From positions 1 to 32,942 of the forward strand of contig CALEAV010000020.1 of assembly GCA_937943575.1 (NCBI GenBank): a stretch of DNA of 32,942 nucleotides, given 5' to 3'. This document shows, in pieces, positions 1 through 32,942 of this stretch. Positions within the stretch are counted from its first letter, which is position 1, and every line of letters starts with the position of its first letter. The translations under genes were made by a program, and so were the position numbers. Origin of the DNA: an uncultured bacterium. GTDB lineage: Bacteria; Desulfobacterota; Desulfobaccia; Desulfobaccales; 0-14-0-80-60-11. Under the pieces are notes generated by a model. It saw nothing but the letters and a program-made list of their open reading frames with translations, ran no database searches and was not told the DNA's origin.

Positions 1-156
1 GACCAGGAGGCTGCGGCACAGCACCGCCAGGTCCGCCATGAGGTAGCGGCCGCAGTCGAACACCAGAAACGGCCAGAAGATGGCCCAGAACTGCCACCGG
101 TCCAGGTGCGCCAGAAATCGCAGGGCATCTTCCGCCAGGGACAAGAGGAATTCCAT
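1..156 (-). CDS. N-terminal fragment of a membrane protein, probably a glycosyltransferase
   Basis: The window holds only the first 52 codons; the gene runs off the left edge. The ATG at 156-154 has a GGGAG-like ribosome binding site four to eight bases upstream. The visible protein starts with a short amphipathic stretch, then a hydrophobic segment rich in Trp and Phe (around residues 22-35) and the motif FDCGRY. This resembles the N-terminus of polytopic family 2 glycosyltransferases that begin with a membrane segment, but no catalytic motif is in view, so the identification is weak. The neighbour upstream on the same strand is an SDR nucleotide-sugar enzyme, which fits a polysaccharide-synthesis role. 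A gap of 326 nt separates the two, so this gene may have its own promoter. Confidence 0.5.
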   Translation of the reverse strand, partial: MEFLLSLAEDALRFLAHLDRWQFWAIFWPFLVFDCGRYLMADLAVLCRSLLV

Positions 157-482
157 CTCCCGGTCCAAGGATCACGCTTTTGCGATTAAGTTCGAGAGAT
201 TTTCGAACAAACTTAAAGAAAATTTTTGGAAGGCGACGTTTTGAACCAAAAAGGGAGGTCCGGGGGGCGCTCACACGGGACAGAGTGGGCGGCCTTCCCT
301 TTAAAACCCTGAGCAGCCGGGCTGACGGGCTGACCATGCCGTCAGTGGCCAAACGGACCGGAGGAGGAAAAAAGCGGCCCTCGGAAGGACGGCTGCAAGG
401 CCCCTTCCCGCCCACCCTGGCGAGATTCCCCGCCTCCCCTCCTGCTTCCTGCCCCCTTGGCTGCCTGGCGGGCCGCGGGCCC
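157..482. other. Intergenic region, AT-rich on its left side, no gene seen
   Basis: This 326-nt gap lies between the end of the SDR gene and the start of the partial membrane protein. Bases 175-260 are strikingly AT-rich for this window and hold runs of A and T. They lie directly upstream of the minus-strand gene start at 156 and are the likely place for its promoter. I could not pick convincing -35 and -10 boxes. The right part (280-482) is GC-rich with no open frame that resembles a protein. Confidence 0.5.
190..208. promoter_or_regulatory. Dyad GTTCGA-N7-TCGAAC, possible operator
   Basis: A perfect 6-bp inverted repeat with a 7-nt spacer sits in the AT-rich tract, 34 to 52 bases upstream of the partial gene that starts at 156 on the minus strand. 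Position and symmetry fit a repressor or activator site. No regulator is identified, so this is a candidate only. Confidence 0.3.
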
Positions 483-1487
483 TCAGGCGGCGGCGGTGCG
501 TCTCCCCAGGCTGGCCACCGCGGCGGCGTCCTCCCTCAGCCAGTTCGCCACCTCCTGGACGATCTGTGCCAGGCGGATGCGAGGCGTAAAACCGAGGAGC
601 TCCCGGATCTTGGTGATATCCGGCACCCGGTGGTCCATATCCTCATACCCGGCCTCGTAGACCTGCTCATAGGGCAAAAAGACGATGGGGGAGGGGGAGC
701 GGGTGACCTCTGTCACCACCTGGGCCAGGTGGGCGATGCTCACCTCCTCGGTGCTGCCGATATTAAAGATGTGCCCTGTCGCCCGGGGTTCCCGGGTCAG
801 CCCGATGAGGGCCTCCACCACCTCCGCCACATGGATGAAGCAGCGGGTCTGCCGGCCGTTGCCGTAAACGGTGAGGGGTTCCCCCCTGAGGGCCTGGGCC
901 ACAAAGGTGGGCAGTACCATGCCGTAGCGGCCGGTCTGGCGGGGGCCCACGGTGTTGAAGAGGCGGGCGATGATGACGGGCAGGCCCTGCTCCCGGTGGT
1001 AGGCCAGGGCCAGGAATTCATCCGCCAGCTTGGAGCAGGCATAGCCCCAGCGGCTGAGATGGCTGGGTCCCAAAACCAGGTCGTCCTCCTCCGAGAACCT
1101 CTCCCGTCGGGATTTGCCATAGACTTCCGAGGTGGAGGCCACCAGGGTCAGGCGCCGGTAGCGGGCCGCCAGGGAGAGCACAATGTGGCTGCCCAGGATA
1201 TTGGTCTCCAGGGTCTCCACCGGATGATGCAGGATATGGCGGACCCCCACCGCCGCGGCCAGGTGGAAGATGGCGTCCGCCTGCCGGACCAGCTCCTCCA
1301 TCAGCTCGGGATGACGCACATCTCCGGCCACAAAGGAGAATTTCGGGTGATCGCTGAGCCCGGCGAGATTGGCATAGGAGCCGGTGCTCAGGTTGTCCAC
1401 CGCCAGCACCCGATGGCCCTCGCTCAGCAGCCGGGCGCACAGATGCGAGCCGATAAAGCCGGCTCCGCCGGTCACCAGATAGATCAT
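483..1487 (-). CDS. SDR-family nucleotide-sugar epimerase/dehydratase/decarboxylase
   Basis: This 334-aa extended short-chain dehydrogenase acts on nucleotide sugars in the cytoplasm. The N-terminus carries the NAD-binding motif TGGAGFIGSH. The active site is visible as STSEVYG followed by YxxxK (YACSK), and the substrate region has RLFNTVGPRQ and VYGNGRQTRCFIHV. The pattern is closest to UDP-glucose 4-epimerase and UDP-glucuronate decarboxylase relatives; which reaction it runs cannot be told by eye. The ATG at 1487 was preferred over the in-frame GTG at 1496 because AAGG lies about eight bases before it. It is the middle gene of a minus-strand group with the TackOD1 signalling protein upstream and a probable membrane glycosyltransferase downstream, which suggests that it supplies a sugar donor for a surface polysaccharide. 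Confidence 0.88.
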   Translation of the reverse strand: MIYLVTGGAGFIGSHLCARLLSEGHRVLAVDNLSTGSYANLAGLSDHPKFSFVAGDVRHPELMEELVRQADAIFHLAAAVGVRHILHHPVETLETNILGSHIVLSLAARYRRLTLVASTSEVYGKSRRERFSEEDDLVLGPSHLSRWGYACSKLADEFLALAYHREQGLPVIIARLFNTVGPRQTGRYGMVLPTFVAQALRGEPLTVYGNGRQTRCFIHVAEVVEALIGLTREPRATGHIFNIGSTEEVSIAHLAQVVTEVTRSPSPIVFLPYEQVYEAGYEDMDHRVPDITKIRELLGFTPRIRLAQIVQEVANWLREDAAAVASLGRRTAAA

Positions 1488-1539
1488 CGCCCTCACCTTG
1501 ACAGAAATCCCAGGACCGGCTCAGCCGCCGGTTACGAGG

Positions 1540-1575
1540 GGGAACGGTTCCCAAAAGAGCATCGGCAGAACTGCC
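1540..1575. promoter_or_regulatory. Two short dyads upstream of the SDR gene
   Basis: GGGAAC-G-GTTCCC at 1540-1552 is a perfect 6-bp dyad with a 1-nt centre. GGCAG-AA-CTGCC at 1564-1575 is a second perfect dyad. Both lie in the 135-nt gap between the TackOD1 gene and the SDR gene, 53 to 88 bases upstream of the SDR start. They may be operator sites or small hairpins in a leader. There is no direct evidence for either. Confidence 0.28.
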
Positions 1576-1622
1576 CTTCCCCTTGAGTTTCGGTTCTTTG
1601 CAGAAGATGCGTCTCAGGTTCC

Positions 1623-3128
1623 CTACAGCCCCTGGTCCGGGAGGGCGGAGGGCTCCATCCCCCTCACCCCGGTCAGGAGGGGCTCCCTCCCCGGGCCGGT
1701 CAGCAGGACGTGCTCCAAGGCTTCGGCCTCCGCAGAGTCGGGGAGGGGGATGATCTGGTAGTCAAAATCCAAGGGGATGCTCAGGACCTCCCGGCTGCGC
1801 TGGAGGAGGCGCTCCACCACGGTACGGGCCCGGGCTGACTCCGTCTCCGGCAGCAGCAGGAGAATCTCCCGCCGCGGCGAGACGGTGACCAGGTCCGTCT
1901 GCCGGGTGTGGCTGCCGATGATCTCCTGGAGCTCCTTGACCAGGAGCATCTTTCCCCCCGTCCCCAACTGGGTCTCCAGCTCCTCCAGATTGCGGAGGCT
2001 GAGCCGGATGAGGCTGGCCTGGCGGCCGTAGCGCTGAGTCCGCTTCACTTCCAGGTCCAGATAGGCCTGGAAAAAGGGGAAGGTATAGATGTTCAGAAAA
2101 TGGTAGAGCACCTCGTTGAGACTCAGACGGGTGTGGAGCCCCAACAGGGCGGCCTCGATGCCCTGCTGGGAGAGGGAGAAGCGCTGAATCGCCAGGGAGC
2201 GGCTGCGGCTGGGGGGGAAGACGGCCCCGCATTTGATGCACAGGCAGGAGAGTTCGGGCTCCGGGAAGGCCTCCCCGCAGGCCTCGCACAGCATCACCTC
2301 CCCGGGCTTGGCGTAGTCCACCCCGATGTGGCGCAGCTCCTGGCTGCACTTGGGGCAGACGTAGCGGTCCCGCCGGACGAAGGCGGTCTGGGGGGCCGTA
2401 TGCCCGCAGCTGTAATGCTGGATGGTGGGGGTGCGCCGCCAGCGGGGGCTCTGGCAGCTGGGGCACACCTGCCGGCAGGTGAGCCGAAAATCCTCACAGG
2501 TGGGGCATAAAGGGACGTAATCCACCACCTCGGCTTCCAGGAGGCCTTCCTGGGCCAGGCGGTTCATCTCCACCAGGGCCTGGCCGGCAGGCACCCGGAG
2601 AAGCGCATCCGCCCAGGCCAGCCGGTACCCGAAGGGGGAATTCTCCTCCCGCCCGGGGGTCACCCCGGAGAGGTCCCGGGAATGGAGGAAGCGCAACAGG
2701 GTAATCTCCCGGGCTGCTTTCTCATCCAGCGAGGGGGACAGCGGGGGGTAGCGGTCCAGACAGATCCTGACGGGGGCCAGGGCCTTCAGCGCCGTCCGGA
2801 AATCGTAGCCGGAGAAGGGCAGGGTGATGAGATGGTCGTAGTCCGGCACGGAGAGCCGGACCGGGCTCTTCGGCGCCACCAGGATGACCGGAGTGAGGCC
2901 CCAGTGGGGCGAGCGCCGCAGGGCCTCCAGCCCCCGCCGGGCGCTCTCCTCTTCCGCCGCCCCCAAAATGAAGAGGTCGATCGGGAAGGACCCCTCCGGC
3001 GGCACCCCCCCGGAGCTGCCCACCAGCTTCAGCTCGGCAATCCCCGTCAGCCCGGCCAGGACCTCCTGGTAGAGGTCGGCATTCTCCACGATGACATAGG
3101 CACCGAAAGAAATCTTCTGCGATTCCAT
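1623..3128 (-). CDS. TackOD1-domain signalling protein with degenerate GGDEF domain
   Basis: This 501-aa soluble protein has three recognisable parts. Residues 1-125 look like a response-regulator-type alpha/beta domain without a clear phosphoacceptor pattern. Residues 208-305 form a run of zinc ribbons: LCPTC, VCPSC, SCGH, VCPKC, LCEAC and LCIKC, with the linking motif LRHIGVDY. This is the pattern I know as TackOD1 (thaumarchaeal output domain 1). Residues 345-460 resemble a GGDEF domain, but the catalytic GGDEF position reads SPRRE (about 417-421), so it should not make cyclic di-GMP. The ATG at 3128 was chosen because AAGGAG precedes it at ideal spacing; an upstream in-frame ATG at 3173 lacks this. 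It is divergent from the exporter at 3295 and upstream of an SDR and a glycosyltransferase, so it may sense or relay a signal that controls polysaccharide synthesis. The role is inferred. Confidence 0.8.
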   Translation of the reverse strand: MESQKISFGAYVIVENADLYQEVLAGLTGIAELKLVGSSGGVPPEGSFPIDLFILGAAEEESARRGLEALRRSPHWGLTPVILVAPKSPVRLSVPDYDHLITLPFSGYDFRTALKALAPVRICLDRYPPLSPSLDEKAAREITLLRFLHSRDLSGVTPGREENSPFGYRLAWADALLRVPAGQALVEMNRLAQEGLLEAEVVDYVPLCPTCEDFRLTCRQVCPSCQSPRWRRTPTIQHYSCGHTAPQTAFVRRDRYVCPKCSQELRHIGVDYAKPGEVMLCEACGEAFPEPELSCLCIKCGAVFPPSRSRSLAIQRFSLSQQGIEAALLGLHTRLSLNEVLYHFLNIYTFPFFQAYLDLEVKRTQRYGRQASLIRLSLRNLEELETQLGTGGKMLLVKELQEIIGSHTRQTDLVTVSPRREILLLLPETESARARTVVERLLQRSREVLSIPLDFDYQIIPLPDSAEAEALEHVLLTGPGREPLLTGVRGMEPSALPDQGL

Positions 3129-3180
3129 CCCCCGACTCCTTGGGCCCTGAGGCCCGCTGCTTTGTCCTGCCATCGGCCGG

Positions 3181-3224
3181 TCTTGAAAAAACCTTTAATG
3201 AATTTTCACTTTCCTATTAAAATT
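3181..3224. promoter_or_regulatory. AT-rich core of a divergent promoter region
   Basis: The 166-nt gap between the minus-strand TackOD1 gene (start 3128) and the plus-strand HlyD gene (start 3295) must serve both directions. The only AT-rich part is this stretch, with TTGAAA at 3183 and TATTAA at 3215. The two hexamers are too far apart to form one standard promoter, so exact boxes are not assigned. Confidence 0.35.
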
Positions 3225-3294
3225 CCGGCCCAAGGGCGGCGGGGCCATCCCCGCATCAGTTGACTCGGAGGCGGGTTCGGGAAACAATAGGGGC

Positions 3295-4323
3295 ATGCCT
3301 CCCCAGGAAGCCGACATCCAGGTCCGGGCAGCACCATCGATTCGGCGGCGTCTTCCCCTGTTTGTCCTGCTGCTCCTTCTGGTGGGCGGCGTCCTGTGGT
3401 GGTGGCAGCGCCACCAGCCCGCGCCGGCGCCGGGCCTGCGCCTCAGCGGGCACATCGAGGCCACCGAAACCCATCTGGGCTTCAAGGTTCCTGGCATCAT
3501 TACGGCCATTCATTTTCAGGAAGGGGAGGAGGTCCGGGCCGGCCAGGTGGTGGCGGAGCTGGACGACCGGGATCTGAGGCAGGAGCTGGCGGCGGCGGCG
3601 GCCCGGCTGGCGGCGGCGCAGGCCAACCTCGCCCGGCTGCAGGCGGGCTACCGCCCCCAGGAGGTCCGGGAGGCCCAGGCCGCCGTGGCCCAGGCCCAGG
3701 CCGACCATGACGACAAGGAGCGCGAGTTCCGACGCTTCCAGGCCCTCTTTGAGCGCCGGGTGGTGGCCGCCCAGACCCGGGACCGGGCCGAGGCGGCCCT
3801 CCTCATGGCCCGGGAGGCCCTGAACCGGGCCAGGGAGCGGTATGATCTCCTGCGTGCCGGCTTCCGGCAGGAGGACATCGAGCAGGCCCGGGCGGAAGTG
3901 CGGCTGGCCGAGGCGCAGCGGGACCTGGCCCGCATCCGTCTCGGCTACGCCCGCATCACCGCGCCGGTCACCGGCATCGTGCTCTCCCGGCCGGCGGAGC
4001 CCGGCCAGGTGGCCCAGGTGGGGGCCACCATCCTCACCCTGGGGGACCTGGACAACCTCTGGTTCGAAGGCTGGCTGCCGGAAACCCAGCTGGGGCGGGT
4101 GCGCTACGGCCAGAAGGCCCAGGTGACCACGGATTCCCATCCGGGCAGGATCTACCCCGGCTGGATCTCCTACATCGCCAGCAAGGCCGAGTTCACCCCC
4201 AAGATGGTGGAAACCTTCAAGGAGCGGGTCACCCTGGTCTACCGCACCAAGATCCGGGTGGACAACCCCCACCACGACCTCAAGCCGGGCATGCCCGCCG
4301 AGGCCCTCATCCTCCCGGAGTAA
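3295..4323 (+). CDS. HlyD-family periplasmic adaptor of an ABC exporter (YbhG-like)
   Basis: This 342-aa membrane fusion protein links an inner-membrane ABC exporter to an outer-membrane channel. One transmembrane anchor lies near residues 20-42. It is followed by the first half of a biotinyl-lipoyl domain (HIEATETHLGFKVPG), a long Ala/Arg/Glu-rich coiled-coil hairpin (about residues 90-215), the second lipoyl half (ITAPVTGIVLSR) and a beta-barrel ending in LKPGMPAEALILPE. Order and length match the YbhG group. The start ATG has only a weak purine-rich site (AATAGGGGC). It is the first of four genes (adaptor, ATPase, two permeases) with the YbhGFSR arrangement. Substrate is unknown; relatives move drugs, cations or lipids. 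No TolC-type gene is in the window. Confidence 0.9.
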   Translation: MPPQEADIQVRAAPSIRRRLPLFVLLLLLVGGVLWWWQRHQPAPAPGLRLSGHIEATETHLGFKVPGIITAIHFQEGEEVRAGQVVAELDDRDLRQELAAAAARLAAAQANLARLQAGYRPQEVREAQAAVAQAQADHDDKEREFRRFQALFERRVVAAQTRDRAEAALLMAREALNRARERYDLLRAGFRQEDIEQARAEVRLAEAQRDLARIRLGYARITAPVTGIVLSRPAEPGQVAQVGATILTLGDLDNLWFEGWLPETQLGRVRYGQKAQVTTDSHPGRIYPGWISYIASKAEFTPKMVETFKERVTLVYRTKIRVDNPHHDLKPGMPAEALILPE

Positions 4324-4363
4324 GGGGCCGGCAGGGCTGGGGGGCACCCCGGGGGGAGCGGGC

Positions 4364-5341
4364 ATGGGGGCGCTGACCGGGCCTTTTGCGACAGCACAGA
4401 TGCAGCCCATCATCGAGGTTCAGGGTCTGACCAAGGACTTCGGCCGCTTCCGGGCGGTGGACGGGGTCAGTTTCACGGTCTTTCAGGGGGAGATCTTCGG
4501 CTTTTTGGGGCCCAACGGCGCCGGCAAATCCACCACCATCCGCATGCTTTTGGGGCTGCTGCGGCCCAGCGGCGGCTCCGGGCGGGTGGCCGGCTATGAC
4601 CTGGTCAGGGAGCAGGCCCGCATCAAGGCCAAGGTGGGCTACATGTCCCAGCGCTTCAGCCTGTATGAGGATCTCACCGCGGAGGAGAACCTGGAGTTTT
4701 TCGGCGGGGTCTACGGCCTCCCTGAGGGGCGTCTGCGGGCCCGCATCGCCGAGGTGCTGGAGCTGGTGGGGCTGACGGAGCGGCGCCGGGACCTGACCCG
4801 CACCCTGGCTTTGGGCCTCCGCCAGCGCCTGGCCCTGGCCTCCGCCATGCTCCACGAGCCGCCCCTCCTGTTCCTGGATGAGCCCACCAGCGGGGTGGAC
4901 CCCATCTCCCGGCGCACCTTCTGGGACCTGATCTATGGGCTGGCGGCCCGGGGGGTGACGGTCCTGGTCACCACCCATTACCTGGATGAGGCGGAGTTCT
5001 GCGACCGGCTCATTCTCATTTCCCAGGGCCGGCTCATCGCCCAGGGCACCCCCCGGGAGCTGAAGGGCCGGGTGACAGATTGCCTCCTGGCGGTCTATCC
5101 CGATCCTGAGCGCTTGTCGGAGGCCCTGGCCGCCGCCCGGGAGATCCCCCAGGCCACGGAGGTGGCGGTCTTCGGGGCCGGCCTGCACGTGGCCTTTCCC
5201 CCGGAGGTGCCGGGAGAGGCGCTTCTCTCCCAGGCGTTGACGGCCCGCGGGGTCACTATCCGGCAGCTCAGGCCCGTGGCCCCTACCCTGGAGGACGCCT
5301 TCATCGCCCTCACCCGCCGGGCCTCCTCCCCATCGGCATGA
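4364..5341 (+). CDS. ABC exporter ATP-binding protein (YbhF-like, single domain)
   Basis: This 325-aa ATPase would power the two ABC-2 permeases that follow. Walker A is GPNGAGKST (residues 49-57), the Q-loop region is YMSQRFSLYEDL, Walker B is LLFLDEPTSG (168-177), and the switch histidine lies in TTHYLDEAE. The signature motif reads LALGLRQRL instead of LSGGxxQR; this form recurs in the C-terminal ATPase half of YbhF-type proteins, so it is a family trait and probably not damage. Unlike E. coli YbhF, which has two ATPase halves, this protein has one, so it should act as a homodimer. The ATG at 4364 has a GGGGGGAG site; the alternative at 4400 has none. The stop overlaps the next start in an ATGA, which points to translational coupling. 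Confidence 0.92.
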   Translation: MGALTGPFATAQMQPIIEVQGLTKDFGRFRAVDGVSFTVFQGEIFGFLGPNGAGKSTTIRMLLGLLRPSGGSGRVAGYDLVREQARIKAKVGYMSQRFSLYEDLTAEENLEFFGGVYGLPEGRLRARIAEVLELVGLTERRRDLTRTLALGLRQRLALASAMLHEPPLLFLDEPTSGVDPISRRTFWDLIYGLAARGVTVLVTTHYLDEAEFCDRLILISQGRLIAQGTPRELKGRVTDCLLAVYPDPERLSEALAAAREIPQATEVAVFGAGLHVAFPPEVPGEALLSQALTARGVTIRQLRPVAPTLEDAFIALTRRASSPSA

Positions 5342-6471
5342 ATCTGAGGCGCACCTACGCGGTCTTCCGCAAGGAGCTCATCCATATCCAGCGGGACCCT
5401 TCCAGCCTGGTGCAGGCCATCCTCCTGCCGGTGGTGCTGCTTCTTCTGTATGGCTACGCCCTCACCTTCGACATCACCGAGGTGCCGGTGGCGGTCTGGG
5501 ACCGGGAGCAGAGCCGGGCCTCCCGGGATTTAATCAACCGCTTTGGGGCCTCCCGTTATTTCACCTTGAGCTACCAGGTCCAGAGCTCCGAGGAGATCGC
5601 CCGGCTGCTGGACCGGCGCCGCATCTGGCTGGCCCTGGTTTTGCCCCACGATTTCTCCCGCTGTCTGGAGACCGGGGAGCCGGCGCCGGTGCAGGCCATC
5701 GTGGACGGCACCGACGCCAACACCGCCAACATCATCCTGGGCTATGTGCAGGGGGTGCTGGCCGAGTACAGCCGGGAGGTGGCGAAAAGCCGCCTGAAGG
5801 CCCGGGGGCTGGAGCGGCCCCTGGTGGAGCTCCGAAGCGAGGTCAGGGTGTGGTTCAATGAGGACCTGGAGAGCAAAAACTACATCGTCCCCGGCCTGAT
5901 TGTGGTCATCATGACCATGGTGGGCTCGCTTCTCACCGCCCTCACCATCGTCCGGGAACGGGAGCGGGGCAGCATGGAGGGCCTCATGGCCACCCCCCTG
6001 AAGAAATGGGAGCTCATCTTCGGCAAACTGGGCCCCTATTTCCTCATCGGCATGGTGGACATGTTCATCGCCCTGGGCATGGGAAAGTTCCTCTTTGACG
6101 TCCCCTTGCGGGGCAGCGTTTCCCTGCTCATTGTCCTTTCCGCCCTTTTTCTGGTGGTCATGCTGGGCCAGGGGCTGCTCATTTCGGTCCTGTCCATCAA
6201 CCAGCTCCAGGCCTACCAGATGGCCACCCTGTTCACCTTTCTGCCGGCGTTTCTGCTCTCCGGCTTTGTCTTTGCCATCAAACAGATGCCCCTGGCCCTG
6301 CAGCTGGTGAGCTATCTGGTGCCCTCCCGCTATTTCGTCACCATCTCCAAGGGCATCTACCTCAAGGGGGTCGGGCTCAGCCTCCTTATGGGGGAAGTGC
6401 TGGTGCTGCTGGCCTTTGCCGCCTTCTTTCTGGTGGCGGCCCAGCGCCGGCTGGTGAAGAAGATCCCCTGA
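5338..6471 (+). CDS. ABC-2 type permease (YbhS-like)
   Basis: This 377-aa membrane protein has one N-terminal transmembrane helix (about residues 24-44), a large extracytoplasmic domain (about 45-170), and a C-terminal block of five hydrophobic segments. Between these blocks lies the ABC-2 coupling region TIVRERERGSMEGLMATPL, typical of the ABC2 membrane family 3 (YhhJ/YbhS/YbhR). The start overlaps the end of the ATPase gene by four bases, so the two are translated together. With the following paralogous permease it probably forms a heterodimeric channel. The last residues are basic (RRLVKKIP), as expected for a cytoplasmic C-terminus. Confidence 0.9.
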   Translation: MNLRRTYAVFRKELIHIQRDPSSLVQAILLPVVLLLLYGYALTFDITEVPVAVWDREQSRASRDLINRFGASRYFTLSYQVQSSEEIARLLDRRRIWLALVLPHDFSRCLETGEPAPVQAIVDGTDANTANIILGYVQGVLAEYSREVAKSRLKARGLERPLVELRSEVRVWFNEDLESKNYIVPGLIVVIMTMVGSLLTALTIVRERERGSMEGLMATPLKKWELIFGKLGPYFLIGMVDMFIALGMGKFLFDVPLRGSVSLLIVLSALFLVVMLGQGLLISVLSINQLQAYQMATLFTFLPAFLLSGFVFAIKQMPLALQLVSYLVPSRYFVTISKGIYLKGVGLSLLMGEVLVLLAFAAFFLVAAQRRLVKKIP

Positions 6472-6512
6472 GGAAGGCCCTGGCCCCGGCCCCCGCAAAA
6501 GGAGCGCCCGCG

Positions 6513-7643
6513 ATGCTCAGGCGGCTACGCTACATGGTGAAAAAGGAGCTCATCCAGGCGTTGCGGGACCCGCGTCTCAGGCTCTTCGTCATCCTGCCGC
6601 CCCTCATCCAGCTCATCATCTACGGCTATGCCATCAACTTTGACCTGAAGCACATCGACACCGCAGTGCTGGACCAGGACCTGAGCCGGGCCAGCCGCCA
6701 GCTCGTCAGCCGCTTTGCCGCCACCGAATATTTTGCGGTGGGCCATGTTCTCCGGCAGCCGGGGGAGATCCCCCCCCTCCTGGACCGAAACCGGGCGACC
6801 CTGGTGCTGCGGTTGGCCCCGGATTTCGGCCGGGAGCTGGCAGGCGGCCGGCCGGCCCGGCTGCAGCTCATCCTGGACGGCACGGACTCCAACAGCGCCC
6901 TGGTGGTGGCCCGCTACGCCGCCCAGGTGCTGGCGGACTACCAGGAGGAGCTGACCACGGCCCGGCTGGCCGCCCTGGGGCTGCCCCCGGAGCTGGCCCG
7001 GCCGGTGCGCCTGGAGCCCCGGGCCTGGTTTAATGAGAACCTCACCAGCCGCTGGTCCTTTGTCCCCGGGGTGATTGCCATGGTGGTCATGCTGGTGAGC
7101 CTGATGCTCACCGCCCTGGCGGTGGTGCGGGAAAAGGAGCTGGGCACCATGGAGCAGATCCTGGTGACCCCTCTTAGGCCGGTGGAATTCCTCCTGGGGA
7201 AGACCATCCCCTTTGTCCTCATTGCCCTTCTGGATGTGGTGCTGGTGACTTTGGTGGGGGTCTTCTGGTTCGAGGTGCCCCTGCGGGGCAGCCTGGCGGT
7301 CTTATTTTTGGGGACCCTTTTTTTCCTGTTCAATTCCGTGGGCCTGGGGCTGCTCATCTCCACCGTGTCCGCCACCCAGCAGCAGGCCATGATGGCGGGC
7401 ACCTTCTTTTTCACTCCGGCCATCCTCCTTTCGGGCCTGGTCTTTCCGTTGCGCAACATGCCGGAGGCGGTGCAGTATCTCACCTACCTCAACCCCCTGC
7501 GGTATTTCATCATCATCATCCAGGACGTCTTCCTGAAGGGGGTGGGGCTGGAGGTCTTGTGGCCCCAGATGCTGGGGTTGGGGCTGCTGGGCCTGTCCCT
7601 GCTGACGTTCAGCGTCCTGCGTTCCCAGCGGCATCTGGGGTGA
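6513..7643 (+). CDS. ABC-2 type permease (YbhR-like)
   Basis: This 376-aa protein has the same plan as the preceding permease: an N-terminal helix, an extracytoplasmic domain, then the coupling stretch VVREKELGTMEQILVTPL and five C-terminal helices. The two share matching motifs (DPRLRLF/DPSSLVQ, DGTDSNSA/DGTDANTA, WFNENL/WFNEDL) and are clear paralogues that arose by duplication. AAAAGGAG precedes the ATG by about eight bases. The 41-nt gap to the upstream gene contains no terminator, so all four genes from 3295 are likely one operon. It ends at 7643, followed by a 263-nt gap before the cytochrome gene. Confidence 0.9.
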   Translation: MLRRLRYMVKKELIQALRDPRLRLFVILPPLIQLIIYGYAINFDLKHIDTAVLDQDLSRASRQLVSRFAATEYFAVGHVLRQPGEIPPLLDRNRATLVLRLAPDFGRELAGGRPARLQLILDGTDSNSALVVARYAAQVLADYQEELTTARLAALGLPPELARPVRLEPRAWFNENLTSRWSFVPGVIAMVVMLVSLMLTALAVVREKELGTMEQILVTPLRPVEFLLGKTIPFVLIALLDVVLVTLVGVFWFEVPLRGSLAVLFLGTLFFLFNSVGLGLLISTVSATQQQAMMAGTFFFTPAILLSGLVFPLRNMPEAVQYLTYLNPLRYFIIIIQDVFLKGVGLEVLWPQMLGLGLLGLSLLTFSVLRSQRHLG

Positions 7644-7679
7644 GGGCGGCTCTCTTCCTGTCTCCCCTTTTAACTTTCT

Positions 7680-7693
7680 GTTAACAAATTAAC
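7680..7693. promoter_or_regulatory. Dyad GTTAA-CAAA-TTAAC upstream of the cytochrome gene
   Basis: A 5-bp inverted repeat with a 4-nt spacer lies in the only AT-rich part of the gap after the exporter operon. It resembles binding sites of small dimeric regulators, but no regulator gene is nearby. It is about 90 bases upstream of the candidate promoter at 7783. Confidence 0.2.
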
Positions 7694-7782
7694 CTGCCGG
7701 CAAAGGGCCGCCCGCCCCCGGGGTCCCAGCCCCCATCCTGGCACATCCCCAGGTAAAATCATCAAAGTGTGCATTCCCCTGA

Positions 7783-7811
7783 TTCAACTTTTCCCCTATC
7801 CTGTCGATACT
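7783..7811 (+). promoter_or_regulatory. Candidate sigma-70 promoter for the cytochrome-hydrogenase operon
   Basis: TTCAAC at 7783-7788 and GATACT at 7806-7811 are separated by 17 nt; each box matches four of six consensus bases. The start codon at 7907 would leave a leader of roughly 90 nt. That leader contains a short inverted repeat, CCGTC at 7855-7859 and GACGG at 7868-7872. Visual call only. Confidence 0.3.
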
Positions 7812-7906
7812 GCAAAATAGCTGGACGGGAATTTATCCAGGCCTTCTCCGTTTGCCGTCTCTCCCCCGACGGAGGCCTCGCCCACCTGCCACCACAAGGA
7901 GGAGCT

Positions 7907-9262
7907 ATGCCTGACAGAACACCCCTCTTTCCGCCCGCCCTGACCCTGGGGGCCCTGTCCGCCTTCCTGGCGGCCCTGGTGTGGATCGGATTCTCCCACC
8001 CGGCCGAAGCCGGCAAGGGGGGCAAGCCCAAACCCGGGGGCTCCGGCCACCACGGCGTCACCACCTATGAGGGCAGCGCCACCTGCAAGAAGTGCCACAG
8101 CAAAAAGGTGCAGGAGGTCCTCAACGCGGAACACTACCAGTGGGCCGGAAAACTCGGGAAAATCAACGACTTCTGCACTTACCCCGACATCAACTGGCTG
8201 CAGCAGATCACGGTGAAGGCCCCCGATGGCACCAGCAAAACCACCGTCACCGGCTGCGCCTCCTGCCACGTGAGCTACGGGGAGTTCACCCCCCCGCCCC
8301 TGGGCGGCCCCATGCCGGTGCAGGAGGACCGGATTGACTGCCTCGTGTGCCACTCCGATGCCTACAAGCGGGTGGGCACCCTGGTCAACGGCAAGCCCGC
8401 CCTCATCATGGACCCCAGCCTCAACCCGGCCACGGTGCTGGCGGCCATCAAAAAGACGCCCTCGGCCCAGGCCTGCCTGAACTGCCATGCCCGGGCCGGC
8501 GGGGGCAATGCCGTCAAGCAGGGGGACCTGGAGCTGGCCATGGCCAATCCGGCCTTTGACCTGGATGTGCATCTGGCCGGCACTGCGGTGGGCGGCGCCG
8601 GCTTGACCTGTGTCTCCTGCCACACCGTGAGCGCCCACAAAGTCGCCGGCAAGGGCAACGACCTCCGGGTGGCGGAAGGGAGCGGCATGAAGACCTGCAC
8701 CACCTGCCATGGCACTGCGCCCCACGGCTCCGGCAACCTCAACAAGCACTACAGCCGGGACAAGCAGCCCCTGGACTGCACCGTCTGCCACATCCCCAGC
8801 TACGCCCGGGGCCTGCCCACCGAAACCCGCCGGGACTTCAGCCTGGCGGAATTCGATGCCGCCGCGGGCCGCTGGGAGGCCCACCGCACTCTGGGGGAGG
8901 ACCTGCTGCCCGTGTGGCGCACCTGGAACGGCACCTCCTTCTTCTACCACCTGGGCACGGCCATCAGCGGCGACACCCTGACCCTGGCGGGCCCCAACGC
9001 CGGCACCCGCCTCTATCCCTTCAAGGTGCACACCGCCCGCATGGCGGTGGACCAGGCCAGCCGGCTCATCCCCCTGAAGTCCGCCCCCCTGTGGAGCACC
9101 GGCGATCTGAACCTGGCCCGGGTCCAGGGCGAGCTGGAGGTCTTCGGGGACAACCTGGGGAGCGTGAGGTTTGTGGAGACCACCCGTTACTTCGGCCTTT
9201 ACCACCAGGTGGCTCCCAAGGACCAGGCCAAGCAGGTCTGCGCCCGGTGCCATAATAAATAA
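7907..9262 (+). CDS. otr: Octaheme cytochrome c, tetrathionate-reductase (OTR) family
   Basis: This 451-aa protein has a Sec signal peptide (hydrophobic core about residues 11-30, likely cut after AEA at 35). It carries eight CXXCH heme sites, at residues 60, 117, 145, 190, 235, 264, 291 and 445. Spacing and flanking motifs match the Shewanella octaheme tetrathionate reductase as I remember it: INDFC, CASCHVSYG, DCLVCH, GGGNAVKQGDL, DVHL, CTVCHIPSYARG, YPFKVHT, and a C-terminus of VAPKDQ then CHNK. That enzyme reduces tetrathionate, nitrite and hydroxylamine at a lysine-ligated heme. K154, shortly after the third heme site, is a candidate ligand, unproven. The ATG at 7907 has AAGGAGGAG upstream; an in-frame start at 7769 would put 46 unlikely residues before the signal. 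The hydrogenase genes follow after 87 nt, so it is probably the electron partner of the hydrogenase. Confidence 0.9.
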   Translation: MPDRTPLFPPALTLGALSAFLAALVWIGFSHPAEAGKGGKPKPGGSGHHGVTTYEGSATCKKCHSKKVQEVLNAEHYQWAGKLGKINDFCTYPDINWLQQITVKAPDGTSKTTVTGCASCHVSYGEFTPPPLGGPMPVQEDRIDCLVCHSDAYKRVGTLVNGKPALIMDPSLNPATVLAAIKKTPSAQACLNCHARAGGGNAVKQGDLELAMANPAFDLDVHLAGTAVGGAGLTCVSCHTVSAHKVAGKGNDLRVAEGSGMKTCTTCHGTAPHGSGNLNKHYSRDKQPLDCTVCHIPSYARGLPTETRRDFSLAEFDAAAGRWEAHRTLGEDLLPVWRTWNGTSFFYHLGTAISGDTLTLAGPNAGTRLYPFKVHTARMAVDQASRLIPLKSAPLWSTGDLNLARVQGELEVFGDNLGSVRFVETTRYFGLYHQVAPKDQAKQVCARCHNK

Positions 9263-9349
9263 CCACCGCCGGATAATGTCCCCCCGCCTCGGGGCCTGGC
9301 GCCGGGGCCGGGTTTTGAGGGCTTTATCCACCCCCAAGGAGGAATCCAC

Positions 9350-10246
9350 ATGCCCATCAGCCGCCGTGATTTTCTCAAATACTGCAGCGCCGCGGCTGCG
9401 GCCCTGGGGCTGGGAGGCACGGATCTGCTCAGGCTGGAGCAGGTCCTGGCCGACCCCACCGCACCCACGGTGCTCTGGCTGCACGGCAGCAGCTGCTCCG
9501 GCTGCTCCGTGTCCTTCCTCAATTACATCGCCGGAAGCGATCCCACTGACCCCGGGGACATCCTGCTCAACCACGTCAACCTGGCCTACCATCCGGTGCT
9601 CATGGCCCCGGCGGGTCTGCCGGCCTATCAGGCGGCCGAGGCGGCCTACAGCCTGGGCAACTATGTCCTGGTGGTGGAAGGGGCGGTGGCCACCCAGTTC
9701 AGCGGCCGCTGCTGCTGGCCCTGGGCCGACGGCACCGGGACGGAGGAGACCTTTCTGTCGGCCGTGACCCGGTATGCGGCCAAGGCCGCCCAGGTGGTGT
9801 GCGCCGGCAGCTGCTCAGCCTTCGGCGGCATCCCCGCGGCCGGCAGCAACCCCACCCTGGCCCGAAGCGTCCGGGCGGTGACGGGAAAGCCCACCATCAA
9901 TATCCCGGGCTGCCCCTGCCATCCCAACTGGCTGGTCTGGGCGCTGGTGCAGATCCTCCTGGGGAAGGGCATCAGCACCGACAGCTCCGGCCGGCCCACC
10001 GCCCTGTTCAGCAGCAAGGTGCACAGCAACTGCCCCCGGCGGGGGAAACCCAAGGACACCGTCCTGGGCGGCAGCGGCTGCCTGAGGGATCTGGGCTGCC
10101 GGGGGCCGGATACCCAGGCCAACTGCCCGGCGCAGAAATGGAACAACGCCCAGAGCTGGTGCATCGAGGCCAGCGCGCCCTGCTATGGCTGCACCGAGCC
10201 CGGGTTTCCCGGCAGCAGCCCGTTTTACAAGTTCCCTGCCGGATAA
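9350..10246 (+). CDS. [NiFe] hydrogenase small subunit, Tat-exported, soluble
   Basis: This 298-aa subunit carries three iron-sulfur clusters from the nickel site to the outside. The N-terminus has a Tat signal (SRRDFLK). Proximal cluster ligands are C49, C52, C155 and C188. The distal cluster has H225, C228, C244 and C250. The medial site has C259, C271, C278 and C281. C271 (in SWCIEA) occupies the position that is proline in classical enzymes with a [3Fe-4S] medial cluster, so three [4Fe-4S] clusters are predicted. The proximal motif SSCSGC lacks the extra cysteines of oxygen-tolerant enzymes. The protein stops soon after GCTEPGF with no C-terminal membrane helix, so the dimer should be periplasmic and soluble. 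AAGGAGGA lies before the ATG. It belongs to group 1 (or close) by signal and motifs; the exact subgroup needs a tree. Confidence 0.95.
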   Translation: MPISRRDFLKYCSAAAAALGLGGTDLLRLEQVLADPTAPTVLWLHGSSCSGCSVSFLNYIAGSDPTDPGDILLNHVNLAYHPVLMAPAGLPAYQAAEAAYSLGNYVLVVEGAVATQFSGRCCWPWADGTGTEETFLSAVTRYAAKAAQVVCAGSCSAFGGIPAAGSNPTLARSVRAVTGKPTINIPGCPCHPNWLVWALVQILLGKGISTDSSGRPTALFSSKVHSNCPRRGKPKDTVLGGSGCLRDLGCRGPDTQANCPAQKWNNAQSWCIEASAPCYGCTEPGFPGSSPFYKFPAG

Positions 10247-10283
10247 CCTTGCACCCTGGCAGATCAGCCAAGGAGGATGACCC

Positions 10284-11771
10284 ATGGGCAAAAGGAAACC
10301 CCAACCGCCGCCGCCCCCGACCACTACCGTCCGGATTATCGACCCGGTGACCCGGATTGAAGGCCACCTGCGCATCAGCGTCACCCTGACCCCGGACGCC
10401 ACCGGCAGACTGGTGGTGAGCGACGCCCAGTCCACCGGCACGCTGTTCCGGGGCTTTGAAAATATTCTCCTCGGGCGGCATCCCTGGGACGCCCAGCATT
10501 TCACCCAGCGCATCTGCGGCGTCTGCCCCGTATCCCACGGCATGGCCGCCGTCCAGGCCATCGATGCCGCTTCCCAGGCGACGGTGCCGGCCAACGCCCG
10601 CATCATGCGCAACCTGGTCCTGGGGGCCAACCTCATCGACTCCCACATCCTGCATTTTTACCACCTGACCCTGCCGGATTACGTCACCCCGCCGGCCATG
10701 AACATGCCGCCCTGGAACACCGACTGGGTGCATGACGAAAATTTCACCGACAGCGAAGCCAACACCTTGGCGGCCCATTATCTGGAGGCCCTGAAAGCAA
10801 GGCGGCTGGCTCATGAGATGGGGGCCATCTTCGGGGGCAAGCTCCCCCACCCGCCGGCATATGTGCCGGGGGGATTCACCGCCACCCCCACGGCGGAGAA
10901 GATCAGCCGCTTCGAGGGGTATCTCAACCAGGTCATTGATTTCCTGAACAATTATTACCTGCCGGATGTTCAGCTCCTGGTGAGCCGCTATCCGGCCTAT
11001 GACGCCATCGGCCGGGGCTGTGGGAATCTTCTGGCCTTCGGCTGCTTCGAGGAGGGGAGCGGCAACCTGTTTCTCCGTCGGGGTCGCCTCCCCTGGGGCA
11101 GCGCCGCGGTGCAGCCCGTGGAGGTGGGAAAGATCGCCGAGTTTGTCAAGTATTCCTGGTATGCCGAGGCCACCGGCGGCCTCAATCCGGCCGCAGGGGT
11201 CACCACCCCGGTGGATCCGGAGAGCAAGGCCACGGCCTACTCCTGGCTGAAGGCGCCCCGCTATGACGGCGTCCCTTATGAGGCGGGGCCGCTGGCCCGC
11301 ATGGTGGTGAGCCATCTCTATCCTGCCGGCAAGGTCTCGGTGAATGACCGCCACCTGGCCCGGGCCTTTGAGGCCCTGGAGGTGGCGGAGCAGATGCGCC
11401 TGTGGCTCAACCAGCTCAGGAGCGGCCTGGGGCAGCCGACGTATATCTCCACGGCGGTGCCCCGCTCGGCCGTGGGGGTGGGCCTCACCGAAGCCCCCCG
11501 GGGGGCCCTGGGTCACTGGCTGGAAATCAAAGAGGGCAAGATCTCCCGTTACCAGGTGATCACCCCCACCTGCTGGAACGCTTCGCCCCGGGATGCCAAC
11601 GGCCGGAGGGGGCCCCTGGAGGAGGCCCTCATCGGCACGCCGGTGGCCGATCCGGAGCGGCCGGTGGAGGTGCTCCGGGTCGTCCATTCCTTTGACCCCT
11701 GCCTGGCCTGCGCGGTGCATGTGCTCCGGCCCGACGCCGGCCGGAAGATCTTTCCCGTGGGCCATGGCTGA
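10284..11771 (+). CDS. [NiFe] hydrogenase large (catalytic) subunit
   Basis: This 495-aa subunit splits or forms H2 at the NiFe(CN)2CO centre. The two nickel-binding motifs are present: RICGVCPVSH (C78, C81) near the N-terminus and DPCLACAVH (C473, C476, H479) near the C-terminus. VTRIEGH at 22-28 is also diagnostic. All four ligands are cysteine codons (TGC or TGT), so this is not a [NiFeSe] enzyme. The last 16 residues after H479 form the tail that a maturation protease removes; that protease is the next gene. The proline-rich start (residues 6-12) is unusual but short. The protein has no signal of its own and should ride through Tat with the small subunit. AAGGAGGA precedes the ATG. The 37-nt gap after the small subunit and the 8-nt overlap with the protease gene indicate one operon. 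Confidence 0.96.
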   Translation: MGKRKPQPPPPPTTTVRIIDPVTRIEGHLRISVTLTPDATGRLVVSDAQSTGTLFRGFENILLGRHPWDAQHFTQRICGVCPVSHGMAAVQAIDAASQATVPANARIMRNLVLGANLIDSHILHFYHLTLPDYVTPPAMNMPPWNTDWVHDENFTDSEANTLAAHYLEALKARRLAHEMGAIFGGKLPHPPAYVPGGFTATPTAEKISRFEGYLNQVIDFLNNYYLPDVQLLVSRYPAYDAIGRGCGNLLAFGCFEEGSGNLFLRRGRLPWGSAAVQPVEVGKIAEFVKYSWYAEATGGLNPAAGVTTPVDPESKATAYSWLKAPRYDGVPYEAGPLARMVVSHLYPAGKVSVNDRHLARAFEALEVAEQMRLWLNQLRSGLGQPTYISTAVPRSAVGVGLTEAPRGALGHWLEIKEGKISRYQVITPTCWNASPRDANGRRGPLEEALIGTPVADPERPVEVLRVVHSFDPCLACAVHVLRPDAGRKIFPVGHG

Positions 11772-12273
11772 GTGGCCGGGACCGAAGAGGCTGCGTCCCC
11801 CCCGGGTACTGGTCGCCGGCCTGGGGAACCTGCTCCTGCGGGATGACGGGGTGGGGGTGCAGGCGGTGCGGCTGCTCCAGGAAGAACCCCTTCCCGGTGT
11901 GCTCCTGGCGGAGGTGGGGACCCAGGTGCTGGGGGCCCTGCACCTCCTGGAGTGGGCCGACCGGGTGCTGGCCCTGGATGCCCTCATGGCCGGCGGGCCT
12001 CCCGGCACCATTTATGCCTGCCGGGAAAGCGATGTGGCCCAGGAGGAGGTCCAGGCCTCCCTGCATGAGTTGGGCCTGCGGGCGGCGCTGCAGTTTCTGC
12101 CTCAGGAACGCCGCCCCGAGGTCTTCATCCTGGGGATGGAGCCCGCATGTTTGGAGCCGGGCCTGGAGCTCTCCCCGCCGGTGGCCGCGGCCTTGCCCCG
12201 CTTCCTTCAGCTGGCCCGGGACAGCGCCGCCCGCCTGCGCCATCGGGGGCGGCTTGTGGGGGATCACGACTGA
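11764..12273 (+). CDS. Hydrogenase maturation endopeptidase (HyaD/HybD family)
   Basis: This 169-aa cytoplasmic protease cuts the C-terminal tail from the large subunit after nickel has been inserted. The family start motif GLGNLLLRDDGVG is present; D28 stands where HybD has its first nickel-binding acid (Glu16). D72 in LALDAL and H101 in SLHELG match the other two nickel-sensing residues. The ATG at 11764 lies inside the last codons of the large-subunit gene (8-nt overlap), which supports both the start choice and coupled translation. The C-terminal stretch (residues 150-169) is basic and less conserved. It is the last gene of the operon, followed by a hairpin at 12291. Confidence 0.9.
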   Translation: MAEWPGPKRLRPPRVLVAGLGNLLLRDDGVGVQAVRLLQEEPLPGVLLAEVGTQVLGALHLLEWADRVLALDALMAGGPPGTIYACRESDVAQEEVQASLHELGLRAALQFLPQERRPEVFILGMEPACLEPGLELSPPVAAALPRFLQLARDSAARLRHRGRLVGDHD

Positions 12274-12290
12274 GTCCGGTGAGAAGGGGC

Positions 12291-12308
12291 CGGGGGCCGT
12301 GGCCCCCG
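12291..12308. terminator. Strong GC hairpin between convergent genes
   Basis: CGGGGGCC and GGCCCCCG form a perfect 8-bp stem around GT (in practice a looser loop). It lies 17 bases after the maturation protease stop and in the convergent gap with hypE. No T-tract follows on either strand, so it may be a bidirectional or factor-assisted terminator, or an mRNA-stabilising hairpin. Confidence 0.4.
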
Positions 12309-12391
12309 ATGCTTCTCCCGGAGATCGGAGAGCTGGGGGGAGGGCGGACGAAAAACTGTTTTCCGGCTCTCCCCCCGACACCTGCCAGGGT

Positions 12392-13390
12392 TCAGCAGAT
12401 GCGGGGCAGGAGCTCCCCGGCAGGGGGCTCCAGGAGGCGGGAGGTGCCCAGCCCGGTGCGCAGCACCACCCGGCCGGGCGGGCCCTCCAGGACCCGGCCG
12501 ATACGGGCGGCCCGCTCGCCGTACGGGGACCGGCGCATGATTTCCAGGGCCGCCTCCGCCTCCGCCTCCGGCAGCACCACCAGCATCTTCCCTTCATTGG
12601 CCACCTGCAGGGGCTCCAGCCCCAAAGCCTCACAGGCGGCGGCCACCGCCGGGCTGATGGGGATGCGGTCCTCCTCCACTTCGATGGCCACCTGAGACTG
12701 GCGGGCCAGTTCGGTCAACGCCGCGGCCACGCCCCCCCGGGTGGGGTCCCGCAGGGCATGGATGGCAAGTCCGGCCGACAGCAGCCCCAGCACCATGCCG
12801 GTCAGGGGGGCGGCGTCGCTAGTAAGCTCCACCCCTTCCAGCAGTCCCTCCCTTGCCAGCATCACGGTGGCGCCGTGATCCCCCACGGTGCCGGAGAGAA
12901 GGACGGCATCCCCGGGTCTGAGAGCGCTTCCGGAAATCCCGGGCCTGAGGATCTGCCCCACTCCGGCGGTGGTGATGAAGACCTGATCCGCGGCCCCCCG
13001 GGGCACCACCTTGGTGTCCCCGGTGACGATGCTCACCCCGCACTCCCGGGCGGTGGCCGCCATGGAGGCGGCGATGCGGCTTAAGGTCTCCACCGGCAGC
13101 CCCTCCTCCAGGATGAAGGAGGCGGCGAGGGCCAGCGGCCGGGCCCCGGCGGTGAGAAGGTCGTTCACCGTCCCCGCCACCGCCAGCCGGCCGATGTCGC
13201 CCCCCGGGAAAAAGAGGGGGGAGACCACGAAGGAGTCGGTGGTGAAGGCCAGCGGGCCGGCCGCCAGATGGAGGACGGCGCTGTCATCCGCCACAAAGTC
13301 CGCCGGGCCGTAGGCGCTGAGAAACACCCGCCGGATGAGCTCCCCCATCTCCCGGCCGCCGGCCCCGTGACTGAGCAGAATCACATCCAT
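12392..13390 (-). CDS. hypE: Hydrogenase maturation protein HypE
   Basis: This 332-aa protein dehydrates the carbamoyl group on its own C-terminal cysteine to make the cyanide ligands of the NiFe site, working with HypF and passing CN to HypC-HypD. The motifs are clear: SHGAGGREMGELI at the start, DDSAVL, GDIGRLAVAGTVNDL, and GDTKVV. The protein ends PRIC, so the essential terminal Cys (C332) is present. It lies on the opposite strand and converges on the hydrogenase operon. The partner genes hypA, B, C, D and F are not in the window and must lie elsewhere if the hydrogenase matures. A separate hypE is less usual than the common hypFCDE order. It is divergent from bioA. Confidence 0.96.
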   Translation of the reverse strand: MDVILLSHGAGGREMGELIRRVFLSAYGPADFVADDSAVLHLAAGPLAFTTDSFVVSPLFFPGGDIGRLAVAGTVNDLLTAGARPLALAASFILEEGLPVETLSRIAASMAATARECGVSIVTGDTKVVPRGAADQVFITTAGVGQILRPGISGSALRPGDAVLLSGTVGDHGATVMLAREGLLEGVELTSDAAPLTGMVLGLLSAGLAIHALRDPTRGGVAAALTELARQSQVAIEVEEDRIPISPAVAAACEALGLEPLQVANEGKMLVVLPEAEAEAALEIMRRSPYGERAARIGRVLEGPPGRVVLRTGLGTSRLLEPPAGELLPRIC

Positions 13391-13463
13391 CGTATCCCGA
13401 GGTGTGGTAAGATAGTGGGGGAGGGGGGCCCGGGATCACCACCGGCCTGCCCCTCTCCCTGAG

Positions 13464-13505
13464 CCTCCCCCCACCCCTTCCGGGGGGCCGAGGGGAGGGT
13501 GAGGG
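13464..13505. repeat. GC-rich REP-like inverted repeat between hypE and bioA
   Basis: A C-rich arm (CTCCCC at 13465-13470) and a G-rich arm (GGGGAG at 13492-13497) flank the core CCACCCCTTCCGGGGGG. It resembles the hairpin units at 26748-26960, with C-rich/TTCC followed by G-rich blocks, and may belong to the same dispersed family. It lies in the 218-nt divergent gap, where no open frame or clear promoter was found. Confidence 0.4.
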
Positions 13506-13608
13506 AATCAGCGCCCTGCGGCCCTCCCCCTCAGGGGTCATTCTACCAGTATCCGAGGGCGCTGTCAGGAGGCGGCCGCCGCCGCCCGCCCCTTCCGGGA
13601 GGCAGCCC

Positions 13609-14955
13609 ATGCAGCCGGATTACGACACCCTGGTGCGCTGGGATCATGAGCATCTCTGGCACCCCTTCACCCAGATGAAGGGCTTCCGGGAGGAGGAGCT
13701 CCTCATCATCGAGCGGGGCGAGGGGCCGTATCTCTTCGATCTGCAGGGGCGCCGCTACCTGGACGGGGTCTCCTCCCTGTGGTGCAACGTCCACGGCCAC
13801 CGGCGCCACGAGCTGGACGTGGCCCTGCGCCGGCAGCTCAACCATGTGGCCCACTCGACTCTGTTGGGGCTGGCCCATCCGACGGCCATCATGCTGGCCC
13901 GGCGCCTGGCGGAGATCGCCCCCGCGGGCCTCACCAAGGTCTTCTTTTCGGACAACGGCTCCACCGCGGTGGAGGCGGCCCTGAAGATCGCCTTCCAGTA
14001 CTGGCGGCAGCGGGGCCGGCCGGAGAAACGCCGCTTCCTGAAGCTGGCTTTAGCCTACCACGGCGACACCCTGGGCGCGGTTTCCGTGGGCGGCATCCCC
14101 CTGTTCCACGAGATCTACCGGCCCCTCCTCTTTGAGACCCTGGAGGCGCCCACCACCTACTGCTACCGCTGCCCGGAGCAGGAGCGCTGCGAAGAGCAAT
14201 GTCTCAAGCGCCTGGAGGAGCTGGTGGCGGCCCACCATCAGGAGCTGGCGGCGGTGATCCTGGAGCCGGTGATGCAGGGCGCCGCCGGCATGATCGCCCA
14301 GCCGCCCGGATATCTGGCCAAGGTAAGGCAGGTGACCCGGGAATATGGCGTCCTCCTCATCTGCGACGAGGTGGCCACGGGCTTTGGCCGCACCGGCCGC
14401 ATGTTCGCCTGCGAACACGAGGGGGTGAGCCCGGACCTGCTCTGCCTCTCCAAGGGCATCACCGGGGGCTACCTGCCGTTGGCCGCCACCCTGGCCACCG
14501 ATGAGATCTATGAGGCCTTCCTGGGGGAGTTCCACGAGTTCAAGACCTTCTTCCACGGCCACACCTACACCGGCAACCCCCTGGCCGCGGCGGTGGCCCT
14601 GGCCAGCCTGGAGGTCTTCGAGCAGGACCGGGTCCTGGAGCACCTGGCCCCCAAGATCGAGTTCCTGGGCCGCTGCCTGGCGGAGCTGGCCTCCCACCCC
14701 CACGTGGGCGACATCCGGCAGCGGGGCTTCATGGTGGGGATCGAGCTGGTCCGGGACAAGGCCAGCAAGGAGCCCTTCCCGGTGGCCCGGCGCACCGGCC
14801 ACCGGGTGATCCTGGCGGCCCGGAGGCTGGGGGCGATCCTTCGGCCCCTGGGGGATGTGATTGTCCTCATGCCGCCCCTGTGTATCACCCCGGCGGAGCT
14901 GGAGGAGCTCTGCCGCATCACCGCGGCGGCCATCGAGGAGGGGACTGCCGGCTGA
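13609..14955 (+). CDS. bioA: Adenosylmethionine-8-amino-7-oxononanoate aminotransferase
   Basis: This 448-aa PLP enzyme turns 7-keto-8-aminopelargonate into 7,8-diaminopelargonate in biotin synthesis, with S-adenosylmethionine as usual amino donor. The family opening WHPFTQM is present, then WCNVHGH, the PLP-phosphate site DNGSTAVEAALK, AYHGDT, the cofactor aspartate D253 in CDEVATGFGRTG and the Schiff-base lysine K282 in SKGITGG. Residues 185-198 hold a four-cysteine insert (CYRC then CEEQC), a feature I recall from other bacterial BioA proteins; it may bind metal. The ATG has GGGAGG six bases upstream. No other bio gene is in the window, so it is isolated here. Length is normal. Confidence 0.95.
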   Translation: MQPDYDTLVRWDHEHLWHPFTQMKGFREEELLIIERGEGPYLFDLQGRRYLDGVSSLWCNVHGHRRHELDVALRRQLNHVAHSTLLGLAHPTAIMLARRLAEIAPAGLTKVFFSDNGSTAVEAALKIAFQYWRQRGRPEKRRFLKLALAYHGDTLGAVSVGGIPLFHEIYRPLLFETLEAPTTYCYRCPEQERCEEQCLKRLEELVAAHHQELAAVILEPVMQGAAGMIAQPPGYLAKVRQVTREYGVLLICDEVATGFGRTGRMFACEHEGVSPDLLCLSKGITGGYLPLAATLATDEIYEAFLGEFHEFKTFFHGHTYTGNPLAAAVALASLEVFEQDRVLEHLAPKIEFLGRCLAELASHPHVGDIRQRGFMVGIELVRDKASKEPFPVARRTGHRVILAARRLGAILRPLGDVIVLMPPLCITPAELEELCRITAAAIEEGTAG

Positions 14956-15062
14956 GGAAGGGACGCACCGCGGAAGGGCATTCTTCTTGTTGGGGACTGA
15001 CGGGGGCGCCTCTGACCGGCTTCCCGGGTGGCTTCGCTACCCCTGTCAGGAGCCGGGCGGAG

Positions 15063-15957
15063 GGCGGTGAGGGGGAAAGGGCGCGCCTGCTGGCCCATTA
15101 TCTCCGCAAGGTGAAGGACTCTCTCCTGCCGGACATTTCCTATGCCACGGGGATCCCCTGGCGCCCCAGCCGCATTTATCTGGGCATCACCCCCGCCTGT
15201 CCCTGCCGCGGCCAAATGTGCGACCTCCGGCGGGAGAAACACCCCGCCGGGTTGGACGCCGCCACCAAACCGGAGATCCCGGCCCGCCTGCACCGGGAGC
15301 TGGGCCCCTTCGAGGTGAGTTTTTACGCAGGCCGGGGTCTTTGCCAAGGTGATGGAGAGCCTGGAGCATTTTCAGGACCTGCGCCGTAGGTTCCGGCACT
15401 TCGAATGCGAAGTCTTTTCGGTCCGCATGGAGCCCACCCTCCTGCACCTCCCCCGGGTGGCCCGCTTCTGCCGGGAGCGGGGGGTTGTCTGGGACTACCA
15501 GGAGATCATGGGGACCTTCGCCTTCGGGAACCGGCCCTTCAGCCCTAAATGGTGGCAGGAAAATCCGCTGTCCGTGAAGGACCTGGAGAAGCTGGACCAT
15601 ACTTTGGCGGAGTTGGCGGCCCTGGGCTTTCCCGCCGCAAGGCTGGCCCAGACCCGGGATTACTGCCGTCACCCGGACCGACGCCGGCCTTGTGCCGTGG
15701 GCTACTCCAATCTGGTCATCGACTATCAGGGGGAGTCGAAATTCTGTTTCCTGCTGGGGGCCTTCGGCACTTGGCGGGACCCCCTCCTTGCCACCTGGCG
15801 CCGCTCCCCCCGGGCCCGGGCAGAGCGCCGCCGGACCCTGGCCTGCCCCCTGCCCTGCAGTCTGCTGCAATGCAACATCTATCAGTCCACTCTTCCCCGA
15901 GCGGCCACCCGCCTGAGGAGACTCCTCTCCTGCCGGGAACCCGGACCCACAGGGTGA
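15063..15957 (+). pseudogene. Decayed radical SAM protein gene
   Basis: Two overlapping frames together look like one radical SAM protein. The first part (to about 15320) reads LLAHYLRKVKDSLLPDISY, then PSRIYLGITPACPC and MCDL; this is the iron-sulfur site region. The expected CxxxCxxC reads C-PCR-G-QM-C, so the middle cysteine is replaced by glycine (GGC where TGC is expected). The frame then breaks near a run of five T at 15320-15324. The second frame continues with QAGVFAKVMESLEHF to the TGA at 15955-15957. The usual GGEP and SNG regions of radical SAM proteins are missing between the parts, which suggests an internal deletion that also shifted the frame. No good start codon is found in the first frame, so the left boundary is approximate. 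The C-terminal part keeps cysteines (DYCRHP, FCF, CPLPC, LQC) that may have bound a further cluster. A sequencing error alone would not explain all three defects. Confidence 0.65.
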
Positions 15958-15971
15958 AAAAGGCCTGGCAC

Positions 15972-15985
15972 CCCCGCCGGCGGGG
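15972..15985. terminator. Palindromic hairpin in a convergent gap
   Basis: CCCCGCCGGCGGGG is a perfect 14-nt palindrome in the 36-nt gap between the radical SAM pseudogene and the minus-strand membrane protein. On the minus strand it is followed about ten bases later by TTTTT (15957-15961 region), so it could end transcription of the glycan cluster. Confidence 0.4.
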
Positions 15986-15993
15986 CGGCCCGT

Positions 15994-18441
15994 TCAGGCC
16001 CGGAGCTCCCTCCCCCGGGGGGCAAATCCCACCAGCGCCCCAGCCGGAATGAGGGCGGCATAGCAGAGGGCGCCCACCGTCAGGGTGAGGCTGACGCCCC
16101 AGGCCAGCCCCAGGATGGCCGCGGCCCCGGCCGCCAGCACTCCGGCGGCGCCGTTGATGCCCCAGAACCAGGGGGTGGGGCGGGGATCCTGCTGCATCAC
16201 CAGGCGCATGCCGGTGGGGAAGCCGCAGCCCATGAGCAGCCCCGCCGGGGCGATGACGGCCACGCACAGCACCCCCCGCCAGAGCAGGGAGGCGCCTTCC
16301 GCCCCCGCCAGCACTCCGGGCAGCCACCCAGGCAGGCTGCCCAGGTAGGCGGCGGTGAGGAGGGCCCAGCCCCAAAGCCACCCCGGCCGGGTAAGGGGCA
16401 GGCCTCCGGACAGCAGGCTCCCCACCCCGGTGGTGAAGATGAGGCTGAAGAGCACCACGCTGAGGCCATGGAAAGGGTGCCCCAAAAAGACGCCCAGGCG
16501 CTGGAAGAGACCGATCTCCACCATCATGAAGCCCACCCCGATGAGGAGGAAATAGGCGGTGCCGCCGGCGATGAATCGGGGCCGCACCTCCCGCACGGCC
16601 GGTCTCAGGGGCACGATGATGGTCACAATCACCAGGATGAGGGAGACCGCCAGGACCAAAAGGAGAGTGAAGGCCGCCAGGAAATTCCCCAGCAGGGCCC
16701 CCCCGGGTTTGATCTGGCGGGCCAGGGGCAGCCAGGCGCCGGGACGGTGGTAGGGCAGGTGATTGAAAAAGAAGGGGCGGTCATCCGTGGGGGGGCGCAC
16801 ATCCACCAGAAAGGTGCGGGAGGCGTCCTCCAGGGCCTGGCGGCTCCCTGCCTCCAGGAGGGCCTGCCAGTGGGGGGAGGCCGGCGGGCGGCGGGGGTGC
16901 AGCAGCAGCCGGTAGTCATAATCCCTGACCGCCTGCTCCAGGGCTGCCAGGTCCCGGGGCGTCCAGGGGGAGGCGGCGACAAGCAGGGTGGCCATCTTGT
17001 CGGCAGAAACGGCGAAGAGGTGCTCCCTGGGATCTCTGACGCCCCCCTCCAGCAGGGCGGCCACCGCCAGGCTGAGGAGGCGGCTGAATTCGTCCACCTC
17101 GCCGGGGCTGTACCAGCGGCTGACGCTGAAAACGCCTTCCGGAGTCAGGCGGGAGAGGAAGGTGCGCCAGGCCTCCACCGTATAGATGCCATTTTCAGCC
17201 GTGGTAAAGCCGCCGGCGGCGTTGGCCCGTTCATCCCCGGCCAGGCTCATGTGGATGATGTCGAAGGTTTCCCGGTGCCGGGAGAACCAGTTGCGGGCCT
17301 CCGCCGCCACAAACCGGACCCCGGGGAGGTCCGCCAGCCCGGCGATGCGGGAGAGCTGCGGGTGGCGGGTCACCAGGTTCACCAGGATGGGATTGAGCTC
17401 CAGGCCGGTGAGGTCCCGGCGGCCGAAGACCCAGGCGGAGAGCACATCCCGGCCGCCGCCGGCCCCCACCACCGCCACCCGGGGACGCTCCGGGAGGAAG
17501 TGGACCAGATTCACCACGTCATATTTGAGGAACTCCACTTCTTCCTCCCGGCCCCGGAAGGGGAACATCTGGGCGTCGGCAAAGCCGTCAGACCGCAGAA
17601 TGAAAAAGTCCACCTGCAGGCCGGGCGGCAGCTGGGGGGAAGGCCCCCAGAGGAAGTCCTCACTGCCCGCCACCCGGACCACCGTGACCCGGGAAAAGTA
17701 ATTCCACCTCTCCGCTATGAACTTAAAGGGATTGCGGCGCTCCAGTTCATCCTTGACCACCAGGGGCTGCAGACCGTAGACGGTGAGCCCGTTGAGCATG
17801 GCAAAGGCGGCCAGGGGGAGGGCCAGCCTTAGGCGGCGCGCCAGCCAGGGGGCCAGCGGCGGGGGCGGCTCCGGCATGCCCCCCAGCCCGGAGCGGGCAA
17901 AGAGGCTGCCGGCGGCGATGGCCAGCACCCCCAGCCAGAGCACGGCCGAGGGGCCATCGGTGAGACTGAGGAGGCCCACCACCGCCAGACAGCCCACCGC
18001 CGCGCCCACCATGTCCACCCCATAGACCCGGCTCACCGGAAAGGGGCTCTGGGTGAGGGCCAGGCTCACGGTGATGCCGGAGAAGACATAGGGAAGGGCG
18101 AGGAAGACCGCCAGCAGCAGCCAGGCCACCACACAGGTGAGGGACAGGGCCACCGTCACCGGCAAAAGCAGCTGGCCCACCAGGGAGACGACCAGGCTCA
18201 CTCCGAAGGCGGTGCTGAAATACGCCAGGTGATATGACAGGCTGACGGCATAACGCTTCTGGTGGTAATAGACCCAGACTGCCCCCACGGTGAGGCCGAA
18301 CATGGCCATGCTGATGGCAAAAAAGGCCAGATGATACCACAGGATGACGGAGAGGATGCGGGTCTCCACCAGCTGGAACATCAGGGTACAGGCGGTGATC
18401 AGAAAGACCCCGGCATAGAAATGAAATGGTTTCTCTTTCAT
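15994..18441 (-). CDS. Polytopic membrane protein with spermidine-synthase-like domain
   Basis: This 815-aa protein has a block of about six or seven transmembrane helices (residues 10-225), a soluble Rossmann domain (about 240-570), and a second block of about six helices (585-800). The soluble part has the S-adenosylmethionine-type motif VAVVGAGGGRDVL (322-334) and an acidic residue after it (GLELNP), as in spermidine synthase-like proteins. Known relatives are annotated as spermidine synthase or as fused MFS transporter/spermidine synthase. Whether it makes a polyamine, moves one, or modifies a glycan is unknown. The ATG at 18441 overlaps the stop of the GT39 gene (ATGA), so it is translationally coupled and belongs to the envelope-glycan cluster. 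It is the last gene and ends in a convergent gap with a hairpin. Confidence 0.8.
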   Translation of the reverse strand: MKEKPFHFYAGVFLITACTLMFQLVETRILSVILWYHLAFFAISMAMFGLTVGAVWVYYHQKRYAVSLSYHLAYFSTAFGVSLVVSLVGQLLLPVTVALSLTCVVAWLLLAVFLALPYVFSGITVSLALTQSPFPVSRVYGVDMVGAAVGCLAVVGLLSLTDGPSAVLWLGVLAIAAGSLFARSGLGGMPEPPPPLAPWLARRLRLALPLAAFAMLNGLTVYGLQPLVVKDELERRNPFKFIAERWNYFSRVTVVRVAGSEDFLWGPSPQLPPGLQVDFFILRSDGFADAQMFPFRGREEEVEFLKYDVVNLVHFLPERPRVAVVGAGGGRDVLSAWVFGRRDLTGLELNPILVNLVTRHPQLSRIAGLADLPGVRFVAAEARNWFSRHRETFDIIHMSLAGDERANAAGGFTTAENGIYTVEAWRTFLSRLTPEGVFSVSRWYSPGEVDEFSRLLSLAVAALLEGGVRDPREHLFAVSADKMATLLVAASPWTPRDLAALEQAVRDYDYRLLLHPRRPPASPHWQALLEAGSRQALEDASRTFLVDVRPPTDDRPFFFNHLPYHRPGAWLPLARQIKPGGALLGNFLAAFTLLLVLAVSLILVIVTIIVPLRPAVREVRPRFIAGGTAYFLLIGVGFMMVEIGLFQRLGVFLGHPFHGLSVVLFSLIFTTGVGSLLSGGLPLTRPGWLWGWALLTAAYLGSLPGWLPGVLAGAEGASLLWRGVLCVAVIAPAGLLMGCGFPTGMRLVMQQDPRPTPWFWGINGAAGVLAAGAAAILGLAWGVSLTLTVGALCYAALIPAGALVGFAPRGRELRA

Positions 18442-19988
18442 GGAACTCCATTTTCTTTCTGGATTTTCTCAACCAGAACAATATGTTCTGCTAAAAATTT
18501 ATAGGTAAAACGGGGATTGCATTGCAGCCGGAACTCAAACCAGGTGTACTCCTTGTCGTCCAAAACCAAAAATTTGTCGTGTCGTTCGAGAAAATCGGAC
18601 CAGGGGACAATATTCAGGTGGGGGAAGTGGCGTCTGACCCCGGACATATTGTGGTAATCGTCCACTGACCCCAGACTGTTGCCCCGGCTGACGGCCGCCT
18701 CCCAGTCCAGGAGAAAATAGTAACGCTCCGGGGTGGGGGAGTGATACACCCGCTCCAGGAACTCGGTGGCGGCCGGAACCACCACCGGCAGGGAGGGGGC
18801 ATCGGGCGGTCCCACCTCCTGAGGGGGGGGCGGCACCGGCCAGATGACGGCATAGAGCACGGGGGCTGCCAGTTGTCCTGCCAGGAGGAGGGCCGCAAGC
18901 CGCAGCCGGAAGTCCCCCCGGCCCCACCGCAGGGACACCTGCCAAAATCCGGGGAACCACATGTGGGCCACGCTGCTTAACACCACCGCCCACCCCAGGA
19001 TGCCGGGGAGAAAATACCGCTCCGAAAACACCGACACCATCAGGCGGGACACCACCCAGGCCGTCGCCGGCGGGAGACAGATGAGGAGGAGGGCAGCTAT
19101 ATGCAGGTCGTCCCGAACCCGGACCTCCGTCTCACCGGCCGGGGCCGGCTCCGGCGGGGCGTCCCCCGACGCCGCCTTCATCCCCCAAGCCGCCCACCAC
19201 CAGAATACAAGCAGCAGCGCCAAGGGCAGGGTGTGGAGGAAGGCAATCAGGAGGTCACGGGGCACCGGCACCGGGATCCAGGAATGGGGGTTGCCGGTCT
19301 GGCGATGTCGCTGAAAGACCTCGAGCCAGGGGAGGAAACTCAGCCACCCCAGGAGCACCGCCCCATAAAGGCGGGGGTGAAAGACCCGTCGCCGCCAATC
19401 CGCAATCAAGGTGGCCAAAAGAAAGATGACGCTGTAAAGTGGGCCAAAGTAATGGACCAAAACCAACCCGGCATGCACCAGCGCCTGACCGGCGGCCAGG
19501 CCCCATGATGCCTTTCCCGGCCGGAGCGCCCGCCGGACATAGATCCACAGGGCCAGGCTGGCCAGCAGCAGAAACAAACCGTAGCATCGGGCCTCCCGGA
19601 GTCGGGCCACCAGCGCCAGGGGGAGGCAGAAAGCCGCCACTGTCCCCAGGGCGGTGGGGCCGCTGGGGTAAGCCTGCCGGATAGTCCGCCAGACGATGAC
19701 AAAGGCCAGCAGTATCCCCAGACTGGACAGGAGCCTAAGACTGAGTTCAGAGCTCCCCCAGAGCCGTGCCCAGATCCAGGCCGCCAGATAGAACAGCGGT
19801 GGGGAGTTGTCAGCCTGGTCGGCCAGGGCCGCCAACATCCGGACGGGGCTGGGAAGACTCACCAGCAGGTAGGTGAGGACCTCATCACCCCAGAAATACA
19901 TCCTATGGTGCAGGATGAGAAAGGCGGCCCCCAGGGAGGCCAGCCCAAGAACCATGACCCCCCATTCCGTCTCGCCCCTTCTGATCAT
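18438..19988 (-). CDS. Membrane glycosyltransferase, GT39/ArnT-like
   Basis: This 516-aa protein has many transmembrane helices and the family's first-loop acidic motif in MYFWGDEVLTYLL (D35, E36), placed right after helix 1. Such enzymes move a sugar from a polyprenyl-phosphate donor to a lipid, glycan or protein at the periplasmic face. The C-terminal 120 residues form a soluble periplasmic domain with the pattern ERYYFLLDWEAA. The ATG at 19988 was chosen over the in-frame start at 20051 because it overlaps the deacetylase stop as ATGA and has GAGG upstream. It also overlaps the next gene by four bases. Family membership is good; acceptor and sugar are unknown. Confidence 0.82.
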   Translation of the reverse strand: MIRRGETEWGVMVLGLASLGAAFLILHHRMYFWGDEVLTYLLVSLPSPVRMLAALADQADNSPPLFYLAAWIWARLWGSSELSLRLLSSLGILLAFVIVWRTIRQAYPSGPTALGTVAAFCLPLALVARLREARCYGLFLLLASLALWIYVRRALRPGKASWGLAAGQALVHAGLVLVHYFGPLYSVIFLLATLIADWRRRVFHPRLYGAVLLGWLSFLPWLEVFQRHRQTGNPHSWIPVPVPRDLLIAFLHTLPLALLLVFWWWAAWGMKAASGDAPPEPAPAGETEVRVRDDLHIAALLLICLPPATAWVVSRLMVSVFSERYFLPGILGWAVVLSSVAHMWFPGFWQVSLRWGRGDFRLRLAALLLAGQLAAPVLYAVIWPVPPPPQEVGPPDAPSLPVVVPAATEFLERVYHSPTPERYYFLLDWEAAVSRGNSLGSVDDYHNMSGVRRHFPHLNIVPWSDFLERHDKFLVLDDKEYTWFEFRLQCNPRFTYKFLAEHIVLVEKIQKENGVP

Positions 19989-20950
19989 GACGGAGAATCC
20001 TCGCCGCCTCGGGTCACTGGGAATCTCAAAAGGCCCAGTCGCCACCGCCACTCCTGCAGTTGGCCGAGGAAATCATAGGCCCCCGTGAGCTTGCGGCGGA
20101 AATCATCCAGGGTATCCTGCTGCAGGACCAGGAGCCGGGGAATGAGGGGAGGCGGCCCGGGCAGGCGGGGCCGGCCGTAAATGGTAGTGAAGATGTAGGT
20201 GATGCCCTGCGCCGTGAGGGAGGACAGGGCCTTCCGGGGAATGGAGGCGCAGCCGCCATACGGCAGGGCCAGACATGCGGGCCGGAACCCGAGGTGCTCC
20301 TCCATAAACCTCAGCCCCGCCCCCACCTCCGCCGCGGCCGCCGCGGCCGACAGCCGCCCCAGGTCTGCGTGGGTGTGGCCGTGGAGGCCCAGGCCCACCC
20401 CCGCCTGATGCAGCTCCCGAACCTCCTGCCAGGTGAGGGGCCGCCAAAGCTCCGGGAACCGCCGGGCATGGTCCCGCCAGGGGGCCGGGATCTCTTCCCC
20501 TGCCTCCTCCGGCCGGCAGAAGCGATAGCCTTGTCGGGCCATAAAGAGCATCTCCGGCCGGTCCACAAAGCCGGTGGTGAGGAAGAGACTGAGCCGCAGG
20601 CCATATTTCCGGGCCAGGGGCCAGGCCACCCGGCAAAAATCGGCGTAGCCGTCATCGAAGGTGAGGAGCACGGCCTTCGGGGGCACGGGCAGAAGCCCCC
20701 GGGCGGCGGCGGTGAATTCCTTCAAAGACAGGGTCCGCCAGCCTTCCCGGGCCAGCAGGGCCAGCTGGGACTCAAACTGCTCCGGCGGCAGGGTATACAG
20801 GGGCTCTTCCGGATCCTCCACCAGGTCCGGCAGCACCCGGTGGTAGCAGAGCACCGGGACGAAACCCTTTCCCGGGGGCAGCCGCCGGCCAAGGCCTCCC
20901 CCCAGGCGGGCGCCCAGACGGGCCAGCGCCAGGATGGCCCGACGCCGCAT
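19985..20950 (-). CDS. Polysaccharide deacetylase (NodB/CE4 family)
   Basis: This 321-aa enzyme removes acetyl groups from N-acetylated sugars. The metal and catalytic motifs are intact: TFDDGY (97-102; D99 as base, D100 as metal ligand) and HGHTH (190-194; two metal histidines). Further on LALPYGG is a version of the RxPY/G motif. The N-terminus is basic with a weak hydrophobic stretch (MRRRAILALARLG), which could be a membrane-targeting region but is not a clear signal peptide. The ATG at 20950 lies one base after the GT2 stop; an earlier in-frame start at 21025 would run far into that gene and is less likely. The context suggests that it trims a surface glycan built by the same cluster. 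Confidence 0.9.
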   Translation of the reverse strand: MRRRAILALARLGARLGGGLGRRLPPGKGFVPVLCYHRVLPDLVEDPEEPLYTLPPEQFESQLALLAREGWRTLSLKEFTAAARGLLPVPPKAVLLTFDDGYADFCRVAWPLARKYGLRLSLFLTTGFVDRPEMLFMARQGYRFCRPEEAGEEIPAPWRDHARRFPELWRPLTWQEVRELHQAGVGLGLHGHTHADLGRLSAAAAAAEVGAGLRFMEEHLGFRPACLALPYGGCASIPRKALSSLTAQGITYIFTTIYGRPRLPGPPPLIPRLLVLQQDTLDDFRRKLTGAYDFLGQLQEWRWRLGLLRFPVTRGGEDSPS

Positions 20951-20951
20951 G

Positions 20952-21803
20952 TCACCCCCGCCCGAGGCGCAGCAGGCGCCGGAGGTGCCAGCGCCGCTGA
21001 AACTCCCGGAACCCCGGGTCCTCATAGCGGGGGGCCCTCTGCCGCCGCGCCTGCAGATAGCCGAGGAGGATCTCCAGGCCGGGCCTGAGGTACGGCCGGC
21101 TGGCCAGATGATACAGGCTGCTGGCCAGCACCCACAGGGGGGAGGCCCCGGCGAAATACAGGGCCCGGCCGTGGCGCCGCCAGCCCTTGGCCCGGGGCTT
21201 CAGGTGCAGAGCCCCAAGCTCCGGATCGGGGAAGGTCACCGCCTGCCAGCCCCGCCAGAGGGCTTTGAGGGAGTCGATGCCTTCCCAGCCCTCCCCGGGG
21301 GCCAGGCCCCCCAGATCCTCGAAACACTCCCGCCGCCAGCCCTTGAGCGCCCCGATCATGCCGAACTGCTGGCCCCGCATCGGCGCCCACCGGCCCGCAT
21401 GGAATTCCCAGACGGTGCCGGTGGCCACCCCCAGCCGGGGCCGGGTCCGGAATTTGTCCAGGATCATCTCATAATACCGGGGTCCCAAAATAATATCGGC
21501 ATCCAGGACAAAAAGAAAATCATAGTCCGCCACATGAAGCCGGGAAAACCCGCAGCTTAGGGCCGCCACCAAACGGGAGCCGGTGTCCCGGGGCCCCTCC
21601 CGGGGGCGGCTGACCGGCAGGATCCACGGGTGCCGGCGGGCCGCCGCCCGCATCCACTCCCCGGTGTCATCCGCAGAGCCGTCATTCACCAGGACCCAGA
21701 GGGCGGGGGGCACGGTCTGGCGGGCCACGGAGACAAGGGTGAAGCCCAGGGTGGCGGCTTCATCCCGGGCGGCGGTGACGATGGCATAGCGGGGCTCAGG
21801 CAT
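20952..21803 (-). CDS. Family 2 glycosyltransferase
   Basis: This 283-aa cytoplasmic enzyme uses a nucleotide-sugar donor. The GT-A start is clear: YAIVTAARDEAATL, then VNDGSADDT (39-47) and the metal-binding DAD at 101-103 in FVLDADIIL. The acceptor-side motif occurs around GWEGID (E-D type). A weak hydrophobic segment near residues 215-245 may dock at the membrane. It starts 15 nt after the flippase stop and its stop is one base from the deacetylase start, so all are in one operon. It probably builds part of the glycan that the flippase exports. The exact sugar cannot be told. Confidence 0.9.
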   Translation of the reverse strand: MPEPRYAIVTAARDEAATLGFTLVSVARQTVPPALWVLVNDGSADDTGEWMRAAARRHPWILPVSRPREGPRDTGSRLVAALSCGFSRLHVADYDFLFVLDADIILGPRYYEMILDKFRTRPRLGVATGTVWEFHAGRWAPMRGQQFGMIGALKGWRRECFEDLGGLAPGEGWEGIDSLKALWRGWQAVTFPDPELGALHLKPRAKGWRRHGRALYFAGASPLWVLASSLYHLASRPYLRPGLEILLGYLQARRQRAPRYEDPGFREFQRRWHLRRLLRLGRG

Positions 21804-21818
21804 GGTGGATTTCCCGCC

Positions 21819-23135
21819 TCACCGCGCGGAAGCAAGCCTCAGATAGCACCAGAATTGCAGGATCAGCACCAGGCTGCTGTTCACCAGCATGGCCAAGGCT
21901 GCCCCCATCAGGCCCGCCCAGGAGACCAGAAGGAGGCCCGCACTCAGGGTGGCCAGGAGACGGGCCAGGTAGATTTTCGCCGTGACATCCGGCCGGCCCA
22001 GGGCCCAGATGCCGCAGTCCGCGGCCAAGGGCAGGGCCCCCACCCAGCCCTGGACTGCCAGGAGACCCAAAAGCAGGCCGTGGCCGGCAAACTGCGGCCC
22101 AAAGAAGACCTGGAGCAGACGATCTCCTCCCACAATGATCAGGAGGCAGACGCTTCCGACCACTGCCCCCAGCAGGAGGGTGTTGACCAGGACAAAGTGC
22201 CGCATCTCTGAGGCCTTCCGGGACGAAAACACCCGGGCTGCCTGGGGCAGCAGAAAATTTCTGCTGCCCACAATCACCGGGTTGACCAGGGACACCACGG
22301 TCTGACAGGCCGCCAGCACCCCCACCCCCTGGAGGTCGCCCAGGGCGGCCAGAAACCAGGGAAAGGCATAGTTGCTCAGGTTGTAAGCCTGGCTGCCCCC
22401 CAGCAGCCACTTGCCGAAGGACCAATGGCGTTCCATGACCTCTCTGGTCACCTGCAGAGAGAAGGTCAAAGACCGGCGGTATTCCGCCAGCCAGACAAGC
22501 CCCACCACCCCCCCGGCCAGGGAGAAAACCCAGAGCGCCCGGCTGGCGGACAGGCTCCCAAGCCATGCCAGCAGAATCAGGCCAGCGATTCTCAGGCCCG
22601 AGGCCAGGAGGTCCACCCCCAGGGCTTTGCCCGTCTCCAGGTGGGCGAAATACATGCGACGGCAGAACTCCAGGAAGTAAATGCCCAGGCCGGTGGCCAG
22701 CAAAGTGGCGGGGATGGCCGCCAAGCCCGGAGGGGCGCCCCGCCGGGCCAGCACGTAGGCCGCCAGCCCCAGAAAGGGGAGGGCCAGCAGGGAGAAGGCC
22801 ACCTGCTGGAGCAGGGCGCTGCCGGTGTAGGAGGCCGCCTCCGAAGCCGGCAGGCGGGGGTGGAAATATGTATAAGGGAGCCAAATGAGCACTTCCTGGA
22901 ACTCCATCACCAGTCCCAGAAGGGTGAGGGCCACCAGATAAAGGCCCAATTCCTCCTTGCCGCACACCCGCCCCACAATGAGGGTGGTGGCAAAGGAGGC
23001 CGCCGCCACCACGCCCTGATCCAGGAGGGTGAGGAGGCGGGGGCGGTCCAGAACCGCGGTCAGCAGGACGGACCGCCACTCTGAGGAGACTGCCTGCTTG
23101 TGGGCCCGGTGATCCCGTTCCCCGTCCGGCTCCAC
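21819..23135 (-). CDS. Oligosaccharide flippase (Wzx-like, MOP superfamily)
   Basis: This 438-aa protein has about twelve hydrophobic helices over its whole length. The first part (LLDQGVVAAASFATTLIVGR) and the following GKEELGLYLVALTLLG match the start of polysaccharide transport family proteins, which flip lipid-linked glycans across the inner membrane. A charged N-terminal tail (residues 1-20) precedes the first helix. The start is a GTG at 23135 with AGGAG seven bases upstream; there is no better ATG. A competing frame over the same region is Pro/Gly-rich and is a shadow. It is the first gene of the minus-strand glycan cluster. A promoter probably lies in the 141-nt gap to livF, but none was recognised. 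Confidence 0.85.
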   Translation of the reverse strand: MEPDGERDHRAHKQAVSSEWRSVLLTAVLDRPRLLTLLDQGVVAAASFATTLIVGRVCGKEELGLYLVALTLLGLVMEFQEVLIWLPYTYFHPRLPASEAASYTGSALLQQVAFSLLALPFLGLAAYVLARRGAPPGLAAIPATLLATGLGIYFLEFCRRMYFAHLETGKALGVDLLASGLRIAGLILLAWLGSLSASRALWVFSLAGGVVGLVWLAEYRRSLTFSLQVTREVMERHWSFGKWLLGGSQAYNLSNYAFPWFLAALGDLQGVGVLAACQTVVSLVNPVIVGSRNFLLPQAARVFSSRKASEMRHFVLVNTLLLGAVVGSVCLLIIVGGDRLLQVFFGPQFAGHGLLLGLLAVQGWVGALPLAADCGIWALGRPDVTAKIYLARLLATLSAGLLLVSWAGLMGAALAMLVNSSLVLILQFWCYLRLASAR

Positions 23136-23218
23136 TGGATTCTCCTGAGGCTGATCCTGCCCGGTTTGGTAGTTGTCTTACCATGGCAGGCCTGGGAGTG
23201 GCAACCGGCGCCGGGGGC

Positions 23219-23232
23219 CCCTCCCGGGAGGG
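23219..23232. terminator. Palindrome CCCTCCCGGGAGGG between livF and the flippase gene
   Basis: This perfect 14-nt palindrome lies 45 bases after the livF stop on the minus strand and upstream of the flippase gene. It may separate the liv operon from the glycan cluster. There is no T-tract, so a simple intrinsic terminator is not proven. Confidence 0.3.
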
Positions 23233-23276
23233 CAGGTCCGCCCGTCGCTCTCCGGGCGTCTGGAAAGGGGCCCGGC

Positions 23277-24011
23277 TCAGGCCGGCACTGTGTGAAAGAA
23301 CTCCGCCAGCTCCGGATCGGCGGCCAGCTCCGGACCGGACCCCGCCTTCACCACCCGGCCCTGGTCCAGGAAATAGGCCGCCTGGGCCTCCGGCAGCAGC
23401 AGGTGCGTCTCCAGCTGGCTGGCCGCCACCAGGGTGAGGCCCTGGCCGAGGAGAGTGAGGAAGACCTGCCGGAAGAGCTTCACAAACCGGGGGCTGAGGC
23501 CCAGGAAGGGCTCGTCGAAGAGGAGCACCCGGGCGCCGCTCATCAGGCCCCGGCCCAGGGTGACCATGCGCTGCTGGCCGCCGCTCAACACCCCGGCGGG
23601 GAGATGACGCCGCTCCGCCAGGTCGGGGAAGAGGCGATAGACCTCCGCCAGGCGTCGGGCCAGATCCTGCCGGCGCACATAGGCCCCCATCTCCAGGTTC
23701 TCCTCGACGCTCAGGTCCGGGAAGACCTCCATGCCCTCAGGCACCAGGACCAGCCCTCTGGCCACCCGCTCCCACACCGGCAAACCCTCGATGGGCTGAC
23801 CGTCCAGGAGGATGCGACCCGCCGCCGGGGTTGCCAGCCCGGCCACGGCGCGGAGCACCGTGCTCTTGCCGGCGCCGTTGGGGCCGGTAAGGAGGGTGAG
23901 GGCCCTGGGGGGGGCCGTCAGGGAAAGGCCTTCCACCACCGGACGCCCCCGCAGGATGACGGTGAGGCCCCGGACCTCAAGCCGGGGCGGCTCAGAGGCC
24001 GTCGGGCTCAT
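23277..24011 (-). CDS. livF: Branched-chain amino-acid ABC transporter ATPase LivF
   Basis: This 244-aa ATPase powers amino-acid uptake with LivG. Walker A is GPNGAGKST (43-51), the signature is a standard LSGGQQR (143-149), and Walker B is LLFDEP (164-169). The characteristic LivF feature LVPEGMEVFPDLSVEENLEMG (in part) is visible after the Q-loop. The switch position reads ASQLE; LivF proteins usually have Gln there too. The ATG at 24011 lies 20 nt inside the end of the LivM-LivG gene with GAGG upstream, so translation is coupled. It is the last gene of the importer operon. Confidence 0.93.
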   Translation of the reverse strand: MSPTASEPPRLEVRGLTVILRGRPVVEGLSLTAPPRALTLLTGPNGAGKSTVLRAVAGLATPAAGRILLDGQPIEGLPVWERVARGLVLVPEGMEVFPDLSVEENLEMGAYVRRQDLARRLAEVYRLFPDLAERRHLPAGVLSGGQQRMVTLGRGLMSGARVLLFDEPFLGLSPRFVKLFRQVFLTLLGQGLTLVAASQLETHLLLPEAQAAYFLDQGRVVKAGSGPELAADPELAEFFHTVPA

Positions 24012-25791
24012 GGGCCTCTGCCTCCCTCTCTCCCAGATAGGCAGCCCGCACCGCCGGATGCTCCAGCACCTCCTCGGGCCGCCCCACCGCCAACAGCTCC
24101 CCCTGGTCCAGGGCCGCCAGCCGGTCCGAGACCCGGGCGGTCAGGGTGAGGAGATGGTCGTTGATCATCAGCGTCAGACCCTGCTGCCTCAGGGTGCGCA
24201 GGAGCCGGGCCGCCTGGACCACCTCCCGGGGGCCCAGGCCCGCAGCCATCTCATCCAAAAGCAGCACCCGGGGGCCGGTGGCCAGAGCCCGGGCCACCTC
24301 CAGGCGCTGCAGGTCGGCAAAGGGGAGCTCCCCGGCGGGGGTGGCCGCCTGGTCCGCCAGGCCCACCAGCTCCAGGAGCTCCCGGGCCCGGGGCGTGGCC
24401 GCCTCCAGGGAGGGCGCCCCCGGGGAGCCGAACATCAGCCCCATGGCCACGTTCTGAAGCACCGTCATCTCCGGAAAGGGCCGGGGAATCTGCGAGGTGC
24501 GGGCCAGGCCCTGGTGCACGATGCGGTGGGGGGGCCAGCCGGTGATGTCGGTGCCAAAGAGCAGGATGCGCCCGCTTGTGGGCCGGAGCACCCCGCTGAT
24601 GAGGTTAAAGAGGGTGGTCTTGCCGGAGCCGTTGGGGCCCAGCACCGCCAGAATCTCCCCGGAGTGCACCTGCAGGGAGACCTCCCGCAGCACCGGCCGC
24701 CGGCCGAAGCGCTTGCTCACCCTCACCATCTCCAGGCAGGGAAGGCCGGAAGGCCCCGCCGGGGGAGGGGAGGCGGCGGATTCCCCCTGGCCGTGCGGCC
24801 CCGGCGCCGACGCAGAGGGTCTCCGGGCCGGCTCCGGGTCTTTGCCCTCCCGGCGCTCCAGCCACGCCGCCACCCCCCGGGGAAAGAAGAGGATGGCCAG
24901 GATCACCATCACCCCGTAGACCACGGCATGGCCGGTGGGGAGCCAGGGCCGGAGCAGCAGCTGGTCCAGGGGGTAGAGGATCAGAGCCCCCACTGCCGGC
25001 CCCAGGAGATGATAGCGGCCGCCGAAGATGCTCAGGACCAGGGGCAGGGCGGAGAGGTGCAGGGTGAAGACCAACGCCGGCTCCAGGATGCCCAGGAGGT
25101 GGGCATAGACGGCCCCCAACCCCCCGGTGAGGGCGGCGCTCACAAGCAGGGCCAGGGAGCGGTGGCGCCACACCGGCACCCCCACCAGGCCGGCGGCGGT
25201 CTCGTTTTCCCGGAGGGCCCGCCAGGCCCAGCCCCAGCGGGAGGTCAGGGCCACGTGGTGCAAAAGGAGGCTTAGGGCCAGGAGCGCCAGGAGGAGAAAA
25301 TACTGGGCCCGGGTGTCGGTGCCCAAAGCCAGGCTCAGCGGCCCCAGCGTCAGGGTGGGCAGCGGCGGCAGTCCCACCAGGCCCTGGGAACCCCGGGTCA
25401 GGGAGTTCCAGTTGTCGATGATGACCCGGGGGACCTCCACCGCCGCCAGGGTGGCCAGGCCCAGATACACCCCCCGCAGCCGGGCAAACCCCAGACACCA
25501 CAGCCCGGCATAGCCGACGGCCGCCAGGGCCCCCAGAGGCACTGTCACCGCCGGAGACCACCCCAGATGGGAGGCCAGGAGGGCCGATCCGTAGGCCCCC
25601 AGGCCGAAGAAGGCGCTGTGTCCCAGGGAGATGGCGCCGGTGAGGGCATAAAAATTCCAGGCCACCGCCAGGGCGCCATAAAAGCAGGCCAGCCCCAGGA
25701 CCGTCTCCCCCACGGGCCAGCGCCCCAGGAGGGGCCAGCCGGCCAGCCCGGCCAGGAGAAGGGCTGCGGCGCTCCCAGGAGAGAGGCGCAC
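23992..25791 (-). CDS. livMG: LivM-LivG fusion: ABC permease joined to its ATPase
   Basis: This 599-aa protein joins two subunits that are often separate genes. Residues 1-310 are a LivM-type permease with about nine or ten helices (GHSAFFGLGAYGSALL at 57-72 is diagnostic). A Pro/Ser/Gly-rich linker (about 315-350) leads to a LivG-type ATPase (352-590). The ATPase has Walker A GPNGSGKT (385-392) and Walker B LLLDE (510-514, then MAAG where most have PAAG). Its signature reads LPFADLQ instead of LSYGQQ, so the usual Ser and Gly are missing. H546 can be the switch histidine. LivF has a normal signature, so the two ATP sites should be unequal. The GTG start has GGAGG seven bases upstream and lies two bases after the LivH stop. 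One frame covers both halves without a stop, so the fusion is real in this sequence. Confidence 0.92.
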   Translation of the reverse strand: MRLSPGSAAALLLAGLAGWPLLGRWPVGETVLGLACFYGALAVAWNFYALTGAISLGHSAFFGLGAYGSALLASHLGWSPAVTVPLGALAAVGYAGLWCLGFARLRGVYLGLATLAAVEVPRVIIDNWNSLTRGSQGLVGLPPLPTLTLGPLSLALGTDTRAQYFLLLALLALSLLLHHVALTSRWGWAWRALRENETAAGLVGVPVWRHRSLALLVSAALTGGLGAVYAHLLGILEPALVFTLHLSALPLVLSIFGGRYHLLGPAVGALILYPLDQLLLRPWLPTGHAVVYGVMVILAILFFPRGVAAWLERREGKDPEPARRPSASAPGPHGQGESAASPPPAGPSGLPCLEMVRVSKRFGRRPVLREVSLQVHSGEILAVLGPNGSGKTTLFNLISGVLRPTSGRILLFGTDITGWPPHRIVHQGLARTSQIPRPFPEMTVLQNVAMGLMFGSPGAPSLEAATPRARELLELVGLADQAATPAGELPFADLQRLEVARALATGPRVLLLDEMAAGLGPREVVQAARLLRTLRQQGLTLMINDHLLTLTARVSDRLAALDQGELLAVGRPEEVLEHPAVRAAYLGEREAEAHEPDGL

Positions 25792-25793
25792 CC

Positions 25794-26660
25794 CTAAGCC
25801 TCCGGGCGGGTTTTCAGGCCCTCGGGCCTGAGGATGAGGAGGAGCACCAGGAGCAGGGCGCTCACCAGCTCCCGCCAGTTGGCCCCCAGGGCCAGGGCCG
25901 CCCAGGATTCGGCCAGCCCCAGGACCCAGCCCCCCAAAAGCAGGGTGGGGATGCGGCCCACGCCGGCAAAGATGGTGAGGACCACGGCGATGAGGGTGGC
26001 CTCCAGACCGCCGGCAGGATAGAGATACAGGGTCTGGCCGTAGAGGGGTCCGGCCAGGCCGATGAGCAGGCCCCCCACGGCAAAGGCCGTCATGCGCATG
26101 CGGCCAAGGTTGATCCCCGCCAGGCGGGCGGCCTGCGGGTTCTGAATGGTGGCCCGGAGGGCCTTGCCCTCAAAGGTGCGGGTGAGCCACAGGTGCACCG
26201 TCCCGGTGGCCAGCAGGGACAGGGCCAGGAGGGTGATCTGGGCCTCGGTGAAGACCAGCCCCAGAGCCGGAAACGGCACCATGGCGGGGGCCGCCGGCTG
26301 GATGAGGCGGTAATCCGCCGAAAAGGTGTAAAGCAGGGCCTGTTCCACCACCAGGGCCACCCCGAAGGTCACCACCAGGCTGTTCATGGGGAAGGGCTCC
26401 CGCACCAGCCGGAGGAGCTGGGCCAGGGCCAGGGCAAAGACCGGCATCAGGGCCAGGGTGAGGGGCAGGGTCGCCAGAGGGTGCACCTCCAGCGCCCGCC
26501 AGAGGAAATACGCCAGGTAGCCGCTCAGGATGATGAGCTCCCCGTGGGCCAGATTGAAGGCGTGGGTGACCCCGAAGATCAGGGCAAACCCCAGGGCCAC
26601 CACGGCATAAAAGGACCCCAGGGAGAAGCCACTCACCAGCAGATGCATGCCCGCGGACAT
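25794..26660 (-). CDS. livH: Branched-chain amino-acid ABC transporter permease LivH
   Basis: This 288-aa inner-membrane permease pairs with the LivM half of the next protein. The N-terminal stretch GFSLGSFYAVVALGFALIFG and HAFNLAHGELIILSGY are diagnostic of LivH. About eight helices follow and the protein ends in a short basic tail (RPEGLKTRPEA). It is followed by the fusion gene after two bases. The start could be the ATG at 26660 or the in-frame ATG four codons later; neither has a strong ribosome binding site. A 342-nt repeat-bearing gap separates it from the binding-protein gene upstream. Confidence 0.93.
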   Translation of the reverse strand: MSAGMHLLVSGFSLGSFYAVVALGFALIFGVTHAFNLAHGELIILSGYLAYFLWRALEVHPLATLPLTLALMPVFALALAQLLRLVREPFPMNSLVVTFGVALVVEQALLYTFSADYRLIQPAAPAMVPFPALGLVFTEAQITLLALSLLATGTVHLWLTRTFEGKALRATIQNPQAARLAGINLGRMRMTAFAVGGLLIGLAGPLYGQTLYLYPAGGLEATLIAVVLTIFAGVGRIPTLLLGGWVLGLAESWAALALGANWRELVSALLLVLLLILRPEGLKTRPEA

Positions 26661-27002
26661 ACGAGAGTCTCAGCACCTGACAGGGGGAGGTGGACAGCAG
26701 CAGGACCCTGCCGGTCCGCCTGTGGGCTGCCGGGTCGCCGGCAATTTTTCACTCCCCGCAAGCGGGGGAAGCGGGCCCCCAGCCATGCCTCCCCGGCCTT
26801 CCACCCCTTCACCTTCCCGGGGGCGGGGGAGGGGAAGCATACCCAGCCAGACAATTAGCCTGATCATATTCACCCCCTTGCGGGCGGGGGAAGAAGGGCC
26901 TCCTCGAAGGTCCCTGTGGCCTCGTCACCTTCGCCTTCCCGAAGGCGGGGGAAGAAGGCCCGCAAAACAAAACCGGGCCCCCCCCTTGCTCCGCCGGGGG
27001 AG
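26661..27002. other. Repeat-bearing gap between livK-like gene and livH
   Basis: No gene was found in these 342 nt. The stretch at 26728-26749 can form a TGCCGG/CCGGCA hairpin followed by ATTTTT, but in plus-strand direction, opposite to both neighbours. The remainder is filled by the spaced GC-rich hairpin units described separately. The minus-strand operon must be transcribed through this region, or livH must have its own promoter; AT-rich bases 26850-26869 are the only visible candidate place. Confidence 0.55.
26748..26960. repeat. Four GC-rich hairpin units at about 60-nt spacing (REP-like)
   Basis: Four similar units start near 26748, 26809, 26869 and 26930. Each has the plan TTCA(C/G)C-C-rich arm, a short loop, then G-rich GGCGGGGGA(A/G)G. 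The first contains the perfect stem CCCCGC-AA-GCGGGG. Units 2 and 4 share TTCCCG..GGCGGGGGA, and units 3 and 4 share GGCGGGGGAAGAAGG. A degenerate fifth may lie at 26978-26995. The sequences between them differ from each other. Divergence among units and strong self-complementarity favour a repetitive extragenic palindrome cluster over a CRISPR array. The hairpins would form in the mRNA of the liv operon between the binding protein and the permease and may adjust relative expression. Confidence 0.5.
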
Positions 27003-28226
27003 TCATTTCGGCCCCGCCGGCAGGGGGACCATGACGGCGGCCTTCGCCCGCGCTGGCGGAAAGACCGGCACCAGGCGCCCTTGCTGGATCTGCACCACCA
27101 CGTGCTCATAATCCAGGGGGTCGCCGTGGGCGTCGAAGCGCACCCGGCCCAGGGGCAGGGTAAGGTCCAGGGCCCGCAGCTCTTCTGCCACCTGCGCCCC
27201 GGTGGGGGCGGGATGCCGGGCCAAAGCCCGCTCCAGGGCGGCAAGGAGGACCCGGGCCGAAGCGTAGCCATGCATGGCGGTGGTGGTGGGGGTCTGCTGG
27301 AAGCGCGCCTCAAAGGCCTGCACGAAAGCCTCGGAGTCCTTTTCGGTGCCCGGCCAGGTGATCCCGGGGTTCCAGGCGCAGGTGCCCAGCACCCCCTCGC
27401 TCAGGTGCCCCAGCTCCTCAATAAAACTGGGATAGGCGGCTCCCCAGGGCGCCAGCACGGCCTTCAGCGTGAGCCGCTGCTCCCTAAGCTGCCGGACCAG
27501 CAGCAGGTTGTCGGGATAAAAGCCCCCGGAGATGAGCACCTCGGCCCCGCTCAGCCGCACCTTGAGGAGGGCCATGGAGAAATCCGGGGCGCCGGGGCGG
27601 AACTTCTCCTTCACCGGGATGCGGACCCCCTGCGGGCCAAGGCGCGCCTCCACCCCCTCAGCGAATTCCTGGGATCCGGGGGTGGCCATGTAAAAGAGGG
27701 CCACCTGTCGGGGGCGAAGCACCTCCCCCACGAAGCGGCACACTGGGCCGAGGATGCCCTCCAGGGTGGAGACCCGGAAAAAATAGGGGTTATGGCGCTT
27801 CCGGGTGAGGGCCGTCTGCAGGCTGGCGGAGGCCACATAGGGAACCTGGTGCTTGGCCGCCATCTCGCTGATGGGCCCCACCAGGGTGTCCACATAGCCG
27901 CCCACCAGTCCCGCCACCCTTTCCCGGGTGATGAGGTCCTGGGCCTGGTTGAGGGCGATCTCCGGCCGGCTCTGGTCGTCCCGGGACAAGAGCTTCACCC
28001 GGCGCCCGTTGAGGCCGCCCCGAGCGTTGACCTCCGCCACCGCCAGCACGATGCCCTGGTGGATCTCGGTCCCGTGTTTGGCCAGGGCGCCGGTGAGGGG
28101 GTTGATCTCCCCCAGGGCGAGCTCCGGGGCCTCGGCACCGCCGGGAGAGCCGCCGGCCAGCACCAGCACCACTGCCAGGAACACCACCCAACCACCGTAT
28201 TGACCCCCTCGCCGCATGCCTCCCAT
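27003..28226 (-). CDS. livK: Periplasmic amino-acid-binding protein of the Liv importer (LivK-like)
   Basis: This 407-aa protein captures the substrate for the LivH/LivMG/LivF importer. It has a signal peptide (hydrophobic core about residues 13-24, cut near GGAEA at 33) with no lipobox cysteine, then the family 1 periplasmic-binding fold: LGEINPLTGALAKHGTEIHQG, NARGGLNGRRVKLL and DDQSRPEIALNQAQDLI. The binding motif YVASASLQTAL and FFRVSTLEG follow. Sequence alone does not fix the ligand; the family binds branched-chain or aromatic amino acids, amides and urea. Start is ATG at 28226; an ATG three codons on is possible and neither has a clear ribosome binding site. It is the first gene of the minus-strand operon, with an AT-rich promoter area at 28250-28285 upstream. 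Confidence 0.88.
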   Translation of the reverse strand: MGGMRRGGQYGGWVVFLAVVLVLAGGSPGGAEAPELALGEINPLTGALAKHGTEIHQGIVLAVAEVNARGGLNGRRVKLLSRDDQSRPEIALNQAQDLITRERVAGLVGGYVDTLVGPISEMAAKHQVPYVASASLQTALTRKRHNPYFFRVSTLEGILGPVCRFVGEVLRPRQVALFYMATPGSQEFAEGVEARLGPQGVRIPVKEKFRPGAPDFSMALLKVRLSGAEVLISGGFYPDNLLLVRQLREQRLTLKAVLAPWGAAYPSFIEELGHLSEGVLGTCAWNPGITWPGTEKDSEAFVQAFEARFQQTPTTTAMHGYASARVLLAALERALARHPAPTGAQVAEELRALDLTLPLGRVRFDAHGDPLDYEHVVVQIQQGRLVPVFPPARAKAAVMVPLPAGPK

Positions 28227-28383
28227 CCCGGACCGGAGTTTGAGAAATCCTGCACAATTTTTTTACCCTTTTTTCAAGGCCGGCGCCAGGAATTTCTGGG
28301 AAGCTTCTCACCAATGTTCTTAAAGGGGGAGGCAGGAAGCGATGGTGCCTCGCTGCGACTTTCCCGGAGAGCCCGGGAGGCCT

Positions 28384-28412
28384 TTCCTTAGGGCCGGGCA
28401 CCCTGATACAAT
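28384..28412 (+). promoter_or_regulatory. Candidate promoter for the MDR dehydrogenase gene
   Basis: TACAAT at 28407-28412 is a good -10 box; the sequence 17 nt upstream is TTCCTT (28384-28389), a poor -35. The same GATACAAT string occurs in the aroF promoter. The start codon at 28454 follows with a leader of about 35 nt. The other half of this 227-nt divergent gap serves the livK-like gene. Confidence 0.35.
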
Positions 28413-28453
28413 CACCCCGGGGCCTCCGCCCCCCAGGGGGATCCGGCAGGGGG

Positions 28454-29488
28454 ATGACCTCACGGGCCATATATTTTTTGGAACCGTATCGGGTGGGCTT
28501 GGTGGAGGAGGAGCCGGCGCCGCCGGGTCCCGGCCAGGTGTGCGTGGAGACGCTCCTCTCCGCCATCAGCCCCGGCACCGAGCTCCTCATTTACCGGGGG
28601 CGGGCGCCCCGACACCTGGCGGCGGATGTCTCCCTGCCCGCCCTGGCCGGGGCCACCCTGGACTTCCCCCTGAAATACGGCTATGCCGCGGTGGGGCGGG
28701 TGGCGGCCCTGGGGCCGGGGGTGGAGCGCGGCTGGGAGGGCCGGCTGGTCTTCGCCTTTCAGCCCCACGCCGAGCGCTTTGTGGCCGAGACCGCCTCCCT
28801 GCACCCCCTGCCGCCGGGGGTGGCTCCCGAGGAGGCGGTCTTTCTGCCCAACCTGGAGACCGCCCTCACCCTGGCCCTGGACGGCCGGCCCCTGGTGGGC
28901 GAGCGGGTCGTGGTCTTCGGCCAGGGAATTGTTGGACTGCTCCTCACCGCGGTGCTGGCCCGGTTCCCCCTGGAGCTCCTGGTGACAGTGGAACCCTGCG
29001 CCAACCGCCGGCTGGCCTCGGAGACCGCCGGGGCCCACGTCAGCCTGGACCCCAGGGCCCCGGAGTTCCCGGAGCGCCTGGAGACCCTCCTGTCCCGGGA
29101 GCGGCCCTGCCCCGGCGCCGATCTGGCCTTTGAGGTCTCCGGCAGACCCGAAGCCCTGGATCTGGCCCTCCGATTCCTGGGCTTCCATGGCCGGGTGGTC
29201 ATCGGCTCCTGGTATGGGGAGCAGGTGGCGCCGCTGCATCTGGGAGGGGAATTTCATCGCCGGCGGCAGCGGCTTACCAGCAGCCAGGTGAGCACCATCG
29301 CCCCGGAGCTGAGCGGCCGTTGGAGCAAACCCCGGCTCCTGGCCCTGGCCTGGCGGCTGCTCCCGGAGCTGGGGGTGGGGCGCTTCATCACCCACCGCCT
29401 GCCGCTGTCCCAGGCCCCGGAGGCCTACCGGCTGCTGGATGAGCACCCGGAGATGGCCATCCAGGTGGTGTTCACCTACGGCGGCTAG
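28454..29488 (+). CDS. Zinc-less medium-chain dehydrogenase (BchC-like MDR)
   Basis: This 344-aa oxidoreductase has a GroES-like N-terminal part and a Rossmann half (VVVFGQGIVGLLLTAVL, about 152-168). Zinc alcohol dehydrogenases have a catalytic cysteine where this protein reads SAISPGTE; this Ser motif resembles the SxISxGTE of bacteriochlorophyllide dehydrogenase BchC, as I remember it. The four structural zinc cysteines are also absent. So it is probably a NAD(P)-dependent, zinc-independent MDR enzyme. No photosynthesis gene is nearby, so the BchC link is about fold and motif, not function. It has a GGCAGGGGG purine run directly before the ATG. The next gene, a prepilin peptidase, starts 126 nt later on the same strand; no functional link is evident. 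Confidence 0.75.
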   Translation: MTSRAIYFLEPYRVGLVEEEPAPPGPGQVCVETLLSAISPGTELLIYRGRAPRHLAADVSLPALAGATLDFPLKYGYAAVGRVAALGPGVERGWEGRLVFAFQPHAERFVAETASLHPLPPGVAPEEAVFLPNLETALTLALDGRPLVGERVVVFGQGIVGLLLTAVLARFPLELLVTVEPCANRRLASETAGAHVSLDPRAPEFPERLETLLSRERPCPGADLAFEVSGRPEALDLALRFLGFHGRVVIGSWYGEQVAPLHLGGEFHRRRQRLTSSQVSTIAPELSGRWSKPRLLALAWRLLPELGVGRFITHRLPLSQAPEAYRLLDEHPEMAIQVVFTYGG

Positions 29489-29614
29489 GGCCCTCCCAGC
29501 GGGTTCAAGTTTTTCCTGCCCCAGCCGATAGGCCGGAGGGGGTCCTTGAGCTGGTGGGCGGGGTGCCCGGGCCCCAAACGGGGGAAAGGGCTCCCTCAAC
29601 CTCCCTGGGGGCGG

Positions 29615-30193
29615 ATGAGCATGGAATATTTCACGGCTGCGCTGGCCTGGCTTCAAAATACCGGCCGCTTCCTCTTGCCCACGGCCATCGCCCTGTGGAT
29701 GGCAGTGGGAGATCTGCGCACCCGGCGCATCCCCAACTACCTCACCCTGGGCACCGCCGCCGCCGGCTTGGCGGTGCGGCTGCTCACCGATGGCCTTGCG
29801 GGCCTGGGGGACGGCTTTTTGGGCCTGCTGGTGGGCTTTGCCCTGCTTTTCGGGTTTTACCTGGCAGGGGGCATGGGGGCCGGGGACGTCAAGGCCCTGG
29901 CCGCCCTGGGCGCCTGGCTGGGCCTCCGGCTTACCCTGTTCCTCTTTTTGTACATGGCCCTGGCCGGCGGTCTCCTCACCCTCATTTACCTCTGCTGGCA
30001 GGGTCTGTTGATTGTCAAACTGAAGCGCCTGGGGAGCTGGATCCTGAGCTGGGTGCTGTTGCGGCCCCACGGCGGCGGCGCCGGGGCTGCGCCGGGCACC
30101 GGGGCGGAAGCCAGGAAAGGGGAGGGCGTGCCCTACGGCGTGGCCCTGGCCCTGGGGATGGCCTTCCTGTGCTGGCAGGTTCTCAGCCGTTAG
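29615..30193 (+). CDS. Prepilin peptidase, A24 family (CpaA/TadV type)
   Basis: This 192-aa membrane protease would cut leader peptides of type IV prepilins. The two catalytic aspartates are D33 in GDLRTRRIPN and D91 in GAGDVK, as in the family. There are about six hydrophobic segments. The N-terminal methyltransferase domain of PilD is absent, which fits the short CpaA/TadV form. A Gly/Ala-rich insert (about residues 150-170) precedes the last helix. The ATG at 29615 was chosen over an upstream in-frame start at 29546 because the extra 23 residues are Pro/Gly-rich and not family-like; the ATG at 29621 is also possible. No pilin or pilus-assembly gene is in the window, so its partners lie elsewhere. 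Confidence 0.85.
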   Translation: MSMEYFTAALAWLQNTGRFLLPTAIALWMAVGDLRTRRIPNYLTLGTAAAGLAVRLLTDGLAGLGDGFLGLLVGFALLFGFYLAGGMGAGDVKALAALGAWLGLRLTLFLFLYMALAGGLLTLIYLCWQGLLIVKLKRLGSWILSWVLLRPHGGGAGAAPGTGAEARKGEGVPYGVALALGMAFLCWQVLSR

Positions 30194-30464
30194 GCCCCCT
30201 CTCCCCGATAGCCAGGCCGCATCGACTCGGGCGCTGGCTTGCCCGCCCGGGCGGTTGCGGCCGCCGCAGACCGTGCCTCCCCGGAAGCCCGGGGCGGCCA
30301 CAGGGCCTTGCCCACCGCCGCCAGCCGGTGCGGCCGCGCGCCGCCCCCTGTTCTGGCCTCACCTCCTCTGACTCCTGGGGGGTCAATTAACCCCGAGTTG
30401 GGAGCGCAAACCGCCGGGCCCCTCCCCTTGGCCCTCTTAAGATTTTCCTCCTGATTTTAGCCCC

Positions 30465-30493
30465 TTGCCGCTTCCTGGGAGGCGGGATACAAT
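30465..30493 (+). promoter_or_regulatory. aroF-aroB promoter with dyad around the -10 box
   Basis: TTGCCG (30465-30470) and TACAAT (30488-30493) are 17 nt apart, a good sigma-70 match and the best promoter in the window. GGCGG at 30481-30485 and CCGCC at 30495-30499 form an inverted repeat that flanks the -10 box, so a repressor could sit here. The leader to the aroF start at 30590 is about 90 nt. Confidence 0.6.
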
Positions 30494-30557
30494 ACCGCCA
30501 GGGAAAGCAGGCCGGCGGGAGTGCGGCCGCTTTCCCTCGCCAAGCCACAAAAGCCGC

Positions 30558-30572
30558 GCCTGGCTTCCAGGC
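30558..30572 (+). promoter_or_regulatory. Leader hairpin just before the aroF ribosome binding site
   Basis: GCCTGG-CTT-CCAGGC is a perfect 6-bp stem with a 3-nt loop. It ends two bases before the GGAAAGG ribosome binding site (30574-30580). It could affect translation of aroF, but there is no T-tract and no second competing stem was found. Confidence 0.3.
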
Positions 30573-30589
30573 CGGAAAGGACCACCGGT

Positions 30590-31600
30590 ATGCTCATCGT
30601 CATGGACAAGGATGCCAGCCCGGACCAGATCCAGGCAGTGGTGGCCAAAATCGAGGGCTTGGGGTATGTGGCCCAGCCCATCCCCGGGGGCGAGCGGGTG
30701 GCCATCGGCATCCTGCGCAATCCCGGCCCGGTGGACCCCGCCCTCTTCCTGGACATGCCCGGGGTCACCCAGGCCATCCCGGTCTCCAAGCCCTACAAGC
30801 TGGTGAGCCGGGAGATGAAGCGGGCCGACACCCTCATCACCTTCCCCAACGGCCTCACCCTCGGCCGGGGCCACTTCGTGCTCATCGCCGGACCCTGCGC
30901 CATTGAAAGCGAGGAGCAGGCCCTGACCATCGCCCGGCTGGTGAAGGCGGCGGGGGCCCAGTTCTTCCGGGGCGGGGCCTACAAGCCCCGGACCTCCCCC
31001 TACAGCTATCAGGGCCTGGGCGAGCCGGGCCTGAAAATCCTGGCCAGGGTGCGCCAGGAGACGGGCCTGCTCATCGTCACCGAAGCGGTGGACACCGACT
31101 CCCTGAAGCTGGTGGCCGAGTATGCCGATGTGGTGCAGATCGGCGCCCGCAACATGCAGAACTTCTCCCTGCTGCGCCAGGCGGGGAGGGTGGGGAAGCC
31201 GGTGCTCTTGAAGCGGGGCCTCTACGCCACCCTGGAGGAGTGGCTCATGGCCGCGGAGTATCTCATGGCCGAGGGCAACTCCCAGGTCATCCTCTGCGAA
31301 CGGGGCATCCGGGGCATCGGCGAGCACGCCCGCAACCTCCTGGACCTGGCCACCATCCCGGCGGTGCGCCGGGAGTCCCATCTCCCCATCCTGGTGGACC
31401 CCAGCCACGCCGCCGGGCGCCGGGACCTGGTGGCGCCCCTGGCCCGGGCGGCGGTGGCGGCGGGCTGCGACGGCCTCATGGTGGAGGTGCACCACGACCC
31501 GGAGAAGGCCCTGTCCGACGGCGCCCAGTCCCTCTATCCGGAGCAGTTCGCCGCCCTCACCCGGGACCTGGCCAGCCTCAAGCCCGGGGGCTGGGCGTGA
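30590..31600 (+). CDS. aroF: 3-deoxy-7-phosphoheptulonate (DAHP) synthase
   Basis: This 336-aa enzyme joins phosphoenolpyruvate and erythrose 4-phosphate, the first step to aromatic amino acids. Residues 1-65 form the ferredoxin-like N-terminal domain (MLIVMDKDASPDQIQAVV) that in the Thermotoga-type enzyme mediates feedback inhibition. The catalytic barrel shows IAGPCAIES (C103 is the metal ligand), FRGGAYKPRTSPYS, QIGARNMQNF, LLKRG, DPSHAAG and MVEVHHDP. All metal and substrate motifs are intact. The start at 30590 has GGAAAGG upstream; an upstream GTG in frame (30521) would add 23 unrelated residues. Its stop overlaps the aroB start (GTGA), so the two first shikimate-pathway enzymes are co-translated. 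Confidence 0.95.
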   Translation: MLIVMDKDASPDQIQAVVAKIEGLGYVAQPIPGGERVAIGILRNPGPVDPALFLDMPGVTQAIPVSKPYKLVSREMKRADTLITFPNGLTLGRGHFVLIAGPCAIESEEQALTIARLVKAAGAQFFRGGAYKPRTSPYSYQGLGEPGLKILARVRQETGLLIVTEAVDTDSLKLVAEYADVVQIGARNMQNFSLLRQAGRVGKPVLLKRGLYATLEEWLMAAEYLMAEGNSQVILCERGIRGIGEHARNLLDLATIPAVRRESHLPILVDPSHAAGRRDLVAPLARAAVAAGCDGLMVEVHHDPEKALSDGAQSLYPEQFAALTRDLASLKPGGWA

Positions 31601-32673
31601 GGGAAATTGCCGTCCCCCTGCCGGGCCGGGACGCCAGCTATCGGGTCCGGGTGCAATCCGGCCTGCGCCACCGGCTGGCGGCGGAGCTGGCGCCCCTGGA
31701 CCTGCCCCGGCGCCTCTTTGTGGTCACCGACCATAATGTGGCCCGGCTCCATGCCCGGGAGGTCCTGGCAGGCCTAAAGGCCGGGGGCTGGGAAGCCCAT
31801 CTCCTCGCCGTGCCCCCCGGCGAGCGGAGCAAGAGCTGGCGCCAGGTGGCGGCCCTGACCCGGGAGCTGCTGGCCCGGGGCGCCGACCGCAGCACCGCCC
31901 TGATGGCCCTGGGCGGCGGCGTGGTGGGGGACCTCACCGGCTTCGTGGCCTCCCTGTTCATGCGGGGGGTGCCCCTCATCCAGGTGCCCACCACGCTGTT
32001 GGCCATGGTGGATGCCAGTATCGGGGGCAAAACCGCCATCAATCTCCCGGAGGCCAAAAATCTCCTGGGCACCTTCCATCAGCCCCGGCTGGTGGCCGTC
32101 GACCCGGAGTTCCTCCACACCCTGCCGCCCCGGGAGCGCTTAAACGGCTTGGCGGAGGTGCTCAAGGCCGGCTTCATCCGGGACGCCGGGCTGCTGAGGA
32201 TGGTGGAGACGGAGGGCCCCCGCCTGTTTCAGGACCGGGAGCTGCTCTCCGAGGTGATCTTCCGGGCGGCGGCCATCAAGGCCCGGATCGTGGCGGCGGA
32301 TGAGCGGGAGGGGGATGTGCGGCGGCTCCTCAATTTCGGCCACACCCTGGGCCACGCCCTGGAGGCGGCCAGCCGGTTTCGCCTGCCCCACGGCCAGGCG
32401 GTGGCCCACGGCATGGTGGCGGCGCTGCAGCTCTCCCGGCACCTGACCGGTCTTGCCCCTGAGTCCTGCGATGAGGGCATCCGCCTCCTCCGGAAGGCGG
32501 GTCTGGCCCGGAAGCCGCCCCGGGTGGCTCCAGAGGCGGTGCTGTCCGCCCTCGGCCATGACAAGAAACGGCAAGCCGGGGAGCTGGTCTTTGTGCTGCT
32601 GCGGGATCTGGGCGCGGCGGAGATCGTTACGGGGGTGCCCCTTCGGCTGGTGGCCGAGGTTCTGCCCCGCTGA
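31597..32673 (+). CDS. aroB: 3-dehydroquinate synthase
   Basis: This 358-aa enzyme turns DAHP into 3-dehydroquinate, step two of the shikimate pathway, with NAD and zinc. Visible motifs are the NAD-binding ALGGGVVGDLTGFVAS (104-119), PTTLLAMVDASIGGKTAIN, the zinc-ligand stretch GLAEVLK (E187), NFGHTLGHA (H250 or near) and PHGQAVAHGM (H266). Length is typical. The start is a GTG that overlaps the aroF stop (GTGA at 31597-31600); the reading frame continues upstream inside aroF only as a shadow. Its last 47 bases overlap the end of the convergent M20 gene. Confidence 0.95.
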   Translation: MREIAVPLPGRDASYRVRVQSGLRHRLAAELAPLDLPRRLFVVTDHNVARLHAREVLAGLKAGGWEAHLLAVPPGERSKSWRQVAALTRELLARGADRSTALMALGGGVVGDLTGFVASLFMRGVPLIQVPTTLLAMVDASIGGKTAINLPEAKNLLGTFHQPRLVAVDPEFLHTLPPRERLNGLAEVLKAGFIRDAGLLRMVETEGPRLFQDRELLSEVIFRAAAIKARIVAADEREGDVRRLLNFGHTLGHALEAASRFRLPHGQAVAHGMVAALQLSRHLTGLAPESCDEGIRLLRKAGLARKPPRVAPEAVLSALGHDKKRQAGELVFVLLRDLGAAEIVTGVPLRLVAEVLPR

Positions 32674-32942
32674 CGGGGGCGCCCGTCTGTTCCCGGCCGG
32701 GGCTGACCGCGCCGGTGCCCAGAAGCAGGGCGGCGGCGGCCTTCACCCCCACCGTGAGGGCCCCCTCGTCGGGGTTGAAGTCCGGGGAATGCAAGGCCTG
32801 ACCCCGGGTGCCGGGGGTGCGCACCCCCAGGAAGAAATAAAAGGCGGGCACTTCCTGGGCGAAATAGGCGAAATCCTCGCTCCCCATGGCCGGCTGGTGG
32901 GCGGTCACCCGCCGGGCCCCCAGACACTCCCGCAATATCCGG
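32627..32942 (-). CDS. C-terminal fragment of an M20 amidohydrolase (HipO-like)
   Basis: The window contains about the last 104 codons; the gene enters from the right edge. MGSEDFAYFAQEVPAFYFFL, then HSPDFNPDEGAL, is the standard C-terminal part of M20D amidohydrolases, which cut N-acyl amino acids such as hippurate or acetyl-amino acids; the Glu in SED is part of the metal site region. The family normally ends soon after the following helix. Here about 30 more Pro/Ala/Gly-rich residues follow and this tail overlaps the end of aroB by 47 nt, so it may be a late read-through extension without function. Confidence 0.85.
   Translation of the reverse strand, partial: RILRECLGARRVTAHQPAMGSEDFAYFAQEVPAFYFFLGVRTPGTRGQALHSPDFNPDEGALTVGVKAAAALLLGTGAVSPGREQTGAPVSGAEPRPPAEGAPP

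Follow-up and report, generated by a model that had tools for sequence, protein, structure and literature searches.

A TackOD1 protein with a catalytically dead GGDEF domain, a likely c-di-GMP receptor of a putative HlyD/TolC-type exopolysaccharide operon

The window analyzed here is a whole stretch of 32,942 nucleotides of DNA from an uncultured member of the Desulfobacterota. Three genes lie at its left end, all on the minus strand. The regulator gene, which encodes a TackOD1 protein (3128..1623; 501 aa from the ATG at 3128, or 516 aa from an alternative upstream ATG at 3173), is located upstream, in the direction of transcription, of a gene for an SDR nucleotide-sugar epimerase/dehydratase (1487..483; 334 aa) and of an incomplete gene that runs off the contig (156..1), as the initial annotation had described. 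The latter was suspected to encode a glycosyltransferase, and this proved correct: the first 52 residues, which it encodes, share 85% identity with the N-terminus (residues 1-52) of the full-length GT2 protein of a sister genome, and that protein matches PF00535 at 3.7e-37. The leftward extension of the contig that had been proposed was also achieved, since bases 1-141 of the window match exactly the end of another contig (C1) of the same genome. Beyond this overlap, contig C1 carries the rest of the GT2 gene, a gene for a TolC-like protein that includes a hydrolase domain of GH18/PgaB-like type (TolC-GH), and a gene for an HlyD-like adaptor. In order, the genes encode the regulator, the SDR enzyme, the GT2 synthase, the outer-membrane factor TolC-GH and the HlyD-like adaptor. 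In the genus of the window, an HlyD/ABC exporter divergently adjoins the locus. The sister genome G001 has only part of the regulator left (residues 9-104), next to what remains of its TolC-GH gene, and neither SDR nor GT2 was matched in the same 20-kb stretch.

The regulator (1623..3128, minus strand) combines, according to profile matches and a structure model, a degenerate receiver, a TackOD1 block and a degenerate GGDEF domain, the architecture that had been read from the sequence at the outset. The N-terminal part (residues 5-123; 2760..3116, minus strand) was modeled as a CheY-like fold (Z 13.5 against 2id7, 117 aligned residues, rmsd 2.8). When receiver positions were placed by eye, the phospho-acceptor position (residue 56) was occupied by Gly in the window protein and by Asp in 42 of 86 relatives, and the four commonest residues at columns 102-104, the expected place of the receiver Lys, did not include Lys. 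The TackOD1 zinc-ribbon block (residues 137-318; 2175..2720, minus strand) matched PF18551 at E 8.8e-45 (153 bits, curated cut-off 32) and contains 11 Cys, each retained in at least 80 of the 86 relatives; together with an RHIGVDY motif, these cysteines form the most conserved part of the regulator, a pattern that would fit the role of docking surface suggested for the zinc ribbons at the outset. The GGDEF domain (about residues 342-480; 1689..2105, minus strand) is barely above the PF00990 cut-off by sequence (E 4e-05, 23.9 bits versus 23.8); its fold is clear in the model (residues 342-478 against 3ign, Z 14.5, 135 aligned, rmsd 2.7). No Pfam match to a GAF domain was obtained in the window protein up to E 1, and the region preceding the GGDEF domain consists of the CheY fold and TackOD1 rather than GAF.

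By its sequence, the GGDEF domain is catalytically dead. An active diguanylate cyclase was ruled out, since SPRRE (1866..1880, minus strand) replaces GG[DE]EF in the window protein, and the motif was absent from all 86 relatives and from 15 further Pseudomonadota proteins (101 of 101 in total). Nevertheless, the domain retains an I-site motif for c-di-GMP, R409-Q-T-D412 (1893..1904, minus strand), and R440 (1809..1811, minus strand), the third residue of the triad and the counterpart of PleD R390 and PelD R402. These positions were mapped on an alignment with PleD (2wb4) and counted by hand. The hallmark of a PelD-type I-site, i.e., a degenerate GGDEF fold (in the model) with RxxD and a third Arg (in the sequence), is thereby present, and alanine replacements at the corresponding positions of Bacillus cereus PelD are described as leaving no detectable binding (PMC7112168). 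The equation of R366 with R313 of the PleD secondary site was dropped, as the PleD alignment places the R313 counterpart at R363, which is kept in 75 of the 86 relatives.

All three I-site residues were invariant in the first 10 proteins, and R409 and R440 were not invariant in the wide set. The variation of R409 in the first 86 proteins is accounted for by a split between phyla: the full R/D/R triad occurs in 32 of 34 non-Bacteroidota proteins versus none of the 52 from Bacteroidota. RxxD is kept in all 34 of the former and in 14 of the 15 further Pseudomonadota loci, most of these proteins sharing 20-30% identity with that of the window. In the 15 further loci, the position of R440 is occupied by R (8), K (5), E (1) or G (1). 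In Bacteroidota, RxxD without the full triad persists in 20 of the 52 proteins. The contrast is close to a single split, the Bacteroidota requiring only two changes on the tree. In 40 genomes chosen by us, GGDEF domains (E <= 1e-8) were detected in all 14 of the non-Bacteroidota and in none of the 26 Bacteroidota. Canonical GGDEF domains of kin genomes carry RxxD in 20 of 20 cases (25 loci were inspected, 20 with the canonical motif; they were picked by similarity, so the check does not discriminate), and the motif would therefore have been kept in the regulator rather than newly made. The persistence of the protein in Bacteroidota without the triad, and of RxxD in 20 of its members there with no GGDEF domain in the genomes tested, indicates that the regulator also has a use without c-di-GMP.

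The TackOD1 gene adjoins a GT2 gene in 80 of 86 loci, and regulator, GT2, HlyD and TolC-GH genes occur together in 74. In a separate census of Pseudomonadota, GT2 and HlyD genes were found beside the regulator in all 15 loci; the TolC-GH gene was absent beside it in eight of these, a ninth lying at a contig end. This recurrence supports the initial proposal that a dead GGDEF protein beside a glycosyltransferase may serve as a receptor or scaffold for exopolysaccharide production. The expected recurrence of the glycosyltransferase in relatives was thus borne out, but that of the SDR enzyme was not: among 102 loci, its gene was present in two, those of the window and the sister genome, which makes it peculiar to this genus and rules it out as a recurrent partner. 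Three loci (L060, L062 and L111) have the regulator without the operon. The operon is spread over several phyla, some loci being in named strains; Rheinheimera maricola MA-13 (L118), for instance, carries all four genes, and the Bacteroidota protein of Prolixibacter bellariivorans (L089) is one of those without RxxD. Among 395 genomes of the phylum, TackOD1 above its cut-off was present in 10 and the outer-membrane hydrolase domain in nine, with both in seven (0.23 expected; p 1.5e-11, a statistic that ignores kinship). The two hydrolase matches lacking TackOD1 were in G151 and G197, where the other three genes were not found in stretches of 8.7 kb and 3 kb, respectively.

Of 272 relatives found in one search, 80 were retained. 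Duplicates were dropped before counting (L063, L064, L074 and L102, which duplicate L053, L054, L061 and L057, respectively), L056 was left out for want of an intact regulator, and the further Pseudomonadota set does not include G413, which had already entered the counts as L079. Alignment A3, based on structure, was made without L102, L114, L128, L135, L142 and the loci of the phylum set.

The partner proteins have features of a polysaccharide synthase and its export apparatus. In the GT2 proteins, the aspartates D107, D158, D160 and D250 are present in 80 of 80 and QxxRW in 79. The best NCBIfam model was PgaC_IcaA for all five synthases compared, with scores against the PgaC equivalog TIGR03937 (147.7-195.2 bits) below the cut-off of 422.3. 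Scans of six synthases, one with E up to 0.01 and the other up to 0.001, detected no PilZ domain. HlyD_3 was above its cut-off in six of seven adaptors and OEP in five of seven outer-membrane proteins. The hydrolase domain resembles polysaccharide-acting enzymes. Its HLDIEP motif has D in 69 of 72 proteins and E in 71; D is replaced by E in L081 and L086, and L122 has a gap at that position. These counts are given because the invariance in the hydrolase alignment (A4; 50 sequences, one from the sister genome and 49 taken from 63 prepared) partly reflects the choice of sequences: L081, L086 and L122 were already missing from the 63. PF00704 (GH18) matched 17 of the 50 domains at E <= 0.1 (best 6.2e-08), that of the sister genome not being among them. 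The C-terminal domain of PgaB (GH153) was among the best fold matches (Z 17.8, 237 aligned, rmsd 3.6), but numerous further hydrolases of TIM-barrel fold scored within 1-2 Z of it; the Foldseek list also includes non-hydrolases, and TIM barrels of this sort are many.

Taken together, the regulator is probably a cytosolic c-di-GMP receptor of the PelD/BcsE kind, which gates a synthase-dependent exopolysaccharide export system built on HlyD/TolC parts. c-di-GMP would bind the retained I-site (R409, D412, R440) of the dead GGDEF domain, and the bound regulator would then dock on the GT2 synthase and activate it, in the manner of PelD in the Pel system. The PgaC-related synthase may polymerize a probably hexosamine-type polymer through its own membrane part, the HlyD and TolC-like proteins would provide the conduit across the envelope, presumably outward, and the attached hydrolase domain may trim or release the chains. 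This explanation is weakened slightly by the 20 Bacteroidota proteins that keep RxxD and by the partly selected invariance of the hydrolase; the variable R440 of the further Pseudomonadota, the near-single split behind the I-site contrast and the loci that lack the operon or a neighbouring TolC-GH gene also count against it.

The same conservation pattern bears on an alternative, in which the regulator serves the synthase complex structurally, as a scaffold or in its assembly, with its GGDEF-like domain a protein-binding surface and RxxD an ancestral leftover, with c-di-GMP nowhere its signal. The Bacteroidota, whose operons retain the entire protein with the triad missing and no GGDEF domain found in the 26 genomes tested, the RxxD of canonical domains and the primacy of TackOD1 over the I-site in conservation would all fit such a role. 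Outside Bacteroidota, however, RxxD has survived at low overall identity in proteins that have all lost the catalytic motif, and we regard the scaffold as unlikely. A role as an ordinary response regulator, with a phosphorylated receiver and the TackOD1 block as output, is in keeping with the CheY fold, the Asp in about half of the relatives and the archaeal REC-TackOD1 proteins (PMC5847659), but the Gly of the window protein at column 56 and the absence of Lys from the commonest residues at columns 102-104, both placed by eye, make it highly improbable.

HlyD and TolC families are widely used in efflux and type 1 secretion, and what the operon makes or exports might be no secreted polysaccharide but, for example, a short oligosaccharide or a glycolipid, with HlyD and TolC working in an efflux-like way. 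The best NCBIfam matches of the HlyD protein, which are secretion or efflux adaptors, and the divergent HlyD/ABC exporter next door in this genus lean in that direction. Against it, the GT2 protein has the aspartates and QxxRW of processive synthases, with PgaC_IcaA as its best family, and the hydrolase domain has its likeness to polysaccharide-acting enzymes; such a product is, in our judgment, quite unlikely.

A distinct and widespread class of exopolysaccharide machine may be at hand, comprising a PgaC-like synthase, an exit route of HlyD and TolC parts whose channel protein carries its own hydrolase, and a TackOD1 receptor that senses c-di-GMP in most phyla but in Bacteroidota has been rewired, either to a different signal or to no signal at all; we consider the chances of this broader proposal evenly balanced. 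In 2018, the function of TackOD1 was described as obscure (PMC5847659). The association of bacterial TackOD1 with one operon type across several phyla makes its role testable and gives this little-understood domain a likely job, and the Bacteroidota contrast provides a natural test of a dead GGDEF domain with and without its ligand. No published description of the combination of TackOD1 with a polysaccharide operon was found among the titles and abstracts listed.

Among known systems, archaeal REC-TackOD1 proteins (arCOG06883) resemble the regulator in having TackOD1, sometimes with a receiver (PMC5847659), and double Zn-ribbon proteins are encoded in thaumarchaeal type IV pilus loci (PMC4858521); the portions of these two papers considered here describe neither a GGDEF-like domain nor a polysaccharide operon for them. 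PelD shares the degenerate GGDEF domain, the retained I-site triad and an operon with a polysaccharide synthase. PelD, however, is a GAF-GGDEF protein, whereas the regulator is receiver-TackOD1-GGDEF, and the partners of the regulator are GT2, HlyD and TolC-GH. BcsE, a tandem of degenerate receiver and GGDEF domains, binds c-di-GMP through RxxD (PMC7439463). Both folds are found here, with TackOD1 between them; BcsE possesses an additional N-terminal domain and acts together with BcsQ and BcsF, a zinc-ribbon block is not mentioned in the excerpted account, and the cellulose synthase of that system itself senses c-di-GMP by PilZ. The operon recalls PgaABCD of PNAG synthesis in its GT2 protein, closest to PgaC_IcaA, and in its hydrolase domain, for which the C-terminal domain of PgaB is one of the best fold matches, but the GT2 protein scores below the PgaC cut-off, the hydrolase forms one protein with a TolC-like part, an HlyD adaptor is present and the candidate receptor is different. 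In the Xcs system of Thermosynechococcus, a GT2 synthase, an HlyD-like adaptor and a TolC-like channel, all of which have counterparts here, were proposed to form one conduit (PMC12430437). XcsA carries PilZ and the T. vulcanus genes are scattered; this review of cyanobacterial cellulose calls the XcsAB-TolC export model experimentally unvalidated and leaves open whether it applies to operon-organized clusters, a question on which the 74 four-gene operons bear. In contrast to Xcs, the synthases scanned here lack PilZ, the parts are brought together in one operon, and a separate protein is the candidate receptor.

The initial annotation placed three genes of one unit at the left end of the window, and the unit is real: the minus strand carries the genes for the TackOD1 regulator (3128..1623) and an SDR protein (1487..483), as well as an incomplete third gene at the window start, of which the initial 156 bases are present. 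Its theme of exopolysaccharide control was also well guessed. The window comprises one entire contig, and its first 141 bases are identical to the end of another contig of the same genome (C1), which carries a glycosyltransferase (GT) gene followed by genes for 703-aa and 327-aa proteins. In a sister genome, a single strand encodes, in this order, the regulator, the SDR, a 434-aa GT, a 698-aa protein and a 327-aa protein. The left gene is thus a GT gene, as had been proposed, and the operon probably continues at the end of C1, judging from the 141-base overlap and the sister genome. The closest named relative (79% identity, among the 80 of 272 relatives taken in the wide scan) is a MAG labelled Syntrophobacterales, taken to be this same sister genome.

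The regulator unit is a widely conserved operon. Relatives were sought in one genome per species with a six-protein profile (272 found, 80 taken), and the wide scan and the phylum set, with duplicates removed, gave 86 regulator loci, in which the GT, outer-membrane (OM) and HlyD genes were located by profiles on stop-to-stop frames. The order OM-HlyD-regulator-GT occurred in 60 loci and regulator-GT-OM-HlyD in 14, in every case on one strand. Six further loci carry the GT, five of them with either the OM or the HlyD gene and one, near a contig end (L073), with neither. Three of the remaining six are at contig ends (the window, L054 and L128), and in the other three, two of them from one genus (L060 and L062) and the third L111, the regulator is solitary, the profile search detecting none of the operon genes nearby. 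These solitary genes (L060 9335-10861, L062 6468-7910 and L111 9443-10897) encode TackOD1-degenerate GGDEF proteins with an I-site.

Since the wide scan began from proteins mostly borne in the operon, a separate census was made with the TackOD1 Pfam model in 398 genomes of the Pseudomonadota, the phylum of Thiodiazotropha, 15 of which scored above the cut-off. The expectation that the three genes would be neighbours in relatives held for the GT, which was present in 74 of the 76 loci taken solely from the wide scan and, together with HlyD, adjacent to the regulator in all 15 further Pseudomonadota loci (from 14 genomes), but not for the SDR. The latter, a nucleotide-sugar epimerase/dehydratase scoring under every equivalog cut-off shown, is incidental to the conserved unit. 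The TolC-GH gene adjoined 6 of these 15 loci (one of the other nine is on a 4.3-kb contig); the core is therefore regulator-GT-HlyD, a three-gene form also seen in two Vibrionaceae loci, and the outer-membrane gene is frequent, not universal. One genome (G707) has two regulator-GT-HlyD loci, L191 and L193. Within the window's phylum, TackOD1 was matched (E <= 0.001) in 22 of 395 genomes, 10 of them above the cut-off, and the OM hydrolase domain in 9, of which 7 are among those 10 (p 1.5e-11, kinship ignored). TackOD1 occurred without the hydrolase domain in G005, G141 and G193; in G005 the regulator locus is at a contig end, and the domain was not detected in the rest of the genome.

PF00535 was above cut-off in all six GT proteins scanned. 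The aspartates and QxxRW are retained in the GT; the best NCBIfam model was PgaC_IcaA, at a score far under its cut-off. OEP was above cut-off in 5 of 7 OM proteins and the HlyD adaptor in 6 of 7. In the C-terminal domain of the OM protein, the HLDIEP motif retains its D in 69 of 72 sequences and its E in 71 of 72, GH18 was matched in 17 of 50, and the best PDB sequence match was a putative glycosidase of Cellulomonas. The model of this domain (pLDDT 95) resembled Cwp19 (Z 19.1) and the PgaB C-terminal domain (Z 17.8) most closely. Many more hydrolases followed within 1-2 Z, and the Foldseek list included non-hydrolase TIM barrels, e.g., tryptophan synthase alpha.

In another genome of the window's genus (G001), the regulator was matched at residues 9-104 only, side by side with pieces of the TolC-GH gene (L056 9450-10227). 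The 20-kb stretch around this remnant gave no SDR or GT2 match, and the adjacent genes for HlyD, the ABC ATPase and one permease still have open frames. As a description of what remains, this is compatible with operon loss in one deletion. HlyD and ABC genes adjoin the operon in the sister genome as well, and in the window the region 3295-7643, transcribed divergently to the TackOD1 gene, encodes a HlyD adaptor, an ABC ATPase and ABC-2 permeases. Further along are genes for a multihaem cytochrome and the small and large subunits of a NiFe hydrogenase (7907-13390), with an AIRS-domain protein, presumably HypE-like, on the opposite strand, and (15994-19955) a PMT_2-type mannosyltransferase gene and an 815-aa minus-strand protein lacking a Pfam match at E <= 1e-5.

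The regulator matched TackOD1 with 153 bits and GGDEF barely above cut-off. In its AlphaFold2 model (mean pLDDT 89.7, pTM 0.80), residues 5-123 matched CheY (Z 13.5) and residues 342-478 GGDEF domains (Z 14.5), the best two being c-di-GMP-bound structures. PleD was the top Foldseek match by E-value, the whole-chain TM-score being low (0.2-0.3) because the domains are arranged differently. GG[DE]EF was found in none of the 86 aligned regulators, and at column 377, the putative metal-site column, Asp was not among the six commonest residues. The ligand site, by contrast, is predicted to be retained while the catalytic motif is lost: R409, D412 and R440 align (hand-counted, against 2wb4) to PleD 359, 362 and 390, the primary I-site of PleD.

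The full R/D/R triad was present in 32 of 34 non-Bacteroidota regulators, the remaining two being Vibrionaceae with R/D/K; the 34 include 16 loci without a phylum label, 10 from the window's phylum set and six others labelled KSB1 (4), gamma symbiont (1) and unclassified bacterium (1). It was found in none of 52 Bacteroidota regulators, 20 of which retain RxxD alone. Among the genomes tested, all of unstated completeness, GGDEF domain matches (E <= 1e-8) were obtained for each of the 14 from outside the Bacteroidota and for none of the 26 from within. In a tree that omits the GGDEF portion of the protein, two changes suffice for the Bacteroidota, so that the I-site difference between the groups amounts nearly to one contrast. 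Of the 15 further Pseudomonadota regulators, 14 retain RxxD, and the R440 position is R in 8, K in 5, E in 1 and G in 1, the last two from two regulator copies of one genome. In G707, one of the two regulators carries HxxD and lacks the third Arg, and the second carries RxxD together with Glu.

Site conservation, together with the cases of PelD and BcsE, suggests that the regulator may serve as a c-di-GMP receptor. The counterpart I-site residues are Arg367, Asp370 and Arg402 in PelD of P. aeruginosa and Arg363, Asp366 and Arg395 in that of B. cereus; according to the published account (PMC7112168), binding was undetectable and biofilm absent in alanine mutants of the B. cereus residues. The same account (PMC7112168) provides a published parallel to the Bacteroidota regulators without the triad: in streptococcal species for which no use of c-di-GMP is known, PelD lacks the degenerate GGDEF domain.

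Follow-up and report, generated by a model that had tools for sequence, protein, structure and literature searches.

An octahaem c-type cytochrome of the OTR type and a soluble [NiFe] hydrogenase, encoded side by side in an uncultured member of the Desulfobaccales, are probably two separable periplasmic redox modules drawing on a common pool of c-type cytochromes rather than one new enzyme, a reading that we hold with moderate confidence. The operon-based alternative, in which the hydrogenase would be coupled to the octahaem protein, is attractive and yet fails a simple comparative test, as the genes are separate in the nearest relatives. The window, which is the whole stretch of 32,942 nucleotides analysed here, is contig C20 of a genome (G000) of 2.58 Mb in 62 contigs that is 95.8% complete.

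Results

Organization of the locus

The genes of the locus and their neighbours are the following:

4364..5338, plus strand: ATP-binding subunit of an ABC exporter (DrrA/RbbA-like); a neighbour, not considered a member of the redox system
5338..6471, plus strand: ABC-2 permease 1; a neighbour
6513..7643, plus strand: ABC-2 permease 2; a neighbour
7907..9262, plus strand: OTR-type octahaem c cytochrome (451 aa, 8 CXXCH, Sec-type signal), predicted to be a soluble periplasmic reductase
9350..10246, plus strand: [NiFe] hydrogenase small subunit HydS (298 aa; TIGR00391 above cut-off, TIGR01409 Tat, PF01058, PF14720)
10284..11771, plus strand: [NiFe] hydrogenase large subunit HydL (495 aa; PF00374)
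11764..12273, plus strand: hydrogenase maturation protease of the HycI/HyaD type (TIGR00072 above cut-off, PF01750)
12392..13390, minus strand: HypE hydrogenase maturation factor (TIGR02124, 414 bits), convergent and downstream of the protease

The OTR and HydS genes are separated by 87 bp and those of HydS and HydL by 37 bp, and the genes of HydL and the protease overlap by 8 bp. No intrinsic terminator was detected in the gap between OTR and HydS, so that co-transcription is plausible, and the OTR and hydrogenase genes probably form one operon. A sigma-70 promoter scan gave no match in this GC-rich genome, in which other promoter types are possible, and the intergenic RNA folding of the window was not stronger than that of shuffled sequences. 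The first-pass annotation had assigned strong ribosome binding sites to all four genes. AAGGAGG-type sites indeed precede OTR, HydS and HydL; the protease has no strong site of its own, and it starts at ATG 11764, within the 3' end of the HydL gene, and is in frame to 12273. The ABC exporter genes are a conserved part of the surroundings, since they adjoin OTR or the hydrogenase in relatives too.

The octahaem protein is probably an OTR-like reductase

The cytochrome carries eight CXXCH motifs in register with the OTR family and a single N-terminal hydrophobic segment, its signal. Given that this N-terminus resembles a cleavable signal (AEA/G), the protein is probably soluble and periplasmic. 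It is OTR-like by fold and residues, yet it lies outside the strict TIGR04315 subfamily, its match to that model (E 2.6e-56, 191.5 bits) being below the curated cut-off of 375 bits. By sequence, it matches the Shewanella OTR structure 1SP3 with an E value of 5e-35. An AlphaFold model, built from 61 homologous sequences as a single chain without haems, reached a mean pLDDT of 87, and its sole strong match in the PDB was again 1SP3 (Foldseek E 2.4e-25), in a look-up where the lack of other folds is not counted as evidence. Superposition of the two gave Z 33.7 and an rmsd of 2.7 over 361 residues, with ~30% identity in the structural alignment. The first-pass description of an OTR-like octahaem cytochrome is borne out by the motifs, by this fold and by the active-site residues.

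In the alignment, residues N61, C64, K153, D169, H171 and H400 of 1SP3 correspond to N87, C90, K204, D220, H222 and H433 of the window protein, and D150 is replaced by Asn in a column that is variable. C90, K82, K204, D220, H222 and H433 are invariant across the 61 homologues, and N87 is present in all except one (60/61). In 1SP3, Lys153 is a haem ligand in the active site, with Cys64 and Asn61 nearby. Moreover, 17 distant homologues from the phylum contain an in-frame TGA, which falls at the position of C90 in 15 of them; in the remaining two it lies in the same NNF* motif, offset by the alignment. Selenoproteins of TIGR04315 are listed in a 2026 review, which gives no motif (PMC13188914). 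Taken together with the invariant cysteine, this exchange between Cys and TGA is read as evidence of a catalytic cysteine, and hence of an enzyme rather than a mere wire. Such a cysteine would have been kept across a large, mostly uncharacterised family. Judging from the OTR fold and the active-site residues, the octahaem protein is probably a working reductase. The known substrates of OTR are tetrathionate, nitrite and hydroxylamine.

A NiFeSe-like hydrogenase that uses cysteine

HydS carries a Tat motif (SRRDFLK, TIGR01409) and has no further hydrophobic stretch and no membrane anchor, just as the first-pass annotation had stated. HydL contains the motifs RICGVC and DPCLACAVH, the latter followed by a 16-residue C-terminal peptide, VLRPDAGRKIFPVGHG. 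A two-subunit core with the L1/L2 cysteines, a Tat signal, a maturation protease and a site for C-terminal processing place HydSL in group 1 of the [NiFe] hydrogenases (periplasmic uptake), and these sequence features support an enzyme that is soluble and periplasmic. The nearest solved relatives of both subunits are the Desulfovibrio NiFeSe hydrogenases (HysA for HydL). It should be noted that HydL scored 555 bits against NF033181, for which the cut-off is 600, and that the NiFeSe models NF045518 and NF045520 likewise gave scores below cut-off. Selenocysteine is absent from the Ni site, where DPCLACAVH has Cys and there is no in-frame TGA; the hydrogenase is NiFeSe-like but Cys-using. An O2-tolerant enzyme was considered and rejected, as the extra proximal-cluster cysteine that marks that class is absent (CSGC and GSCSAFGG motifs).

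In the HydS tree, the window protein falls into a separate clade of eight members (support 100/99), the others being from G009, from G165 and G137 of another family and from four sister-genus genomes. No second small subunit of this kind was found in the genome, which encodes further hydrogenase-like large subunits on C7 (in-frame TGA after DP), C15 (DPCISCATHF) and C53 (a weak match).

The small subunits of the sister genera (G014, G018, G019 and G020) share a conserved tail (NPHGG..NC..CH) in which CXXCH occurs once or twice; it is absent in the window genus and in G165 and G137. As far as sequence can tell, this tail may be an electron exit in the sister genera. Metal handling is the alternative, and it is brought into play by the long His-rich peptide in which the sister-genus large subunits end behind the cleavage site. 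In G014 and G018, the models used detected neither HmcA nor class III cytochromes. No published report of such a HydS haem tail was found in the literature searched, which is weak evidence of novelty.

OTR and hydrogenase genes are separate in most relatives

Of the 29 genomes of the order, 8 carry OTR, and an orthologous hydrogenase (HydS of at least 50%) is present in 7. A conserved neighbourhood in related genomes had been the first check put forward for a dedicated coupling, and it is largely lacking: the two are adjacent within the order only in G000 and G009, that is, in two of the three sampled species of one genus. Since the entire region is collinear in these two genomes, adjacency in both is little evidence. 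The third species of the genus (G008) has kept an OTR that is 86% identical, and the three genes for HydS, HydL and the protease are missing from the contig. An assembly gap behind this loss was rejected because OTR and hypE stand ~230 bp apart on one contig, and so was a pseudogene state of the G008 OTR, whose reading frame is open with a dN/dS of 0.23 against G009.

The separation extends beyond the genus. G006 has the ABC genes together with OTR, and G015 has OTR, both without a hydrogenase of the window type. In G014 and G018, OTR and the hydrogenase lie on separate contigs; there, the hydrogenase adjoins hypE, with ABC permeases upstream and no OTR at that locus. The hydrogenase is present in G019 and G020, for which there was no OTR match, and G017 has no OTR match and a damaged hydrogenase locus.

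More broadly, no hydrogenase subunit was found near OTR at any of 80 named OTR loci (flanks of at most 10 kb, less where a contig ended; G008, G006, G015 and G018 included), a scan that may omit the records closest to the window and does not speak for further strains of the genus. Another 61 OTR loci from the phylum gave the same result (0/61). As a control, the same hydrogenase queries recovered the hydrogenases at positive loci. In G010 (locus L024), from the same family, the neighbour of OTR is a quinol-type partner, a multihaem/cytochrome b561 protein. Given these counts, the loss in G008 and the separation in the sister genera, the H2-to-octahaem coupling put forward in the first-pass annotation finds little favour, whether as an exclusive or as a direct one.

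Other electron routes in the genome

The annotation had also noted that a membrane or quinone partner is missing. This holds within the cluster, where genes for a cytochrome b, a ferredoxin-like or a quinone-reactive subunit are absent, but not for the whole genome: contig C51 encodes HmcA (16 haems), HmcB, HmcC, HmcE and HmcF, all scoring above their curated cut-offs, and a membrane partner encoded elsewhere accounts for its absence from the cluster. The Hmc complex is a normal electron route for anchor-less periplasmic hydrogenases. Each of the three sampled species of the genus has HmcA, and the window genome also contains dsrA with a second dsr-like gene adjoining. Searched with PF02085 and PF14537, the three species yielded HmcA only and no separate tetrahaem cytochrome c3; the step from hydrogenase to HmcA therefore lacks a clear carrier, and this leaves room for OTR as a partner. 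OTR could also receive electrons from a NapC/NrfH-family protein encoded on C14.

Discussion

We propose that HydSL would be an ordinary soluble, Tat-exported H2-uptake hydrogenase, possibly reversible, of a sulfate/sulfite reducer. From its distal cluster, electrons would pass to multihaem cytochromes of the periplasm, HmcA above all, and Hmc would carry them across the membrane for sulfate reduction. OTR would be an extra periplasmic sink that reduces an S or N oxyanion and draws on the same pool, probably for detoxification or for the use of intermediates. H2 may thus drive OTR, neither exclusively nor necessarily through a fixed complex. The loss of HydS, HydL and protease with OTR kept, and their retention without OTR, fit such a shared pool. 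Counting against it, two species have the genes on one strand, closely spaced and without a terminator, an arrangement that can reflect joint use. The absence of c3 matches in the genus likewise counts against it, as do the mixed data from Desulfovibrio genetics on the direction of Hmc (electron uptake versus delivery). A direct contact between HydSL and OTR is possible; as both half reactions would then be periplasmic and no charge would be moved, it could serve detoxification or redox balance only.

A dedicated H2:octahaem oxidoreductase, in which OTR binds HydSL, takes electrons directly from the distal [4Fe-4S] cluster and reduces a periplasmic acceptor, is in our judgement unlikely. The operon-like order with its strong ribosome binding sites and no terminator, kept in G009, speaks for it, as does a cluster devoid of any membrane partner; the c-haem motif on the sister-genus small subunits makes a haem plausible as a direct exit in this clade, and OTR and hydrogenase are reported as neighbours in Caldithrix abyssi as well (PMC5317091). 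Collinearity throughout, however, leaves the adjacency in G000 and G009 with little weight, G008 retains OTR alone, five genomes have the hydrogenase without an adjacent OTR, and the pairing is absent from the other OTR loci (0/80 and 0/61); moreover, the Caldithrix hydrogenase has a cytochrome b of its own, and the sulfur respiration predicted there was not borne out in growth tests. At the other extreme, the two could lack any functional tie and lie together by chance, the ABC exporter and hypE being the anchors of the locus, as the OTR beside ABC genes in G006 and G008 and the OTR-less hydrogenase locus of G014 and G018 would suggest. We rate this as quite unlikely, given that OTR and hydrogenase share a strand with a short gap and no terminator, that both are periplasmic redox proteins and that a similar neighbourhood is reported from an unrelated phylum (Caldithrix abyssi).

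Very doubtful, too, is the wider notion that a c-type haem is the direct electron exit in this hydrogenase clade, as a fused CXXCH tail in the sister genera and as a separate docking partner, OTR, in the window genus, where the tail is absent; if true, it would make the window system a direct H2:octahaem oxidoreductase. Finally, OTR could act mainly as a wire that stands in for the missing tetrahaem cytochrome c3 between hydrogenase and HmcA. It has eight haems and is periplasmic, and HmcA was the only class III cytochrome detected in the three species. Against this stand the Cys and Lys of the active site, invariant in 61 homologues, and the TGA at or beside that Cys in 17 distant ones, both of which argue for catalysis, and G006, which has OTR and neither HmcA nor a window-type hydrogenase; we therefore consider a wire highly improbable. 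Whatever the wiring of the shared pool that we favour, two things keep their use: a group of related soluble hydrogenases from Desulfobacca-related bacteria with more than one kind of link to c-type haems, and the Cys/TGA exchange as evidence on the OTR cysteine.

Comparison with known systems

With the OTR of Shewanella oneidensis (1SP3), the window protein shares the fold, the eight CXXCH motifs and the equivalents of N61, C64, K153, D169, H171 and H400; it differs in its sequence (~30% identity), in the Asn at D150 and in the hydrogenase genes next to it. The hydrogenase most resembles the Desulfovibrio [NiFeSe] enzyme (2WPN, 5JSU), the closest solved relative of both subunits, which is also Tat-exported and anchor-less, and a window Cys aligns with the NiFeSe Cys near the medial cluster (SWCIE versus NWCVQ). 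In contrast to that enzyme, it has Cys in place of Sec, scores below the NCBIfam NiFeSe cut-offs and belongs to a separate HydS clade.

The first-pass annotation knew of no described enzyme of this make-up, a claim that is weakened by Caldithrix abyssi, in which an OTR homologue (Cabys_2302) lies near an uptake [NiFe] hydrogenase (Cabys_2299-2297) (PMC5317091, 2017). Its authors proposed an H2-dependent reduction of tetrathionate, and growth tests gave no support for the predicted sulfur respirations (PMC5317091). As in the window, a group 1 hydrogenase is encoded near the OTR homologue; the Caldithrix enzyme, however, comes with a cytochrome b subunit of its own, and the locus numbers place two genes between hydrogenase and OTR. 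In Thermosulfurimonas dismutans, OTR is found beside a cytochrome b gene (PMC4911364). Here too a dsr-bearing anaerobe has a periplasmic OTR-type protein, whereas its neighbour is a membrane cytochrome b and not a hydrogenase.

Other redox genes and related loci

The genome that carries the window also encodes a second hydrogenase large subunit, in which an in-frame TGA directly after DP probably specifies selenocysteine, and an Hmc complex:

G000:C7:7212-8465 (L026), large subunit with TGA after DP
L216:1743-8128 (contig C51), HmcA, B, C, E and F

An in-frame TGA was likewise observed in homologues of the window's protein of the octahaem tetrathionate reductase (OTR) type, at or adjoining the position of active-site Cys64 (C90 in the window protein); these are probably selenocysteine forms:

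L235, L241, L245, L252, L254, L256, L258, L262, L263, L270, L272, L274-L276, L279-L281, OTR homologues with TGA at or adjoining the Cys64 site

In genome G010, the neighbour of a distant OTR is a heptahaem protein that includes a cytochrome b561 domain (L024:2925-6628), and the pair is likely a quinol-linked OTR system. In a genome of another family (G165), the gene after a hydrogenase of the window's clade encodes a secreted protein of 622 aa that has a single CXXCH (L220:2653-7491).

Hydrogenase subunit termini

In G017, the small subunit reads in frame into the C-terminus of the large subunit (L062:3636-4655), either a deletion or an assembly artefact. In three large subunits, the C-terminal peptide that follows the protease cleavage site is long and His-rich, and may have a role in nickel handling:

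L058:8348-9964
L059:6219-7826
L061:382-1920

In sister genera, the hydrogenase small subunit has a conserved C-terminal tail that contains one or two haem-binding CXXCH motifs; this tail is missing from the window's small subunit:

L058:7391-8308, tailed small subunit
L059:7866-8789, tailed small subunit
L060:7397-8401, tailed small subunit
L061:1958-2866, tailed small subunit
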